This document shows positions 1 to 64,000 of a stretch of DNA of 64,000 nt, piece after piece. The first letter of the stretch is position 1. Every line of letters starts with the position of its first letter. The position numbers were made by a program, and so were the translations under genes. This DNA comes from Alkalicella caledoniensis (GTDB lineage Bacteria; Bacillota; Proteinivoracia; Proteinivoracales; Proteinivoracaceae), in contig NZ_CP058559.1 in the NCBI RefSeq assembly GCF_014467015.1, positions 930,001 through 994,000 of the forward strand, written 5' to 3'. The notes under the pieces were generated by a model. It had not been told where the DNA came from. It saw nothing but the letters and a program-made list of their open reading frames with translations, and did no database searches.

Positions 1-207
1 TTTATAAGGATCGTCTAAAACCAACAATTTTCTCTTTTGCCTACTTATAAGAAATTCTAAAATTTTTTCAGTTAACTGGTTATTATTAGTCTGTAACTTT
101 GCTAAGTCAAAAGCTCTTTTTTTATAAATCTTCTTCATAACAAGGCTTCTATTCCTACTGCTAAGGTTTATTAATCTTTCTTTATACTTTCTAAAAATAT
201 CCTTCAT
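1..207 (-). CDS. N-terminus of a probable DUF4011-type helicase protein (partial)
   Basis: An open minus-strand frame of 69 codons starts with ATG at 205-207 and runs off the left edge of the window. A GGGGAGG ribosome binding site lies just upstream of the ATG. The first residues, ending in LINLSSRNRSL, resemble the start of DUF4011 domains, which open large superfamily 1 helicase-like proteins often found in defence loci. That family call is inference from a short segment; no helicase motif is inside the window. It follows hsdR on the same strand but is separated from it by a terminator at 353-379, so it is probably a separate transcription unit. Confidence 0.5.
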   Translation of the reverse strand, partial: MKDIFRKYKERLINLSSRNRSLVMKKIYKKRAFDLAKLQTNNNQLTEKILEFLISRQKRKLLVLDDPYK

Positions 208-345
208 TATTACCTCCCCTTAGGTATCAGAAATTGTCTGCTAATATTATTTTCAGTCGTTTATTATATATTAGACAGTACTATGTCCAAAATGCTAAAA
301 AAAACTATTTTATGTAAATCTTCTTTCATAAGAAATATTGTGCCT

Positions 346-379
346 TATAAAAAAGAGCTACTTAAATCTAGTAGCTCTT
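346..379 (-). terminator. Terminator of the hsdR transcript
   Basis: A perfect 10-base inverted repeat (AAGAGCTACT and its complement, 353-362 and 370-379) has a 7-base loop. Read on the minus strand it ends in a run of T. It lies just past the hsdR stop codon at 387, so it should end the hsd transcript. Confidence 0.85.
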
Positions 380-386
380 GATGTCT

Positions 387-3300
387 CTATTCCATCAAAT
401 AATCCTGTCTCTCTTCCTCTGCTGCTATGAGTTCTTCTACGCTTACGTTTCCGCACATTTTCTCTGCTTGCCTCATTACTACCTTTAAGGCATTCTTCGC
501 TTGTTCTGGTGGATAATCATACTTCTTTAGTAGTCGCTTTATTATCCTTCTCATTCCTGCTTGGGCGCTTTTCCTGTGGTTCCAGTCTATTGTTATGTTG
601 TATCTTATGGCCATGGTTAGTTCCTGGGCTATTTTTTTTAGGGTTTCATCTTGTATTAATTCTTTTACTGCTTCGTCTGCCGTTAGGGCATCGTAAAATG
701 CTATTTCATCTTCGTTTAAGCCCAATGCCTTTTCTTCTTCTTTGATCTTTTTAAATTCATGGGCCATTTTTATTAGTTCTTCTATTACTTCAGCATTAGT
801 AATTGCTTGGTTGCGATATTTGTTCAGGGCCTTTTTGAGTTTTTCTGAGAATCTTTCAGACTTTACAAGGTTTCTTTTCTCCATTGCTTTAAGGTTACCT
901 TCTAGCAACTTTTTAAGTAACTCTACCGCTAAATTCTTATGTTTCATTTCCCTAACTTCATCTAAGAATTCTTCTGATAATATGGACACATCTGGTCTTT
1001 TTAATCCCATGGCATCAAATACATCTATAACCTCTTCTGAGATAATTGATCGCTCTAACATTTGTGTTACCCTAGCTTCTATTTCTTTTTTGGATTTAGG
1101 CACAACACTTCTTTCACCAAGCTTAGTTAAACTTGCCTTCACTGATTTAAAATAGCTTACTTCCAGTGCCTTTGCCTTACCTGTATCTGTGGCTGCACAT
1201 AGGGAATGGGCTTTAGCCAGCTCTATGGCAATCTTTTTAAAGTCCTTTTGTTCCCTCTCTGATTTTCCAAGGATAAAGTCCATCCCACCAGTTATGGCAC
1301 GAATTCTTTCAACCTGTGAAGTGCCCATATATTTTGAGTAATCAAATCCGTGCATGATACCTTGAAGCACTTCAAGTTTTTCTAGCATAATGGATATTGC
1401 TACATTTGTATCTATACCTGTATTTTGCTTATCTGAATCTGTATATTGTTTAAGGGCGCTTTTAAGGCTTTCAAGGATTCCTAGATAGTCAACAACTACA
1501 CCACCTGATTTATCTTTAAATACCCTGTTTACCCTGGCAATTGCCTGCATAAGGTTATGTCCTTTCATCGGCTTATCGATGTACATGGTATGCATGGATG
1601 GCACATCAAAACCAGTGAGCCACATATCCCTTACCAGAACTATTTTCAGTTCATCGTTGTTATCTTTCATCCTATTTGCTAGGGTATCTCTTCTTTGTTT
1701 ACCGCCCACATGTTTTTGTAGTTTTTCGTTGTCAGCTGCACTTCCTGTCATAACAACTTTTATCTTGCCTTTGTTGACATCGTCATTATGCCAATCAGGT
1801 CTTAGCTTAACTATTTCATCATAAAGTTCCACACAAATTCTACGACTCATACATACAACCATGGCTTTACCATCAATGGTCTTAGATTTGTCTTCAAAGT
1901 GATTAACGATATCTTCTGCTAGCTTTTTGATTCTATTGGGGGAACCTACAACTGCTTCCAGCCTAGACCAAACAGATTTACTTTTTTCCTTTTCGTTTTC
2001 CTCTTGTCCTTCAATAACTTCTTCAAATTCTTCATCTATTTTTATTAGCTCATTTTCATCAGCTTCTAGCTTGATTATTCTATTTTCATAATATATCTTT
2101 ACGGTTGCCTCATCTTCTACTGCTTGAGTCATATCGTAAATATCAATATATTCACCAAACACTGCAGGAGTTGATTTATCTTCCATTTCTATGGGTGTTC
2201 CAGTAAAACCAATGAACGATGCGTTAGGCAGTGCATCCCTTAAATACTTTGCATACCCATACTTTACTTCTCCTGTTTTCACATCGGTTTTAGCATCTAG
2301 TCCATACTGACTTCTGTGGGCTTCATCGGCAATTATAATTACATTTTTACGGTCTGTTAGCACAGGCATATCTCCATCTTCTGGTTTAAACTTTTGGATG
2401 GTGGTAAAGATAATACCCCCAGACTCCCTATCGTTTAATAGATCATAGAGTCCGTTAGTTTCTTTAGAGTTATCTTTTGCTTGCTGTTTTTTCTGTTCAT
2501 CTGTTAGTTTACGGATATTTGCTTGTTTAGGGGTTTGTCTAAGTATGTCTTGGGATTTTGAGAAGGTGCTAAATAATTGGTCATCTAAATCATTTCTGTC
2601 AGTAATAACTACAATGGTAGGGTTGTTAAGTTTCTTTACTAGTCCAGCGGTATAAAATACCATGGAAAAACTTTTCCCTGATCCTTGGGTATGCCAGATT
2701 ACACCAATCTTCCTATCGCCGTCTTCTTCGGTGGCTTCCTGGGTTTTATCAATGGCTTTTTTAACGGCAAAGTATTGGTGATATGCAGCCATTATTTTAA
2801 TAATTGTCTTTTTATCACCTATTTTATTGCCATCTGCATCTCTTTCTTCATCCCTAGACTCTTGGAATAATATGAAGTTTTGGATAATATCTAGGATACG
2901 TTTTTTTGCTAACGCACCAGAAAACATAACTTCATATTGAGGCTTAGATAAAGGCTCTACATTTTCACCGTCAATACTTCTCCAATTCATATACCGCTCT
3001 TCATTGGAAGTAATTGTCCCTACCTTGGCATTGATACCATCAGATAATATACAAAAGCCATTGTAATTAAATAGGGCTGGGATATCCCTTTTATATGTTT
3101 GGATTTGATTATAGGCACTTTCAATACCAACATTTTCATCACTGGCTGATTTAAGCTCTATGACAACTAGGGGTATACCGTTAACAAAAATAATTAGATC
3201 GGGTCTTCTCTCTTCATTCTCAAATACAGTAAACTGGCTAACAACTACATAATCATTATTACTAGGGTTCTTATAATCAACAATATGAGCCCTTTTAGTT

Positions 3301-3632
3301 CTGATATTTCCCTTGTCCTTATAGGATACTTCCACACCTTCTGTTAGCAGTCTATGAAAGTATCTGTTGTTCTCCTCAAGCATTGGACTATTAAAGGTAA
3401 TTATCTGCCTATATGCACTTTCAATGGCTTCAGGTGGTAACTCACGATTAATTTTGTACAATGCATCCCTTAGCCGTTGCTCAAGAATAACTTCCCGATA
3501 ATCTTTCCTCTCAGGGTAATCCCCCCCAGGAGAAATATCAGGCCCAAACACATGTGTATAACCTAATTCCTGCAAGATTTCTATGGCAGCCTGCTCTAAG
3601 AAATCCTCAGTGAAATTTGCGAATAAACTCAT
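387..3632 (-). CDS. hsdR: Type I restriction enzyme, R (motor and nuclease) subunit
   Basis: 1081 residues, the usual HsdR size. The N-terminal PD-(D/E)xK nuclease is visible as RPDLIIF (D near residue 147) followed by VIELK (E and K near 161-163). The superfamily 2 translocase follows, with Walker A GSGKS near 319-323 and a DEAH box in IIADEAHRS. The ATG at 3632 is preferred over the one at 3638, because the GGAGG lies only 2 bases from the latter and 8 from the former. HsdR cuts DNA only in complex with HsdM and HsdS, so with hsdM split by the prophage it should be inactive although the gene looks intact. It is downstream of hsdS in the same operon. Confidence 0.95.
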
Positions 3633-3668
3633 ACTCATAACCTCCTCGTACTTAGTTATGGAACAGTT

Positions 3669-4916
3669 CTAGTCTAAAGGCACGCGTATTTCTCCTGACA
3701 TAAGTCTAGGAAGTAGTGTGTCTCTAACTTTAATCAACCTTTTACTTTCGATTTTCAAGTTTGTAATTTCCTCGTACAGAGGTTTTATCATCACATTTAA
3801 TTTCTTATATAGCCTATCATTAGGTATTAAAACCTTTGAGTCAGAAAGATCTTTCCTTTTTATATGACCCATCGTTGTAGCTTTACTTTCAGCAATTCTT
3901 TTAAAATTTTCCAAATAATAATCCAGCCAAAGTATACAAAACCATTTATCATAGGTCTTAGGATTGACTTTAAACAAATGTTGATTTAATCCACATTTTC
4001 CGCCTGCCCAAATGTCTAGTAGCAAACTTCCTGACCAAGAAAAGATTAAGTCGCCATCATTTACTATATATTTTGCATCTATGCTTTCAGAGCATAGATC
4101 ACTTGATTCATCTGTAAATCCTTGCCTTAACTCCTTAATTTTTAATACAGGATAGGAGTGTTCATTTTCTTTAGGTCTAAACTTTTGCATTGCTATACCA
4201 TTTAGGTAATCTGCTATATCATCTAAAGCTTTAACTTCCCACCCCTTAGGAATCATCCCAAGTTCACTTTCAACCATTTCCCCACCACTGGATTTATATG
4301 GCTCTCCTTCTTCATTAGGGAAATCAAAATCCACAAACCACTGTTTAAAAATAGCCTGAGTCATTTCTTCTAGCTTTTTGTTAATTTGGTTGTTGACTTC
4401 TATTTTTTTATCTAGAGTTGAGAGGATATTACCAATTGCTTTTTGCTCTTCTACCTTTGGATATGCAATTGGGCATGATTTAAATGCTGAATGTTTTAAA
4501 TCTTTCTGTACACTCCCTGAAGCCACGCTATTAGAATATTTGTAAACAAAATCTGATTTTAAAAAGTAGTACAGAAAATACTTGTCAAACTTATCATAAT
4601 CTACTATTACCTTAAAACAGTTGTTGTGAACGCAACCTGAAATATCTGTGTAAACTAGGCCTACTTGGCCTGTCCTTGTATAAATAATATCATCTTTTGT
4701 TGCTACATATTGCTCTTTAATATCCTTTACAAACTCGCTAAACTCCCTTTTAGGTAAGTCAGTAATTTTAAGTAGCGGCATATATCCTGGTTTAAGGTTA
4801 TCTGTTCTTAAATCTTTAGAAATCTGAAGTCCTTGCCTTAGTTCAGCTATATTCCCAATACTGGTAACTGTCCAATCCTCTGGTACAACACCAAATAAAT
4901 TGTCTCTAGAACTCAT
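3669..4916 (-). CDS. hsdS: Type I restriction enzyme, S (specificity) subunit
   Basis: 415 residues with the typical HsdS layout: a first target recognition domain, a conserved helical spacer near the middle ([21 protein letters not shown]), a second recognition domain starting around [16 protein letters not shown], and a second helical region ending in [13 protein letters not shown]. The product gives sequence specificity to both methylation and cleavage. The ATG at 4916 sits inside the last codons of hsdM, a normal coupling for these operons, with a run of G upstream as ribosome binding site. A TTG at 4922 is an alternative. Lacking an intact HsdM partner it should not function at present. 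Confidence 0.93.
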
Positions 4917-5853
4917 ACCCAATCCCCCCTAGATTCTTCCTTATATCTTCCTCTAGGCGACGGGATCTTGTAAATAACTCACCTAACTCACTGGTCAGAT
5001 TCTCCATCTTTTCTTCAAATGAAACTCCATCATCTTCGATATCTTCAATTCCCACATATCTTCCAGGGGTTAGTACATATTCATGTTCCTGTACTTCTTT
5101 TAGTTTAGCTGATTTACAGAATCCTTTTAAATCTTCGTATTCTCCACCAGTATTTCGCCAGTTGTGGTAGGTTTCAGCTATCTTTTTTACATCTTCTTCT
5201 TTTAATTCCCTGTGTCTTCTGTCAATCATTTCCCCTAAGTTTCTTGCATCGATGAAAAGGATTTCTTTCTCTCTGCTACGGAACTTAGTATTATCTTTTT
5301 TGTTTCTGTTAAGTATCCATAGGCAAACCGGTATTCCTGTAGAGTAGAATAGTTTATCCGGCAGTGCAACAATAGCATCTACTAAATCATTTTCTATTAG
5401 ATTTTTCCTTATTACACCTTCGTTGGATGTATTTGAGCTTAATGATCCATTTGCAAGTACTATTCCTGCCACACCGTTCGGTGCTAGGTGATACACCATG
5501 TGTTGTAGCCAAGCGTAGTTGGCATTGCCTGCTGGAGGAGTTCCGAATTTCCATCTTACATCTTCTGTTAGTTGCTCTCCACCCCAGTCGCTTATGTTAA
5601 ATGGTGGGTTAGCTAAGATGTAGTCTGCTTTTAGTGTTTTGTGCATATCGTTATGGAAAGTATCGTCATGATGATCTCCTAGATTACCATCTAATCCCCT
5701 TATGGCTAAGTTCATTTTACATAACTTCCATGTAGTCGAATTCATTTCTTGACCATATATTGAAAGGTTTTCAATTTTACCTTGGTGTTCTTCAAGAAAT
5801 TTCTCACTTTGAACAAACATACCACCACTTCCACAGCATGGGTCTATGTTCAT
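4906..5853 (-). pseudogene. hsdM: hsdM, C-terminal part (interrupted by prophage)
   Basis: This frame holds the catalytic two thirds of a type I N6-adenine methyltransferase. It includes the AdoMet-binding motif [10 protein letters not shown] right at the start, and NPPF (in [10 protein letters not shown]) as motif IV. Only the first three codons (ATG AAC ATA, 5845-5853) come from the inserted element; host sequence begins at the GA core at 5843-5844. No convincing ribosome binding site precedes this ATG, so translation would be weak at best. The N-terminal part is at 62743-63384. Joining the two at the core gives [12 protein letters not shown] in frame and a protein of about 507 residues, a normal HsdM length. 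Confidence 0.95.
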
Positions 5854-5869
5854 GCAGATTTTGATACAA
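5843..5869. other. attL: left prophage-chromosome junction
   Basis: The TC core at 5843-5844 (GA on the hsdM coding strand) is the last base pair of hsdM before prophage DNA. The 25 bases to its right (5845-5869) end in TTGATACAA. This is the mirror image of TTGTATCAA at 62773-62781 in the right end, at exactly the same distance (25 bases) from its core. The two halves match at 18 of 25 positions when one is reverse-complemented. Core position is also fixed independently by the requirement that hsdM be restored in frame. Confidence 0.88.
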
Positions 5870-5870
5870 A

Positions 5871-5894
5871 AATAAAAAGCCCTTCCCTGGGCTT
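5871..5894 (-). terminator. Terminator at the left end of the element
   Basis: AAGCCC at 5877-5882 pairs with GGGCTT at 5889-5894. On the minus strand the hairpin is followed by a T-rich tail running towards attL. It would stop cargo transcripts before they enter the hsdM fragment. Confidence 0.65.
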
Positions 5895-6439
5895 AACCCC
5901 GGAAAAGGCTTGAAATCAAAGCGTTTAGAGAATCCCTCGGACTTGTGAAACGCATTAGATTGCTAACGTATTTAGTTTTTCGCTTGGCACGCTACTGAAT
6001 AAATCTAACTTGAATACCCTTACATTCATTAAGTCAAAATAATTAAAAAGTATAGGTAAAATTAAAAGGTTCAGTATCGATATGTTTCCTCTAACACCAT
6101 GGCTCGAGAGGACAGCATTGATGTCAGAAGTTGATTTTTCACCCCGACGTTTGGGGGAATAGATCGACCGGTTTTTTGCTAGTTTTTTGAGAAAGCGTCG
6201 TATAGGGGAACAGATCGATTACAAGGTAATACACTACATTGTAATCGACCTGTTCTTTCAACCAATAATAATCTTTCAACTGGTTTTAGTTTCGCTGATT
6301 AGATGAATTTCAGAGCTTCCTACCTGATGAAGCTCGACGATTTGATTTTTTACTCATCGGTATACCGAAATCCACTTTTCTTAGACACATTTAACACTAA
6401 CCTTTCTATTAATATTGTAAGATGTTAAACTTCTTCTGT
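5895..6439. other. Gene-free, hairpin-rich left end
   Basis: No credible gene is seen in these 545 bases. They hold several inverted repeats: a 17-base pair with one mismatch (6208-6224 and 6239-6255), a perfect 7-base pair (GAGCTTC, 6313-6319 and 6329-6335), and a short CCCC/GGGG hairpin near 6152-6167. A segment like GGGGAAYAGATCGA occurs twice, near 6165 and 6205. The region may hold a transcription end, an operator array or a small structured RNA; nothing in the sequence decides between these. Confidence 0.5.
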
Positions 6440-6688
6440 CTACTTTTCTATACTAGCGCCATTTTTAGTGAAAAAATCAAATAAACTAATTAGTGATGCA
6501 GCAAAAATTGAGCCCATTATCATTTGAACTATTTGATTCACTTCAAAAAGTAGTGAAACAAAAACCAAAATTAATAATATAAACAAACTAATATATACTG
6601 TACCCGTCTTAAATAAATTTATGATATAACGTGCAATAATTAATGTAATTGCAAAAATGAACAGATCAAAATACTCTAATCCATCCAT
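6440..6688 (-). CDS. Small membrane protein, possible bacteriocin immunity protein
   Basis: 82 residues, mostly hydrophobic, with about two to three membrane segments (residues roughly 7-25, 31-48 and 52-70) and a short charged C-terminus. It starts inside the end of the bacteriocin gene (23-base overlap), so the two are translated from one message. Small hydrophobic proteins encoded directly after a bacteriocin gene are commonly its immunity protein. The immunity role here is inference from position and shape; I recognise no family. Confidence 0.55.
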   Translation of the reverse strand: MDGLEYFDLFIFAITLIIARYIINLFKTGTVYISLFILLILVFVSLLFEVNQIVQMIMGSIFAASLISLFDFFTKNGASIEK

Positions 6689-7043
6689 TTAGATTACCGT
6701 CCCTTCCATCAAGATGATTTGCTATCCTATTCGCTACTCCGCCAACTCCTCCACTTACTATAGTTCTCAGCCATGATGATACTAGTGCGTTTCCTACTTT
6801 AATTCCTGATGCACCCACTGCTTTAACAATTCCTGCGGCTAAAGCATTTCTCAACGACATAGAGCCCAGAACTACTTTCAGTCCGCCAGTAGCAACAGCA
6901 CCTCCAGCTGCTGCTAAAAAAGCGTAAGTTGCAGCTGTAATCGTGCCCGCTACACTCCATGTGGGTATACTAAACCCACCTTCCAAGTACATCATTTCTT
7001 CCTGATCAATCTCCACATAATTTTTAGGTAATACCATTTCCAT
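6666..7043 (-). CDS. Bacteriocin-like peptide precursor with double-glycine leader
   Basis: 125 residues. The start has the form of a class II bacteriocin leader: charged residues followed by EEMMYLEGG near residues 15-23. This matches the double-glycine site cut by peptidase-containing ABC transporters. The remaining ~102 residues are rich in glycine, alanine and hydrophobic residues (AAAGGAVATGG, SGGVGGVAN), as in pore-forming bacteriocins, though longer than most. AAGGAGG lies 8 bases before the first ATG. The dedicated transporter is not in the window and the neighbouring accessory gene is truncated, so export is doubtful unless another transporter serves. It could also be a different GG-leader secreted peptide. 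Confidence 0.68.
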   Translation of the reverse strand: MEMVLPKNYVEIDQEEMMYLEGGFSIPTWSVAGTITAATYAFLAAAGGAVATGGLKVVLGSMSLRNALAAGIVKAVGASGIKVGNALVSSWLRTIVSGGVGGVANRIANHLDGRDGNLNGWIRVF

Positions 7044-7146
7044 TGTTCGTTCCTCCTTGTTTTTATTATATCAAAGCCGGTGTCTTTTGAGTAGATTCTT
7101 TTCCCACACCCTTTCTTCCCCTGATTAAAACACGTGACTCTAACAC

Positions 7147-7800
7147 CTAGCTTCTAAAATTCAACATCCCCAGAATCCACTGTAAATAGGTCTCTTCCTT
7201 GTAAACAATTCTTGCCTCCACCGGCATGGCTCGAAGCAGTTCCACTACTTCTCCACTATTGCTTTCCAGTTGGCTTTTTTCAAGCTCCACCCGGAGGCGA
7301 TAAAGGACACTGACCCCTTCTGACGATTCATTTTGTATCGTTCCCGGTTCGATGAAGGTCACTTTACCGGGAAGTGTGCCAAACCGATACGTATTCAGCC
7401 CTGATATTGCAACCTTTACCGGTTTTCCCACCTCAACCCGGCTTCGATCCTGGGCATTGACATAGGCGTCAATGTATAAGCTTTCTTCTTTGTTTGCAAC
7501 CTCCCCGATGATTTGCCCTTGCTGAACCGCCATACCAATGGCCGTTGGGGAAAAATAATGCAGTTTCCCTTTATTGTTGGCTCTGACGTAATGAATGGCA
7601 TCCTGGTCTACTGCTGCAGCAAAGTTCGCTTCCAGCTCCACAAGTTGGCACGATAGGCTCATCTTGATGTCCTGAGTGTTTTTTTTGCATTTATCCGTAC
7701 GTGGAAACTTTTCTATCCCATTTTTGTACATTTGCTCGTTTGCGGGAACATATCCATAGAAATTCTGAAGATTTCTACGTGTGCGGAAACAAGTCAACAT
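7147..7800 (-). pseudogene. Fragment of a HlyD-type bacteriocin secretion accessory protein
   Basis: The C-terminal ~150 residues look like the membrane fusion proteins that work with bacteriocin ABC exporters: GKLHYFSPTAIGMAVQQG, followed by a beta-barrel-like segment with VNAQDRSRVEVGKPVKV. Complete relatives are usually about twice this length and start with a membrane anchor. Here there is no anchor, the first ~55 residues read as a poor match, and the frame ends 18 bases from the stop of the ATPase gene at 7818. It is most likely the 3' remnant of a gene cut away on the upstream side. It lies directly upstream of the bacteriocin gene, on the same strand. Confidence 0.65.
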
Positions 7801-7817
7801 TTAAGATCCATCCAAGA

Positions 7818-9986
7818 TTAAACCTCTGTAAAATCAAATCGCGCTCTCTCATTTGCAACAAAACGCTCTGCGTGTATCATATAGTGATCTGGGACAATAT
7901 TAAAACGTCGGACATCTAGGGAATAAAGGTAATCATTTTCAATGTGATATGTTTCGTCTACATATTTCCTTAAGACATCATTGGTTTGACGAAGCCTTTC
8001 TCTGGCCTCTTTATCATGCTCTGTATAAGCCCTTAAGATAAGCATTTTTATGTATGAGGACGTCTCATTTGCATAGCGATCCATCAATTTTTCAGGGGTA
8101 CATTGCTCAATAACCAAATCGTAGTCAAATTCGGGAATGTATTGTTGGATAAAGCCTTTTCCATTTGCTCTTTGCTCTTCACTTAACTTGTTCTTTCCTT
8201 CAGAGTCAAAAGTTGGTTCAGATCGCCTATGTATGAGGCTTGAGAGTATGTTATAGGCATCAGACTCTTCTTTTGGTTTTCTATATTGATGTTCAATAAA
8301 TTTACGAAGACATCCTATTCTTGCAGCTATATCAATGTTTGAATCTTCAGCTATTTCTTTTAGTAAAACAACTGAAGACATTAAATCAGAGTTTTTTTGA
8401 ATAGGGGTACATGTTAAATTACCATCATTATTTACTAGGTAATTAGCACAGACGTAAGATGGATCTTGCTTTCCAGCACCAACTTGGACATAATCAATCA
8501 CTGGTTCAAAATCATGTGTTAACATCAACACGGTTCGCTGATAGAGACTATTATCTTTATCGCCGGTCTTGAAGAGTCTATTTATTATCGCATACTTTTT
8601 ATTACTGTCGAAAGATGATATCGGATCATCAAGTATTATTAAGTCAGGATTCCTGCTAATTGCATCAAACATAAATAATATTAATGCAAATGCGTTTTTT
8701 TCACCCCAGCTCAGATGCTTACTAGGAGAATTTAAATCTCCTGAATTTCCATCTGGCATTATAAATTTAAGAAATGCTCTAGCATTATTTTCACCATCAA
8801 GCTCTACATCAAACGAATACCTAAATCCCGCTATGGAAAGAAATTCATTTATGTCCAGTTTTCTATCTTTTATTTTATCTTGAATATATTTATTATATTT
8901 TCCAATTTCACCTTTAAGCACATTAACCTTATCTAAAAGATTGTCCACCTCCATATTAATCGTGCTAATTTCTTGCTTAGTAAGATCCGAGATAAAAAAA
9001 TCATCAATGGCCCTGAAATCGATTTTCATTTCATTTAATTTAGATTCTAAATCTGCAATATTATCTCTATCTACTGAAGCACCATTGAATGAGACAATAG
9101 AGGTTAACCTTTTATAAAGATAATCTGCTTCAGTACAGAGCTTGGTTAATTGTGTTTCGAGGACGTCCAAATCTTCTTTAACACCAAATAAAGAAATTAA
9201 TTCCTCGGTCTTTTTTTCATCTAAATATGGCTGTAAAGCTTCTAGTGCTTTTGATATTGCAGCTGCAATTTCAACACTGGCCTTGTCAAAACTATCAGCA
9301 AATACTCTGTTTATGGTACTTGTCTTTTCAGAGTCATTAGTTGAGCAATAAGGACAACAGCCTTTACTACCAAATTGATCATATCCTTGTAATCGCCATG
9401 TTGCCCATTTAGAAACAGTGTTTTTTTCAAAGAATGGTTTTAAGTCAGTCAGTTCAGCAGGAGGATTGAAATATGCACCTTTGCCCTCAAGAATTCCTTT
9501 AGTTCCTCCCCTTCTAGCAATTTTATTATTGCTAGTCATCTTAATCTTGTCTATCAAATCACCAATATTACTTTGAAGGTTTACAATCTCTTGACGCTCA
9601 GTAATAGTGGTTTTAACTGTTGATAACGCATCATCAATATTTTTCTTTGCATTATCGTATTCATTTGAACGAATCAGAACCTCAAATGTATTTTTAATGA
9701 GGGTGTTGGTTTGGTAGACATATTGACGGACATATTCCTCATCAAATATTGCTATATTATCTGATGAAAATCCTTCTATATGCGGCTGAACATCCTCATT
9801 ACTGATCCCATATGGTGCAAGTTCTGTTAATGCTTTTTGCTGAGATATAAGCGTAATGGCTCTTACCATCGTTGATTTCCCGGTACCATTACGACCAAAC
9901 ATGATGTTAAGTTTATTGGAATAAATCGGCAATTCTCCTTGTGCTATGTTATTGCAATTCTGAATGTTAATCGTATAATCAGACAT
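7818..9986 (-). CDS. ABC-type ATPase resembling RloC/PrrC anticodon nucleases
   Basis: 722 residues. Walker A is GRNGTGKST (31-39), the ABC signature region is LSWGEKNA (425-432), and Walker B is LIILDDP (449-455). A CPYC pair at 211-214 lies between predicted helical segments, like the zinc hook of Rad50 and RloC. In the C-terminal part RKFIEH (561-566) fits the Rx4H motif of HEPN ribonucleases, the fold predicted for PrrC/RloC anticodon nucleases. Such proteins cut tRNA when a linked restriction system is inhibited, which would suit its place after the type III-like genes. The ABC part is clear; the nuclease role is inference. AAGGAGG lies just before the ATG. Confidence 0.72.
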   Translation of the reverse strand: MSDYTINIQNCNNIAQGELPIYSNKLNIMFGRNGTGKSTMVRAITLISQQKALTELAPYGISNEDVQPHIEGFSSDNIAIFDEEYVRQYVYQTNTLIKNTFEVLIRSNEYDNAKKNIDDALSTVKTTITERQEIVNLQSNIGDLIDKIKMTSNNKIARRGGTKGILEGKGAYFNPPAELTDLKPFFEKNTVSKWATWRLQGYDQFGSKGCCPYCSTNDSEKTSTINRVFADSFDKASVEIAAAISKALEALQPYLDEKKTEELISLFGVKEDLDVLETQLTKLCTEADYLYKRLTSIVSFNGASVDRDNIADLESKLNEMKIDFRAIDDFFISDLTKQEISTINMEVDNLLDKVNVLKGEIGKYNKYIQDKIKDRKLDINEFLSIAGFRYSFDVELDGENNARAFLKFIMPDGNSGDLNSPSKHLSWGEKNAFALILFMFDAISRNPDLIILDDPISSFDSNKKYAIINRLFKTGDKDNSLYQRTVLMLTHDFEPVIDYVQVGAGKQDPSYVCANYLVNNDGNLTCTPIQKNSDLMSSVVLLKEIAEDSNIDIAARIGCLRKFIEHQYRKPKEESDAYNILSSLIHRRSEPTFDSEGKNKLSEEQRANGKGFIQQYIPEFDYDLVIEQCTPEKLMDRYANETSSYIKMLILRAYTEHDKEARERLRQTNDVLRKYVDETYHIENDYLYSLDVRRFNIVPDHYMIHAERFVANERARFDFTEV

Positions 9987-10008
9987 GTCCCCCTCCTTAG
10001 AAATCTGT

Positions 10009-10048
10009 CCGTAAAATCAACTAACCATGGATTTTACGGGCTTTTTTT
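10009..10048 (+). terminator. Hairpin with T-run between restriction and ATPase genes
   Basis: CCGTAAAATC (10009-10018) pairs perfectly with GATTTTACGG (10030-10039), and a T-run follows on the plus strand. It is oriented to stop plus-strand (antisense) transcription. On the minus strand, where the genes are, the hairpin has no T-tail, so it may act only as a transcript-stabilising structure there. Confidence 0.5.
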
Positions 10049-13000
10049 ATAATGAATCAATAACTGACAACAAATTCTGATAGGTATCCACATCATGATA
10101 CTTCACTTCACTTGTAGACAACTCATTAAATAGCTTCTTTGCACAGGTAATCTTAGCTTGTTCTATCGGTCTCAATTGAAGGCTATCCATTGTGCCTTTC
10201 GTTTCTGCTATGAAGAAAATATGTTTTACAGCACCTTTCTTAAATGAAATCGCCCAGTCTGGTGAATACTTCCCAACTGGAGTCGGGATATAAAAACCAC
10301 GAGGTCCTCTTGGAAGTTTGGCATAAACTACTACTTCATCTGCGCTATCCAAGTCCTCGGCAAACCGTCTTTCAATGCTATCTGTCGCTGTTCCGTCTGT
10401 AAAAATATAATCCTGTATGGCATGTTTAGCTTTAAAGGCTTTAGCATACTCGTCAGAAGCACGACTCATATTGAAAATATCCTGTGAATAGGGTTCCTCT
10501 GCACTTGGGGTGTAGGTGATATGTTCTACCACAACCGCTGCCTTTTGGCGATTAATGATATCAGCTACTTTAGAAATGAATTCTTCAGGATTCTCCCTAA
10601 ACAGCCATAGTTTATCTTGCTTCATTCCTGACAATATTGCTGCTGCAGAACGTCGTGTTAGTGTTGTAGCTTCAGCAATTTTACCAACGAGATCATATTC
10701 AGCAAAACTCCCTTGTGCACGATCAAGTTTTTTTGTAACTGTGTGCTCCACATTGAACTCTGTACCAGTTTGTTCGCCTCTTGTTAAGGTGTATGTCAAC
10801 TTGGATACTCGTAATTCACTATTGATAGCAACGATTGACTTTTTAATAAGCTCTTCACTATTAAAATCTACAGAATATGCATATCTTTTGTTGATTTTTT
10901 CCCATAGTTCCTTAAAGTCTTTCCAGTTTTCATTCAATGGATTTTCTTTGACTTTGGTTTCATGAGCATTTCCAGCCATTTCTTTGAGGATGCTCGGATC
11001 AAATATTGCCTGCACAAGCTTGTGGATGTTTTCTCCAAGCGGCTCTAACTCTGGCTTAAGTGGCGCAAAACTACCTAGTTCAGCTGCAGCTCTATAGGTA
11101 TCGGTCACACTACCATTATCATCGACATAATCATTACGAACAAGATAATTGTATACTGCTGTAGCTTCTGCGACTGTAATTGAATGCGTATCATCCCCAA
11201 TCACAACATTCTTACCGGCAAAATAGTCTACACTGGCTTTTGTTGGTCGCTCATAAAGGTCAGATTTAATTTCTTTCTGCAAATCTGCTACAAACCCAGC
11301 ATAACTTTCACTTGCGACAACTGTCAGTACATTCAAACCATGCACAAGGGTTTCTCCGCAAGCATCAAGGTCTTGTCTCTCTCCCGTTTCATTGACACAA
11401 AGACGCAATCCTCGTCCTACTTCTTGTCTTTTTGCAGTTGCGTTATCTGAATGCTTCAACGTACATATCTGGAACACATTAGGATTATCCCAGCCTTCTC
11501 TAAGTGCAGAGTGTGAGAAAATAAATCTTGTAGGTTCTTCAAATGCTAATAATCTTTCCTTATTTTTTAATATGAGATCATAGGCACTAATATCATCCGA
11601 AAATTCGCTCCCACGCTTAACTTTACTATCAATTGCTCTACCTTTCTTATCTATAGAAAAATACCCTTTGTGCGTTTCTGTAGTATCAATCCCTCTTAAA
11701 TATTTTTGATAATCCGTGGGGAAAAGAGTTAGTCGCTCATTCAAGGCAGCATTATACTCTTCCTCGAAAATCTTACCGTACTCACTCACAATTTCATTTC
11801 CATCATCATCGTACTGGCGATACTTCGCTACTTCATCAATAAAAAAAAGTGATAGACATTTGATGCCTTGTTCAAATAGCTTCTCTTCTTTATCAAAGTG
11901 GGAAGCGATTGTCTCGCGGATTTGAATTCTACGAATATCATCTTCATTTACGTTTCCACTCGCTTCACCAGGCTCCAAAGTATCTCCATTTGAAAATGTC
12001 ACCATGGAGCGAATCGGATCTACTTCAGCAATGGAGATACCCTTATACTCCTCCAGGCCATTAGATGCCGTATACAAACTGTCCCCCACACTCAGCAGTT
12101 GCATCTCTCTTTTAATACCACTTCCACGCTTTACTTCAAATTCCAAGCGAGCACGGGGCGGCTTCTTACGATCAATGACAATGGCAGCAAGATACATATA
12201 TCGATTAGTTCCACTGAGATTCTTAAGATCAAATCCTTTCACCTCAATTTTCTTAACCAGCTTCTTTTTGAAAGCATCAAGTGCATCTAAAACATATATA
12301 AGGTTATGGGATGTTTTATGAGTGGCTGAAAAATTCAAAGAGAATAACGGATTGAAGTTCTTTTTTAGCGCATTCTGAGTTGCTGCTCCACCCATCTTTT
12401 GAGGCTCATCCAGAATAATGATGGGTCGGTTCGCCTTTATAACATCAATTGGGCGACGGGAACCAAACTCGTCACGTTTCGTGTAGATAATACGAGCCGC
12501 CTCATTTCCTTTTCTACCTTCAACATTCTTTTCCTCGTTCATCGTTGTATTAAAGGCCTGGGTATTAATTATCATTACATTGATTCCAGAGCTTTGTGAA
12601 TACTCATCAAGCTGGTGTAAATTCGAAGAGTTGTACACAAAGAACCGAGCTTTAATACCATATAGCTCCATGAAGTGTTCTTGTGTCATTTCAAAAGACT
12701 TCTTGACACCTTCACGAATTGCGATGCTAGGCACTACAACGATAAATTTACTCCAACCATAAGCCTTATATAATTCAAACATTGTCTTAATGTAGACATA
12801 GGTTTTACCAGTACCAGTTTCCATCTCAACATCTAAAGATACGAGACCCAGACCATCTTCCAGAGCAGATGAATTCTTTATATTATTAGCAGTCTGTATG
12901 GCGCGTATATTTTTCAGCAATTGGTCTTTACTTAATTCTATATCTGCATTACGATAACCCGTTTCATATTCAGAGTCTTGCTCATCTAAAGTGGTCTGTA

Positions 13001-13124
13001 CGTTCCGTTTGCCTATATCTCGACGATATTTTAAGAATCCTTGTTTTGGCTGTCCGTTAAATACTTTGACAATACTTTCTGTAGCCTCTAATTGGAAGGG
13101 TTGTATCTTGAACTTAAACTTCAT
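10047..13124 (-). CDS. res: Type III-like restriction subunit (helicase plus nuclease)
   Basis: 1025 residues. Superfamily 2 helicase motifs are visible: GTGKT at 104-108, the DEPQ box at 239-242, and HSALREGWDNPNVF with QEVGRGLRL further on. The C-terminal PD-(D/E)xK nuclease is seen as PDW (D956) and ETK (E974, K976). This is the arrangement of type III Res proteins, which act as a complex with Mod. The ATG follows the mod stop without a gap (TAAATG), with GGAGGG inside the end of mod, so the two are co-translated. All motif residues needed for activity appear present. Confidence 0.9.
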   Translation of the reverse strand: MKFKFKIQPFQLEATESIVKVFNGQPKQGFLKYRRDIGKRNVQTTLDEQDSEYETGYRNADIELSKDQLLKNIRAIQTANNIKNSSALEDGLGLVSLDVEMETGTGKTYVYIKTMFELYKAYGWSKFIVVVPSIAIREGVKKSFEMTQEHFMELYGIKARFFVYNSSNLHQLDEYSQSSGINVMIINTQAFNTTMNEEKNVEGRKGNEAARIIYTKRDEFGSRRPIDVIKANRPIIILDEPQKMGGAATQNALKKNFNPLFSLNFSATHKTSHNLIYVLDALDAFKKKLVKKIEVKGFDLKNLSGTNRYMYLAAIVIDRKKPPRARLEFEVKRGSGIKREMQLLSVGDSLYTASNGLEEYKGISIAEVDPIRSMVTFSNGDTLEPGEASGNVNEDDIRRIQIRETIASHFDKEEKLFEQGIKCLSLFFIDEVAKYRQYDDDGNEIVSEYGKIFEEEYNAALNERLTLFPTDYQKYLRGIDTTETHKGYFSIDKKGRAIDSKVKRGSEFSDDISAYDLILKNKERLLAFEEPTRFIFSHSALREGWDNPNVFQICTLKHSDNATAKRQEVGRGLRLCVNETGERQDLDACGETLVHGLNVLTVVASESYAGFVADLQKEIKSDLYERPTKASVDYFAGKNVVIGDDTHSITVAEATAVYNYLVRNDYVDDNGSVTDTYRAAAELGSFAPLKPELEPLGENIHKLVQAIFDPSILKEMAGNAHETKVKENPLNENWKDFKELWEKINKRYAYSVDFNSEELIKKSIVAINSELRVSKLTYTLTRGEQTGTEFNVEHTVTKKLDRAQGSFAEYDLVGKIAEATTLTRRSAAAILSGMKQDKLWLFRENPEEFISKVADIINRQKAAVVVEHITYTPSAEEPYSQDIFNMSRASDEYAKAFKAKHAIQDYIFTDGTATDSIERRFAEDLDSADEVVVYAKLPRGPRGFYIPTPVGKYSPDWAISFKKGAVKHIFFIAETKGTMDSLQLRPIEQAKITCAKKLFNELSTSEVKYHDVDTYQNLLSVIDSL

Positions 13125-15071
13125 TTACAATACCCTCCTTATGGTACTTGGACTATATGTGTTGAAAATCTGCTCAACATTTACTAGAGCACTATCATTC
13201 ATAAAGCTACTGTCTCGAAATACAGCATAATAAGGTTGTTTCTTAGCAATTTCAGTAATCATGGCAGTATCAACTCTATCAAAGCATGCAATCAGGTAGT
13301 TATCATTAACATTGTACACATTCCCACTCTGCTCAATTTTAGCAGAAAGTGGAATGCCTAGATCAAGCATTACCTGGAACAATAAATCTTCATTAGTCCG
13401 ATCAGGTTTGATGTTATCCATAAAGCCTTCCAAATTGAATCCCATTTGTGAATATTCTTCAGGCGTGTAATAAACCTCTTTCATGTTACTGCTATCTAAT
13501 TTTAATACTCGGAAACCAGTATCAAGGTTTTGAGTTGTTAAACCAGCTTCTTCTTTTATCTTTGCTCCGGCACGACGAATGCGTTCTTTTCCGATTTCAC
13601 AGATATTCTTAAAACCAGATTTATATGCTACTGATTTTTCATCACAAGGTTCAGGTAATTGAACCATAATATATTTACGCTTTCCACCATCTTCTGAATT
13701 ATTCTGCATCACAGCATGAGCTGTAGTTGAAGAACCTGAAAAGAAATCTAAAACGATATCACCATCATTAGCATGAATGTTTACGATTTGTTTTAACATG
13801 TCCAAAGGTTTAGGATTTTCGAAGATTAATGATCCAAAAACTTTTTTTTGCCACCTAGTATCCACAGAGCTGTCAAAATACCAAAAATTATCCGGAACCA
13901 TAAGATCATCGATTTCTATATAATCTTTTAATCCAGGAGGTGTTGAATCATCCCCATACCAAATCAAGTCTAACTCCTGTAACCTCTCTAATTCTTCTAA
14001 TGATTTACCCCAACCACGCCTAGGGATAGTACAATTCTTACCTGTAGTTGGGTTAATAATTGTATAATTTTTGGGTCCATTCTCACGAGACAAATCAGCA
14101 TCTTTAAATACGCCTTTTTCATCCACCTTATTCCATCTACTTAGATGTGCATACTTTGGTCTTGTGTAAAGCTCTTTAATTTCTTCAGTAATTTCATCTA
14201 GTGATAATCCTTTTCTCTTAAGCTGCTCAAATTTAGTTGCTATATCTCTAGATCCTTTTTTTTGAATTCTCCACACAGTTTCACTTATATTGGTTTTTGA
14301 TTTAGCATAGATGAGCATATATTCCGTTGTTACTCCGATCAGTTTTGTTTGATTCTTCATAGAGTTGTTTTTATGAATTACTCTAGCAATGAAATTATGT
14401 TCCCCAAATATTTCATCACATATTTTTTTTAAGTTATCAACCTCATTATCATCAATGCTTATGAAAATTACGCCATCTTCAGCTAAAACATCTCTTGCTA
14501 CACGTAATCGAGGATACAGCATATTTAGCCAGTCAGTATGGTACCGTCCATTGCTATTGAAGTTTGATGTAAGGCGATTACCTTGATCATCATACTGACT
14601 ATCTCGATGCAAGAACTCGTCCGTTTCTTCGGTAAAGTGATCCTCATAAATAAAGTCTTTCCCCGTATTATATGGAGGGTCGATATAAATCATTTTTACT
14701 CTATTTAAATAGGTTTCTCGTAGTAACTTCAACACGTCAAGATTGTCTCCTTCAATATAAAGGTTCTCTGTTTTATCAAAGTCTACGCTTTCCTCTCTAG
14801 AAGGTCGTAAAGTGGCAGCTATTGGAGCATTTGCTAAAAGAACTGATTTTTTCTTATCTGGCCAGGTAAACTGGTACCTCTCTTCTTTTCCTGAAACCAC
14901 ATGGGTGTTTATTTCTTGGGCCAGAACCTCTGCATCTATAGCTCGAATAACCTCTCCATTTTCATCTACTGTTTCTGTCACTGCATTTGGAAACATTTTT
15001 GCTAGAGCACTGAAATTAGCATCTGCAATATTAGCTGTGTGCATAGTTAACTTATCTTGTTTTTCCATCAT
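13125..15071 (-). CDS. mod: Type III-like DNA adenine methyltransferase
   Basis: 648 residues. The catalytic motif DPPY (131-134, in MIYIDPPYNTGK) comes before the AdoMet-binding motif DFFSGS (442-447). This is the order of beta-class N6-adenine methyltransferases and of type III Mod proteins. The long middle segment between them is the usual place of the target recognition domain. The start overlaps the stop of the DUF4391 gene (TAATGATG), and the stop abuts the res start, so the three form a tightly coupled unit. It should both methylate the recognition site and provide specificity for Res. Confidence 0.92.
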   Translation of the reverse strand: MMEKQDKLTMHTANIADANFSALAKMFPNAVTETVDENGEVIRAIDAEVLAQEINTHVVSGKEERYQFTWPDKKKSVLLANAPIAATLRPSREESVDFDKTENLYIEGDNLDVLKLLRETYLNRVKMIYIDPPYNTGKDFIYEDHFTEETDEFLHRDSQYDDQGNRLTSNFNSNGRYHTDWLNMLYPRLRVARDVLAEDGVIFISIDDNEVDNLKKICDEIFGEHNFIARVIHKNNSMKNQTKLIGVTTEYMLIYAKSKTNISETVWRIQKKGSRDIATKFEQLKRKGLSLDEITEEIKELYTRPKYAHLSRWNKVDEKGVFKDADLSRENGPKNYTIINPTTGKNCTIPRRGWGKSLEELERLQELDLIWYGDDSTPPGLKDYIEIDDLMVPDNFWYFDSSVDTRWQKKVFGSLIFENPKPLDMLKQIVNIHANDGDIVLDFFSGSSTTAHAVMQNNSEDGGKRKYIMVQLPEPCDEKSVAYKSGFKNICEIGKERIRRAGAKIKEEAGLTTQNLDTGFRVLKLDSSNMKEVYYTPEEYSQMGFNLEGFMDNIKPDRTNEDLLFQVMLDLGIPLSAKIEQSGNVYNVNDNYLIACFDRVDTAMITEIAKKQPYYAVFRDSSFMNDSALVNVEQIFNTYSPSTIRRVL

Positions 15072-15679
15072 TACACTCCTTTAAGTTGTTCTTTCAACTG
15101 TTTTATTTCTTCTACTAGATCCCATTTTCGTCTAGGCTGTCTTTCATTCATTGCCTTTCTTTCAAGTGAAGCTATTTGTTTCTTGAGTTTCTCTTTGAAC
15201 TCATTCTGAATAATAACTTCATCAAGACCTTTTCCGCCTATCGGTTCTATCCCAGCAATGTCAGCAACAAGCGAATCCCATGTAGCTTTTAAGTTTAGAC
15301 CCTTAAGTTTAAACCTCCATTCATCGATAGGTCTGTTATCTGACATTAGTACTCTATTAGCCCGATGAACTGCGAATTTTACTGTATCCTCATACTGCAA
15401 CGCAAAAAGCATGTTCTGATCAATTAGCTTTGATAAAAGGATGATGTTCTTTTTATCGCAACCCATTGTCTTCATCTGAACTAAAATAATGTAAATAGCT
15501 GCAACCTCTTCATCTGCAACGATACTCACTGTTTGAGGAGAAATCTCAGCAACAATTGAAAGGCGATTGATTTGTTCATCAAACAGCTTTCTGTCAGATG
15601 CACTAGGTTTAAACTTATCAAAGATTGCTTTCTTAGGAAGCTGTTTATTTATTTCAGTAGATTTAGGTAATCCAAACAT
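15071..15679 (-). CDS. DUF4391 protein linked to the restriction genes
   Basis: 202 residues; the N-terminal pattern (LPKKAIFDKF, FDEQINRL) is that of the DUF4391 family. The C-terminal 40 residues are strongly charged and likely helical or coiled coil (KEKLKKQIASLERKA). DUF4391 genes are commonly found between a helicase gene and type III-like mod and res genes, as here. No biochemical role is known to me. The size and acidic/basic patches allow an adaptor that ties the helicase to the Mod-Res complex, but this is speculation. Confidence 0.8.
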   Translation of the reverse strand: MFGLPKSTEINKQLPKKAIFDKFKPSASDRKLFDEQINRLSIVAEISPQTVSIVADEEVAAIYIILVQMKTMGCDKKNIILLSKLIDQNMLFALQYEDTVKFAVHRANRVLMSDNRPIDEWRFKLKGLNLKATWDSLVADIAGIEPIGGKGLDEVIIQNEFKEKLKKQIASLERKAMNERQPRRKWDLVEEIKQLKEQLKGV

Positions 15680-15688
15680 TTTACCCCA

Positions 15689-18600
15689 TCACCTCACATT
15701 CACGAAACAGACCAGCTCAAAATCATCTAATCCATCAATTGTGTTCTCTGCTAATGATATTTGCTTTCCGGAAAGGAAACTATCGATTGAGTCATCCTCA
15801 TTGAGATCCACAATAGACTTGACAGCAAAATATAATAGGTCTGAATAGTGCCGCATATTTCTACCGTCTTTCGTTTCGGCGTTGAACTGCTTGCAAAGGT
15901 CAAGCAGCGGCTCTGATTTCCCTTTACAAAGCTGGCGAAATACATCGAGAAGCTTTTTCGGTTGAAGGTGGTCAATATGGACCACTGAACCGTCACGCAC
16001 ATATACCATATAAAATGGGTGTAGTTGATTTTTATTGTGGTGATTTATGCTCGTGTTTATATTCTTTAGGATAAAGATAGTTCCCTTTGGAGTGCTCTCA
16101 TTTCCGTTTACCACCGCATGAAGTCCAAAGGGTACTTTATCCAGATTATCATGCTTCTTAACATAATCTAGAAGATCAAGCCTAAACTCATTTAGCCCTA
16201 GATCCATTATGGAAACACCACTTTGCATATCTTCGATATCAACTACTTCATTTTGCAATTTTTCAAGTTGGGCTTTACGATATTCCAGGTCTCCCAGTTC
16301 CTCTGGATCGATTGGATTATCGTCACCTGTTGAAGTCATAACAGAAGCTTTCATCCGGGTCTCAACTCGACCTTTTAATTCGAGATATTTATCCAGGCCA
16401 ATATTAGGCCAGAAATTAACGAGCTGGATGGTTTCATTTTGACTGCCAATACGGTCAACTCGACCAAAACGCTGAATAATCCGGACTGGATTCCAGTGTA
16501 TATCATAGTTTACACAGTAATCACAATCCTGTAAGTTTTGACCCTCAGAAATACAGTCTGTAGCGATGAGTATATCTATCTCAACTGGCTTATTGGGCAT
16601 TAGTAATTCTTTATCTTTAGAGCGTGGTGAAAATAGCGTAAGGATTGTATTCATATCCGTACGTGGAAGCTTCACTGTAGTTCTTCCATCCGTTGTTCCT
16701 GTAATCATTGCTGTATGAAGCCCAAATCTCTCTTTGACAATCGGCGCTATCTGAGCATACAAATAATCTACCGTATCGGAGAATGCAGAAAAGATAAGTA
16801 CCTTTTTGTTATTCTCATTGAAAGGACTCTGAATCTTTTCAGCAATCAAATCAACCAATGTTTGTAATTTAGTGTCATGTTCAGGAGTAATGTCACGAAT
16901 CATAGAAGATAAAAGCTGGAGTATTTCCGAATCCTCTGATAGCTTCTCCCTCCAGGTAATATAATCCATGTCCCCGAGATCAATATCAATCTTCTTAGCA
17001 TTGTTTCCAAAGAATGTCGTATTTCGGTCATCTCCATCAAAGTCAGTTTCTACAATCTCTCGGGCGTTAAATATCTGTCTATTTCCATGCTTATATGCAT
17101 CAATAGCCTCTATGGTTCCATTAATGAGCTGACGAACCCTTTCTAGTGTAATACTGAAAGAAACAACAGAACTCTCAAGTCTTTTCAAGAGATTAATAGA
17201 CATCAACCTGCGAATACCAATCTCACGTCCAGCACGATCAATATTGACGTTTGAATCTATGTACTTATGCCGCCTACTATCAAGCAAGAAATCAGTTGGT
17301 ATATAAACAGAAAGATTAAGTTTCATAAGCAGATCATAGATTTCGTCATAATCAATTGCGCCTGATAGATTAGTGAGCTTTGGCCTTAGTGCCAGTGGCT
17401 TAAGTCGTTCTGGGAATTTCCCAATAGCTTCAATATTATAATACTTCTCGATGTGTTTTCTTGATCGAGCTATGGTTACACTATCAAGCATGGTAAAGAA
17501 ATCGAAGTCAAGTGAGCGTAATAGATTCTCTGTGGTTCTCTCTTCTGGGTCCAGTTTGCTCCATTTATTGAAAGCGGTTTGCGCGCCACGGAATATGACA
17601 TCGATTGGCTTTGCAGTATCAAGCTTGTCATTAATTAAAGCAGGATTACCTTCATATGCAAGTTCAAGCTGGTGCCTCAAATCAGAAAAACCATTGTTGA
17701 CAGGTGTTGCAGAAAGCATAAGAACTTTGGTTTTTACACCCTGTCTGATCACTTTATTTAATAATTGCAGATACCGGTTTTCTCTTTTGTTATCACCACG
17801 GCCTGAGTAATCACCGCCATTTCGGAAGTTATGACTCTCGTCAATGACAACCAGATCATAGTTACTCCAATTCAGTTTCCCTAAATCAATATTTCCAGAC
17901 TTCCCATGTTCTCGTGACAAGTCGGTATGATAGAGAACATCATATCGTAACCGATCTGCTGCAATAGGATTATTAAGATAGTTTTCTTTAAATGTAAGCC
18001 AGTTATCTCCCAGTTTCTTTGGGCAAAGCACAAGCACATTTCTATTTCGTAGTTCGTAATATTTAATAACAGCAAGGGCAGTAAACGTTTTACCTAAACC
18101 AACGCTATCCGCAAGAATACATCCGTTAAAATTCTCTAGCTTATTGATTATTGCAAGAACAGCATCTTGTTGAAAATCATAGAGTTTCCCCCAAATTTTG
18201 GACTCTTTAAATCCTGTGGCCTCATTTGGTAATACATCCTCATTAATATCAGCCAGGAACTCATTGAAAATATTATAAATAGCAACAAAATAGACAAACT
18301 CAGGTGAGTTTTCATTATATGCTGCTGTGATGCCATCAATCACCTGGTCTGTTACGTCCTGCAAAAGATTCTTGTCATTCCAGATCTGATCAAACATTTT
18401 CACGTATTCATCCGCAAGTGGTGTATCAATTCGATTTACAAGGCTCATAATGTTGTTCCCACGTTCACAGCCTAGATCTGCAGTGGTAAATGAGTTTAGT
18501 GGCGAATAAGCTATAGATTCGTCAGGCTTTACCACGCTGAGAAAGCTTCCAATAGAACCACCGGTTACGTTGGATCGAAAGTTCACTTTTCTACGAATCC

Positions 18601-18919
18601 AATCAGCGCATTCACGAGCAATTGCCTTTTGATTTAGTTCATTTCGCAGTTTGACTTCAAACTCTGTTCCATACAAAGAACGCTCTCGATTAAGCTGCGG
18701 AATATAGAACTCACGCTTTTCTCTGGAAGTTTTCTCATTCAGAAATGTAGGAGAGGTAAAAATAAAGCGCAATTCTTCCACGCCATCTAGTTGCTTTCTC
18801 AAAGCTTCATAAGCATAAATAGAAAAGCAGGCTGCAGCTATTGAAATTTTATCCCCTTTTGAGACTGTTTTTGACAGATCGTCTTTCACGGTTTTATTCA
18901 CATTATCGAGAACTTGCAT
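15689..18919 (-). CDS. SNF2-type helicase with PLD-like N-terminal domain
   Basis: 1076 residues. Residues 1-150 resemble a phospholipase D-like domain with a degenerate active site: the region ending in NSFTTADLG keeps the NFT-like part, but no HxK is visible. A superfamily 2/SNF2 motor follows, with GLGKT at 274-278, DESH at 360-363, SEGQNLQDCDYCVNYD, and the motif VI region RFGRVDRIGSQNE. The C-terminal ~250 residues are uncharacterised. The gene ends 9 bases before the DUF4391 start. Its constant partnership with DUF4391, Mod and Res suggests it is part of one defence complex, acting as translocase or remodeller on foreign DNA. Confidence 0.85.
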   Translation of the reverse strand: MQVLDNVNKTVKDDLSKTVSKGDKISIAAACFSIYAYEALRKQLDGVEELRFIFTSPTFLNEKTSREKREFYIPQLNRERSLYGTEFEVKLRNELNQKAIARECADWIRRKVNFRSNVTGGSIGSFLSVVKPDESIAYSPLNSFTTADLGCERGNNIMSLVNRIDTPLADEYVKMFDQIWNDKNLLQDVTDQVIDGITAAYNENSPEFVYFVAIYNIFNEFLADINEDVLPNEATGFKESKIWGKLYDFQQDAVLAIINKLENFNGCILADSVGLGKTFTALAVIKYYELRNRNVLVLCPKKLGDNWLTFKENYLNNPIAADRLRYDVLYHTDLSREHGKSGNIDLGKLNWSNYDLVVIDESHNFRNGGDYSGRGDNKRENRYLQLLNKVIRQGVKTKVLMLSATPVNNGFSDLRHQLELAYEGNPALINDKLDTAKPIDVIFRGAQTAFNKWSKLDPEERTTENLLRSLDFDFFTMLDSVTIARSRKHIEKYYNIEAIGKFPERLKPLALRPKLTNLSGAIDYDEIYDLLMKLNLSVYIPTDFLLDSRRHKYIDSNVNIDRAGREIGIRRLMSINLLKRLESSVVSFSITLERVRQLINGTIEAIDAYKHGNRQIFNAREIVETDFDGDDRNTTFFGNNAKKIDIDLGDMDYITWREKLSEDSEILQLLSSMIRDITPEHDTKLQTLVDLIAEKIQSPFNENNKKVLIFSAFSDTVDYLYAQIAPIVKERFGLHTAMITGTTDGRTTVKLPRTDMNTILTLFSPRSKDKELLMPNKPVEIDILIATDCISEGQNLQDCDYCVNYDIHWNPVRIIQRFGRVDRIGSQNETIQLVNFWPNIGLDKYLELKGRVETRMKASVMTSTGDDNPIDPEELGDLEYRKAQLEKLQNEVVDIEDMQSGVSIMDLGLNEFRLDLLDYVKKHDNLDKVPFGLHAVVNGNESTPKGTIFILKNINTSINHHNKNQLHPFYMVYVRDGSVVHIDHLQPKKLLDVFRQLCKGKSEPLLDLCKQFNAETKDGRNMRHYSDLLYFAVKSIVDLNEDDSIDSFLSGKQISLAENTIDGLDDFELVCFVNVR

Positions 18920-18954
18920 ATCTTTCCCCCCTCAATTTTTAGATTAACTTTTAT

Positions 18955-19146
18955 TTACTCTATCTCAGCACTTTTACCACTCTCTACCCAAGCATCAACT
19001 TCAGATATTTTAAACTTGTACTGTTTCCCTACTCTACGGTATGGTATAACATCTTTTTTTATCCAATTTCGAATTGTATCTTTGCTTACACCGAGATGTT
19101 CAGCGATTTCTTCAAGGCTTGACCATCTTTCAGGTTCATTAGTCAT
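18955..19146 (-). CDS. Small excisionase-type helix-turn-helix DNA-binding protein
   Basis: 63 residues with the winged HTH pattern of the excisionase/HTH_17 family: WSSLEEIAEHLGVSKDTIRNW (helix-turn-helix) followed by PYRRVGKQYKF (wing). It lies 36 bases upstream of the helicase gene on the same strand. Proteins of this type act either as recombination directionality factors or as local regulators. Its position inside the defence operon, far from the recombinases, favours regulation of the downstream restriction block. An Xis role cannot be excluded. Confidence 0.75.
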   Translation of the reverse strand: MTNEPERWSSLEEIAEHLGVSKDTIRNWIKKDVIPYRRVGKQYKFKISEVDAWVESGKSAEIE

Positions 19147-19241
19147 TTTCGTTCCTCCCTATTAAATAAAAAGACAATTTTGTAATGCTGATTTTCATCG
19201 CAATTTCGTATATTAATTTTGCACTCATAGGCTATGCCAAT

Positions 19242-22082
19242 CTAAAACAAATCAAAAAGGCTATCTCCGGTTGGTTTTTGCTTCGATTGAAGTTCGTATA
19301 GATATTTTCTCATCTGAAAATAGCTTTTTTTAGCATCAAACCCATCATCATCAAGGCATTTTATTAACTCTGAATATTTTGATGGATTTCCACGTACTTC
19401 TTCAACATCAATCTCATATACCCAACCGACAACATCAGGATCTCCGTACTCATACTTATAATCAAAGTCCACATCATCAGCATTTACGAGAGTTTCGCTC
19501 TCATCTTCATCTATCACGTATACATACTCATTTGTAACCAAGGAATCGTAATGTGGAAAATTCTCGCATTTTACAGACCATAAATCATTTATTTGTTGTA
19601 TAAAATCAAACAAGTAGGATTCTGATGAGTTGGATACATATTCATCGGTTTCACCTTTTTCATATCTCAGTATAGGATACATTTTTTCTAAGAATGTCCA
19701 ATAACCCTCTACTTGATCACATTCTTTATAGAGATCAGTTAAAAAGGGAAGAAAAATATACTCCTCTACCTTATCAGGTATCATATCGTAAAGCATGTTG
19801 AAAGTCTTATCACCAAACATACGACTACGCCTGTTCTCAAAAAAATTCCCAATGCTCTCTAGAGTTTTGTCTTTCTGTTTTGAAAAATACAAGGCACAGA
19901 AATACTCTTGAAATGATCTGTGTGTAAAATGATACTTTCCGCTCTCAAAGTACATCAGACACATGTTAGAGCATAGGTCATATAGATAATCACTTGCAGT
20001 GGTCGTATTGTCTCCTGTTTTTTCCCGCTCTTTTAATAGATAGTAGTATTTTGAAAACTCTTCTTCAGTTAACTCAAATTTTTCATCATGATATGAGCGT
20101 GAACAGATTTCAGCAAAATAATCTGCAAATCTGTCAGCACTTAATCCAGTTTTTAGAGTTCTTTTATAGGCCCCTTTGCTGGCGTCGTGTTTTACGGCTA
20201 ACGCCCCAAATGCCTCTCTATAAAACACATGCATTTTTGAAGGAACTTCTGCATACTGCTCAAATGTTAGTAACATAATAGTTAACAAAAGTGGGTTTTC
20301 AATAAATGCTCTATGAGTCCGATGTAAATTGTCCTCCAGTTCATTTCGAAACTTCTCTTTAATAATTGGTTCATCCGTCCTGAATTCTAAGTTGTCAATT
20401 AGTTTTAATGCTTGCTTTTTAGAAAATGGTTTTAGCTGCAAAACAGTAAATCGTGAGTACGATACAAAAGATTGGTAAGGGCGTGAAGAAATCACAAAAA
20501 AATTATTTGGATACATATCCGTAAAAGACTCTAAATCTCTCTCAAATCTCTTTGCACTCGCAGATCCAACCTCATCTAATCCATCGAATAATAACAAGCA
20601 CTTACCTTTGTTTAGCGCATCTTCAAACTGCTCTTCTGTGATTTCATTGCAAAGACTAGTGACTTTCGAATACGCATATTCAAATAGAGTATCAAACATC
20701 TCATCAAAGTCTTTCAGTGGAATAAATACTGGAACCATGAATATTTCTTCATAGTTTTCTACAGCATTTAATAGCAAGTGTCTCATCATCATAGATTTAC
20801 CTAGCCCGCCAGTCCCGGCAAGTATTACAAAACGGGAGCATTTTGAAAGGCTGTCGACTGTAACATTTCCTATTGTAGACAACCTATATGAAGTTCCAAA
20901 TCTTCCATGCTCGGGGATTCGTCGTTCAATGTCGTTACAAACGTAGAAATCATAAAACGGTTTTGGTTGGTCATTGTATAAGAGCGTCTTTATTGAGCTA
21001 TATTTATCTTTTGCACTTTGAATATATTTTTTGAAGTTTGGCTTAATTGGCTTTCGATATATTTCAGTTTCAGAAGTTGGTGACACTTGCCTAAAGGTAA
21101 TATAACAGTCCACTTCTTTTACGATTTTTCCAAATATATCGCTAGCATTATCGACCGATAGATTTGAACGACTTCTAATCATAATCTCTTCCCAATCTTT
21201 GTAGAGGCTGGTGATATTATCAATAAAAGTTTTCATCTCACCTGTCACATTGTCCTGAGAACGCCCTAACCGAACAGTCTCAAGTAAAGCATTATAAAAA
21301 GACTCCCAATCATCTTTGTTGATTTTACGTGTAGCATTCTTGCCTAAACTATCTACGATCAACTGCATTGTATCCTCTAATACATCAACTTGCTGATCAA
21401 ATGAATTATCTGACTTGATCAGGTAGGTTTCCTCATATATTTCTAATCCAGAAGGCACTACAAGTTCTTTAGTGGCATGGTCTACCACATTAATCTTTCT
21501 TGTATTCTTTAGTTTGCTTATATAATCAAAAGTCAATTTTTTCACTGTTTCCTTGCCGACAGTATTCATGACTCCGGCAGCAGTAGTGTAAAGAAATACC
21601 CCAGCTAAAAATTCATCCAACGCAAAATCGCCCTGTGAAAGCAGGGCGTTTTTTGTTTGTCCTATATATTTTTCAAAACTCAGTTTCTTGTCACCATCAA
21701 GCACACTATCTCTTTCAATGATATCAAGTAACGCAAGAACGATTAGCTCTTTTTTGTCTTCATCTAGTAAAGGAATTACATCCTCTCTAAATCTCTGCAC
21801 TACTTCATCCTTATTAGCTCTTTGGGAAGCATTTATTACATTGCTGATGCTTTCACCATTGTTCTTTATGGCAGCACTTCCACTATCACTGATATTACCG
21901 TTCGAAAGATTCCCCGTACAGCTGAAGAGTCGCGAAACTGCTGAAGCATTATTTGGGTGTATGTATTGGCAAGTGGGATCTACCGTCCGTGTCATCGTTC
22001 CTACAAGTTTACGATCAATAACATTTTCTAATTTGCACAATCGAAGAACCTGTGCAAATGTCCCAAAACACAGTCTTGTCAT
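19242..22082 (-). CDS. NACHT-domain NTPase, probable antiphage STAND protein
   Basis: 946 residues from the ATG at 22082, which has AAGGGAG 8 bases upstream; a longer frame to 22217 lacks a site. The NACHT core is clear: Walker A GTGGLGKS (423-430), Walker B LLLFDGLDE (496-504), the sensor region FFVISSRPY, ENPLLLTIML, and HFTHRSFQEYFCALYF typical of NACHT winged-helix ends. About 400 residues precede the NTPase; they are helical and match no effector I recognise. The C-terminus is acidic. Bacterial NACHT proteins are known phage-sensing abortive defence proteins. It is the first gene after the divergent promoter at 22257-22286. Confidence 0.85.
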   Translation of the reverse strand: MTRLCFGTFAQVLRLCKLENVIDRKLVGTMTRTVDPTCQYIHPNNASAVSRLFSCTGNLSNGNISDSGSAAIKNNGESISNVINASQRANKDEVVQRFREDVIPLLDEDKKELIVLALLDIIERDSVLDGDKKLSFEKYIGQTKNALLSQGDFALDEFLAGVFLYTTAAGVMNTVGKETVKKLTFDYISKLKNTRKINVVDHATKELVVPSGLEIYEETYLIKSDNSFDQQVDVLEDTMQLIVDSLGKNATRKINKDDWESFYNALLETVRLGRSQDNVTGEMKTFIDNITSLYKDWEEIMIRSRSNLSVDNASDIFGKIVKEVDCYITFRQVSPTSETEIYRKPIKPNFKKYIQSAKDKYSSIKTLLYNDQPKPFYDFYVCNDIERRIPEHGRFGTSYRLSTIGNVTVDSLSKCSRFVILAGTGGLGKSMMMRHLLLNAVENYEEIFMVPVFIPLKDFDEMFDTLFEYAYSKVTSLCNEITEEQFEDALNKGKCLLLFDGLDEVGSASAKRFERDLESFTDMYPNNFFVISSRPYQSFVSYSRFTVLQLKPFSKKQALKLIDNLEFRTDEPIIKEKFRNELEDNLHRTHRAFIENPLLLTIMLLTFEQYAEVPSKMHVFYREAFGALAVKHDASKGAYKRTLKTGLSADRFADYFAEICSRSYHDEKFELTEEEFSKYYYLLKEREKTGDNTTTASDYLYDLCSNMCLMYFESGKYHFTHRSFQEYFCALYFSKQKDKTLESIGNFFENRRSRMFGDKTFNMLYDMIPDKVEEYIFLPFLTDLYKECDQVEGYWTFLEKMYPILRYEKGETDEYVSNSSESYLFDFIQQINDLWSVKCENFPHYDSLVTNEYVYVIDEDESETLVNADDVDFDYKYEYGDPDVVGWVYEIDVEEVRGNPSKYSELIKCLDDDGFDAKKSYFQMRKYLYELQSKQKPTGDSLFDLF
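21629..21654 (+). terminator. Antisense terminator-like hairpin inside the NACHT gene
   Basis: CGCCCTG (21629-21635) pairs perfectly with CAGGGCG (21642-21648), followed by six T on the plus strand. It lies within the coding region and would stop transcripts running antisense to the NACHT gene. It may be chance. Confidence 0.4.
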
Positions 22083-22179
22083 AATTTTTCTCCCTTGCAA
22101 CTCATAAGCAAGTGAATGCAACTCACTGCAAATGAGAAGTATATTCCGCTCAATTTCGAAGCAAATCCCTATGAAAGTA

Positions 22180-22214
22180 AGCTGATGCCAGGAGTTCTGG
22201 TATCGGCTTTTTTT
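22180..22214 (+). terminator. Plus-strand terminator upstream of the phage early genes
   Basis: AGCTGATGCCAG (22180-22191) pairs with CTGGTATCGGCT (22197-22208), with one G-T and one mismatch, followed by a run of seven T. It would block plus-strand readthrough from the defence region into the early genes starting at 22304. No plus-strand gene precedes it. Confidence 0.7.
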
Positions 22215-22256
22215 CATTTTGAAATAAAAGCAGTTCCTACTAATTCCTATTTATTC

Positions 22257-22286
22257 ATCTTAACACAAATTATTTTCAATTGTCAA
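22257..22286 (-). promoter_or_regulatory. Promoter for the NACHT/defence operon
   Basis: On the minus strand a perfect TTGACA (-35, 22281-22286) is followed after 18 bases by TAAGAT (-10, 22257-22262). It gives a leader of roughly 165 bases before the NACHT start at 22082. The leader includes a near-palindrome at about 22110-22131 that could be an operator. Confidence 0.65.
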
Positions 22287-22303
22287 TCAAAGGAGGAAAT
22301 CAA

Positions 22304-22852
22304 ATGGAAATCAATGCAAACCAAAGTAAACCTGAGAACAAGGATTTTTATGATGGCGCTTGGCATCTAACCATTGAAGATCAAGTTATTGAAGTCCCTG
22401 AAGAAGTATATCGCGCTTACAAGCAGCCCCTGTGGGCAGAGAAAAAACGCCAAGAACGCGAGAAACGCTGCATCATCAGTGACGGCAAAGGTGGCACAAA
22501 GAGATGTACTCGAAATTGCCGTGAATGTGATCTGGAACGTGCTGAAAAAGGTTTATCACTAATTGATCGGACAGGCGGTGTTCTGTCATTGGACAAGTTC
22601 AGTGCTGATGGTTTCGACGTACCAGATTCAATAAACATTGATGAACTTGTGGAAGACAAGCTACTTCTTGAGGAACTCTTCGCTGCCCTGGATGAACTAG
22701 ACCCAGAGAATCGCCGTATTGCTGAGCTCTTTAGCATAGGAAAAACCGAACGAGAAATTGCTGAGTGCATTGGTTGCGCTCAAAAGACTGTTAACAACCG
22801 CAAGATTAAGATTTTTGCCCAGCTAAGAAAAGTTCTAAAAGATTGGAAGTAA
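22304..22852 (+). CDS. Sigma-70 region 4-like phage regulator
   Basis: 182 residues from the ATG at 22304, with AGGAGG at 22291-22296. The C-terminal third (LEELFAALDELDPENRRIAE, then GKTEREIAECIGCAQKTVNNRK) is the region 4 helix-turn-helix of sigma factors. The central part carries four cysteines (CIISDG, CTRNCREC) that may bind metal. There is no region 2, so it is more likely an activator or partial sigma factor than a complete one. It is the first rightward phage gene and so a likely early regulator. Confidence 0.75.
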   Translation: MEINANQSKPENKDFYDGAWHLTIEDQVIEVPEEVYRAYKQPLWAEKKRQEREKRCIISDGKGGTKRCTRNCRECDLERAEKGLSLIDRTGGVLSLDKFSADGFDVPDSINIDELVEDKLLLEELFAALDELDPENRRIAELFSIGKTEREIAECIGCAQKTVNNRKIKIFAQLRKVLKDWK

Positions 22853-22855
22853 CTC

Positions 22856-22898
22856 ATTACTCAAAATGTCCTCTGGTGTCCTGTGGATATCAGAGGGC
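22856..22898 (+). ncRNA. Hairpin with the TGTCCTGTG segment (copy 1)
   Basis: Immediately after the sigma-like gene, TGTCCTCTG pairs with CAGAGGGCA around a loop strand holding GTGTCCTGTG. It shares ATTACTCA and TGTCCTGTG with the leaders at 22925, 27123 and 56786 but lacks their second hairpin and gene start. It could be a terminator or attenuator for the sigma-like gene. Confidence 0.5.
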
Positions 22899-22924
22899 AT
22901 CATAAAAACTATTTTTCAAAGTTA

Positions 22925-22998
22925 ATTACTCAATCTTCTCACTTTTGTCCTGTGAAGGTTGAGGGGAACAAAACAGCCCTCGGAACGGAGGTTAAACA
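22925..22998 (+). promoter_or_regulatory. Structured leader RNA of the early operon (copy 2)
   Basis: ATTACTCA begins a first hairpin (TCAATCTTCTCAC against GTGAAGGTTGA, with TGTCCT in the loop). A second hairpin (GAGGG against CCCTC) follows, then CGGAGG and the ATG at 22999. The same order recurs at 27123-27197 and 56786-56854. A 'DUF2800 motif' RNA is known upstream of DUF2800 genes in Firmicutes; this leader is two genes before a DUF2800 gene and may be that motif. Confidence 0.6.
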
Positions 22999-23175
22999 AT
23001 GCAGATTCAAGTAAACCAAACTGACACTCAGGGCCGGGATCCTGAAATGGATGAAGAGCTGGCCGATGTTCTCACCGCCATCAGCGTAGTGTCAAAGCGC
23101 CTTGCTAAGAAGCTTACAACGCTATCGCAGCAAGAGAAAGAAAAAGGAGGAAAACCAGATGGGCAAAATGAGTGA
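22999..23175 (+). CDS. Small phage protein, unknown function
   Basis: 58 residues starting at the ATG after CGGAGG (22986-22991). The sequence is acidic at the start and basic at the end (VVSKRLAKKLTTLSQQEKEK). I recognise no domain. The ATG of the next gene (23159) lies inside its 3' end, so they are translationally coupled. Confidence 0.65.
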   Translation: MQIQVNQTDTQGRDPEMDEELADVLTAISVVSKRLAKKLTTLSQQEKEKGGKPDGQNE

Positions 23176-23473
23176 ACTCTCTCTATTAATGAAGGAGCTG
23201 AACCAATGTGGTGAAACGCTGATAGGCATATCTCAGTCTCTTTCCAGCATGTTCAGTAGTAGCGATGAACCAACACCAGCTAAATCAGCACCGGAAGAAA
23301 AGGCCATCACTCTCGAAGAAGTTAGAGCGGTTCTGGCTGAAAAAAGTCGAGATGGCCATACATCACAAATTCGAGAGATACTTCAAAAGTATGGTGCTGA
23401 TAAGCTGTCAGAAATTAATGCTTCAGATTATCCAGCACTCCTAGCAGAAGCTGAGGTACTTGGAAATGGGTAA
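23159..23473 (+). CDS. Phage early protein, unknown function
   Basis: 104 residues from the ATG at 23159, which has GGAGG 7 bases upstream. A helical N-terminus (SLLMKELNQCGETLIGISQSL) is joined by a proline/serine linker to a charged C-terminal part (LEEVRAVLAEKSRDGHTSQI). That C-terminal part resembles small SAP-like or HeH-like helical segments. Homologues sit before DUF2800 genes in related prophages, but their role is unknown. Confidence 0.75.
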   Translation: MGKMSELSLLMKELNQCGETLIGISQSLSSMFSSSDEPTPAKSAPEEKAITLEEVRAVLAEKSRDGHTSQIREILQKYGADKLSEINASDYPALLAEAEVLGNG

Positions 23474-24587
23474 GCATGCACTTCTTTCAGCCTCTTCATC
23501 TCATAGGTGGTTAAACTGTCCTCCTTCTGTCAGGCTCAGTGAGTCTTATGAAGACAAAGGAAGTAGCTACGCCGCAGAAGGCACTGACGCTCATACCCTA
23601 TGTGAGTACAAATTAAAAGTTGCTCTTGGGCTCCCAGCCAAAGACCCAACAGAGAATCTCACCTACTTTAGTGAAGAGATGGAAGAATGTGCGAACGGCT
23701 ATGCAGCTTACATTCTTGAGCAGGTAGAAACTGCAAAAGAAAAATGTTCGGACCCGGTTGTTCTTATAGAACAAAGGCTGGACTTCTCTAAGTACGTTGA
23801 GGGTGGCTTCGGGACCGGAGATTGCTTGATCATAGCTGATTCTGAGATCCACGTATGTGACTACAAGCATGGACAGGGAATTTTAGTCGAGGCAGAAGAC
23901 AATCCCCAGATGAAGCTCTATGCACTGGGTGCCCTAGAAATCTTCGATGGGATCTATGACATCGATACTGTTTCCATGACTATCTATCAGCCTCGTAGAA
24001 ACAACATATCCACCCACACAGTATCTAAAGAATCCTTATACCAATGGGCTAATGAGATTCTTAAGCCAACTGCAGAGCTGGCCTTTGCTGGTGAAGGGGA
24101 CTTCAAGTGTGGTGATTGGTGTGGATTTTGTAAAGCAAAGTACGAATGCCGCACCAGAGCTGAGCACAACATGGAGCTGGCCAAATACGACTTCAAGAGG
24201 CCTCCTCTACTGGATGATTACGAGGTTGAAGACATCCTAAGTAAAATCGATGGTCTAATCTCCTGGGCATCAGATATCAAAGATTACGCACTGCAATCAG
24301 CAGTCAGCGGAAAGCAGTGGAATGGATGGAAGCTGGTCGAAGGACGCTCCACTCGAAGGTTCACCGATGAAGCTGCGGTTGCTAAAGCCGTCAGTGCAGA
24401 AGGCTTTGATCCATATGAACAAAAGCTTCTTGGCATTACCGCCATGACTTCTCTTATCGGTAAGAAGCGATTTGAGGATGTTCTAGGAAGCTACATTGAA
24501 AAGCCTCAAGGGAAATCAACGCTGGTACCCGAGAGTGACAAACGTCCGCCAATTAATACAGTACAACACGATTTTAATGAAATTTAA
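23466..24587 (+). CDS. DUF2800 protein, RecB/Cas4-like nuclease fold
   Basis: 373 residues from the ATG at 23466, with GAGG 9 bases upstream; a TTG at 23460 is an alternative. Motifs match PD-(D/E)xK nucleases of the RecB type: GTGDCLII and VCDYKHG supply the D and DxK residues, and E in VEAEDNPQMKLYALG follows. A cysteine group (CGDWCGFC and CRTRAE) near residues 215-232 may form an iron-sulfur or zinc site, as in Cas4. The gene overlaps the previous one slightly and precedes the DUF2815 protein, so it probably acts in phage recombination or replication. Confidence 0.85.
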   Translation: MGKHALLSASSSHRWLNCPPSVRLSESYEDKGSSYAAEGTDAHTLCEYKLKVALGLPAKDPTENLTYFSEEMEECANGYAAYILEQVETAKEKCSDPVVLIEQRLDFSKYVEGGFGTGDCLIIADSEIHVCDYKHGQGILVEAEDNPQMKLYALGALEIFDGIYDIDTVSMTIYQPRRNNISTHTVSKESLYQWANEILKPTAELAFAGEGDFKCGDWCGFCKAKYECRTRAEHNMELAKYDFKRPPLLDDYEVEDILSKIDGLISWASDIKDYALQSAVSGKQWNGWKLVEGRSTRRFTDEAAVAKAVSAEGFDPYEQKLLGITAMTSLIGKKRFEDVLGSYIEKPQGKSTLVPESDKRPPINTVQHDFNEI

Positions 24588-24600
24588 GGAGGAAAATCAT

Positions 24601-25179
24601 ATGTCCAATAATGCAAACAAATCAAACAGCAACCCCATGAAGGTTATCACAGGTCCTGACACTCGCTGGTCTTACGCCAATGTCTGGGAAGCAAAATCCA
24701 TCAACGGTGGTGCTCCAAAGTTCTCGGTGTCCCTCATCATTCCAAAATCAGATACTGCCACTGTAGCCAAAGTCAAAGCTGCCATTGAGGCTGCTTACCA
24801 TGAAGGCGAATCAAAGCTTAAAGGAAACGGTAAGTCCATCCTACCTCTTACCAGTATTAAAACACCTCTTAGAGATGGAAATTTGGAAAGACCCGACGAT
24901 CCAGCCTATGCCAATGCCTACTTCATCAATGCAAACTCTGCTACTGCTCCAGGCATTGTAGATGCAGACAGAAATGTTATCCTTACTCGCTCCGAGGTTT
25001 ACAGCGGAGTATATGGTAGGGCAAGCATCAACTTCTATGCCTTTAATAGCAATGGAAACAGAGGAATCGCCTGCGGTCTAAACAACCTCCAGAAAATAAA
25101 AGACGGTGAGCCTCTTGGTGGAAAGTCCAGGGCTGAGGACGATTTCGCCACTGACCTTGATGAGGATTTCCTCTCTTGA
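24601..25179 (+). CDS. DUF2815 protein, probable single-stranded DNA-binding protein
   Basis: 192 residues from the ATG at 24601, with AAGGAGG upstream. Residues 10-40 (KVITGPDTRWSYANVWEAK and SVSLIIPKS) are typical of DUF2815, a phage family of OB-fold-like DNA-binding proteins. The acidic tail (AEDDFATDLDEDFLS) resembles the C-terminal tails that SSB proteins use to recruit partners. It sits between the nuclease and the polymerase, and the polymerase start overlaps its stop (TTGA). Confidence 0.85.
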   Translation: MSNNANKSNSNPMKVITGPDTRWSYANVWEAKSINGGAPKFSVSLIIPKSDTATVAKVKAAIEAAYHEGESKLKGNGKSILPLTSIKTPLRDGNLERPDDPAYANAYFINANSATAPGIVDADRNVILTRSEVYSGVYGRASINFYAFNSNGNRGIACGLNNLQKIKDGEPLGGKSRAEDDFATDLDEDFLS

Positions 25180-27116
25180 GGACAATAAGCATCGATATCG
25201 AAAGCTATAGTAGTGTAGACCTCGCCAAAAGCGGGGTCTACCGCTATATAGAATCATCTGTCTTTGAGATCCTGCTCTTTGGATACTCCATCGATGGTGG
25301 CGATATCGAGGTGATCGACCTTGCCAGTGGTGAAAAACTTCCTGAAGAAATACAATCAGCCCTTACTGATCCATCCATTACTAAGTGGGCCTTTAATGCC
25401 CAGTTCGAAAGAATCTGTTTATCTAAATGGTTAGGTTTACCTAATGGCCAATACCTTAATCCAAAATCGTGGCGATGCACAATGGTTTGGTCTGCATATA
25501 TGGGTTTACCACTGTCTCTTGAAGGTAGTGGCGCTGTCCTAGGACTTGAAAAACAAAAGCTATCAGAAGGAAAAGACCTGATCAGATACTTTTGCAAGCC
25601 CTGTAACCCAACCGCCACAAATGTTGGTAGGTCTCGTAATCTACCAATCCATGCTCCTGATAAATGGTCTGAATTTAAGTCCTACAACCTTCGCGATGTT
25701 GAAGCGGAAATAGCCATCCAAGAAAAACTATCAAAATTTCCTGTCCCTGAAGAAGTGTGGAATGAGTACCACCTTGACCAGGAGATCAATGATCGTGGTG
25801 TTTCTTTGGATATGCCATTTGTAAATGAGGCAATAAAGATGGATACTCGGTCTCGTTCAGAGCTGCTCCAGAAAATGAAAAGATTAACGGATCTTGATAA
25901 CCCTAACTCCGTTGCACAGATGAAGAATTGGTTGTCGGACCAGGGACTTGAAACAGATTCATTAGGTAAAAAAGTGGTTTCAGAACTCATCCAAACTGCT
26001 CCACCAGATCTTAAAGAAGTATTGGAACTAAGACAATCACTGGCCAAGTCCTCCGTCAAAAAATACTCTGCCATGGAAAACGCCGTGTGCGCCGATGGTC
26101 GTGCACGTGGAATGTTTCAATTCTATGGTGCTAATCGAACAGGACGATGGGCAGGAAGAATTATTCAGCTTCAGAATCTTCCTCAAAACCACCTCCCTGA
26201 TTTAGAACAAGCACGAGCCCTTGTTCGCTGTGGCAACTTTGATGCTTTAGAGATGCTTTATGATTCCATACCCGAGGTTCTATCAGAACTCATCCGCACC
26301 TCCTTCATTCCTACTGCTGGTCGCAAATTCATCGTCGCAGACTTCTCTGCTATTGAAGCCCGGGTTATTGCATGGCTTGCCGGAGAAAAATGGCGCCAGC
26401 AAGTTTTCGAGTCTGGTGGTGATATCTATTGCGCTTCTGCTTCTCAGATGTTTGGTGTTCCTGTTGAAAAACATGGAGTCAATGGCCACTTAAGACAAAA
26501 AGGTAAGATTGCAGAATTAGCCCTTGGTTATGGCGGCTCTGTCGGTGCCCTCAAAGCCATGGGTGCTCTGGAGATGGGTCTAAATGAAGATGAATTAAAA
26601 CCCCTGGTTACAGCTTGGCGTACTACCAATCCCAATATAGTCAGGCTCTGGTGGGCAGTTGATAAGGCTGCCATGAAAGCAGTTAGAGAACGGACCATCA
26701 CTGAAACACATGGCATCCGGTTTTCTTACCAAAGTGGAATGCTCTTTATCACCCTCCCTTCTGGAAGAAGACTCTCCTATGTAAAACCTCGTATTGGCAC
26801 AAATATGTTTGGTTCGGACTGCATCACTTATGAAGGCGTCGGTGGCACAAAAAAATGGGAACGCATTGATAGCTATGGCCCAAAGTTTGTGGAGAACATC
26901 GTCCAGGCAACCAGTCGTGATCTTCTATGTTATTCCATGCAAGCTCTCAAGGATTACAACATCGTCATTCATGTACATGATGAAATTGTCATCGAAGCTG
27001 ATATGGAAACATCAGTTGAGTCTATCTGTAATCAAATGAGCCATGCCCCATCTTGGGCACAAGGGCTCTTAATGAGGGCAGATGGTTATGAAACGAATTT
27101 CTACAAAAAAGATTAG
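25176..27116 (+). CDS. Family A DNA polymerase
   Basis: 646 residues. The N-terminal 3'-5' exonuclease starts with SIDIES (DxE motif). Polymerase motif A is ADFSAIEARVIAWLAG, motif B contains RQKGKIAELALGYGG, and motif C is HVHDEIV. No 5' nuclease domain is present, as usual for phage enzymes. The start is a TTG at 25176 overlapping the previous stop, with GAGGA upstream. It replicates phage DNA, together with the VapE-type primase/helicase encoded later. Confidence 0.93.
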   Translation: MRTISIDIESYSSVDLAKSGVYRYIESSVFEILLFGYSIDGGDIEVIDLASGEKLPEEIQSALTDPSITKWAFNAQFERICLSKWLGLPNGQYLNPKSWRCTMVWSAYMGLPLSLEGSGAVLGLEKQKLSEGKDLIRYFCKPCNPTATNVGRSRNLPIHAPDKWSEFKSYNLRDVEAEIAIQEKLSKFPVPEEVWNEYHLDQEINDRGVSLDMPFVNEAIKMDTRSRSELLQKMKRLTDLDNPNSVAQMKNWLSDQGLETDSLGKKVVSELIQTAPPDLKEVLELRQSLAKSSVKKYSAMENAVCADGRARGMFQFYGANRTGRWAGRIIQLQNLPQNHLPDLEQARALVRCGNFDALEMLYDSIPEVLSELIRTSFIPTAGRKFIVADFSAIEARVIAWLAGEKWRQQVFESGGDIYCASASQMFGVPVEKHGVNGHLRQKGKIAELALGYGGSVGALKAMGALEMGLNEDELKPLVTAWRTTNPNIVRLWWAVDKAAMKAVRERTITETHGIRFSYQSGMLFITLPSGRRLSYVKPRIGTNMFGSDCITYEGVGGTKKWERIDSYGPKFVENIVQATSRDLLCYSMQALKDYNIVIHVHDEIVIEADMETSVESICNQMSHAPSWAQGLLMRADGYETNFYKKD

Positions 27117-27122
27117 TCCTTT

Positions 27123-27197
27123 ATTACTCACAGGGCAGTTTTCTGTCCTGTGAGTATTAGAAGGCACTTAAGCCTTCAAGAAATGGAGGTAATAAAT
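27123..27197 (+). promoter_or_regulatory. Structured leader RNA (copy 3)
   Basis: CTCACAGGGCAG pairs with CTGTCCTGTGAG (11 of 12) around TTTT. A second perfect hairpin (GAAGGC against GCCTTC, 27150-27155 and 27162-27167) follows, then TGGAGGT and the ATG at 27198. Layout and the TGTCCTGTGA segment match the leaders at 22925 and 56786. Confidence 0.6.
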
Positions 27198-27404
27198 ATG
27201 TTCTATGTAAAGCAAACAATCAACGACTCATTGGAAATCAGGGTAGAGGTCCACGATGACAATGTCTTTACCACCTGCCCAGATTGCGGTGTTGAAGTCT
27301 GTGTAGACATCTCGGAGTTATTCAGCGATGGGGAAAGCGACCTTTATGGAACTGCTCTTTTCTGTGCAGAGTGCAGCAAGTCCAGATTGGAGGAAATCCT
27401 ATGA
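27198..27404 (+). CDS. Small zinc-finger protein
   Basis: 68 residues from the ATG at 27198, with TGGAGGT 7 bases upstream. Two cysteine pairs, CPDC (in TTCPDCGVEVC) and CAEC, about 35 residues apart, suggest a zinc ribbon. The rest is acidic. The stop overlaps the start of the Rha gene (ATGA). Its role is unknown. Confidence 0.75.
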   Translation: MFYVKQTINDSLEIRVEVHDDNVFTTCPDCGVEVCVDISELFSDGESDLYGTALFCAECSKSRLEEIL

Positions 27405-28069
27405 AAGAATTAATTCCAAAAGATCAATACGGGGTTTTTGCTGATGCTCGGGATATAGCTTGGGCAGATAGCTTATTTGTAGCAAATCACTTTGAAAAAG
27501 AACACTTTCATGTACTTCGTGATATATCCAAAATCACTGACTCCAATTCTGGATTGAGTAAAGATTTCATTGAATCCAATTATGAGCTCTCCTATTACAA
27601 GGATAGTACAGGAAGAAAGCTACCTTGTTATATGATGACTCGCGATGGTTTTACAATGCTTGTTATGGGATACACCGGTCAAAAGGCAATGCGATTCAAA
27701 GAGATTTACATCAAACGCTTCAACGCAATGGAAGAGTTCATCACAACTTTGGTTACAACTCGTAAGGATTTCCCTCTACTGACCGAAAACATAAAGCTAC
27801 TTCACGAAAAACCCAAACCTTATCACTTCAGCAATGAATGCGACATGATAAACCGCATTGTAACAGGGATGTCTGCCAAGCAAATCAGACAAAAATATGG
27901 TCTTGAAAAAGGCACCAGCATCCGTCCGTACCTAACCGATGACCAAGTTAAAATGCTCGAGACACTTCAAAAAGTTGATATCGGACTACTTCTCTCTGTT
28001 CCAGACTATGAACAGCGCAAGCGATACCTGGAATGGTACAAGATGAAGATTTCCGATAAGCCAGCATAA
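27401..28069 (+). CDS. Rha-family phage regulatory protein
   Basis: 222 residues. The central part (SKDFIESNYELS, YMMTRDGFTMLVMGYTGQKA, MRFKEIYIKRFNAME) is the pRha domain found in phage regulators and in Rha of phage phi-80/P22-like phages. Family members can interfere with phage growth or act as antirepressor-like switches. The C-terminal 80 residues contain a possible HTH (SAKQIRQKYGLEKGTSIRPY). The start overlaps the previous stop by ATGA. Confidence 0.85.
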   Translation: MKELIPKDQYGVFADARDIAWADSLFVANHFEKEHFHVLRDISKITDSNSGLSKDFIESNYELSYYKDSTGRKLPCYMMTRDGFTMLVMGYTGQKAMRFKEIYIKRFNAMEEFITTLVTTRKDFPLLTENIKLLHEKPKPYHFSNECDMINRIVTGMSAKQIRQKYGLEKGTSIRPYLTDDQVKMLETLQKVDIGLLLSVPDYEQRKRYLEWYKMKISDKPA

Positions 28070-28084
28070 AGGGAGGTTCTACTA

Positions 28085-28507
28085 ATGGGAATTGATAAAT
28101 TCAACGCAGAAGGTTACTACGACCCCACTGCTTTTGATGCCTTAACTAAAATCGAACAAAGAGAAAAGGCTGCCAGAGCCTTCCGGCCTCTTGTGTATAT
28201 CTGCTCACCCTATTCCGGTGATATTGAACATAACACAAATTCTGCCAGACGCTATAGCAGGTTCGCGGTGGTGATGGGATATATCCCCATCGCTCCGCAT
28301 CTTCTTTTCACTCAGTTTCTTGATGACAGTGATCCTGATGAACGAGAACTTGGTTTGTTCTTTGGAAATGTACTGATGTCAAAGTGCTCCGAGGTTTGGG
28401 TATTTGGCAGTCACATTTCCGCAGGCATGAGATCAGAGATCAACTGGGCGAAACGCAAAAACTACCCAATTCGCTACTTTTCATCTCAGTGTAAGGAGGT
28501 CATTTAG
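28085..28507 (+). CDS. DUF4406 protein, deoxyribosyltransferase-like
   Basis: 140 residues. YICSPYSGDIEHN near residue 40 and the C-terminal ISAGMRSEINWAKRK fit DUF4406, a family related to nucleoside 2-deoxyribosyltransferases; the SPYSGD loop and the SAGM(R/x)xE motif are the expected nucleotide-binding and catalytic parts. It may act in nucleotide metabolism during infection. GGGAGG lies before the ATG. Confidence 0.8.
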   Translation: MGIDKFNAEGYYDPTAFDALTKIEQREKAARAFRPLVYICSPYSGDIEHNTNSARRYSRFAVVMGYIPIAPHLLFTQFLDDSDPDERELGLFFGNVLMSKCSEVWVFGSHISAGMRSEINWAKRKNYPIRYFSSQCKEVI

Positions 28508-28511
28508 ATTT

Positions 28512-29120
28512 ATGAAAAAGATTAAAGCAATACAAACTGAATACAAAGGTTACCTCTTCAGGTCAAGGCTTGAGGCCCGCTGGGCAGTATTCTTCGATTT
28601 TTGTGGTATTGATTACGAGTATGAACCTGAAGGATATGACCTTGGAAATGGATTAACCTATCTTCCAGACTTTCTTCTTCACGGCGTAGACGGCAGATCT
28701 GGTGGCGATCTTTACGTTGAGGTCAAGGGTCAGATGACCGATGCTGATGCAGATAAAATCAACCGTTTTTATGAGCTGGGAAAAGATGACCCTGATACCT
28801 ACGGGAAGTCCCAGACAGCCATCCTTGTGGTTGGGAATATTCCAAGTGGTGCAGATATTGATGACATCCTATGGTCCATAGAAAATGAAGCTTACAATGA
28901 TAACGGCAATTGGCCTAATAAATATAACTTTAATACTATCGATGGGGACTATTTTGCGGCATATCCTGGGATAAACCATAAAGGAAAATTTGAACTCTTC
29001 GGTGATGACAGCAACTATCTTTGTGATATGGATTCTAGAGCAACAGAGAAAGCCTATCGTGCCGCAAGACAGGCCAGATTTGAACATGGAGAAAGACCTC
29101 GTACGAAGGGAGGTTATTAA
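28512..29120 (+). CDS. Phage PD-(D/E)xK-type nuclease-like protein
   Basis: 202 residues. FRSRLEARWAVFFD near the start, YLPDFLL (D about residue 54) and VEVKG (E and K about residues 72-74) form the pattern of small restriction-like nucleases. The remaining residues have no clear match. It lies between DUF4406 and VapE, with tight spacing. Possible roles are recombination, junction cleavage or degradation of host DNA. Confidence 0.72.
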   Translation: MKKIKAIQTEYKGYLFRSRLEARWAVFFDFCGIDYEYEPEGYDLGNGLTYLPDFLLHGVDGRSGGDLYVEVKGQMTDADADKINRFYELGKDDPDTYGKSQTAILVVGNIPSGADIDDILWSIENEAYNDNGNWPNKYNFNTIDGDYFAAYPGINHKGKFELFGDDSNYLCDMDSRATEKAYRAARQARFEHGERPRTKGGY

Positions 29121-29121
29121 A

Positions 29122-31470
29122 TTGAGAAAACTAGCCATTGCCTACGGGAACAGCCGACAGGCAAAGAAGTGGGTCAACAAAGAAATCACATTTGATGAGT
29201 TAAAAGATAGATTAAAGACTCCAATCCGGACAACGGAATCAGCTGAAGAGTATGCCAAATTCAGCAAATCCCAAAAGGATGATGCAAAAGATCATGGTGG
29301 TTTTGTTGCAGGGGTATTGAAAGGCGGTCGCAGGAAAATCGACACTGTGGAGCTCCGCTCAATGATTGCCTTAGATGGTGACCGTATTGATAAAGATTTT
29401 CTTGAAAACTATGAATCGAATGCCCAGTATACCTCTGTTCTTTATTCCACCCATAGCAGTACTGATGAGAATCCAAGGGTCCGCATTATCTTGCCTCTTA
29501 CAAGAGATGTAACCTCGGAGGAATTTGTAGCAGTATCAAGATATCTTGCACAGATGCTCGGTATGGATTATTTCGATGAATGCTCTTATCTCCCAAACCA
29601 GCTGATGTACTGGCCAAGCACTCCATCCAACGGAAACTTCATCTATAAGGAAGTGGATACGGACTGGCTTAATCCAGATGATATTTTAACTGCTCATCCC
29701 GAATGGTCAGATCCTACAAGACTTCCGACTTCATCCAGGGAGAGCAAGGCAAATACAGTATCGCAGCAGAAGGTGCAGGATCCTCTTGAAAAGGAGGGCG
29801 TTGTCGGGCTTTTCAATAGAGTCTACTTCCCCATCACAAAAGCGATCGATGCTTTTTTATCAGATATCTACGAACCAACAGGAAATGAGGACCGCTATCA
29901 CCTTATAGAATCAAGCAGTATGGCGGGTGTTGAAATCAAAGAAGGTGGCAAGTTCGTATACAGCCATCATGCCAAGGACCCGGCATACCTTAAATTATGT
30001 AGTGCCTTTGACATTGTTCGTATCCATAAGTTTGGTGATGACGATGCTAAGAAGTCCTTCAAGAGTATGTGTGATTTTGTCATGAAGATCGATGAGGTGA
30101 AAGTCTTTGCTACCAATGAGAAACTTGCAGAAGCTGAAGTGGATTTCACAGATCTTGGTGACGACTGGAAAGAAAAACTAAAGTATCAGCCCCGAAGTCA
30201 AGTACTCGAAAACAGCGTATACAACTTAAACCTTATCCTTAATCATGATCCCGATTTTAAGAACTTTGCATTTAACGAGTTATCAAACCGCATCCAGGTC
30301 ACTGGGCCACTGCCCTGGGAAAGACCTGAAGGTAACGTGTTTTGGAGAGATGCCGACACAGCCCAGCTTAAGTCCATTATGGATATTCGCTACCTTCCGT
30401 TCTCAAGCAGAAACCACGATGTTGCCTTTACCAAGGTTGCTGATGATCGGAGATTCCACCCTATAAGGGATTATCTTGATTCCCTTCCTGCGTGGGATGG
30501 AGTAAAACGTGTGGAAGATGTTTTCATCAAATATCTTCAGGCTGATGATACCGAGTATATTCGCACAGTGACTAGAAAGACCTTTGCAGCGGCAGTTGCG
30601 CGGATATATGTCCCAGGAATTAAGTTTGACTGCGTTCCAGTGCTTGATGGCGATCAGGGTATTGGCAAAAGCACCATTTTAAAAGATCTGGTAACAGCAG
30701 ATTTTTATTCTGAAACCTTGTCCCTTACAGATATGGACGACAAGTCCGGTGCTGAAAAACTTCAGGGATTTTGGGTGGTTGAAATCGGAGAACTTGCTGG
30801 TATGAAAAAAGCGGACATTGAAAAAGTAAAAGCATTCCTCTCTACCTCTGATGATAAGTATCGACCGTCCTATGGCAGAGTTGTGGAAAGCCATCCGAGA
30901 CAGTGCATCGTCATTGCAACGGTAAATGGAGAGCGTGGATATTTACGTGACATCACAGGAAATCGTCGTTTTTGGATCATCAAAGTACATCAGAAAAAGC
31001 AGAAGAAAACCTGGAATTTCACTGAAGCTTACAGGCAGCAGTTCTGGGCTGAAGCAAAAGAAATATGGAATTCAGGCGAAAAGCTATATCTGGAGGGTGA
31101 CATTTTAGAAGAAGCTGAAAAGGCCCAGAAGGGAGCCATGGAGGCTGACGAGCGTGTTGGTATGGTGGAAGAGTACCTGAATACCTTACTTCCAGATGAT
31201 TGGGATAGCATGGATTTGTTTGCCCGTAGAAACTACCTAAGTGGAACCGAATTTGGTAGGCCAGCGCATGCAGGTACTGTTGCTCGAACCTTTGTAAGCA
31301 ATGCTGAAATATGGTGTGAATGCTTCAATCGCAACCTCTCCGAATTAAAGACCACGGATAGCTATCAGATTGCAGCACTTATGGCTCAGATTCCCGGTTG
31401 GGAACGAACCAGCAGTATCAGGCGTTTGCCCATATATGGTAGGCAGCGACTTTATCAATATGGCGGATAA
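29122..31470 (+). CDS. VapE-type replication protein (primase/helicase)
   Basis: 782 residues from a TTG at 29122, with GGGAGG 8 bases upstream. The C-terminal half is the virulence-associated E domain: Walker A GDQGIGKST near residues 510-518, VVEIGELAGMKKADIEKVKAF, SHPRQCIVIATVN and GNRRFWIIKV. The N-terminal half likely holds a primase-polymerase-like domain (SMIALDGDRI and YSTHSSTDENPRVRIILPL). In phages lacking DnaB/DnaC homologues this protein is the probable initiator helicase. Confidence 0.88.
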   Translation: MRKLAIAYGNSRQAKKWVNKEITFDELKDRLKTPIRTTESAEEYAKFSKSQKDDAKDHGGFVAGVLKGGRRKIDTVELRSMIALDGDRIDKDFLENYESNAQYTSVLYSTHSSTDENPRVRIILPLTRDVTSEEFVAVSRYLAQMLGMDYFDECSYLPNQLMYWPSTPSNGNFIYKEVDTDWLNPDDILTAHPEWSDPTRLPTSSRESKANTVSQQKVQDPLEKEGVVGLFNRVYFPITKAIDAFLSDIYEPTGNEDRYHLIESSSMAGVEIKEGGKFVYSHHAKDPAYLKLCSAFDIVRIHKFGDDDAKKSFKSMCDFVMKIDEVKVFATNEKLAEAEVDFTDLGDDWKEKLKYQPRSQVLENSVYNLNLILNHDPDFKNFAFNELSNRIQVTGPLPWERPEGNVFWRDADTAQLKSIMDIRYLPFSSRNHDVAFTKVADDRRFHPIRDYLDSLPAWDGVKRVEDVFIKYLQADDTEYIRTVTRKTFAAAVARIYVPGIKFDCVPVLDGDQGIGKSTILKDLVTADFYSETLSLTDMDDKSGAEKLQGFWVVEIGELAGMKKADIEKVKAFLSTSDDKYRPSYGRVVESHPRQCIVIATVNGERGYLRDITGNRRFWIIKVHQKKQKKTWNFTEAYRQQFWAEAKEIWNSGEKLYLEGDILEEAEKAQKGAMEADERVGMVEEYLNTLLPDDWDSMDLFARRNYLSGTEFGRPAHAGTVARTFVSNAEIWCECFNRNLSELKTTDSYQIAALMAQIPGWERTSSIRRLPIYGRQRLYQYGG

Positions 31471-31620
31471 AGAACACGACACAACACAAGATTTTCCCTT
31501 ATATTCAAAATGCTTTTTCTTAAAAGTAGATAGGAATACCTGTGCACGAACACGCGCGTTAGTAAATATAGGGGAACGCTTGTGAATTTGTGTTTCTTGT
31601 GTCAGATGGGAGGTAAAAAA

Positions 31621-31908
31621 GTGACTGAAAAAATCATCGAACAAAAACTGGTAAAAGCAGTGAAAGAGCTGGGAGGCATTGCACCTAAGTTTGTCAGCCC
31701 AGGTTTTGATGGCATGCCGGATAGATTAATCCTTCTTCCCGGATGTAGAATCGCCTTTGTTGAAGTCAAAGCCCCTGGAAAGAAGCCTCGACCTTTACAA
31801 CTGGCTAGACATAAGCTCCTTCAGGGTCTTGGATTCAAGGTTTATGTGCTTGATAGTGTAGCAGGAATAGAGAAAATATTATCCGATATGGGAGGTGATG
31901 CCAAATGA
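31621..31908 (+). CDS. VRR-NUC domain nuclease
   Basis: 95 residues from a GTG at 31621 with GGGAGG upstream. The VRR-NUC core is visible: FDGMPDRLIL (D) and IAFVEVKAPG (ExK), then QLARHKLLQGLGFKVYVLDS. Such stand-alone phage proteins are structure-specific nucleases, possibly resolving junctions. The stop overlaps the start of the helicase gene (ATGA). Confidence 0.88.
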   Translation: MTEKIIEQKLVKAVKELGGIAPKFVSPGFDGMPDRLILLPGCRIAFVEVKAPGKKPRPLQLARHKLLQGLGFKVYVLDSVAGIEKILSDMGGDAK

Positions 31909-33274
31909 AGTTCATACCACATGATTATCAGCAATACGCAAGTGCCTACATCGAAAACAATCCTATTGCTGCCATATTTCTTGATATGGGCTTGGGTTAG
32001 GAAAAACTGTGCTGACCCTCACCTCCATAAGCAATTTACTCTTTGACAGCTTTAAGGTCCATAAAGTTTTGGTGGTTGCCCCTCTTCGTGTTGCAAGAGA
32101 TACGTGGCCCCAAGAACTGGAGAAATGGTCACACCTTGATCATCTCATCTGGTCCGTGGCTGTTGGTACTGAAGCAGAAAGAAAAGCTGCACTTTTGAAA
32201 AAAGCTGATATCTACATCATCAACAGAGAAAATGTCCAGTGGCTTGTGGAAGACAGCGGCATCCCTTTTAACTATGACATGGTGATTATCGACGAGCTTT
32301 CATCATTTAAGAATCACAAGGCTAAGAGATTTAAAGCCTTGATGAAAGTCCGTCCCCACATTAAGCGGATGGTAGGTTTAACCGGAACACCAACAGGAAA
32401 CGGACTCATGGATTTATGGGCTGAGTTTAGGCTTCTGGATATGGGTAAGCGCCTGGGAAGATTTATTGGTAAGTATCGAGACGACTACTTTACTCCAGAT
32501 AAGCGTAATGGCCAGATCATCTTTAGTTACAAGCCTCTACCCTTTGCGGAGGATGCCATCTACCGACAAATTTCAGACATTACCATATCCATGAAATCCA
32601 CTGACCATTTGAAGATGCCAGAACTCATTAGTTCAGAGTATCAAGTAAAGCTTTCAGAACCAGAGCGTAAACGCTATGAGGAATTAAAGCGCGACCTGGT
32701 ACTTCAGCTTCCCGGTGGAGATATTACCGCAGCTAATGCTGCTTCTCTTTCTGGTAAACTGTCTCAAATGTCAAATGGAGCTGTCTATTCCGATACCCAA
32801 GAGATTATACGGATCCATGACAGAAAGCTTGATGCATTAGAAGATCTCATTGAAGCCGCTAATGGTAAGCCCATCCTGGTTGCCTACTGGTTTAGGCATG
32901 ACCTCGAGCGTATCACAGAAAGGCTGCAGCACAATAAAATAAAGTTCTCTCGCCTTGATTCTTCTGAAAGTATTCGGAGCTGGAACAGTGGTGAATTACC
33001 AGTAGCTTTAATACACCCCGCTTCTGCAGGACATGGCCTGAATCTTCAACATGGCGGCTCCACCATTATATGGTTTGGCCTGACTTGGAGCCTGGAACTC
33101 TACCAGCAGACCAATGCCCGCCTATGGAGACAGGGGCAAATAGAAAATACAGTTGTTGTTCAACACATCATTACCAAAGACACCGTCGATGGACGTATTC
33201 TTAAAGCACTAAGAGAAAAGAACAGTACCCAATCTGCACTCATCAATGCCGTAAAGGCAGATCTGAAAATCTAA
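31905..33274 (+). pseudogene. SNF2-type phage helicase, frameshifted at Walker A
   Basis: The ATG at 31905 opens 31 codons ending FLDMGLG, then TAG at 31998-32000. In another frame GKTVLTLTSISNLLF continues from 32000 to 33274, with VVIDELSSFKN, LTGTPTGNGLMDLW, HGLNLQHGG and QTNARLWRQGQ. So the helicase is intact except for a shift exactly at the GLGKT loop. One lost T (restoring GGT TTA GGA AAA) or a 5-base insertion would explain it. Without frameshifting, the product lacks Walker A. A sequencing error or a true mutation is likelier than programmed shifting, since no slippery heptamer is seen. Confidence 0.82.
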
Positions 33275-33333
33275 GACAACCTATGACAATCCTCGCCAAT
33301 CCGAGTGAAATCTATAATATTCGGAGGGCTGAT

Positions 33334-33762
33334 ATGAATAAACAAAACGCAAGAGAATACTTCTCAAAAGCTTATCGCATTGACCATCGGATCCGTAGTA
33401 AGTTTGAACAATTGGAATCGTTAAATGCACTGGCTACAAGAGCCACATCGACTTTGAGTGCAATGCCAAGAAACCCGAACCGTTCAACATCCACAATGGC
33501 TGATGTAATTGCCAGAATCATCGACCTGCAGGAAGAAATCAATCAGGACATCATTAGTCTTGTAGATTCGAAACGTGAAATCATGACCATCATCAAGTCC
33601 ATAGAAAACTCAGAGTACCAGACGCTTCTTGAGAAGCGCTACCTTTGTTTTCTAACCTGGGAAAAGATCGCAGTGGATATGTGCTACACCATCCACCATC
33701 TCTACAAAATGCATAACGCCGCCTTGGAAGTTTGCAGTAAGATTTTAAACCAGGATACCTAA
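33334..33762 (+). CDS. DUF1492/ArpU-like phage late regulator
   Basis: 142 residues from the ATG at 33334, with GGAGGG upstream. A helical first part (REYFSKAYRIDHRIRSKFEQL) is followed by a sigma region 4-like HTH (LLEKRYLCFLTWEKIAVDMC, YTIHHLYKMHNAAL). DUF1492 and ArpU proteins are thought to control late transcription in phages of low-GC Gram-positives. It lies directly before the two matching promoter-like elements at 33766 and 34026, which are candidate targets. Confidence 0.8.
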   Translation: MNKQNAREYFSKAYRIDHRIRSKFEQLESLNALATRATSTLSAMPRNPNRSTSTMADVIARIIDLQEEINQDIISLVDSKREIMTIIKSIENSEYQTLLEKRYLCFLTWEKIAVDMCYTIHHLYKMHNAALEVCSKILNQDT

Positions 33763-33765
33763 AAC

Positions 33766-33806
33766 CATAGAATGATACCCACCGCATGTGATTATATGTA
33801 AAATGG
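33766..33806 (+). promoter_or_regulatory. Promoter-like element A
   Basis: CATAGAATGATACC is followed 11 bases later by TTATATGTAAA. The same arrangement with nearly the same bases occurs at 34026-34066. TATATG is a possible -10, and the conserved upstream block could be an activator site in place of a -35. It precedes the gene at 33819. Confidence 0.55.
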
Positions 33807-33818
33807 AGGTTACTAAAA

Positions 33819-34010
33819 ATGAGCTACCGTGAAGCTAAAGAAGACAACATCAGAATCTCTAAAGCTGGAAGGATGACCTACTACTTCCCCCACTGCCGCT
33901 TCTGTGGTGATGAAGTAAGATCCTTAAACTATCTCCGGGACAGACACTATGTCTGCAAGGAATGTAAGCCCCACAAAGAAATCCTATTAAAAACTGGTAT
34001 CTTTGATTAG
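33819..34010 (+). CDS. Small zinc-ribbon protein
   Basis: 63 residues with CRFC and CKEC about 25 residues apart, a likely zinc ribbon, between charged ends. GGAGG precedes the ATG. It is flanked on both sides by the matching promoter-like elements A and B. Function unknown. Confidence 0.72.
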   Translation: MSYREAKEDNIRISKAGRMTYYFPHCRFCGDEVRSLNYLRDRHYVCKECKPHKEILLKTGIFD

Positions 34011-34025
34011 ATGGATACTAAATAA

Positions 34026-34066
34026 CATAGAATGATACCTACGATGTGTGCTTATATATAAAGTGA
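34026..34066 (+). promoter_or_regulatory. Promoter-like element B
   Basis: CATAGAATGATACC is followed 11 bases later by TTATATATAAA, aligning without gaps to element A at 33766-33806. It precedes a terminator (34081) and the HNH/terminase genes, as expected for a late promoter with an attenuator. Confidence 0.55.
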
Positions 34067-34080
34067 GCCACAATGTAAAC

Positions 34081-34114
34081 AAGCCTTCATGGGAAAACCC
34101 CACGAGGGCTTTTC
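34081..34114 (+). terminator. Attenuator-like hairpin before the HNH gene
   Basis: AAGCCTTCATGGG pairs with CCCACGAGGGCTT (with wobble and one bulge) and is followed by TTCTT. It lies between promoter-like element B and the ribosome binding site AAAGGAGGTG of the HNH gene. Confidence 0.7.
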
Positions 34115-34138
34115 TTATGCCCTAAAGGAGGTGAACCC

Positions 34139-34498
34139 ATGCCATACAAACCCAAGCGTCCTTGTTCTTACCCAGGCTGCGGTCTGCTTGCTGATAGTGG
34201 AGAGTACTGCGCCGAGCATAAGAAGGTGGTAACAAAACGTTACAACAAGTACCAAAGAGATCCAGCTTCCAACAAACGATACGGCAGGGCCTGGAAACGG
34301 ATCAGGGACCGCTACATCAAAACCCATCCTCTTTGTGAGGAGTGTGATAAGAATGGACGGATTGTAGCTGCCGAAGAAGTGCACCACATCCTGCCTCTTT
34401 CCAAAGGCGGTGGTAATGAAACCAGTAACCTAATGGCCCTTTGTAAGTCATGTCACTCTAAGATAACAGCTGAGAGTGGTGACCGGTGGGGGAGGTAA
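34139..34498 (+). CDS. HNH endonuclease of the packaging module
   Basis: 119 residues. Cysteine pairs (CSYPGC, CAEH and CEEC) come before the HNH core EEVHHILPLSKGGGNETSNLMALCKSCHSKI. Genes like this sit just before terminase genes in many cos-type phages of Gram-positives and are needed for specific terminase cleavage, as shown for HK97-like phages. AAAGGAGGTG precedes the ATG. Confidence 0.9.
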   Translation: MPYKPKRPCSYPGCGLLADSGEYCAEHKKVVTKRYNKYQRDPASNKRYGRAWKRIRDRYIKTHPLCEECDKNGRIVAAEEVHHILPLSKGGGNETSNLMALCKSCHSKITAESGDRWGR

Positions 34499-34563
34499 AA
34501 TCCCTACAACTTTTCAATCCGGACAGCGGGCTGGGGTGTCGTGTTAAAAAACGCAGATTCAAA

Positions 34564-34585
34564 CGGGGGTATAGGCCCCCGCTTT
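34564..34585 (+). terminator. GC-rich hairpin before the small terminase gene
   Basis: CGGGGG (34564-34569) pairs with CCCCCG (34576-34581), followed by only CTTTG. It is placed directly before AAAGGAGGTG of the small terminase gene. It could be a weak attenuator or part of a packaging site. Confidence 0.45.
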
Positions 34586-34603
34586 GTAAAGGAGGTGTGA
34601 TCA

Positions 34604-35155
34604 TTGGCAAAAGACGGTACGAACAGAGGTGGCGCTCGTGTTGGTGCAGGGGCAAAAAAGAAACCTCTGGCTGACAAAATAGCCGAAGGCAATCTCGGTG
34701 GAAGGAAACTGACCGTGATGGAGTTTTCCGATACGGCAGACCTTGAGGGACAAGAAATGCCTGAACCAAATAAGATGCTTGAAGCCATTCAAAAAGATGG
34801 TAAGGCTCTGGTGGCAGGCGAAATCTACAAAGCCACATGGCAGTGGCTGGATCAGCGTGGCTGCGCTTCATTGGTTTCTCCACAGCTCCTTGAAAGGTAT
34901 GCCATGAGTGTTGCTCGTTGGATTCAGTGTGAAGAGGCTATTACTGAATACGGCTTTCTGGCAAAACACCCCACCACCGGGAACGCCATTCAAAGTCCTT
35001 ATGTATCCATGGGCCAGAACTACATGAACCAGACCAATCGTCTGTGGTTTGAGATATTCCAGATCGTAAAAGAAAACTGTACTGGCGATTACAAAGGAGC
35101 AAATCCTCAGGATGATGTGATGGAAAGACTTCTTTCTGCTCGTAGGGGCAAATAA
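34604..35155 (+). CDS. terS: P27-family small terminase subunit
   Basis: 183 residues from a TTG at 34604, with a strong AAAGGAGGTG upstream. The basic N-terminus (GGARVGAGAKKKPLADK), the helical centre and SPYVSMGQNYMNQTNRLWFEIFQ match the P27-type small terminase family. It recognises phage DNA for packaging with the large subunit at 39.7-41.3 kb. The two subunits are separated by about 4.5 kb of metK, methyltransferase and small genes. Confidence 0.87.
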   Translation: MAKDGTNRGGARVGAGAKKKPLADKIAEGNLGGRKLTVMEFSDTADLEGQEMPEPNKMLEAIQKDGKALVAGEIYKATWQWLDQRGCASLVSPQLLERYAMSVARWIQCEEAITEYGFLAKHPTTGNAIQSPYVSMGQNYMNQTNRLWFEIFQIVKENCTGDYKGANPQDDVMERLLSARRGK

Positions 35156-35176
35156 AAACAGATGGGAGACAATGAT

Positions 35177-36343
35177 ATGAGTAAAAACTACAGAACCGCA
35201 GAAAGTGTCTGCATGGGACATCCTGATAAGCTTTCTGATTTAATCGCTGACAGCATTTTGGATGCTTGCCTTCGAAAAGACAAAGCTTCACGTGTGGCCT
35301 GTGAGGTAATGGCTACTAAAGGTAAAATCATCGTGGCGGGCGAGATCACCTGCAGCGAAAAAATTAACCTCCGACTTATCGTCAAAAATGTACTTCGTGA
35401 AGTGGGATACAGTCCTTGGAGATTTACAGTATTTGTGTTTGTACATCATCAAAGTGTAGATATTGCTGCTGGTGTGGATACAGCACTTGAAGCAAGAAAT
35501 GGAATTATTGATCCATACGGTTCCATCGGTGCTGGTGATCAAGGCACTGTATATGGATATGCTACCAACGAAACTCGTGAACTGTTACCTCTACCTTTAC
35601 TTTTATCTCATAGAATCGTAAAGCGTATTGATGAATGTCGTAAAGGAAAAATCATCAAGGGTATCCTTCCTGATGGAAAAGCACAAGTCACTGTTGAGTA
35701 CGATGGGGATAAACCTATCCGTATTAAGACTGTAGTAGTTTCTGTGCAGCACCATAAGGACAAAACTCAAAAGAGATTAGAATCAGATATCTTAAACAAC
35801 GTTCTCTGGCAGTGCTTCGAAGATTTCCCCTTAGATGATGAAACCGAAATACTCATCAATCCTTCAGGTAGGTTTGTTGAAGGTGGCCCTGCTGCTGATA
35901 CAGGGCTGACCGGCAGAAAGATCATGGTTGATACCTATGGTGGTCTGGCTTCTCATGGCGGCGGAGCACTTTGTGGAAAGGACCCGACAAAGGTTGATAG
36001 AAGCGGTGCTTATATGGCCAGATACATTGCTAAGAATATTGTTTGGAGCGGGCTTGCTGATAAATGCGAGGTCGCTATTTCTTATGCCATCGGAAAAGCA
36101 AATCCAGTGGCAGTCAATGTGACATCATTTGGTACAGCCAAAATCAGTGACGAAGATTTAAGTGAACTGGTAAAAGAGATCTTTAACTTGAAACCAGCTG
36201 CTATCATTGAAAAGCTACGCCTTCGAAATGCAATCTACTCTGATACAGCAACCTACGGTCATTTTAACTCCTCACTCTTCCCTTGGGAGAACGTGGATTT
36301 CAATTTAAATTTAAGAAAGGTGGCGGAAAGATATGAAGATTGA
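35177..36343 (+). CDS. metK: Phage-encoded S-adenosylmethionine synthetase
   Basis: 388 residues from the ATG at 35177 (GGGAG 8 bases upstream; an ATG at 35162 is less well placed). Key motifs are kept: GHPDKLSDLIADSILDA, GAGDQGTVYGYATNET, PSGRFVEGGPAADTGLTGRK, and HGGGALCGKDPTKVDRSGAY. QSVDIAAGVD replaces the usual QSPDI. The enzyme makes AdoMet from methionine and ATP. It overlaps the methyltransferase start by 11 bases, so it probably feeds methylation of phage DNA. Confidence 0.93.
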   Translation: MSKNYRTAESVCMGHPDKLSDLIADSILDACLRKDKASRVACEVMATKGKIIVAGEITCSEKINLRLIVKNVLREVGYSPWRFTVFVFVHHQSVDIAAGVDTALEARNGIIDPYGSIGAGDQGTVYGYATNETRELLPLPLLLSHRIVKRIDECRKGKIIKGILPDGKAQVTVEYDGDKPIRIKTVVVSVQHHKDKTQKRLESDILNNVLWQCFEDFPLDDETEILINPSGRFVEGGPAADTGLTGRKIMVDTYGGLASHGGGALCGKDPTKVDRSGAYMARYIAKNIVWSGLADKCEVAISYAIGKANPVAVNVTSFGTAKISDEDLSELVKEIFNLKPAAIIEKLRLRNAIYSDTATYGHFNSSLFPWENVDFNLNLRKVAERYED

Positions 36344-37565
36344 AAAACTGAAAACGAAGCTCTTACTTCCCGCTGACTATAATCCGCGTAAGGACTTAAA
36401 ACCTGGAGATGCTGAATACGATAAACTCAAACGTTCCATTGAGCAGTTTGGATATGTTGAACCGGTCATCTGGAACAAGACCACTGGTAGAGTTGTAGGT
36501 GGCCACCAGAGATTGAAAGTGCTCCTGGATTTAGGAATGACCGAAGTTGAGTGTGTGGTCATCGAGATGGATGAAGATAAAGAAAAGGCGCTCAACATTG
36601 CCCTTAATAAAATCAGTGGTGATTGGGATAAGGATAAGCTAGCCCTACTTATCGCTGATCTGCAGGGTGCTGACTTTGATATCTCCCTTACTGGTTTTGA
36701 TCCTTCTGAGCTAGATGACCTGTTTAAGGATTCCCTGAAGGAAGGCACTCACGATGATGAATTTGATGTGGATGCTGAGCTGGAAAAACCCGCTATGACA
36801 AAACTTGGTGACGTCTGGAAGCTAGGGCCTCATAGGCTGGTCTGTGGTGATTCAACTAAGTCAGAAAACTTCACGGTTCTTATGGATGGAAAGCTGGCAA
36901 ACCTTGTGGTGACAGATCCCCCTTACAATGTAAACTATGAAGGCTCTGCCGGAAAAATCAAAAACGACAATATGGGTGATTCTGCTTTCTATGAATTTCT
37001 CCTTGCTGCCTTTACCAATACGGAAGCTGTCATGACACAGGATTCCTCTATCTATGTCTTCCATGCAGATACGGAAGGGCTGAACTTTAGAAAAGCTTTC
37101 TCTGAAGCTGGCTTCTATCTATCCGGCACCTGCATTTGGAAAAAGCAATCGTTGGTCCTTGGTAGATCTCCATACCAGTGGCAGCATGAACCAGTGCTCT
37201 TTGGGTGGAAGAAAAAAGGTAAGCACAACTGGTACGCTGATCGAAAGCAAACCACCATCTGGGAATTTGAAAAGCCGAAGAAAAATGGCTCTCATCCAAC
37301 AATGAAGCCTGTGGCTCTTGTGGCCCACCCGATTCTTAACTCAAGTCTTAGCAACTGCATCGTCCTCGATCCATTTGGCGGCTCTGGCAGTACCCTCATT
37401 GCCTGTGATCAGACCCAGCGGATCTGTCACACTATTGAGCTTGATGAGAAGTTTTGTGACGTTATTGTTGAACGCTACATTTCTGGAGCACAGACCTCAG
37501 ATGATGTCTATCTCCTGCGTGATGGCAAAGAATACCACTACATTGACCTCCCTGAAAATAAATAA
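36333..37565 (+). CDS. ParB-domain plus DNA methyltransferase fusion
   Basis: 410 residues. An N-terminal ParB/Srx-like domain (NPRKDLKPGDAEYDKLKRSI, VGGHQRLKVL) is fused to a beta-class N6-adenine or N4-cytosine methyltransferase, with DPPYNVNYEG near residue 190 and DPFGGSGST near residue 345. Such fusions are common in phages and protect DNA from restriction, or mark it for packaging. It overlaps metK and should use its product. Confidence 0.92.
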   Translation: MKIEKLKTKLLLPADYNPRKDLKPGDAEYDKLKRSIEQFGYVEPVIWNKTTGRVVGGHQRLKVLLDLGMTEVECVVIEMDEDKEKALNIALNKISGDWDKDKLALLIADLQGADFDISLTGFDPSELDDLFKDSLKEGTHDDEFDVDAELEKPAMTKLGDVWKLGPHRLVCGDSTKSENFTVLMDGKLANLVVTDPPYNVNYEGSAGKIKNDNMGDSAFYEFLLAAFTNTEAVMTQDSSIYVFHADTEGLNFRKAFSEAGFYLSGTCIWKKQSLVLGRSPYQWQHEPVLFGWKKKGKHNWYADRKQTTIWEFEKPKKNGSHPTMKPVALVAHPILNSSLSNCIVLDPFGGSGSTLIACDQTQRICHTIELDEKFCDVIVERYISGAQTSDDVYLLRDGKEYHYIDLPENK

Positions 37566-37581
37566 CACAACTATCGAAAGA

Positions 37582-37620
37582 TAGACTTGCTATTAACATC
37601 ACTTAGAGTGATATATGTAG
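37582..37620 (+). promoter_or_regulatory. Promoter-like element C (TTAGAGTGAT type)
   Basis: GACTTGCTATTA is followed by TTAGAGTGATATATGTA. It matches elements at 38909 and 57438 in the same spacing. TTGCTA could be a -35 and GATATA, 17 bases later, a -10. It lies in the short gap before the gene at 37648. Confidence 0.55.
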
Positions 37621-37647
37621 TAAGCAAAAAACAAGGAGGTCAAAACC

Positions 37648-38331
37648 ATGAAAATCAATTACAACGTAACCGGTAACGAACGAAAAAAGCTGGTGAAACT
37701 CATCAGTGAAATCACAGAGGTCCCTTCAAAGTACCTGGGTGTTCCATCCTGCGCTTACCAGGTCGGACCCTACCACATCGGAAAAGACGGAGAGCTAACC
37801 TTTGACAAAGAAGTGGCTCAAGACGATATCAAGATGCTGATGAAAAAACTACAAGTGGCAGGGTTTAAAGCTGAGGTGGATGAACCCGCTCCTGCTGAAG
37901 CAGAGCCCGAGGAAACTGGACTTATCATCCAGATACCAAAAGACTCCCTCTCCGATGAAGACCTGGAGAAGCTAGCCAAACTGTTAGAAGCAAAAGGCAA
38001 CCTCATCAAGAAAGCGCTTGATGTGGATGCCCTGCCCATTGAAGCCGACGAGGAACGCATTAGCTTCCCTTGGTTTTCAAAACTACCAAATCCAGACGAG
38101 ATAAAAGCCTACTCCCAGTTCATTACAAAGCTTTGTGAGATGGCGAAAACCCAAAAGAGAATCACCGTGAAAGAAAAAGACGTCGATAACGAGAAATACG
38201 CATTCCGCTGCTTCCTTCTCCGCCTTGGATTTATTGGAGAGGAATTCAAAACCCACAGAAAGATTCTTCTTCAGAACCTCTCAGGAAGCAGTGCTTTCAA
38301 AGGAGGTGCTCAAAGTGAAGCCGATCAATAA
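37648..38331 (+). CDS. Conserved phage protein, unknown function
   Basis: 227 residues with three parts: an N-terminal segment (YNVTGNERKKLVKLISEITEVPSKYLG), an acidic proline/alanine linker (EPAPAEAEPEE), and a C-terminal domain (SFPWFSKLPNPDEIKAYSQF, then a basic stretch). Related proteins occur in this position in clostridial prophages, sometimes named 'virulence-related', without known function. CAAGGAGG precedes the ATG. Confidence 0.78.
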   Translation: MKINYNVTGNERKKLVKLISEITEVPSKYLGVPSCAYQVGPYHIGKDGELTFDKEVAQDDIKMLMKKLQVAGFKAEVDEPAPAEAEPEETGLIIQIPKDSLSDEDLEKLAKLLEAKGNLIKKALDVDALPIEADEERISFPWFSKLPNPDEIKAYSQFITKLCEMAKTQKRITVKEKDVDNEKYAFRCFLLRLGFIGEEFKTHRKILLQNLSGSSAFKGGAQSEADQ

Positions 38332-38563
38332 AGAAAGACTGGCCCACCTACGCAAGCAGTACCCCGCTGGCGCCAGGGTCCAGCTCCTTTCGATGGATGA
38401 TGTGCAAGCACCACCAGCGGGCACAAAAGGCACCGTGTGGGGCGTGGATGACACAGGTTCCATCATGGTTCAGTGGGACAACGGCAGCAGCTTGAATGTG
38501 GTTTACGGCATTGATTCCTGCAAAGTAATTGATGAAAAATCCAGGAAGGAGTCACAGCAATGA
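38315..38563 (+). CDS. DUF4314 protein
   Basis: 82 residues from a GTG at 38315, with AAAGGAGG upstream inside the previous gene. The pattern RLAHLRKQYPAGARVQLLSMDD, then GTKGTVWGVDDTGSIMVQWDNGSSLNVVYG, is that of DUF4314, a small beta-barrel-like (SH3-like) fold. Role unknown; overlaps both neighbours. Confidence 0.82.
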   Translation: MKPINKERLAHLRKQYPAGARVQLLSMDDVQAPPAGTKGTVWGVDDTGSIMVQWDNGSSLNVVYGIDSCKVIDEKSRKESQQ

Positions 38564-38871
38564 AGGCATTATTTGGTCGAAAGTTCTACAACCTTAAGGA
38601 ATTAAAAGAAGCAACTGAAGAGGCAAAAGAAGATGGCGTCATTGGTTCTGATTACACTGTGATTCGAGAAGTTGAACTCAGTGATTCAGAGTTTAAAAAG
38701 TTCACCAGTGATTTTCTAGAGGACCAGCCCTGGATCAAGAAGTCAGATGGCGGCACCAACGAAAAAGGTGAGCTTCGATGCATTAGGGTCATTAACAAAG
38801 ACACTGGTGAAAAGATACTCACCAATCCGGAAGGCTACGACTATCCACGCTACTGTGGGATTGAAGACTAG
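38560..38871 (+). CDS. Phage protein, unknown function
   Basis: 103 residues, charged and without membrane segments; begins MKALFGRKFYNLKELKEA and ends in YDYPRYCGIED. The start overlaps the previous stop (ATGA). I recognise no family. Confidence 0.7.
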   Translation: MKALFGRKFYNLKELKEATEEAKEDGVIGSDYTVIREVELSDSEFKKFTSDFLEDQPWIKKSDGGTNEKGELRCIRVINKDTGEKILTNPEGYDYPRYCGIED

Positions 38872-38908
38872 CCTCTAAGCCAGAAACCTGCTCTATTACT
38901 ACAGAAAT

Positions 38909-38949
38909 GACTTGCTATTATTCTCGTTTAGAGTGATATATGTAATACC
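38909..38949 (+). promoter_or_regulatory. Promoter-like element D (TTAGAGTGAT type)
   Basis: GACTTGCTATTATT is followed by TTTAGAGTGATATATGTA, nearly identical to element C at 37582. It lies in the gap before the gene at 38983. Confidence 0.55.
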
Positions 38950-38982
38950 AAAACAAAACCACACTAAATGGAGGATGAGAAC

Positions 38983-39339
38983 ATGAAAGAAATCAAAGCA
39001 TTTGAAGAGGCCAAAGCAACCGGCGCAAATTTTAAGGAGTCTGGAATCAACAGCACCATGTACTGGGCCTACGAAAGAAGCAAGGAAGCGGGAAACGACA
39101 CTATCGACTTTTCCGAGGTCATTTGGGATTACGACATCGAACCCATTGTTAAAGCCTGCAAAGCCTACGGAATTGACCACATCACCATTTCTAGCACCTT
39201 TTCAGGGCTGATTTCAACCTTAGCCGAATTTGAAAAGCACGGCTGCAAGATGGACGGACTTACCAAGGTTAAGACAAGCTACACCGACTGGCAAACAGGA
39301 GAAAAGCAAATTCTACCAGCAATCTTGGTTAGGATTTAA
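38983..39339 (+). CDS. Phage protein, unknown function
   Basis: 118 residues from the ATG at 38983, with TGGAGGATG upstream. The segment TIDFSEVIWDYDIEPIVKACK and ITISSTFSGLISTLAEFEKHGC is a compact alpha/beta pattern found in small phage proteins of this position. No function is known to me. Confidence 0.75.
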   Translation: MKEIKAFEEAKATGANFKESGINSTMYWAYERSKEAGNDTIDFSEVIWDYDIEPIVKACKAYGIDHITISSTFSGLISTLAEFEKHGCKMDGLTKVKTSYTDWQTGEKQILPAILVRI

Positions 39340-39351
39340 GGGGGTTAGACC

Positions 39352-39576
39352 ATGTGGAGAAAAGGTGAAATTGAAGTCGAAAACAGAACCATTCATTACT
39401 GGATCAAAAGCTTTGACTTAGGCTCCCCTTATGGCATTGATGAAGGTAGAATATCAAAACTGATGCTAAAGCGAGATGGCCAGATCATTGCAAACTTTGA
39501 TAGAGGCTGGGACATTGAACCCATCGATGAAAATGCAAAGGCTGCACTTGAAGTTTTGATGAAGAAATACAATTAA
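39352..39576 (+). CDS. Small phage protein, unknown function
   Basis: 74 residues; starts 12 bases after the previous stop, with GGGGG upstream. IHYWIKSFDLGSPYGIDEG and MLKRDGQIIANFDRGW look like a small beta-rich domain. Unknown role; probably co-transcribed with the previous gene. Confidence 0.72.
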   Translation: MWRKGEIEVENRTIHYWIKSFDLGSPYGIDEGRISKLMLKRDGQIIANFDRGWDIEPIDENAKAALEVLMKKYN

Positions 39577-39634
39577 CAACAAGAGAAAAACGCAAAACGG
39601 ATTTGGGCTGCATAGCTCTTTTCCTCGTTACAGA

Positions 39635-39656
39635 AGACCTTAGGGTCTATTTTTTA
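39635..39656 (+). terminator. Attenuator-like hairpin before the large terminase
   Basis: AGACC pairs with GGTCT around TTAG, followed by ATTTTTT. The large terminase ribosome binding site (AAAGGAGGTG, 39666-39675) starts 10 bases further on. Confidence 0.65.
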
Positions 39657-39718
39657 TGTCTTTTTAAAGGAGGTGTCCGCATATCCGAAAACTAAAGAAG
39701 TATAAACCAACCACTTAC

Positions 39719-41284
39719 ATGGCGAAGGATTCCCATTACAGCAAGGAGATGGCGGACTATGCAGTTGGTTTTATTGAATGCCTCTCCCACACCAAAGGAA
39801 CCTGGGCAGGGAAGCCCTTTGAATTGATAGATTGGCAAGAACAAATCATCCGGGATTTATTTGGAACCATCAAACCAAATGGCTATCGCCAGTTTAATAC
39901 AGCGTATGTAGAGATTCCAAAGAAGATGGGAAAAAGTGAGCTTGCGGCGGCTGTTGCCCTGCTCTTAACCTGTGGGGATAACGAAGAACGTGCTGAGGTT
40001 TATGGCTGCGCTGCAGATCGTAACCAAGCCTCCATCGTTTTTAACGTGGCTGCTGATATGGTGCGAATGTGCCCTGCATTATCCAAGCGGGTAAAGATTC
40101 TGGACTCACAGAAAAGACTGATCTACCAACCTACTGGAAGCATCTATCAAGTGCTTTCTGCCGATGTTGGAAACAAACACGGCTTTAACACCCATGGCGT
40201 TGTCTTTGATGAGCTCCACACACAACCAAACCGAAAACTCTATGATGTTATGACCAAAGGTAGTGGTGATGCCAGGATGCAACCTTTGTACTTTCTTATC
40301 ACCACTGCAGGTGATAATCAAAACAGCATCTGCTGGGAGGTTCATCAAAAAGCACTGGATATTATGGCAGGAAGAAAGAACGATCCTACCTTCTACCCCG
40401 TCATTTATGGCGCAGCACTAGAGGATGACTGGTCAGATCCAAAGGTGTGGAAAAAAGCAAACCCATCCCTTGGCATCACTGTAAGCATGGATAAAGTAAA
40501 AATGGCCTATGAGTCTGCGAAACAAAACCCTGCGGAAGAAAACAGCTTCAGGCAGCTTCGACTCAATCAATGGGTTAAGCAGGCTATTCGCTGGATGCCT
40601 ATGGATAAATGGGATGCCTGTGCTTTTCCGGTTAATCCAGAAGCCCTAAAAGGTCGCATCTGTTATGGCGGACTGGACCTTTCCTCTTCCACTGACATTA
40701 CAGCCTTCGTACTTGTATTCCCTCCGCAGGATGAAGACGACAAATATGTGGTTCTTCCATACTTCTGGATACCAGAAGACAGTATTGACCTTAGGGTTAG
40801 GCGGGATCATGTGAATTATGATGTGTGGCAAAAACAAGGCTTCCTTCTAACCACCGAAGGTAACGTGGTCCACTACGGATTCATCGAAACCTTCATCGAG
40901 GAGCTTGGGATGAAATATAACATCCGTGAGATTGCCTTTGACCGATGGGGAGCAGTTCAGATGACACAGAACCTAGAAAATCTAGGTTTCACCGTTGTTC
41001 CTTTTGGTCAGGGCTTCAAAGATATGTCACCACCAACTAAGGAACTGATGAAGCTGACATTGGAAGAAAAAATCGCTCATGGAGGTCATCCTGTTCTCCG
41101 CTGGATGATGGACAATATATTTATTAGAACTGACCCTGCTGGGAATATCAAAGCAGACAAAGAAAAATCCACCGAGAAGATTGACGGTGCTGTAGCCACA
41201 ATCATGGCTCTTGACCGAGCGATTCGCTGTGGTGGAGAAGCCGGTAATTCCGTTTATGATGATCGAGGTCTTTTAATCTTATAA
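39719..41284 (+). CDS. terL: Large terminase subunit (packaging ATPase and nuclease)
   Basis: 521 residues from the ATG at 39719. The ATPase Walker A-like loop is EIPKKMGKSELAA, Walker B is HGVVFDELHTQ, and the nuclease domain starts at YGGLDLSSSTDITAF. The strong AAAGGAGGTG at 39666-39675 is too far (43 bases) from this ATG. It fits a start at 39683, where the in-frame codon is ATC, giving RKLKKYKPTTY in front of the ATG. Relatives often begin with such a basic segment, so the true start may be a non-standard codon, or the original start has been mutated. Confidence 0.93.
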   Translation: MAKDSHYSKEMADYAVGFIECLSHTKGTWAGKPFELIDWQEQIIRDLFGTIKPNGYRQFNTAYVEIPKKMGKSELAAAVALLLTCGDNEERAEVYGCAADRNQASIVFNVAADMVRMCPALSKRVKILDSQKRLIYQPTGSIYQVLSADVGNKHGFNTHGVVFDELHTQPNRKLYDVMTKGSGDARMQPLYFLITTAGDNQNSICWEVHQKALDIMAGRKNDPTFYPVIYGAALEDDWSDPKVWKKANPSLGITVSMDKVKMAYESAKQNPAEENSFRQLRLNQWVKQAIRWMPMDKWDACAFPVNPEALKGRICYGGLDLSSSTDITAFVLVFPPQDEDDKYVVLPYFWIPEDSIDLRVRRDHVNYDVWQKQGFLLTTEGNVVHYGFIETFIEELGMKYNIREIAFDRWGAVQMTQNLENLGFTVVPFGQGFKDMSPPTKELMKLTLEEKIAHGGHPVLRWMMDNIFIRTDPAGNIKADKEKSTEKIDGAVATIMALDRAIRCGGEAGNSVYDDRGLLIL

Positions 41285-41377
41285 TTCCATTTTCCATATG
41301 ATACAATAAATGTAATAGGCTAAGTTTTTATGTAGATAAGTAGAATAAAACGCAATAGTCATAAAGGGGGTGCATTT

Positions 41378-41497
41378 ATGAGCGAGTATTTTGATATGAA
41401 AAGTGATAAGTGGAAAACAACAGTAAAATGGTGTTTAAGAATGGGAGTTGCTTTAGGTCTTATAATTGGGGGCAAAATATTATATAAAATATTGTAA
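41378..41497 (+). CDS. Very small single-span membrane protein (39 aa)
   Basis: 39 residues: a polar N-terminus (SEYFDMKSDKWKTTVKW) and one hydrophobic span (MGVALGLIIGGKILYKIL). AAGGGGG lies 8 bases before the ATG. It sits in an AT-rich gap of 339 bases between large terminase and portal, with a possible promoter (TACAAT near 41301) and a terminator after it, which is the layout of a phage moron. Function unknown. Confidence 0.55.
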   Translation: MSEYFDMKSDKWKTTVKWCLRMGVALGLIIGGKILYKIL

Positions 41498-41573
41498 TCT
41501 TTTTAAGACGCATTCTTTATATTATATGATCTACAGTTATCATGAATTTAATAGTATCAAAATTAAGCATCTA

Positions 41574-41596
41574 TCTCCAGAGTAGGTGCTTTTTTC
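41574..41596 (+). terminator. Attenuator-like hairpin before the portal gene
   Basis: AGCATCTA pairs with TAGGTGCT (one G-T), followed by six T. AAGGAG of the portal gene starts 13 bases later. Confidence 0.7.
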
Positions 41597-41623
41597 ATGC
41601 CCATTTTAAGGAGAGTGATGTCC

Positions 41624-42880
41624 ATGGGAATACTGCAAGGAATATTTAAGGCACGTGATAAGCCTAAAGACGCTCTTAGTGGAAGCCGCTATAGTTTCTT
41701 TTTTGGAAATACTAGTGCTGGTAAGCCAGTTAATGAGCAAACCGCTATGCAGATGACCGCAGTGTATAGCTGCGTAAGAATCTTATCCGAGACCTTAGCT
41801 GGTCTACCACTTCATGTGTATAAGTACAATGATTCAGGTGGCAAGGAGAAAAACCTAAATCACCCGCTTTATAAACTGCTTCATGATGAACCAAACCCTG
41901 AGATGACTTCTTTTGCGTTTAGAGAGACGCTGATGAGTCATCTTTTATTATGGGGAAATGCCTATGCTCAGATAATTAGAAATGCACGTGGTGAAGTGAT
42001 TTCTCTCTACCCACTCATGCCAAACAAAATGACGGTCGATCGCGATTCAAGTGGTCGGCTTTTCTATTTGTACCAGCGTGGCAATGAGGATGTCCCTACT
42101 CTTGGCAAAGAGCATCAAGTGTATCTTTCACCATCAGACGTCCTTCATATCCCAGGACTTGGCTTTGACGGACTGGTAGGTTATTCACCCATTGCCATGG
42201 CAAAAAATGCTGTGGGCCTAGCCATAGCCACGGAAGAATATGGAGCTAAGTTTTTTGCTAATGGGGCTTCACCGGGAGGCGTCCTTGAACACCCCGGTAC
42301 TATCAAGGATCCTCAGAAGATTAAAGAATCCTGGAATGCAGCTTATCAAGGAAGTGGTAATGCCCACCGGGTGGCTGTCCTTGAGGAAGGTATGAAGTAT
42401 CAGCCTATTGGTATTTCTCCTGAACAGGCTCAGTTCCTAGAAACCAGAAAGTTCCAGATCAATGAGATCGCTCGTATCTTTAGAGTGCCCCCTCATATGC
42501 TTGCTGATCTAGAGAAGTCATCCTTTAGTAACATCGAACAGCAATCACTGGAATTTGTAAAATACACCCTCGACCCTTGGGTGGTCCGCTGGGAACAGTC
42601 CATGTGTAGAGCGCTGCTAATGGAAAGTGAGAAGCCTAATATCTTTATCAAGTTTAATGTGGATGGCCTTCTGCGTGGTGACTATGTAAGTCGTATGAGT
42701 GGCTATGCTACTGCCCGGCAGAATGGCTGGATGAGCGCCAATGATATCAGAGAGCTAGAAAATCTGGATAGAATTCCAGAATCCTTTGGTGGCGACCTCT
42801 ACCTCATCAACGGCGCAATGACAAAATTACAGGACGCAGGCGCGTTCGCAAATATCAAAGAAACGGAGGAACCTAAATGA
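41624..42880 (+). CDS. Portal protein (HK97 type)
   Basis: 418 residues from the ATG at 41624 (AAGGAG 10 bases upstream; the ATG at 41618 is only 4 bases away). AMQMTAVYSCVRILSETLAGLPLHVY, SHLLLWGNAYAQIIR, GASPGGVLEHPG, and NEIARIFRVPPHMLADLEKSSFSNIEQQ are standard HK97-type portal segments. It forms the dodecameric DNA entry ring of the head. Ends with a 4-base overlap (ATGA) with the protease gene. Confidence 0.95.
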   Translation: MGILQGIFKARDKPKDALSGSRYSFFFGNTSAGKPVNEQTAMQMTAVYSCVRILSETLAGLPLHVYKYNDSGGKEKNLNHPLYKLLHDEPNPEMTSFAFRETLMSHLLLWGNAYAQIIRNARGEVISLYPLMPNKMTVDRDSSGRLFYLYQRGNEDVPTLGKEHQVYLSPSDVLHIPGLGFDGLVGYSPIAMAKNAVGLAIATEEYGAKFFANGASPGGVLEHPGTIKDPQKIKESWNAAYQGSGNAHRVAVLEEGMKYQPIGISPEQAQFLETRKFQINEIARIFRVPPHMLADLEKSSFSNIEQQSLEFVKYTLDPWVVRWEQSMCRALLMESEKPNIFIKFNVDGLLRGDYVSRMSGYATARQNGWMSANDIRELENLDRIPESFGGDLYLINGAMTKLQDAGAFANIKETEEPK

Positions 42881-43575
42881 AGAAATTTTGGAACTGGGCG
42901 CGTGATGAAAACACTGGCGTCCGAACACTATATCTAGACGGCGTTATTGCCGAAGACTCATGGTTTGACGATGATGTCACCCCTAAGGCATTTAAAGCAG
43001 AGCTTACTGCCGGTGAGGGTGACATAGTTATTTGGCTCAATTCTCCAGGAGGTGATTGCATTGCTGCTAGTCAGATTTACGCCATGCTGATGGATTACAA
43101 GGGTACTGTTACCGTAAAGATTGACGGTATTGCAGCCTCAGCCGCCTCAGTCATCGCCATGGCGGGGACAACGGTGCTTATGGCACCAACTGCCCTCATG
43201 ATGGTCCATAACCCCCTTACGGTGGCCATTGGAGACAGCGAGGAAATGAAAAAAGCCATCGCCATGCTTTCTGAAGTTAAGGAGAGCATCATCAATGCCT
43301 ATGAAATCAAGACAGGCCAGTCAAGAACAAAGCTCTCCCATCTTATGGATGCAGAAACCTGGCTCAATGCAAAGAAGGCCATCGAGCTTGGTTTTGCGGA
43401 TGGCATCTTGGAGGACGAAAAGAAAAGAAATCAGACCGAAGACTTTACCTATGCCTTTAGCCGCAGAGCTGTTACCAACTCTCTACTGGATAAGGTAAAA
43501 CCCAAACTAGAAAAAGAGAATACTGGCACCCCAATTGAGTCGCTAGAAAAGCGGCTTTCTTTGATTCAACACTAA
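42877..43575 (+). CDS. ClpP-like prohead protease
   Basis: 232 residues. The ClpP/S14 fold shows as IVIWLNSPGGDCIAASQIYAML, the catalytic serine in IAASAASVIAMAG, and the histidine in ALMMVHNP. It should trim capsid and scaffold during head maturation. The start overlaps the portal stop. Confidence 0.93.
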   Translation: MKKFWNWARDENTGVRTLYLDGVIAEDSWFDDDVTPKAFKAELTAGEGDIVIWLNSPGGDCIAASQIYAMLMDYKGTVTVKIDGIAASAASVIAMAGTTVLMAPTALMMVHNPLTVAIGDSEEMKKAIAMLSEVKESIINAYEIKTGQSRTKLSHLMDAETWLNAKKAIELGFADGILEDEKKRNQTEDFTYAFSRRAVTNSLLDKVKPKLEKENTGTPIESLEKRLSLIQH

Positions 43576-43594
43576 ATTTTAGGAGGAAAACACT

Positions 43595-44803
43595 ATGAAT
43601 AAAATTCTTGAACTGCGTGAAAAAAGAGCAAAATCCTGGGAAGCTGCTAAAGCATTCCTCGATACCAAAAGAGGTACAGATGGTATCGTATCTGCTGAAG
43701 ACACTGCAACTTATGAAAAAATGGAAGCGGATGTGGTTGCCCTTGGCAAAGAAATTGATCGTCTTGAAAAGCAAGAAGCACTAGACCGTGAGCTTTCAAA
43801 GCCACTTAACACACCGCTTACCGGGAAACCTATCTTCCAGGGTATGGAATCCAAAGGCGGCAGAGCCTCCGCAGAATACCAGAAAGCATTCTGGAATGCT
43901 ATGAGAACCCGTTCTGGTGAAGGGCTCGATCCTGTTATTAAGAATGCACTGCAGATTGGTACTGACACTGAAGGTGGCTATCTTGTACCGGATGAATTCG
44001 AGCGTACCCTTATTGAAGCTTTGGATGAAGAGAATATTTTCAGAAAGCTGGCCAATGTCATCTCCACCTCATCTGGTGATCGTAAGATTCCAGTAGTGGC
44101 TTCCAAAGGAACTGCTTCTTGGATTGATGAAGAAGGTGCTATTCCTGAAAGCGATGATAGTTTTGGACAGGTTTCCATTGGTGCTTACAAGCTAGGTACC
44201 ATGATCAAGGTGTCTGAAGAGCTTCTTAATGACAGCGTGTTTAATCTTGGAAACTATATTGCTAGAGAGTTTGCAAGACGTATTGGTAACAAGGAAGAAG
44301 ATGCTTTCTTCACAGGAGATGGTTCTGGTAAGCCTACAGGTATTCTTGCTGCCACTGGTGGAGCACAAATCGGTGTAACTGCTGCAAGTGCTACAGCTAT
44401 TACTGTTGATGAGATTTTGGACCTCTTCTACTCTCTTAAATCGCCTTACAGAAACAAGTCCGTGTTTGTTATGAACGATGCCACTATTAAGGCCATTAGA
44501 AAACTTAAGGATGGTCAGGGTCAGTATATCTGGCAGCCTTCACTTCAGGCTGGAACACCAGATACCATTCTGAACAGACCTGTTTACACTTCATCCTACG
44601 TTCCTACCATCGCTGCATCTGCAAAGTCCATCATCTTCGGTGACTTTGGCTACTACTGGGTAGCGGATCGTCAAGGAAGAGTCTTCAAGAGACTGAATGA
44701 GCTTTATGCGGCTACTGGCCAGGTAGGTTTTGTTGCCACTCAGCGTGTGGATGGAAAGCTGATTCTTCCTGAAGCCATCAAAGTGCTTCAGCAGAAAGCA
44801 TAA
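43595..44803 (+). CDS. Major capsid protein (HK97 fold)
   Basis: 402 residues. A helical N-terminal part (LELREKRAKSWEAAKAF to LDRELSKP, about residues 1-75) is the scaffold-like delta domain removed by the protease. The HK97 body follows: ALQIGTDTEGGYLVPDEFE, SEELLNDSVFNLGNYIAREF, and FGDFGYYWVADRQGRVFKRL. AGGAGG precedes the ATG. Usually one of the most highly expressed phage products. Confidence 0.95.
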   Translation: MNKILELREKRAKSWEAAKAFLDTKRGTDGIVSAEDTATYEKMEADVVALGKEIDRLEKQEALDRELSKPLNTPLTGKPIFQGMESKGGRASAEYQKAFWNAMRTRSGEGLDPVIKNALQIGTDTEGGYLVPDEFERTLIEALDEENIFRKLANVISTSSGDRKIPVVASKGTASWIDEEGAIPESDDSFGQVSIGAYKLGTMIKVSEELLNDSVFNLGNYIAREFARRIGNKEEDAFFTGDGSGKPTGILAATGGAQIGVTAASATAITVDEILDLFYSLKSPYRNKSVFVMNDATIKAIRKLKDGQGQYIWQPSLQAGTPDTILNRPVYTSSYVPTIAASAKSIIFGDFGYYWVADRQGRVFKRLNELYAATGQVGFVATQRVDGKLILPEAIKVLQQKA

Positions 44804-44815
44804 TGGAGGTGCCCT

Positions 44816-45028
44816 ATGAGTTATAACACAAAGAACTATACCGAACAGGGCGGTGAAAAAACCGTTATTGGTGGAACTCTTGAAATCAAGGAAGGGGCGG
44901 TCGTTACTGGCCTCCCTGTTCTTGACAATCAAGCGGCAAGTACTGCTACCACAGTTGAAGATTTGGTGACGGATTTTAATGTCCTTCTCACCAAACTTAA
45001 AGCAGCAGGGCTTATGATTTCAGACTAA
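44816..45028 (+). CDS. Small head-associated protein (head fibre-like)
   Basis: 70 residues: KTVIGGTLEIKEGAVVTGLP resembles the repeating beta segment of phage head fibre proteins, followed by a short helical tail (VEDLVTDFNVLLTKLKAAG). It lies directly after the capsid gene with TGGAGG upstream. Possible head decoration; family call from a short sequence. Confidence 0.7.
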   Translation: MSYNTKNYTEQGGEKTVIGGTLEIKEGAVVTGLPVLDNQAASTATTVEDLVTDFNVLLTKLKAAGLMISD

Positions 45029-45046
45029 TGAAAGGATGGTGGAGGG

Positions 45047-45355
45047 ATGACACTGCTGGAAAAAGTAAAAGCAAACCTTATACTAGATCACTCGTCTGAT
45101 GATGAGCTGATTCAAATGTACATCACTGCCGCCACGCGGTATGCAGAAAGCTATCAGCATCATCCTGAGAACCACTATGTGGAAGCCGTTATGCCAGCCA
45201 CCACTCAGCAAGCCATCATCATGCTGTCATCTCACTTCTATGAATCCAGGGACGGCAGCACCGGTGGTTTCTTTTCAGATAATGTTCAAGCTGGACAGCA
45301 GGTATGGAATACAGTCAATCTCCTGCTGCGGCTTGATCGGGATTGGAAGGTGTAG
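45047..45355 (+). CDS. Head-tail connector (gp6-like)
   Basis: 102 residues, helical: MTLLEKVKANLILDHSSDDELIQMYITAATRYAESY, and LLRLDRDW at the end. This is the pattern of the HK97 gp6/SPP1 gp15-type adaptor that binds under the portal. GGAGGG precedes the ATG. Confidence 0.88.
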   Translation: MTLLEKVKANLILDHSSDDELIQMYITAATRYAESYQHHPENHYVEAVMPATTQQAIIMLSSHFYESRDGSTGGFFSDNVQAGQQVWNTVNLLLRLDRDWKV

Positions 45356-45357
45356 TT

Positions 45358-45690
45358 ATGAGCTTTGGGAAAATGAATACCTTTATCGATATTGTAGAAA
45401 GCGTCACCATTAAAGATCCTGAAGGGTTTAAAACAGAAGTTGATAATATTGTAGCTTCTGTAAGGGCTTATCGAGAAGGTCGCCATGGCAATGAGAAATG
45501 GGCAAATAGAGCTTCCTTTTCAGAAGCCACAGACCTTTTTCGCTTTCGCCGCATACCTGGTATAACCATTACAACGTCTATGGTGATCATCCACAGTGAT
45601 AAGAGATTTGAAATCACATCTGTTGAGGATGTGAAAGGCCGCGGGATGTATATTGAAGTGCTGGCCAAGGAGGTGGCTCCAAGTGGCTAA
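45358..45690 (+). CDS. Head-tail joining (head closure) protein
   Basis: 110 residues from the ATG at 45358. FRFRRIPGITITTSMVI and KRFEITSVEDVKGRGMYIEVLAKE fit the SPP1 gp16-type head closure family. It follows the connector with a gap of 2 bases and overlaps the next gene by 8. Confidence 0.85.
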   Translation: MSFGKMNTFIDIVESVTIKDPEGFKTEVDNIVASVRAYREGRHGNEKWANRASFSEATDLFRFRRIPGITITTSMVIIHSDKRFEITSVEDVKGRGMYIEVLAKEVAPSG

Positions 45691-46114
45691 AGGAACTATG
45701 AAAATGCCTGATGAGTTTCTAATGAAGCTTACAAAGCTTGGTGATAAGACCGATGAGATTGTCTCGAAAGTTTTAGAAGCTGGCGGGGAGGTTGTTCTTG
45801 ATAAAGTAAAAGCCAACCTCAAAGGTGTTATTGGGAATGAAACAAAAGAAAAAAGCCGTTCTACCGGTGAGCTGGTATCTTCACTGGGCCTCTCTCCCAC
45901 CAAGCTAGATCGAAATGGAAACTTCAATGTCAAGGTTGGCTTCAATGAACCTCGTGGCGATGGAGATGCCAATGCCAAGATTGCAAATATCCTTGAATAC
46001 GGTAAATCAGGTCAGCCACCTAAGCCTTTCTTGAAGCCAGCAAAGTCCGCATCTCGGAAGGCATGCATTGAAACTATGAAATCAGAACTGGATAAGGAGA
46101 TTGAAAAGCTATGA
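45683..46114 (+). CDS. HK97 gp10-type tail completion protein
   Basis: 143 residues from a GTG at 45683, with GGAGGTGG upstream. AGGEVVLDKVKANLKG, STGELVSSLGL and AKIANILEYGKSGQPPKPFLKPA are the signature segments of the gp10 family, which connects head and tail. Confidence 0.88.
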   Translation: MAKGTMKMPDEFLMKLTKLGDKTDEIVSKVLEAGGEVVLDKVKANLKGVIGNETKEKSRSTGELVSSLGLSPTKLDRNGNFNVKVGFNEPRGDGDANAKIANILEYGKSGQPPKPFLKPAKSASRKACIETMKSELDKEIEKL

Positions 46115-46455
46115 GCTTACTTGCGGATTTAAACAACATACTAATACCCTTAAACATTCCTGTGGAGACCGGAGTATTTTCCGATACGCCGCCTGATGAA
46201 TATCTGGTTATCACCCCCATGTCTGATAGGCTTGATCTCTTTGCAGATAATGAAGCCTACATGATTCTCTCAGAAGCTCGGCTTTCTCTTTTTACGAAGA
46301 AGAACTATATGAAGCGCAAGAAAGAACTAACTAAATCCCTACAATCTGGAGGAATCACCATCACAGACAGGCAGTATGTAGGTTACGAACACGACACTAA
46401 ATTTCATCATTACGCCATTGACGTAATGAAAGAATATGAAACGGAGGAAGAATAA
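46111..46455 (+). CDS. Tail terminator-like protein
   Basis: 114 residues; starts in a 4-base overlap with the previous gene. YLVITPMSDRLDLFADNEAY and KKELTKSLQSGGITITDRQYVGYE are typical of the small protein between gp10 and the tail tube protein in these phages. It probably caps the tail tube. Confidence 0.8.
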   Translation: MSLLADLNNILIPLNIPVETGVFSDTPPDEYLVITPMSDRLDLFADNEAYMILSEARLSLFTKKNYMKRKKELTKSLQSGGITITDRQYVGYEHDTKFHHYAIDVMKEYETEEE

Positions 46456-47337
46456 ATGGCAACGATCGGATTGGACTCTCTATTTTATGCAAAAATCACA
46501 GAAGATCAAAATGGCATCGAAACCTATGGAACCCCTAAAGTGCTGGCTAAAGCCATGACTGCAGAGCTGAGCATTGAGCTCATTGAAGCCATTCTCTACG
46601 CAGATGACGGTGCCAGCGAGGTGGTTAAAGAATTTAAGAGTGGATCACTAAGCCTTGGAATTGATGACATTGGTTCCCTGGTGGCCCAGGACTTAACGGG
46701 CTGCAAAATTGACAGCAACAATGTGGTGGTTTCAAGAAGTGAAGATGGTGGTAGCCCTGTGGCAGTCGGGTTTCGTGCCAAGAAGGCCAATGGAAAATAT
46801 CGCTACTTTTGGCTCTACAGGGTTATCTTCTCTGTTCCCGCCACAAGTCTTGCTACCAAAGGCGACTCCATTACATTTAGCAGTCCCACCATAGAAGGAA
46901 CCGTCTTTAGAAGAAACAAACTGGACGGAGAAAGCAAACATCCTTGGAAAGCGGAAGTTACTGAAGGAGATAATGGTGTAGCGGCATCAACAATTACAAG
47001 CTGGTTCACATCCGTTTATGAACCAGACTTTACAGCCGTAACCCCAACCATAACCATCACAACCCAGCCAGCAAGCTTAACTGAAGTAACCGCAGGAAGC
47101 ATTTCTGGAAGCCTCTCTGTTGTGGCAAATTCCAACACCTCAAACCCTGTAATCTATCAGTGGTATGAAAATACCATCGATAGCACCACTGGCGGTACTG
47201 CCATTAATGGGGAAACTTCTGCGAGTTTTGATATTCCAACGGACCTTTTGGCAGATACCTATTACTACTACTGCGTCTTAAGCTCTAGTGGTGCAGAAAA
47301 TGTGACAACCACTGTGGCTACTGTTGTGGTTTCTTAA
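46456..47337 (+). CDS. Major tail protein with Ig-like C-terminal domain
   Basis: 293 residues. The first ~195 residues are a phi13/SPP1-type tail tube protein (ATIGLDSLFYAKIT, FYWLYRV-like core). Residues about 198-293 form an Ig-like domain (ITITTQPASLTEVTAG, VIYQWYENTID, ADTYYYYCVLSSSGAENVTTTVATVVVS) that would decorate the tail surface and may bind carbohydrates. CGGAGG precedes the ATG. Confidence 0.92.
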   Translation: MATIGLDSLFYAKITEDQNGIETYGTPKVLAKAMTAELSIELIEAILYADDGASEVVKEFKSGSLSLGIDDIGSLVAQDLTGCKIDSNNVVVSRSEDGGSPVAVGFRAKKANGKYRYFWLYRVIFSVPATSLATKGDSITFSSPTIEGTVFRRNKLDGESKHPWKAEVTEGDNGVAASTITSWFTSVYEPDFTAVTPTITITTQPASLTEVTAGSISGSLSVVANSNTSNPVIYQWYENTIDSTTGGTAINGETSASFDIPTDLLADTYYYYCVLSSSGAENVTTTVATVVVS

Positions 47338-47351
47338 TGGGAGGGTTGATC

Positions 47352-47762
47352 ATGGCAGATGAAAAAATAAAGGTTGATGAGGCAGCAGAAGAACGAAGTA
47401 CCACCATTGATATTGGCGGCACAGAGTTTAAGATGATTCTTACCACTAAAGCTACAAAGGAAATTGCTAAGCGCTATGGTGGTCTTGAGAATTTGGGCGA
47501 TAAGCTCATGAAAACTGAGAACTTTGAAATGGCACTGGAGGAGGTGGTTTGGCTCATCACCCTTCTGGCCAACCAATCTATCCTGATTCACAATATTAGG
47601 AACAAGGATGATGAAAAAGAACTGCTCACAGAAGATGAAGTGGAGCTTCTTACCACTCCCTTTGATCTAGCTAATTACAAGAATGCCATTATGGCCAGTA
47701 TGATGAAAGGTACAAAAAGGAATGTGGAGAGTGACGACTCAAAAAACGAGGTGGTCGGGTAA
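47352..47762 (+). CDS. Tail assembly chaperone, short form (G-type)
   Basis: 136 residues from the ATG at 47352. ILTTKATKEIAKRYGGLENLGDKL and EVVWLITLLANQSILIHNI match tail assembly chaperones. The frame ends in SKNEVVG followed by TAA at 47760-47762. A slippery heptamer lies 13 bases before the stop, and most ribosomes should make this short form, as for lambda gpG. Confidence 0.85.
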   Translation: MADEKIKVDEAAEERSTTIDIGGTEFKMILTTKATKEIAKRYGGLENLGDKLMKTENFEMALEEVVWLITLLANQSILIHNIRNKDDEKELLTEDEVELLTTPFDLANYKNAIMASMMKGTKRNVESDDSKNEVVG

Positions 47763-47950
47763 GTGATGAACAAGTCTTTACCCGACTTATTTACTTTGGA
47801 ACAGTCCATCTTAGACGATCTGAAGATGAGGTGTGGCTCATGCCCATTGGCTATTTGATGGACCTTTGGGAGTGTCATAAGCAATTTACCGGAATATCGA
47901 AACCGAAACAAGAACGCTATATCGATGAAATAATACCGGAATTTCTATAA
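47352..47950 (+). CDS. Tail assembly chaperone, long form made by -1 frameshift (GT-type)
   Basis: A -1 shift at A AAA AAC (47741-47747) moves ribosomes into an open frame that reads RGGRVSDEQVF, and continues to a TAA at 47948-47950. This adds about 68 residues, including RLIYFGTVHL, LMPIGYLMDLWECHKQF and QERYIDEIIPEFL. The downstream frame has no start codon with a ribosome binding site of its own. The position, directly before the tape measure gene, is where lambda-like phages make the G/GT pair. The fusion product should bring the tape measure to the tail tube. Confidence 0.83.
47741..47747 (+). other. Programmed -1 ribosomal frameshift site
   Basis: A AAA AAC in the zero frame (third base of TCA, then AAA and AAC) is the standard X XXY YYZ form. 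Shifting by -1 opens a 68-codon extension. Confidence 0.83.
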
Positions 47951-47965
47951 CAAAATCATTTAGAG

Positions 47966-47991
47966 TGGCACCTTAGGCGGTGTCATTTTTT
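47966..47991 (+). terminator. Attenuator-like hairpin before the tape measure gene
   Basis: TGGCACC (47966-47972) pairs with GGTGTCA (47979-47985) with one G-T, followed by six T. The tape measure ribosome binding site AAAGGAGGTG starts 9 bases after the T-run. Confidence 0.72.
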
Positions 47992-48014
47992 ATGCCCCAA
48001 AGGAGGTGAACGCT

Positions 48015-50285
48015 ATGTCGGACTTCGGCCTGAAAATCGGTGTTGAGGGTGAAAAAGAATTCAAGAGCTCTCTTCGAGATATCAATCAAACATTCAAGGT
48101 GCTTGGTTCTGAAATGAATCTGGTCACTTCTCAATTTGATAAGCAAGACAAATCCATCAAAGCTATCACAGCAAGAAATGAAGTCTTAAATAAAGAGATC
48201 GATGCTCAGAAAAGTAAAGTATCCACCCTTGAAGCTGCACTGAAAAATGCTGCTGAGTCCTTTGGGGAGAATGACAAAAGAACAAAAGCCTGGCAGATCC
48301 AGCTAAACAATGCAAATGCAGATCTAAACAAAATGGAAAAAGAGCTGGATGACAACAATAAGGCTCTTGATGCAGCCAGTGATGGGTTTGATGATGCTGG
48401 TAAAGAAGCAGACAAGTTTGGGGATGAAATCAAAGACTCTGCAAAAGTGGCAGATGATTCCGGTGGTAAGTTTGAGAAGCTCGGTTCAGTTATGAGAGGT
48501 GTGGCTGCTGGGATTGGCGTTGCTATGGCTGCCATTGGAACCGCAGCAGTAACAGCGGGTAAAAAGCTCTTTGATATGGCTAATGATGCTGCCGCCGCAG
48601 GGGATGAGATCGATAAGGCCAGCCAAAGGATAGGTCTTTCCAGGCAAGGTTATCAAGAGTGGGACTATGTCCTTTCCCAAAACGGTGCCAGCATCTCATC
48701 CTTAGAAAACGGAATGAAGAAACTTAATAACACCGTAGACGATGCCATCAATGGGAGTTCCTCAGCCACAGAAAAGTTTCAACGCCTAGGGATTTCCATG
48801 GCGGACCTTGAGGGTAAATCCCGAGAAGAAGTCTTTGAGATGACCATTAAAGGTCTTCAAGGCATCTCTGATGAAGGTGAAAAAGCGGCCATTGCCAATG
48901 ATTTACTTGGAACGTCCTCAGTTGAGCTAGGGGCGCTTCTAAACCAGACCGCTGAAAGCACAGATGCCCTAAAGAACAAAGCAAGTGAGCTAGGGCTGGT
49001 TATGAGTGATGAATCTGTAGATGCTGCGGTGAACTACACAGATGCCATGGACAATCTCACCCGCTCCTTTGCCGGGGTGAAAAACAACATCACCTCACAG
49101 CTCCTCCCTGGCTTTACCATGATTCTAGATGGTTTGACGGGCCTTATCACTGGCCAAGAAGGTGCTGCTGAGCAGCTTAAGGAAGGTGCAAGGCAGACGG
49201 TTGAACAGATTGCTGTCATCCTTCCTCAAATTCTGGATGTGGTTACAGGACTTATTGCAGCTATTGCAGAAGTAGCACCTGATTTGATTCTCGCTCTTGT
49301 CAGTGGGATTTTAGATAATCTTCCCACACTTATTGAAGCTGCAACCAATATCATCATGACCATTGTAGGTGGCCTCATCGAAGCCTTACCTCAAATTACA
49401 GATGGTGCTTTGCAGCTTGTTCTAACATTGGTGGATGGGATTATTACCAATCTTCCTGCCCTGGTGGAAGCGGCGCTAGTGATGATTGTGACCCTTGCAA
49501 CGGGCCTTGGAGATGCCCTACCAGAACTCATTCCATCCATTGTGGAAGCGGTTATTCTGATCGCTACCACCTTAATCAACAATCTGGACTTGGTACTAGA
49601 TGCTGCTTTTCAGATTATCAGTGGCTTGGCTATGGGACTTTTGAACTCCCTACCAACTCTGATTCAATCACTGCCTCAGATTATTAACAGCATCATTACC
49701 TTCATCACCAGTAATCTACCAAAGCTCATTGAAATGGGAGTTCAACTGACCATTCAGCTTGGCATGGGACTTATTCGTGCCATTCCTCAGATCGTGGCTC
49801 AACTGCCTCAGATCATCATGTCTATCGTCTCCGGACTTGCCCGTGGGATCCCATCCATACTAGAAGTGGGAAGAAACATCGCCAGAGGTTTATGGGACGG
49901 TATCGCATCGATGATTGGTTGGCTTGGAGAAAAAGTAAAAAACATGGTCAACGGTATTGTTGGTGGCGTTAAGAAGGTTCTTGGTATTAGATCACCTTCA
50001 AAGGTATTTGCAGGCATTGGTTCCAACATGGGTGAAGGTATTGGAGAGGGCTTCGAAAAAGCCATGGGTGATGTAGAAAAAGATATGCAGGGAGCTATTC
50101 CTACAGACTTTGATTTGGACCTGAACTCTCAAGTAACAGGAAGTCTCGGTGGATCTGAAGGAGCAGTCTTTGATGTAACCATCCCTCTTACCATTGATGG
50201 CAATATCCTAACCAGAGTCATAGCCCAACTTCAGTGGAACCAAAACACCGTCACAGTTAGAAACCTTGGTGTGGCAGGAAGTTAA
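48015..50285 (+). CDS. Tail tape measure protein
   Basis: 756 residues from the ATG at 48015. The N-terminal ~150 residues are a long coiled coil (KSSLRDINQTFKVLGSEMN, KSKVSTLEAALKNAAESFGE). A stretch about residues 390-620 is strongly hydrophobic with repeated LPQI/LP..I segments, giving several potential membrane spans. The C-terminus has the usual IRSPSKVFAGIGSNMGEGIGEGFEKAM. It sets the tail length and may help DNA entry. The size predicts a tail of roughly 110 nm if the usual rule of about 1.5 angstrom per residue applies. Confidence 0.93.
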   Translation: MSDFGLKIGVEGEKEFKSSLRDINQTFKVLGSEMNLVTSQFDKQDKSIKAITARNEVLNKEIDAQKSKVSTLEAALKNAAESFGENDKRTKAWQIQLNNANADLNKMEKELDDNNKALDAASDGFDDAGKEADKFGDEIKDSAKVADDSGGKFEKLGSVMRGVAAGIGVAMAAIGTAAVTAGKKLFDMANDAAAAGDEIDKASQRIGLSRQGYQEWDYVLSQNGASISSLENGMKKLNNTVDDAINGSSSATEKFQRLGISMADLEGKSREEVFEMTIKGLQGISDEGEKAAIANDLLGTSSVELGALLNQTAESTDALKNKASELGLVMSDESVDAAVNYTDAMDNLTRSFAGVKNNITSQLLPGFTMILDGLTGLITGQEGAAEQLKEGARQTVEQIAVILPQILDVVTGLIAAIAEVAPDLILALVSGILDNLPTLIEAATNIIMTIVGGLIEALPQITDGALQLVLTLVDGIITNLPALVEAALVMIVTLATGLGDALPELIPSIVEAVILIATTLINNLDLVLDAAFQIISGLAMGLLNSLPTLIQSLPQIINSIITFITSNLPKLIEMGVQLTIQLGMGLIRAIPQIVAQLPQIIMSIVSGLARGIPSILEVGRNIARGLWDGIASMIGWLGEKVKNMVNGIVGGVKKVLGIRSPSKVFAGIGSNMGEGIGEGFEKAMGDVEKDMQGAIPTDFDLDLNSQVTGSLGGSEGAVFDVTIPLTIDGNILTRVIAQLQWNQNTVTVRNLGVAGS

Positions 50286-50303
50286 TAGAAAGGAGGCGGT
50301 CCC

Positions 50304-51431
50304 TTGATTGAAATTTACGCGGGAGCAACCATGATTCAGTCTGTTAAGAAAGTCATCAGCTCAAACATTAGAGAAACCTTAGAGGGTGAATTTACCCTCT
50401 CATTTACTGTTATGGCGAAGTCTGCATTGGCCTTAAAAACTAAGCAAATTGCAAAACTAGATAATCAGTATTTTGAACTGGTTCAAATCAGTAAATCAAT
50501 TCAAGGGAGCCTACCGGTCTGCTCTGTTCTTTGTGAGCATATGTCTTATCTTTTGAACCATGAAATGTATCAAATAAGCAGTTTTGACTTCACGGGTGAT
50601 CCTTCAGTAGGATTATCCCAGCTCCTTGCAGGCACTCCCTTTTCAGCTGGGATTGTGGATTTTACAGAGAGCGTCACTATGAAAATAAATCAGAAGGTTT
50701 CCAGGCGAGCTGCCCTTATGCAGTTCATTGCTATTTTGGGTGGTGAAATCCAGTACGATGGCTATAGCATAAATATTCGTAGCCATAGAGGCTCCAATGA
50801 TTATATCCCTGTGATGGGTTCAAAGAATGTTACAAACGTGGCTGTATCCCATGACTCCAGGGAGGATGCATCATCCTATGATATTTCCTTTTTCAAGCTG
50901 ATGGATTTGGCTGTTGGTGATAATGTGCACATCATATTCAATCCATTAGGTATCAATGTGAAAACCAGGATAATCTCCCTTGAATACAATCCTTTTTATC
51001 GATTTAATATCCGTGTTGAGGTGGGAAGATACAGGCCAAGTATTTCTGATACCTTCTATCGCATAGAAAACTCTATTTCTAATGTAGGAAGCTCCGTGGA
51101 TGATCTTCAAAGCCAGGTCTATGACTTAGGCGTATCCTACACCATAGTAAAAACGCTGTCGGTGGTTGATAGTAAAATCAATGTGACCTATGAAGTGGAA
51201 AAAGGTGATACCCATCAATATCATGCCGAGTACAGCTTCACCACAGATTCCAGTGGAAGGATCACCAGCATCACCTTAGAAGATATTTTCTCAGAGCTTC
51301 TCCTTAAAGAGGTCTCATCACTTCTGATTGATGCTGCAGCCTTTGAAGTGACCTATGCCGATGGCTCAACTGGAAGCTACACCTACTCCACCGATTCCAG
51401 CGGAAGAATTACAGCCATTGAGAAAGTTTAA
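50304..51431 (+). CDS. Tail tip protein (endopeptidase/Tal-like)
   Basis: 375 residues from a TTG at 50304, with AAAGGAGG upstream. MIQSVKKVISSNIRETLEGEFTL, YQISSFDFTGDPSVGLSQLLAGTPFSAG and LGGEIQYDGYSINI resemble the baseplate or tail-spike proteins of the prophage tail endopeptidase family. The last ~110 residues hold two copies of a TDSSGRITSI-type beta segment. No separate Dit-like gene lies between it and the tape measure, so this protein may combine hub functions. Confidence 0.78.
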   Translation: MIEIYAGATMIQSVKKVISSNIRETLEGEFTLSFTVMAKSALALKTKQIAKLDNQYFELVQISKSIQGSLPVCSVLCEHMSYLLNHEMYQISSFDFTGDPSVGLSQLLAGTPFSAGIVDFTESVTMKINQKVSRRAALMQFIAILGGEIQYDGYSINIRSHRGSNDYIPVMGSKNVTNVAVSHDSREDASSYDISFFKLMDLAVGDNVHIIFNPLGINVKTRIISLEYNPFYRFNIRVEVGRYRPSISDTFYRIENSISNVGSSVDDLQSQVYDLGVSYTIVKTLSVVDSKINVTYEVEKGDTHQYHAEYSFTTDSSGRITSITLEDIFSELLLKEVSSLLIDAAAFEVTYADGSTGSYTYSTDSSGRITAIEKV

Positions 51432-51442
51432 GGAGGAAAGCC

Positions 51443-52516
51443 ATGAGCTATGATCGTAATTTTAATAACACCTTGGCCATCTGGACAGCTTTTGGTGGTA
51501 GAGGCAGCATTGTCCTTCCTATTCCTACCTTAAGCTGGACCAAGAAGTACTATAACAATTTTGGCTACACCCAATACGGCAGTGAAAGACAGATTAATGT
51601 CTATGATAACGGAAACGCTCAGATTGCAGTTTATTATGCCAAAACTCCCTATATGTCCTACTGGAACAAGACCACCAAACAATGGACCGTTGTCAGTGTT
51701 CCTTGGTGGAGTCATGGACAGCCAGAAATTCTTTATGCTGCAGATGGCGTATTTATCGCAAAGATTGTAGGCCTTGCTAATGTCATCGCTTCTTTTGATG
51801 GCATCACTTGGCATAATGCGGGGTATTGTCCCGGAGCGCAAAACGCTATGACTTGTGGTGCTTATGATATGGACAGGGGGTCAGGCGTGGTCAGCTGGTG
51901 GTACTACAAGTCACCGGTTTACTACAGCTTTGATTCACTGACAGAACGAACTGCCTGGACCCTGGTCGGCTCTGATGGAACCTCAGTCCCTATCTTCAAA
52001 TACCTGACCAGGCACAAAGGTTACTTTGTCGGAGTTGTTGGTGGTGACAAGTCCATCGCCAGAGCAAGTACATCAAGTCCTGGAAGCTGGGGAACCACCA
52101 TTCCAGAAGATGTGAATGATACTCGGTACATGTTCATTCGCTCTATCAATGGTGTGCTCTTTGTGATGAAGTTCAATTACACCAATGTGGGTGGCGATTA
52201 CACCTACTACGTGAAGCTCTGCGTGATGAGTGACGATGCCACGCAAATTACAGAGACGAATCTTTCCTGGGTAGGGGATCTAGCCAATAACAACATCCCC
52301 AATCCAAGGAATATCATGTGGATGCCCGACTGGGGTAAGTTCGCACTTCTTAAAGAGAGCAGCCTTTGTGTATCCTCTGATGGGGTTACCTGGGAATGCC
52401 TGCATCAGCCAGGATTCACAACGTCCCAATACGATACCTTTGACGGTGCCATGTACATTCCCGGAGACGGGTTCTATGCCAAAGCCAGCGGGTATGTCTA
52501 CTATGCACCTTACTAA
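51443..52516 (+). CDS. Probable receptor-binding tail protein, beta-propeller-like
   Basis: 357 residues, rich in aromatic residues. Repeated blade-like segments are visible, with Asp-box-like SFDGITWH and SSDGVTWE and related motifs (YAADGVFIAKI, YIPGDGFYAKA). Such repeats form beta-propellers like those of sialidases. It is the last structural gene before the holin, the usual place of the receptor-binding protein. No catalytic sialidase residues can be claimed. AAGGAGG precedes the ATG. Confidence 0.72.
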   Translation: MSYDRNFNNTLAIWTAFGGRGSIVLPIPTLSWTKKYYNNFGYTQYGSERQINVYDNGNAQIAVYYAKTPYMSYWNKTTKQWTVVSVPWWSHGQPEILYAADGVFIAKIVGLANVIASFDGITWHNAGYCPGAQNAMTCGAYDMDRGSGVVSWWYYKSPVYYSFDSLTERTAWTLVGSDGTSVPIFKYLTRHKGYFVGVVGGDKSIARASTSSPGSWGTTIPEDVNDTRYMFIRSINGVLFVMKFNYTNVGGDYTYYVKLCVMSDDATQITETNLSWVGDLANNNIPNPRNIMWMPDWGKFALLKESSLCVSSDGVTWECLHQPGFTTSQYDTFDGAMYIPGDGFYAKASGYVYYAPY

Positions 52517-52599
52517 TTGAAGCCCATTTCTATCAGATTATGACACCTTTAGCCGGGCGTCTTTTAATATATAAATCTACATGAAAGCGAGGAAAAACA

Positions 52600-53016
52600 A
52601 TGAGAGATATTTGGACTTATATTCAACTGGCTATTGCTGGCCTTGGCGGTTGGCTTGGCTGGTTTCTCGGAGGTTACGATGGATTTTTATATGCCCTGAT
52701 TGCCTTTGTTGTCATTGACTATCTGCTTGGTGTCATGTGCGCCATTATCGAGAAGCATTTATCCAGTGACGTGGGTGCTCGGGGCATTTTCAAGAAAGTC
52801 GTTATTTTTTCATTGGTAGGCATTGCCCACATCATTGATCAGAACATCATCGGTGATGGCGGTGTAATCAGAACAGCAGTGATCTTCTTCTACCTATCCA
52901 ATGAAGGAATCAGCATTATTGAAAATGCCACAAGACTTGGACTGCCTATTCCAGAAAAGCTCCGAGATGTTTTGGAACAGCTCAAAGACGGTGGAGATAA
53001 AGACGGAACAAAGTAA
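52600..53016 (+). CDS. Phage holin (toxin secretion/phage lysis family)
   Basis: 138 residues with three to four hydrophobic segments (LAIAGLGGWLGWFLGG, FLYALIAFVVIDYLLGVMCAI, KKVVIFSLVGIAHIID, IRTAVIFFYLSNEGISIIENA) and a charged C-terminus (EQLKDGGDKDGTK). The pattern VVIDYLLGV...GxxKK fits the holin family found in Clostridia and Bacillus phages. It forms the membrane lesion that lets the endolysin out. Confidence 0.93.
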   Translation: MRDIWTYIQLAIAGLGGWLGWFLGGYDGFLYALIAFVVIDYLLGVMCAIIEKHLSSDVGARGIFKKVVIFSLVGIAHIIDQNIIGDGGVIRTAVIFFYLSNEGISIIENATRLGLPIPEKLRDVLEQLKDGGDKDGTK

Positions 53017-53072
53017 TCAATGATTTTGCCATTTGAGCATTCTTTGCATATGTAAGTTATGGAGGTGTTCAA

Positions 53073-53255
53073 ATGGTATTTATAAATTGTAGTTATTGCA
53101 AGGAGCCACTATGTGTCATCAATTACAAAATACTCAACAGTGACAAGATGGTGCTGAGAAACTATCAAGAGGAATGTCCATGCTGCCACAAAACTCTAGA
53201 CTTCTTTTGGCGTGAAAACAGCGATCAGATTTTTGATGAAGGAAAACTGGGTTAG
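53073..53255 (+). CDS. Small zinc-ribbon protein in the lysis region (first of two)
   Basis: 60 residues. CSYC near the start and CPCC about 28 residues later form a probable zinc ribbon; the C-terminus is acidic. TATGGAGG lies before the ATG. It has the same length and cysteine layout as the next gene, with RNYQEECPCC against RDYYGTCPVC, so they may be diverged duplicates. Function unknown. Confidence 0.65.
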   Translation: MVFINCSYCKEPLCVINYKILNSDKMVLRNYQEECPCCHKTLDFFWRENSDQIFDEGKLG

Positions 53256-53304
53256 CTGTATAAAATGTCATCCCCTTCGCATAATGCTTTTGGAGGGGAT
53301 GAAA

Positions 53305-53481
53305 GTGACCAAAATTAAATGCCATTGTGGTGCGACGTTAATCTTAGTGAAGTATTTAATGCACTTAGAAGGGAGTTTAACATTTAGAGATTATTATGGC
53401 ACATGCCCGGTTTGCGGGAAAGAAAATGAGACAAGAGATTTAAATGAAGACGACATAACTGATCAAGAATACCTATTCTAG
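53305..53481 (+). CDS. Small zinc-ribbon protein in the lysis region (second of two)
   Basis: 58 residues from a GTG at 53305, with TGGAGGGG 6 bases upstream; an ATG at 53299 is too close to that site. KCHCGATL and CPVCGKEN form a probable zinc ribbon, and the tail is acidic (TRDLNEDDITDQEYLF). Similar in form to the gene just before it. Function unknown. Confidence 0.62.
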   Translation: MTKIKCHCGATLILVKYLMHLEGSLTFRDYYGTCPVCGKENETRDLNEDDITDQEYLF

Positions 53482-53487
53482 TAGAAG

Positions 53488-53520
53488 CGTCATAGGCCAA
53501 GCCTGTGGCGTTTTTATTTT
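53488..53520 (+). terminator. Terminator before the endolysin gene
   Basis: CGTCATAGGC (53488-53497) pairs with GCCTGTGGCG (53501-53510) with two G-T pairs, followed by TTTTTATTTTTC. The endolysin ribosome binding site is 26 bases further on. Confidence 0.75.
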
Positions 53521-53556
53521 TCTATAGATTGCAACCAATCATAGGAGGGAAAAACT

Positions 53557-56500
53557 ATGAACCTTAAAAAACTAATCTTTACAGAAAATGAATGTTATAA
53601 AGCAGGTAGGAAAATCCAGCCCAAAGGCATTATGGTCCACAGCACTGGGGCCAATAACCCTTATCTTCGTAGATATGTTGGTCCGGATGATGGCCTTCTT
53701 GGACAAAACCAGTACAACAATCATTGGAACCAGCATAGACCCAGTGGCAGACAAGTCTGTGTCCATGCCTTTGTTGGAAAGCTAAAAAATGGCACCATCG
53801 CTTCCTATCAGACCCTGCCATGGGATCATAGAGGCTGGCATGCAGGTGGTGACGCCAACAATAGTCACATCGGATTTGAAATTGTGCGCCCAGATAGGGC
53901 AATGTCAACAGCGGTTTAAGGTACCGCATAGTAAGATAACGCTATTGTCAACCTGCCCAACCGAAAGGCGAAAGCTGACACGGGAACATAGCATGGCAGG
54001 AAAGCGGTAAGTCATCTAAAGGCAATCAGATGCGACTGAACCGCAATGACAAGTGGATATGAGGATAAAACTGGGTTTGTTGAACGTAAGTTTCGAGTTT
54101 CTGTTAATGCCCGGACAGAGGAAATTTGCCTGTAACCTCTGATGTGAATGTAATTGCGTACAGATTTCGCGCAATTGGTTATCATTTAGTTCACATGACC
54201 TGTTGGAGAACCAATGGTAAAGAAACGAAAACGTATCCGAAAATCCACATACCTATTGGCATTGTTAACTGGGGATACCCTAAACAGAAACGCCGGAAAC
54301 GGCTATAGCTAAAGGGCTTGAATATTCTGCATGGGTACGGAGCTTCCATAGTAGTCCGCGAGGGGTAATGACCCTTACATGGCGAAGGGAAGCAGTTGTT
54401 ACGCGCCAAAATTTATATTGATTAGGGAGGAATACCTCAATGAAACCAACAATTGAGATTTTGGAGAGAATGAATCAAAACTCAAATCGCAACAAGAATG
54501 AAATTTTCACGCGGGTTTACCGTTACCTGCAAAGACCAGACATCTATTTTCTTGCTTACAAAAATCTGTATGCCAATAGTGGCGCAGCAACACCTGGTGT
54601 CGATAATGACACAGCAGATGGCTTCAGCGAGGAAAAGATAGAGCTTATTATCCAAAGTCTAACAGATGGAACCTATACACCTAAGCCTGTACGTAGGACG
54701 TATATTGCAAAAAAGCAAAGTAATAAATTACGTCCTTTAGGACTTCCGACATTCACTGATAAATTGGTTCAGGAAGTAATCAGAATGATTCTAGAAGCTA
54801 TTTATGAACCTACATTTTGTGATACTTCCCATGGCTTCAGACCTAACAGAAGCTGTCATACCGCTCTAGGAATGGTATCAAAAGGATTCAATGGAGTGAA
54901 ATGGTTCGTCGAAGGTGATATCAAAGGCTGTTTTGATAACATTAATCACAATGTGCTCGCTGAATTGATAGGAAAGAAAATCAAGGACGCGCGTTTCAAC
55001 CAACTTATTCGCAAATTCTTAAAGGCAGGATATATGGAAGATTGGCGATACCACAGTACATATAGTGGGACGCCCCAAGGTGGAATAATTTCACCTGTAC
55101 TAGCCAATATATACTTGCACGAGTTGGACATGTTTGTTGAACAGCTAAAAGCTAAATTTGACAAGCCCTTACCCCGAGGCAAGAGAACACCGGAATATTC
55201 AAGACTACGAAGTAAAGCAGTCCGCTTGAGAAAGAAGTTAGAAAATGCGGATGAGCACCAAAAGCCGGCACTACTTGCTGAATTACGACAAACTAGAGCG
55301 AAACAGCTTTCAACCCCTAGTAAATTACAAGAGGATAAGAAAATTAAATATGTGCGTTATGCAGATGATTTCCTTATCGGGGTTATCGGAAGTAAATCTG
55401 ACTGTGAATGGGTAAAATCGGAACTGAAAACATTTATCAGAAATACGCTGAAAATGGAACTCAGTGAAGAAAAAACACTTATTACTCACAGCCACAACAA
55501 AGCAAGATTTCTAGGCTATGATGTTTGTGTAAGGCGTAACAGTCAAATCAAACAGGGTGGAAATGGGTATACCAAAAGAACGCTTAACAACAAAGTGGAA
55601 CTCACGGTTCCATTCAAAGATAAAATTGAACGTTTTCTGTTAGATAAAGGTATAGTGAAACAGATTAACGGTAAGTATCGCTTTGTCCACCGCCCAAGCT
55701 TGCTACAAATCACGGAATACGAGATTGTTTCAACCTACAACGCAGAATTGCGGGGAATATGCAACTACTACCGAATGGCAAGTAATTTTAACAACTTAAA
55801 TTACTTTGCTTACCTTATGGAGTATAGTTGCTTAAAAACACTTGCAGCAAAGCGTAAAAGCAGCATTGCCCAAATTATTCGCTCGCATCAAGATGGGCAA
55901 GGGAAATGGTGTGTACCATATAAGACGGCTAAAGGTGAAAAACGACTCTATTTCGCAAAATATTCTGATTGTAAAGGGCAAAGTTCATTTAGTGACAAAA
56001 TACGTAATGACGCAGTTATCTATAGTCATAAACGTAACCCTTTTGAAGATGGATTAAAAGCAAGAGTTTGTAAGTTGTGTGGAACAACCGAAGCGACACA
56101 CTATGAAATACACCATGTTAAAAGGCTCAAAGACTTGAAGGGAAAAGCTCCATGGGAGAAATACCTAATAGCGCGAAACCGAAAAACTATGGTGGTCTGT
56201 CGAGATTGTCACAAAGAAATCCACAGAAATTGAGTTTTGAATAATTGAGTAACAATGGAGAGCCGTGTACATCGAGAGGTGTAAGCACGGTTCGGGGAGG
56301 GGTCTGCGCAAACCTGTTGTAGAAATACAATAAGGCGGCGCTTTCCTACTCTACTGCGAAGACAACCTATCCGACGCCTCTTATTTCAATACAGTTTATA
56401 AAGAAGCCACGGAGCTTTGTGCTTACCTTTGTAAACTCTATGACTTAACAGAAAAAGATATCATTGGCCACTATGAAGGCTATCAGAAGAAAATTGCCAG

Positions 56501-56726
56501 CAATCATGGAGATCCTCGGAAATGGTTTTCTAGGCATGGTAAGAGTATGGACACTTTCAGGGCTGACGTTAAAAAGCTGCTGACAGATCCTTCTCCTTCC
56601 ACTACCCCGCCTCAGAAGCTTTACAGGGTCCAGGTTGGGGCTTACAGCGTCAAGTCCAATGCTGATGCTATGCTGGCCAAAGTAAAAGCTGCGGGCTTTA
56701 CAGATGCCTTTATCAAAACTGAATAA
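53557..56726 (+). CDS. Endolysin: N-acetylmuramoyl-L-alanine amidase, split by an intron
   Basis: Two exons, 53557-53883 and 56355-56726, join to 232 residues. The first holds most of an amidase_2 (PGRP-like) domain: GIMVHSTGANNP with zinc-binding H, and WHAGGDANNSHIGFEI. The second continues with CEDNLSDASYFN and GHYEGYQKKIASNHGDPRKWF, supplying further active-site residues. It ends in a SPOR-like domain (LYRVQVGAYSVKSNADAMLAKVKAAGF). The exon border falls between codons, ATT and TGC. Without splicing the product stops 11 codons into the intron and is inactive. Confidence 0.88.
53884..56354 (+). mobile_element. Group II intron in the endolysin gene
   Basis: The 5' end is GTGCGCCCAGATAGGG, the common start of bacterial group II introns. 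Domain V is at about 56261-56295 (GAGCCGTG paired to CACGGTTC around a GAGA-containing loop). The intron ends in CTCTAC. A 597-residue intron protein is encoded in domain IV. The 5' exon end TTTGAAATT can pair with AGTTTCGAG at 54089-54097 over nine bases (three of them G-T), a candidate IBS1-EBS1 pair. The intron lies in the sense direction, so splicing can restore endolysin. Confidence 0.9.
54440..56233 (+). CDS. ltrA: Group II intron reverse transcriptase/maturase with HNH domain
   Basis: 597 residues. RT motifs are complete: LRPLGLPTFTDKLVQEVIRM, EGDIKGCFDNINH, GTPQGGIISPVLANIYL and the active site YADD. The maturase (X) domain follows (STYNAELRGICNYYRMASN). The C-terminus is an HNH endonuclease: CKLCGTTEATHYEIHHVKRLKD and MVVCRDCHKEIH. 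All parts needed for splicing and for copying into new sites appear intact. AGGGAGG precedes the ATG. Confidence 0.95.
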   Translation: MKPTIEILERMNQNSNRNKNEIFTRVYRYLQRPDIYFLAYKNLYANSGAATPGVDNDTADGFSEEKIELIIQSLTDGTYTPKPVRRTYIAKKQSNKLRPLGLPTFTDKLVQEVIRMILEAIYEPTFCDTSHGFRPNRSCHTALGMVSKGFNGVKWFVEGDIKGCFDNINHNVLAELIGKKIKDARFNQLIRKFLKAGYMEDWRYHSTYSGTPQGGIISPVLANIYLHELDMFVEQLKAKFDKPLPRGKRTPEYSRLRSKAVRLRKKLENADEHQKPALLAELRQTRAKQLSTPSKLQEDKKIKYVRYADDFLIGVIGSKSDCEWVKSELKTFIRNTLKMELSEEKTLITHSHNKARFLGYDVCVRRNSQIKQGGNGYTKRTLNNKVELTVPFKDKIERFLLDKGIVKQINGKYRFVHRPSLLQITEYEIVSTYNAELRGICNYYRMASNFNNLNYFAYLMEYSCLKTLAAKRKSSIAQIIRSHQDGQGKWCVPYKTAKGEKRLYFAKYSDCKGQSSFSDKIRNDAVIYSHKRNPFEDGLKARVCKLCGTTEATHYEIHHVKRLKDLKGKAPWEKYLIARNRKTMVVCRDCHKEIHRN

Positions 56727-56735
56727 TTAACTCTT

Positions 56736-56780
56736 TGCCGCTGGGTGCTTTTCTTGCACTTGGCGGCATTTTTTTATTTT
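56736..56780 (+). terminator. Strong terminator after the endolysin gene
   Basis: TGCCGCTGGGTGC (56736-56748) pairs with GCACTTGGCGGCA (56756-56768) with wobble, followed by TTTTTTTATTTTT. It ends the late operon and separates lysis genes from the recombinase module. Confidence 0.85.
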
Positions 56781-56785
56781 TCAGT

Positions 56786-56854
56786 ACTCAATATGCCCTC
56801 TTCTGTCCTGTGAAGGGTGAGAGGGATTTCTACCCTCCGATTGGAGGATTATTA
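56786..56854 (+). promoter_or_regulatory. Structured leader RNA of the recombinase module (copy 4)
   Basis: ACTCA opens a hairpin containing TTCTGTCCTGTGAAGGGTGAG. A second hairpin (GAGGG against CCCTC) follows, then TTGGAGG and the ATG at 56855. The order and many bases match the leader at 22925-22998. Confidence 0.6.
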
Positions 56855-57274
56855 ATGACTGGAGAACAAAAAAATCAAATAGCTGACCTAAGGGCTAAAG
56901 GGTTCGGGTATGCAACAATCGCTCAAGCCCTAGGTCTTTCAAAAAGTACTGTTACTTCCCACTGCCAAAGAAATAAGCTTGGAGGGATCAAGGCCAATCA
57001 CTCAACTACAGTTACTCCCGGTAAGGAATACTGTAAACACTGTGGTAAGGAACTTATACAGATCTCAGGAAAAAAGAAATTGAAATTCTGTAACCAAGAT
57101 TGTCGTGTTACATGGTGGAACTCGAATCAGGACAAGGTCAAAAAGAAAGCCATCTACTCCTTCACCTGCGCTTCTTGCGGCAGCTCGTTTACCGCTTATG
57201 GCAATTCAAAGAGAAAATATTGTTCTCATGATTGCTATATAAACGACCGCTTCAAAGGCGGTGATGTGATATGA
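56855..57274 (+). CDS. HTH plus zinc-ribbon regulatory protein
   Basis: 139 residues from the ATG at 56855, with TTGGAGG upstream. An N-terminal HTH (KNQIADLRAKGFGYATIAQALGLSKSTVTSH) is followed by two cysteine clusters (CKHCGKEL with CNQDC, and CASCGSSF with CSHDC) that look like tandem zinc ribbons. Proteins of this layout often precede large serine recombinases in clostridial elements. It may regulate the recombinases or excision. Confidence 0.78.
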   Translation: MTGEQKNQIADLRAKGFGYATIAQALGLSKSTVTSHCQRNKLGGIKANHSTTVTPGKEYCKHCGKELIQISGKKKLKFCNQDCRVTWWNSNQDKVKKKAIYSFTCASCGSSFTAYGNSKRKYCSHDCYINDRFKGGDVI

Positions 57275-57450
57275 CAGACGATCAATTCAGAGCTGAAAAA
57301 CAATATCAATCAAGTCTTTCTATTGCAAAATCCATGCTTGAAAAAAGCATAATTACTCCCGAGGAATTTGCCTTAATCGATGAGTTTCTTCTTGAAAAAT
57401 ACAGACCATTACTAGGTACACTATTCTCTCACATTAACTTGACTTCATAG
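57271..57450 (+). CDS. Small SHOCT-like protein upstream of the recombinases
   Basis: 59 residues; starts in an ATGA overlap with the previous stop. AKSMLEKSIITPEEFALIDEFLLEKYRP is a SHOCT-type helical hairpin, found in many small proteins next to serine recombinases. Its role is unknown; an accessory or directionality role is possible. Its 3' end contains promoter-like element E. Confidence 0.72.
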   Translation: MTDDQFRAEKQYQSSLSIAKSMLEKSIITPEEFALIDEFLLEKYRPLLGTLFSHINLTS

Positions 57451-57472
57451 CCTTTTAGAGTGATGTATAGTG
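57438..57472 (+). promoter_or_regulatory. Promoter-like element E before the recombinases
   Basis: CTTGACTTCATA is followed by TTTTAGAGTGATGTATAGTG, matching elements C (37582) and D (38909). TTGACT is a good -35. The first recombinase starts 18 bases downstream. Confidence 0.6.
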
Positions 57473-57489
57473 TTGAAAGGAGTGAGTTT

Positions 57490-59214
57490 ATGCGGAAAAT
57501 CAATAGAATCGAACCTTCCGCTCCGGTAATGCCTACAAGAAAAAAGGTTGCTGCTTATGCGAGAGTTTCCGAAGAAAAAGGCAGAACGTTACACTCTCTT
57601 TCAGCGCAAGTCAGCTTTTATAGCAAATACATCCAGACTCATCGTGAATGGGAATATGCAGGTGTATATGCAGACGAAGGGATTTCAGGCACGACTGAAA
57701 ACCGTGATGAGTTCAAGAGACTGCTGGAAGATTGTGATGCAGGCAAGATCGATATTGTACTAACCAAGTCCATATCGCGATTTGCTAGAAATACCGTAGA
57801 CCTACTGGAAACAGTACGCCACCTTCGAGACATCGGAGTTGAGGTAAGGTTCGAGAAAGAAAACATCAATTCTATGAGTGGTGACGGTGAACTAATGCTC
57901 TCCATCCTCGCTTCCTTTGCCCAGGAAGAAAGCCGCTCTACAAGTGAAAATGTAAAATGGGCCATTCGAAGGAATTTCCAGAAAGGAAAGCCTAATTCCT
58001 TTAATATTTATGGCTACCGCTGGAATGGAGAGCAGTTTGTTGTTGAGCCAGAGGAAGCCAAGATTGTGAAGCTGATTTATGATAATTTCCTCAAAGGAAT
58101 GTCCGCCGAACAAACAGAGGTACAGCTTGAAGAAATGGGTGTCAAATCATATACCGGAGGACGCTTTTCAAACACCTCAATTCGGGCAATCCTTAAGAAT
58201 GAAAAGTATACCGGTAACATGCTTTTACAAAAGGGTTTTATCGAGGACCATATCACACACAAGTTAAAGCCCAACAACGGAGAACTACCTCAGTATTGGG
58301 TAGAAGATTCTCACGAAGCCATAATTGACCTAAAAACTTATGAAAAGGTACAAGCTGAAATTGCACGACGCAGAGAATTGGGTGTATTCGCAAATCCATC
58401 TATCAACACCACTTGCTTTACAAGCAAGATAAAGTGTGGAAACTGCGGTGTCAGCTACCGTCGCAGCGGCAAAAGACAAAGCAAGCATTCAAGTGATGTT
58501 TATTACATTTGGACTTGCCAGACTAAAGACCGTAAAGGCGTATCAGAGTGCAGCGCCAAAAACATCCCAGAGAAGATACTCCAAGGTGTCTGTGCCCAGG
58601 TACTCGGCTTAGAGAAATTTGATGAAGATTTTTTCCTGGATCAAGTTGAAAAAGTTGTGGTGAATGGAAAAGATGAACTCATCTTTCATTTTCAGAGTGG
58701 TAGTATTATTCATCAACATTGGAAATCCACGGCCAGGAAGGATTGGTGGACACCGGAAGCTCGCGCTGCAAAATCAGCCTACAGCAAGAAGAACCCAAGA
58801 AGCTCTGGAAACATCACTTGCTTCACCGGAAAAATCAACTGCAGTAAGTGCGAGCAAAACCTACGCAGAAACACAAGCCCCCGAGTAAGTGGTCAGAAGG
58901 CCCACCATTGGCGCTGTCCCCCTCACACAGATTGCGGCCACAGCGGATTGGAAGAGAACATGTTAAAAACTATATCTAGCGATGTCCTTTCCATTAAAGA
59001 ATTTGATGAAGGTATCTTTAAAGAAAAAGTTGATAGCATCACTGTTGTTTCCAACACAGAGCTTCTCTTTCAGCTGAAGGATGGCAGTAAGATCACAAAG
59101 CAATGGCAGTTTAAACGCAGACAACCCGCCTGGTCAGAGGAAAGAAAGAAAAGGCAAGCTGAGAAAATGAAAGAGGCATGGAGGAAAAAGCATGAGCAGA
59201 ACAAAGACAGCTAA
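57490..59214 (+). CDS. Large serine recombinase 1
   Basis: 574 residues from the ATG at 57490, with AAAGGAG 8 bases upstream. The catalytic serine is S27 in YARVSEEKG, with SISRFARN supplying active-site arginine. The recombinase domain continues through about residue 330, followed by two zinc-ribbon segments (CGNCGVSY with later C pair, and CSKCEQN). It overlaps the second recombinase by 23 bases. One or both proteins should integrate the phage at attP/attB; which one is decisive cannot be read from sequence. Confidence 0.92.
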   Translation: MRKINRIEPSAPVMPTRKKVAAYARVSEEKGRTLHSLSAQVSFYSKYIQTHREWEYAGVYADEGISGTTENRDEFKRLLEDCDAGKIDIVLTKSISRFARNTVDLLETVRHLRDIGVEVRFEKENINSMSGDGELMLSILASFAQEESRSTSENVKWAIRRNFQKGKPNSFNIYGYRWNGEQFVVEPEEAKIVKLIYDNFLKGMSAEQTEVQLEEMGVKSYTGGRFSNTSIRAILKNEKYTGNMLLQKGFIEDHITHKLKPNNGELPQYWVEDSHEAIIDLKTYEKVQAEIARRRELGVFANPSINTTCFTSKIKCGNCGVSYRRSGKRQSKHSSDVYYIWTCQTKDRKGVSECSAKNIPEKILQGVCAQVLGLEKFDEDFFLDQVEKVVVNGKDELIFHFQSGSIIHQHWKSTARKDWWTPEARAAKSAYSKKNPRSSGNITCFTGKINCSKCEQNLRRNTSPRVSGQKAHHWRCPPHTDCGHSGLEENMLKTISSDVLSIKEFDEGIFKEKVDSITVVSNTELLFQLKDGSKITKQWQFKRRQPAWSEERKKRQAEKMKEAWRKKHEQNKDS

Positions 59215-60778
59215 AAACGTTAAAACCATACCTGCTACTCTCAGGCAGTTTTCTTCCACGCCTATTAATGAGCAAAGAAAACGCCGCACAGCTGGCTACG
59301 CTCGCGTATCTACCGACAGCGAAGAACAGTTCACAAGCTATGAGGCGCAGGTCGATTATTACACCAATTTTATTAAAAGTCGAGACGATTGGGAGTTCGT
59401 GAAGGTTTATACCGACGAAGGGATATCCGGTACCAACACCAAAAAGCGTGAAGGCTTTAGGCGCATGATCCAGGACGCCTTAAGCGGCAAGATTGACCTC
59501 ATCGTTACCAAGTCAGTCAGCCGGTTTGCAAGGAACACAGTTGACAGCCTCACCACCGTTCGTCAATTGAAAGAAAAAGGAATCGAGATCTATTTTGAGA
59601 AGGAAAATATCTGGACCTTAGATTCTAAAGGCGAACTTCTAATCACCATCATGTCATCCCTTGCCCAGGAAGAAAGCCGCAGCATTTCAGAGAACGTCAC
59701 ATGGGGACAGCGCAAGAGATTTGCAGACGGGAAGGTTACGGTTCCCTTCGGGCATTTCCTCGGTTACGATCGGGGTGAAGATGGCAACCTTGTCTTGAAC
59801 CCCAATGAAGCAGTTATAATCCAGAGAATCTTCAGCATGTTCCTACAGGGCATGACGCCTTACGGTATTGCCAAGCAGCTTACAGCAGATGGCATTTTAT
59901 CACCCGCGAAGAAAGATAAATGGAACGCAGGCACCATCAAACGCATCCTCACAAATGAAAAATATAAAGGAGATGCACTTTTGCAGAAAAGCTACACCGT
60001 AGATTTTCTTACCAAAAAGAAGAAAGCCAACGAGGGAGAAATTCCTCAATACTATGTTGAAAATAACCATGAAGCGATTATTGAGCCAGCGGTCTTCGAC
60101 CTAGTCCAGAACGAGTTAGAAAAGAGAACCCCTGCAAACAATCGTCACAGCGGTGTTCATATATTCTCTGGTAAGATAAAATGCGGCTCATGTGGAAGCT
60201 GGTATGGTTCAAAGGTGTGGCATTCAAATAGCAAGTACCGCCGCACAGTCTGGCAATGCAACCACAAGTTCAACGGACAGGAAAAATGCTCCACTCCCCA
60301 CCTCGATGAAGATATGATAAAAGAACTCTTCGTGAAGGCTACTAATAAGCTCCTGGAAGACAAGGATGAAATCATAGCAAACTTCGAATCCATGAAGGAT
60401 GTTCTTTATGACACCGGTCCCTTAGAAACCAAACAGATCGAGCTTCAAAATGAAATGGAGATTGTCACTGAGCTGATACAGCAATGCATAAATGAAAATG
60501 CCAATGTTGCCTTAGACCAAGGAGAATACCAAAGAAGATACGATGGCTTGGTACAGAGGTTTGACACTACCAAAGAAGATTTAGAAAAAGTATCCAGGCA
60601 GATTAAGGAAAAAGTGACCAGACGCCAAACAATGGCTGCTTTCCTCGCTGAACTTAAGAAACAAGATGAACTGCTCACAGACTTTGATCCACTCCTCTGG
60701 CACAGTCTAGTGGATTATATTATCGTCTTTGAGAAAGAAAAAGTCCAAGTGGTCTATAAAAACGGTGTAAAAATATAG
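59192..60778 (+). CDS. Large serine recombinase 2
   Basis: 528 residues. The catalytic serine is S40 in YARVSTDSEEQ, with SVSRFARN further on. One zinc ribbon is seen (CGSCGSWYGS and later C pair), followed by a long coiled coil (EIVTELIQQCINE to DLEKVSRQIKEKVTRRQ), the part that in such integrases controls synapsis and direction. It is the more typical integrase of the two. It overlaps recombinase 1 and ends at the terminator at 60790. Confidence 0.93.
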   Translation: MSRTKTAKNVKTIPATLRQFSSTPINEQRKRRTAGYARVSTDSEEQFTSYEAQVDYYTNFIKSRDDWEFVKVYTDEGISGTNTKKREGFRRMIQDALSGKIDLIVTKSVSRFARNTVDSLTTVRQLKEKGIEIYFEKENIWTLDSKGELLITIMSSLAQEESRSISENVTWGQRKRFADGKVTVPFGHFLGYDRGEDGNLVLNPNEAVIIQRIFSMFLQGMTPYGIAKQLTADGILSPAKKDKWNAGTIKRILTNEKYKGDALLQKSYTVDFLTKKKKANEGEIPQYYVENNHEAIIEPAVFDLVQNELEKRTPANNRHSGVHIFSGKIKCGSCGSWYGSKVWHSNSKYRRTVWQCNHKFNGQEKCSTPHLDEDMIKELFVKATNKLLEDKDEIIANFESMKDVLYDTGPLETKQIELQNEMEIVTELIQQCINENANVALDQGEYQRRYDGLVQRFDTTKEDLEKVSRQIKEKVTRRQTMAAFLAELKKQDELLTDFDPLLWHSLVDYIIVFEKEKVQVVYKNGVKI

Positions 60779-60789
60779 ATTCAACCAAA

Positions 60790-60835
60790 AAAGATTTGAT
60801 CGGATTCCCAGTGTATCCGATCAAATCTTTGAAAA
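60790..60835. terminator. Bidirectional terminator between recombinases and right cargo
   Basis: A perfect 16-base inverted repeat (60790-60805 and 60815-60830) around a 9-base loop ends in T-runs on the minus strand and CTTT on the plus strand. It lies between converging genes. Confidence 0.85.
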
Positions 60836-60846
60836 AGTTAAGACTT

Positions 60847-61590
60847 CTATCTATTTTCGTTATACAATCTCATAAACTCATCCGCAAACTTCTTAACAAA
60901 ATCTCTATCTAACGCTGTTGCCAAAGTCTCATCATTTTGTCTCGCATTTTTACTCCAATTATATGACCCGTGCATTACATATTCTAAATCGATTATGCAA
61001 AATTTATCGTGCAATCTATTAGATAAATAGTTGCCTTTTAGTGGTACCTTTGTTAAATCAAAATTTGACTCTATGTCTTTCATTATGTGATAGTTTGATG
61101 ATTCATCAGATGTAATGATACGAACGCTTACACCTGCTTCTTTTCTTGATTTTAGTTCGTTGAAAATTTCAACATCAGTAAACCACGCAACTGCAGCCCA
61201 TATAATATAATTTGCATTTCTAATTCCCTGGATAATTGTATCTTTGATTTCATCAAAAATCACATCATGTTCTATAACTTCTACGGGTTCAATCTCAACT
61301 GGTTTAGGCTTGATTATTAGGCCCCCAAAAGCATTCTCATCTGTTTCCATATACACTATTGAAGCAACACTCTCAAGCACCTTCTTTAGGTTTCTTGCTT
61401 CTTTTAACAATGGAATAGGAACTCTTAAGTCGATATTTTCATAGCATTGCCAAGATTTTTTTGTAAATGCACTTGTCTTGTCAAATTTTATCAATGAGTT
61501 TCTTAATATAGTAAGTAATTCATCTTTGCGATCATATTCGTCATATTTTATTGTCTCTATCATTGTTTTCATAAATTGACTCTCGTTCAT
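60847..61590 (-). CDS. PLD-like single-HKD nuclease-type protein
   Basis: 247 residues from the ATG at 61590, where GGGAGGGG is well placed; an ATG at 61605 would put that site inside the gene. The C-terminal half is a phospholipase D-like domain with HKD motif HDKFCIID and GSYNWS, plus NDET. The N-terminal ~110 residues are helical and unknown. Single-HKD proteins dimerise and can cut DNA or RNA. It is co-oriented with, and close behind, the SEC-C gene, next to attR, suggesting accessory cargo. Confidence 0.8.
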   Translation of the reverse strand: MNESQFMKTMIETIKYDEYDRKDELLTILRNSLIKFDKTSAFTKKSWQCYENIDLRVPIPLLKEARNLKKVLESVASIVYMETDENAFGGLIIKPKPVEIEPVEVIEHDVIFDEIKDTIIQGIRNANYIIWAAVAWFTDVEIFNELKSRKEAGVSVRIITSDESSNYHIMKDIESNFDLTKVPLKGNYLSNRLHDKFCIIDLEYVMHGSYNWSKNARQNDETLATALDRDFVKKFADEFMRLYNENR

Positions 61591-61624
61591 ATATTCCCCT
61601 CCCATTACTTAATGGCAATTTATG

Positions 61625-62710
61625 TCACTGTAGTTTTTCAAAGAAATTCCACGGTGTATCCATATAAATGTATTTATAGTCTGATGTTTCTTCTTCCATT
61701 GCTCTGTATAAGATATCAAAATTTGCATGAGTTATTAATGCTTCCTGAATTCCTTTTGCCCATTTATCCCAGATTCTTGGCGAAATAATTATTGAATCAG
61801 TCCATCTTGGTAGTTCATTATTAAAATAATTCTCTCGGTCAACTACTTCTAATTCCATGAATTGTTTAGAAAACTCTACATAGTCATCGTCATTTTCTTT
61901 AAGCCAAGACCATACACAAAAAGATTTAGAATCTGCAGGAAAAATATTTAAATATAACTTCTTCAGGTTTATATCCGTCTCAAGATTATTTACTCGTTGC
62001 CCATTAATATTATGTTCAAGCTCATGCATCATTGAAACAGCAAATTGAACTTCATACGGTATTTCCCATATACAATAGTTTACATTGTCATATACTTCAT
62101 TAAGTAGATATTCGTCAAAAATCAGTTTCTCTTTTTCATTATCCTTAACACCTAAACTGAGGCCTTTTTCAAACAATCTGAAACCTTCAGATGATGCCAT
62201 ATCAAATCCACGTTCATGCATCTTTTTATACTGTATCATTTTTGCATTCAGCTGTTCTTGCTTTTTATGATAATGCCATGCCATGGTCCTATAAGTTAAT
62301 AGAAAAACCTGCTTTTGAGTACCTACAAATTCGTAATCCTCAATTTCTTGAAATAAAATTTTATCATGATATTTGCAAAACCCTGTAAAAGTAGTCGCAA
62401 TTTTTCTCCCCTTTTTTTGTGTTCCTTGAAAAATCATATTTGACGTCCCGTCTACTGTGATGACATGGCCTTCTTCTGCTATTTTATTCAATATTCTATT
62501 GTTCTGTATAGCATGGGCCTTTATAATCTTTTGATCGCATTCATCATGGTTTGGATGAAGACATTGTTTTATACGAGCATCTCTTTCTATTGACTGCATA
62601 GAGTACATTATTGCATCTGCCAGTCTCTCGTCATCCGTTTTGTTGAGGCAACATTTTTTATATTTTATGCCGCTACCACATGGGCAAGGTTCATTTCTTC
62701 CAATTTTCAT
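61625..62710 (-). CDS. SEC-C metal-binding protein of unknown function
   Basis: 361 residues from the ATG at 62710, with AAAGGGG upstream. A SEC-C zinc motif (CPCGSGIKYKKCC) is at residues 9-21. It is followed by CLHPNHDECDQKIIKAHAIQ and FCKYHD, a cysteine/histidine layout that could be a treble-clef (HNH-like) site. The remaining ~250 residues are helical, with a hydrophobic/aromatic centre. The start is less than 100 bases from attR. Proteins of this kind occur in accessory regions; a defence role is possible but not shown. Confidence 0.7.
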   Translation of the reverse strand: MKIGRNEPCPCGSGIKYKKCCLNKTDDERLADAIMYSMQSIERDARIKQCLHPNHDECDQKIIKAHAIQNNRILNKIAEEGHVITVDGTSNMIFQGTQKKGRKIATTFTGFCKYHDKILFQEIEDYEFVGTQKQVFLLTYRTMAWHYHKKQEQLNAKMIQYKKMHERGFDMASSEGFRLFEKGLSLGVKDNEKEKLIFDEYLLNEVYDNVNYCIWEIPYEVQFAVSMMHELEHNINGQRVNNLETDINLKKLYLNIFPADSKSFCVWSWLKENDDDYVEFSKQFMELEVVDRENYFNNELPRWTDSIIISPRIWDKWAKGIQEALITHANFDILYRAMEEETSDYKYIYMDTPWNFFEKLQ

Positions 62711-62742
62711 AGCTGCACACCCCTTTTTGAGTTTGCATACCC

Positions 62743-63384
62743 CTACGCGCAACAAGTTTGAGGTTCATTAAATTGTATCAATCTCTGAATGATTCTCTCA
62801 TATATTCTTCCTTGGTATGGCTCTATCATTTCAACTAGAGTTTTAACTACACTGGTGGGGGTATAGAACTCTCCACCACCTTTACCTTCTTGACTTGCGA
62901 ATTTTCCTAGGAAATATTCGTATACTCTACCCAGTAAATCCTTCTCTCCAGTACCATGAAGCTTTATTGTGGAGATTAAGTCTATAAGTTCACCTAATCT
63001 TCTTTTATCAAGTTCAGGTCTTGCATATCTTTTATCCAGCACACCGTTAAGACTTGGGTTTTCTTTTTCGATTAGTATCATGGCATCGTCAATATACTGC
63101 CCTATTTTTGGATCTTTTGCATTGTCTTTTATGTAACCCCATCTTGCTTCTTTAGGAACCCAGAAAATATTTTCAAAGGTATACTCATCCCTATCTTCTT
63201 CAAAACCTTCTCCTTCTTGCAAAAGTTCGTTGTATTTTGTTTCAAATTTATCGGAGATGTATTTCAAAAATATTAGTCCTAAAGTTACATGTTTATAATC
63301 ACTGGCATCCATACTGCCCCTTAATTTATCTGCTGCTTTCCAAAGAGTTTCTTCAAACCCTATATTTCCTGTATTAGTCGCCAT
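62743..63384 (-). pseudogene. hsdM: hsdM, N-terminal part (interrupted by prophage)
   Basis: From the ATG at 63384 (GGGAGG upstream), 195 residues match the HsdM N-terminal domain: [39 protein letters not shown] and [27 protein letters not shown]. At the core (62798-62799) the frame passes into prophage DNA. It gains 18 foreign residues ([18 protein letters not shown]) before a stop at 62743. The AdoMet-binding motif is lost to the other fragment at 4906-5844, 57 kb away. Confidence 0.95.
62773..62799. other. attR: right prophage-chromosome junction
   Basis: Core TC at 62798-62799, with 25 prophage bases to its left beginning TTGTATCAA (62773-62781). Combined with the left end they form the quasi-palindromic attP. 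To the right of the core hsdM sequence begins immediately. Confidence 0.88.
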
Positions 63385-63414
63385 ACTATTACCTCCCAAT
63401 TTTGTTGTAAGTTA

Positions 63415-64000
63415 TTAAAAGTTGTTATCATCAAAAACCTCAAAGATTTCTCCTTCAAATTCCTCTTGCTCTGGTTCACTAACCACCCAAGGGGGTAGTA
63501 CCTCATAATAGTGTGCCAAAGCCTCTATGGTTTTGTGGAGCAGCACCTTATCAGGCACCTTTTCAACGAGCTCTACAATCAACTTATATGTATCCATATA
63601 TGGATTGTTATCAATTATATCTAAGGCTTGTTTGAATCGGGAAGCAAGCTTCGCTTTTTCAATGGTTCGCTCCATTGAATTTATTTCTTCTTTGTCATAT
63701 ATAGGTACTTCGACAAGATCATTAACTTCTCCTGTCATATACTGTAAATCATGTTTTCTAATTACTGGATTGAGATCCCGCTTCAACTTCTCCTTCTGAA
63801 TCTCAAGCTTCTCAATCTCATTAAGCTCCTTAGTGAAATACTCACTATCCAAACCAAAAAGCTCCTCAAGAACAGGGAGATATTTTTTAGGAATGTTCTG
63901 CTTCCCCTTAATCCACATGTTAATATTCTGCTTCCTAATTCCCAACTTCTCCGCCAACTCAATATGCTGCATATTATATATCCCTAAAACATACTCCAAC
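63415..64000 (-). CDS. Helix-turn-helix protein upstream of hsdM (partial)
   Basis: At least 194 residues; the start is probably beyond the window. MQHIELAEKLGIRKQNINMWIKGKQNIPKKYL is a Cro/C1-type HTH. The rest is helical and acidic (KLEIQKEKLKRDLNPVIRKH, KLIVELVEKVPDKVLLHKTIEAL). It lies 30 bases before the hsdM start in the same direction and may control the type I operon. Confidence 0.78.
   Translation of the reverse strand, partial: LEYVLGIYNMQHIELAEKLGIRKQNINMWIKGKQNIPKKYLPVLEELFGLDSEYFTKELNEIEKLEIQKEKLKRDLNPVIRKHDLQYMTGEVNDLVEVPIYDKEEINSMERTIEKAKLASRFKQALDIIDNNPYMDTYKLIVELVEKVPDKVLLHKTIEALAHYYEVLPPWVVSEPEQEEFEGEIFEVFDDNNF

What the first reader, a model, noticed from the sequence alone, without database searches (positions are those of the whole stretch)
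7818..9986. ABC ATPase with CPxC hook and Rx4H motif next to restriction genes: candidate RloC-like tRNA nuclease
The protein has all ABC motifs, a CPYC pair in the insertion between Walker A and the signature (211-214), and RKFIEH at 561-566 fitting the HEPN-type Rx4H pattern. RloC and PrrC share these traits, and PrrC is activated when its restriction partner is blocked. The protein is short for RloC and follows a type III-like rather than type I system, so it may be a new branch.
Basis: partly seen in the sequence, partly recalled or inferred. Interest (0 to 1): 0.6.

Follow-up and report, generated by a model that had tools for sequence, protein, structure and literature searches.

The report
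RloC-like backup toxin beside restriction genes
A Rad50-like ATPase with a zinc-hook motif and an uncharacterised helical tail sits at the end of a type III restriction operon; its close relatives sit at the end of BREX and Hachiman anti-phage operons, so it is most likely a self-contained second-line toxin of the RloC/PrrC style, though its RNA-cutting activity is inferred and not shown.

Summary
The gene (7818-9986, minus strand, 722 aa) is real and is the last gene of a type III restriction cassette. It has a complete ABC ATPase and a CPYC motif at 211-214. PADLOC places it full-length (E=1e-193) in candidate group PDC-S06, model PDLC04889.

H566 is not conserved in the wider family. R561 and E565 are present in 20 of 20 members, 66-70 residues after the H-loop, where PrrC and RloC carry the Arg-x3-Glu of their catalytic triad. 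The third residue is unresolved: H681 is invariant (KxxNExxH, as in some RloC), H586 is present in 17 of 20.

A HEPN fold was not found. The tail is a confident all-helical domain (pLDDT 87) with no PDB match, and RloC/PrrC profiles stop before it. So this is RloC-like in layout, not a proven RloC.

Close relatives end a type III, a BREX or a Hachiman operon; distant ones stand alone on conjugative plasmids (544 of 5,426 complete E. coli genomes carry one) or beside type I or II R-M genes. Best reading: a mobile backup toxin, new variant of a known kind. RNA cleavage is untested.

The parts
7818..9986 (-). ABC ATPase with CPxC insert and C-terminal helical domain, PADLOC PDC-S06 (PDLC04889), 722 aa
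9345..9356 (-). CPYC motif (residues 211-214), in register with the RloC CxxC
8292..8306 (-). R561-x3-E565, present in all 20 members examined; position of the PrrC/RloC Arg-x3-Glu
7944..7967 (-). K674-x6-H681, candidate catalytic His motif (KYVDETYH), H681 invariant
8229..8231 (-). H586, rival candidate for the catalytic His, 17 of 20 members
7821..8381 (-). C-terminal all-helical domain (residues 536-722), no known fold matched
10009..10039 (-). hairpin between res and the ATPase gene (CCGTAAAATC/GATTTTACGG); a hairpin with a different stem sequence lies at the same place in L039
10047..13124 (-). type III restriction subunit Res
13125..15071 (-). type III methyltransferase Mod
15071..15679 (-). 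DUF4391 protein of the cassette
15689..18919 (-). SNF2-type helicase, PADLOC C3a139 'HKD+Snf2'

Best explanation
The protein is a self-contained ABC-ATPase toxin that works like RloC/PrrC: a Rad50-type ATPase head with a CPxC hook keeps a C-terminal nuclease silent and releases it when DNA-targeting defence fails or DNA damage is sensed. The released domain disables the cell, most likely by cutting RNA and probably tRNA, with R561, E565 and H681 (or H586) as the active site. In this genome it is the backup to a type III restriction system; in relatives the same gene is plugged onto the end of BREX or Hachiman operons. Shown here: the architecture, the conservation and the gene neighbourhoods. 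Inferred: toxicity, RNA cleavage, the trigger and the identity of the catalytic His.
For: Rad50/SMC-type head (3qku Z 16.4, rmsd 5.3, 288 residues aligned). ABC plus CPxC in register with RloC. Arg-x3-Glu in 20 of 20 members at 66-70 residues after the H-loop, against 67-84 in PrrC and 75-87 in RloC relatives. H681 invariant in K-x-x-[ND]-[ED]-x-x-H; an RloC relative has KFVNELSH at its catalytic His. Last gene of type III cassettes (window, L018, L039), after BrxL in L021, after HamA-HamB in L040. RloC itself lies inside a BREX-like operon in a genome of the same family (L069). Distant members are mostly solitary, which fits a one-gene effector.
Against: The C-terminal domain is not recognised by RloC/PrrC/AAA_13 profiles and matches no solved fold, HEPN included. 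The Glu-to-His spacing (20 to H586, 115 to H681) is outside the PrrC (31) and RloC (36-52) range, and no Ser precedes either His. The motif resemblance is not significant within this one protein (shuffle frequencies 0.61 and 0.33). Most neighbours of distant members match no PADLOC defence model.
Confidence: 0.55

Rival explanations
1. The protein is a toxin with the same regulatory head, but its C-terminal helical domain is a new catalytic or inhibitory fold that does not cut tRNA (for example a different RNase, DNase or translation blocker).
For: Confident helical model without any PDB match (pLDDT 86.8, pTM 0.83); the conserved block HIEN (681-684) goes beyond the RloC motif.
Against: Arg-x3-Glu at the PrrC/RloC position in every member points to the same active site.
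Confidence: 0.25
2. The protein is not an effector but an SMC/Rad50-like sensor or DNA-handling helper that improves the neighbouring restriction, BREX or Hachiman system.
For: Weak ATPase-region similarity to LmuB and mad3; operon position after nucleases and helicases.
Against: Distant members stand alone on plasmids and prophages without a partner, and the protein carries its own conserved C-terminal domain with toxin-like residues.
Confidence: 0.2

Closest known systems
RloC anticodon nuclease (AAA_13, PF13166; PADLOC PDC-S06 models such as PDLC04887)
   Same: Rad50-like ABC head, CxxC insert in register, size range, Arg-x3-Glu after the H-loop, occurrence next to R-M or BREX genes
   Different: C-terminal domain not matched by the RloC profile (AAA_13 match ends at profile position 572 of 713, against 711 in RloC orthologues); Glu-to-His spacing outside 36-52; no Ser before the His
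PrrC anticodon nuclease (PADLOC PDLC02360)
   Same: ABC head, Arg-x3-Glu about 70 residues after the H-loop, restriction-operon link
   Different: PrrC is 341-416 aa without a hook and sits in type I loci; the profile match is weak (hhalign probability 30)
PADLOC candidate PDC-S06, model PDLC04889
   Same: Full-length match, E=1e-193; the E. coli plasmid protein WP_000350635 also matches full-length, E=3e-286
   Different: Nothing; this is the family it belongs to, and I found no functional study of it

Membership tests
PADLOC PDC-S06 (PDLC04889) | full-length profile match | tested here: met
   E=1.1e-193 over residues 5-712 of 722, profile 2-689 of 693
RloC | Rad50-like ABC ATPase head | tested here: met
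RloC | CX2C zinc-hook in the insert | tested here: met
   CPYC 211-214, CPxC 20/20, in register with RloC; zinc binding and hook geometry not tested, pLDDT below 50 at 204-210
RloC | length 658-897 aa | tested here: met
   722 aa
RloC | catalytic Arg-X3-Glu | tested here: met
   R561/E565, 20/20 members, conserved distance from the H-loop
RloC | Glu-X36-52-His, Ser often before His | tested here: not met
   spacing 20 (H586) or 115 (H681; 103-115 in the family), no Ser
RloC | C-terminal domain of the AAA_13/RloC profile | tested here: not met
   AAA_13 match ends at profile position 572 of 713; RloC orthologues reach 711; hhalign to RloC ends at residue 525
RloC | anticodon nuclease activity | not testable with these tools
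   needs expression and tRNA sequencing
PrrC | short ABC protein (341-416 aa) in a type I R-M locus | tested here: not met
   722 aa with insert, in a type III cassette; the nearby type I HsdM ORF lacks its N-terminal part
HEPN RNase | HEPN fold | tested here: inconclusive
   domain 536-722 predicted at pLDDT 86.8; no Foldseek hit under E 2.7, best VIA Z 3.8; no PrrC/RloC structure found in the PDB copy
HEPN RNase | conserved Rx4-6H motif | tested here: not met
   H566 not conserved; the alternative has Lys (K674-x6-H681)

The most novel reading that the evidence does not exclude
This PDC-S06 branch is a general backup toxin, with a new C-terminal RNase fold, that guards several unrelated DNA-targeting defences (type III and possibly type I/II R-M, BREX, Hachiman) by sensing their failure; the same module circulates alone on enterobacterial conjugative plasmids.
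Probability: 0.25. Interest if true: 0.7.

Novelty: new variant of a known kind. Interest (0 to 1): 0.5.

Why it matters
PrrC is the classic case of a toxin that punishes phages for disabling restriction. If this branch works the same way, that logic extends to type III restriction, BREX and Hachiman through one exchangeable gene. A relative is on plasmids in about one in ten complete E. coli genomes, so it can be tested in ordinary laboratory strains.

Tried and rejected
Rx4H at 561-566 as the active site: rejected, H566 is not conserved. HEPN fold by structure search: no match in PDB or BFVD for the C-terminal domain, which does not exclude it. C-terminal homology to RloC/PrrC by profile: not significant (probability 1-5; the best RloC stretch was the KxxNExxH motif, E 0.05, while the best PrrC stretch lay elsewhere and would favour H586). 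Short-motif scoring matrix: the H681 motif ranks first in 14 of 20 members but is not significant in the window protein. A phage-borne copy: none in the annotated phage records. RloC relatives in viral contigs: none found. Distances between R561, E565, H586 and H681 could not be measured because model coordinates are not released. MAFFT misplaced a gap next to LR[RK]xxE in two alignments; the R/E conservation was therefore recounted by motif. A literature search found PDC-S06 named in only four papers; the one I opened only lists it. Two relevant papers were not held, so earlier descriptions may exist.

Full report
WHAT IS THERE. It is the last gene of a co-directional cassette: SNF2-type helicase (PADLOC 'HKD+Snf2'), DUF4391, type III Mod, type III Res, then this ATPase. 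PADLOC matches it full-length to PDC-S06 model PDLC04889 at E=1e-193; Pfam gives AAA_13 at 3e-17.

THE ATPASE AND HOOK. The AlphaFold2 model (mean pLDDT 81.7) has a Rad50/SMC-type head (3qku Z 16.4, rmsd 5.3, 288 residues). A profile of 13 family members aligns with an RloC profile at 99.5% probability over residues 193-524, with CPYC opposite the RloC CxxC. CPxC is present in all 20 diverse members examined. The model is poor around the motif (pLDDT below 50 at 204-210), so hook geometry is not shown. At 722 aa the protein is within the published RloC range of 658-897 (PMC2610378).

THE ACTIVE SITE. Rx4H occurs in 37% of shuffles of this protein, and H566 is confined to the close clade plus L002. 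R561 and E565 are present in 20 of 20 members. RloC and PrrC use Arg-x3-Glu plus a downstream His (PMC2610378). The Arg lies 66-70 residues after the H-loop His here, 67-84 in PrrC relatives and 75-87 in RloC relatives, and a weak profile alignment with PrrC puts the pair in register. I take this as probable homology of that helix. The His is open. H681 is invariant in K-x-x-[ND]-[ED]-x-x-H; RloC relatives have RVVNERSH, RMLNEDSH, KFVNELSH at the catalytic His. But the spacing from E565 is 115, against 36-52 in RloC. H586 has spacing 20 and is present in 17 of 20. A scoring matrix from RloC/PrrC ranks the H681 motif first in 14 of 20 members, yet is not significant in the window protein alone.

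THE C-TERMINAL DOMAIN. Folded alone (residues 536-722) it is all-helical and confident (pLDDT 86.8, pTM 0.83), but neither Foldseek nor the second aligner found a relative (best E 2.7, best Z 3.8), nor did BFVD, Pfam or PDB sequences. RloC orthologues match AAA_13 to its end (position 711), whereas this protein and its E. coli relative stop at 572. So the domain is either a strongly diverged RloC-like nuclease with an insert or a different fold. No PrrC/RloC structure was found in the PDB copy by sequence, so the fold search could not have shown that match.

NEIGHBOURHOODS. Close relatives (64-98% identity): L018 and L039 carry the same type III cassette; L038 keeps a Res remnant; in L021 the gene follows MTase, PglZ and BrxL (BREX); in L040 it follows HamA-HamB (Hachiman) with an HsdR before them; L041 has DUF2779 upstream, about 700 bases away; L020 has PDC-S53 after it; L019 and L022 show no clear defence partner. 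The window gene and five of these nine relatives therefore follow a defence gene or its remnant; this is a small sample, some contigs are cut close to the gene, and no background rate was measured. Against L018, the ATPase gene is 98-99% identical in DNA while DUF4391-Mod-Res is 66-83%: the restriction core was exchanged while the ATPase stayed, or the ATPase recombined in. Distant relatives (about 30%) are mostly solitary on plasmids and prophages. One enterobacterial plasmid group places it beside a cytosine methyltransferase and type II endonuclease, and one E. coli plasmid has type I hsdMSR about 3.4 kb upstream, beyond an IS1 and two other genes. In complete E. coli genomes 725 of 5,426 have a match, 544 over at least 80% of the gene; 750 of 763 places are on plasmids. 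A true RloC orthologue lies inside a BREX-like operon (PglXI, RloC, BrxH, PglZ) in a genome of the same family as the window's organism (L069).

MECHANISM. By analogy with PrrC, which its type I R-M partner silences and phage anti-restriction releases, and RloC, which its own head silences and DNA damage releases (PMC3710099), I propose a second-line toxin: the ATPase senses failure of DNA restriction or damaged DNA and frees the C-terminal nuclease, which stops translation. Architecture, conservation and location are shown; toxicity, RNA cleavage, trigger and catalytic His are inferred. Backup effectors at BREX loci are a known theme (PMC12839542).

VERDICT. It works like RloC in layout but fails two RloC membership features, so I file it only as PDC-S06/PDLC04889, a new variant of a known kind.

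Noticed in passing
window 19242-22217 (-): NACHT ATPase with a SNaCT14 C-terminus; its N-terminus matches the first 169 positions of a 490-position HamA model (PDLC00164), which in L040's HamA lie outside the matched nuclease part, so it probably shares an extra N-terminal domain and not the HamA nuclease.
   Followed up: partly
window 387-5853 (-): Type I R-M genes hsdR and hsdS with an hsdM ORF that lacks roughly its first 190 residues; no continuation was seen in any frame upstream, so the system is probably broken.
   Followed up: partly
window 6666-7043 and 7147-7800 (-): A small protein with a double-glycine (LEGG) leader, weakly bacteriocin-like, and a fragment of an HlyD-type secretion protein, between the ATPase gene and the type I genes.
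   Followed up: no
window 10009-10039: Hairpin between res and the ATPase gene; L039 has a hairpin with a different stem sequence at the same place. Read on the other strand it ends in a T run, so it may be a terminator for antisense transcription or limit the ATPase's expression.
   Followed up: partly
window 10300-15700 against L018: The DUF4391-Mod-Res core is 66-83% identical in DNA while both flanks are 86-99%, which suggests exchange of the restriction core; DUF4391 diverges together with Mod (67% and 60% protein identity).
   Followed up: partly
L068:2003-8001 (+): An RloC orthologue lies, with one unmatched 475-aa gene between, before a 72% identical copy of the window's HKD-Snf2 helicase.
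   Followed up: partly
L026:6442-13207 (+): In an Aliarcobacter plasmid the family member lies after SbcC/D-like and WYL genes and before a NucC-like PD-(D/E)xK protein.
   Followed up: no
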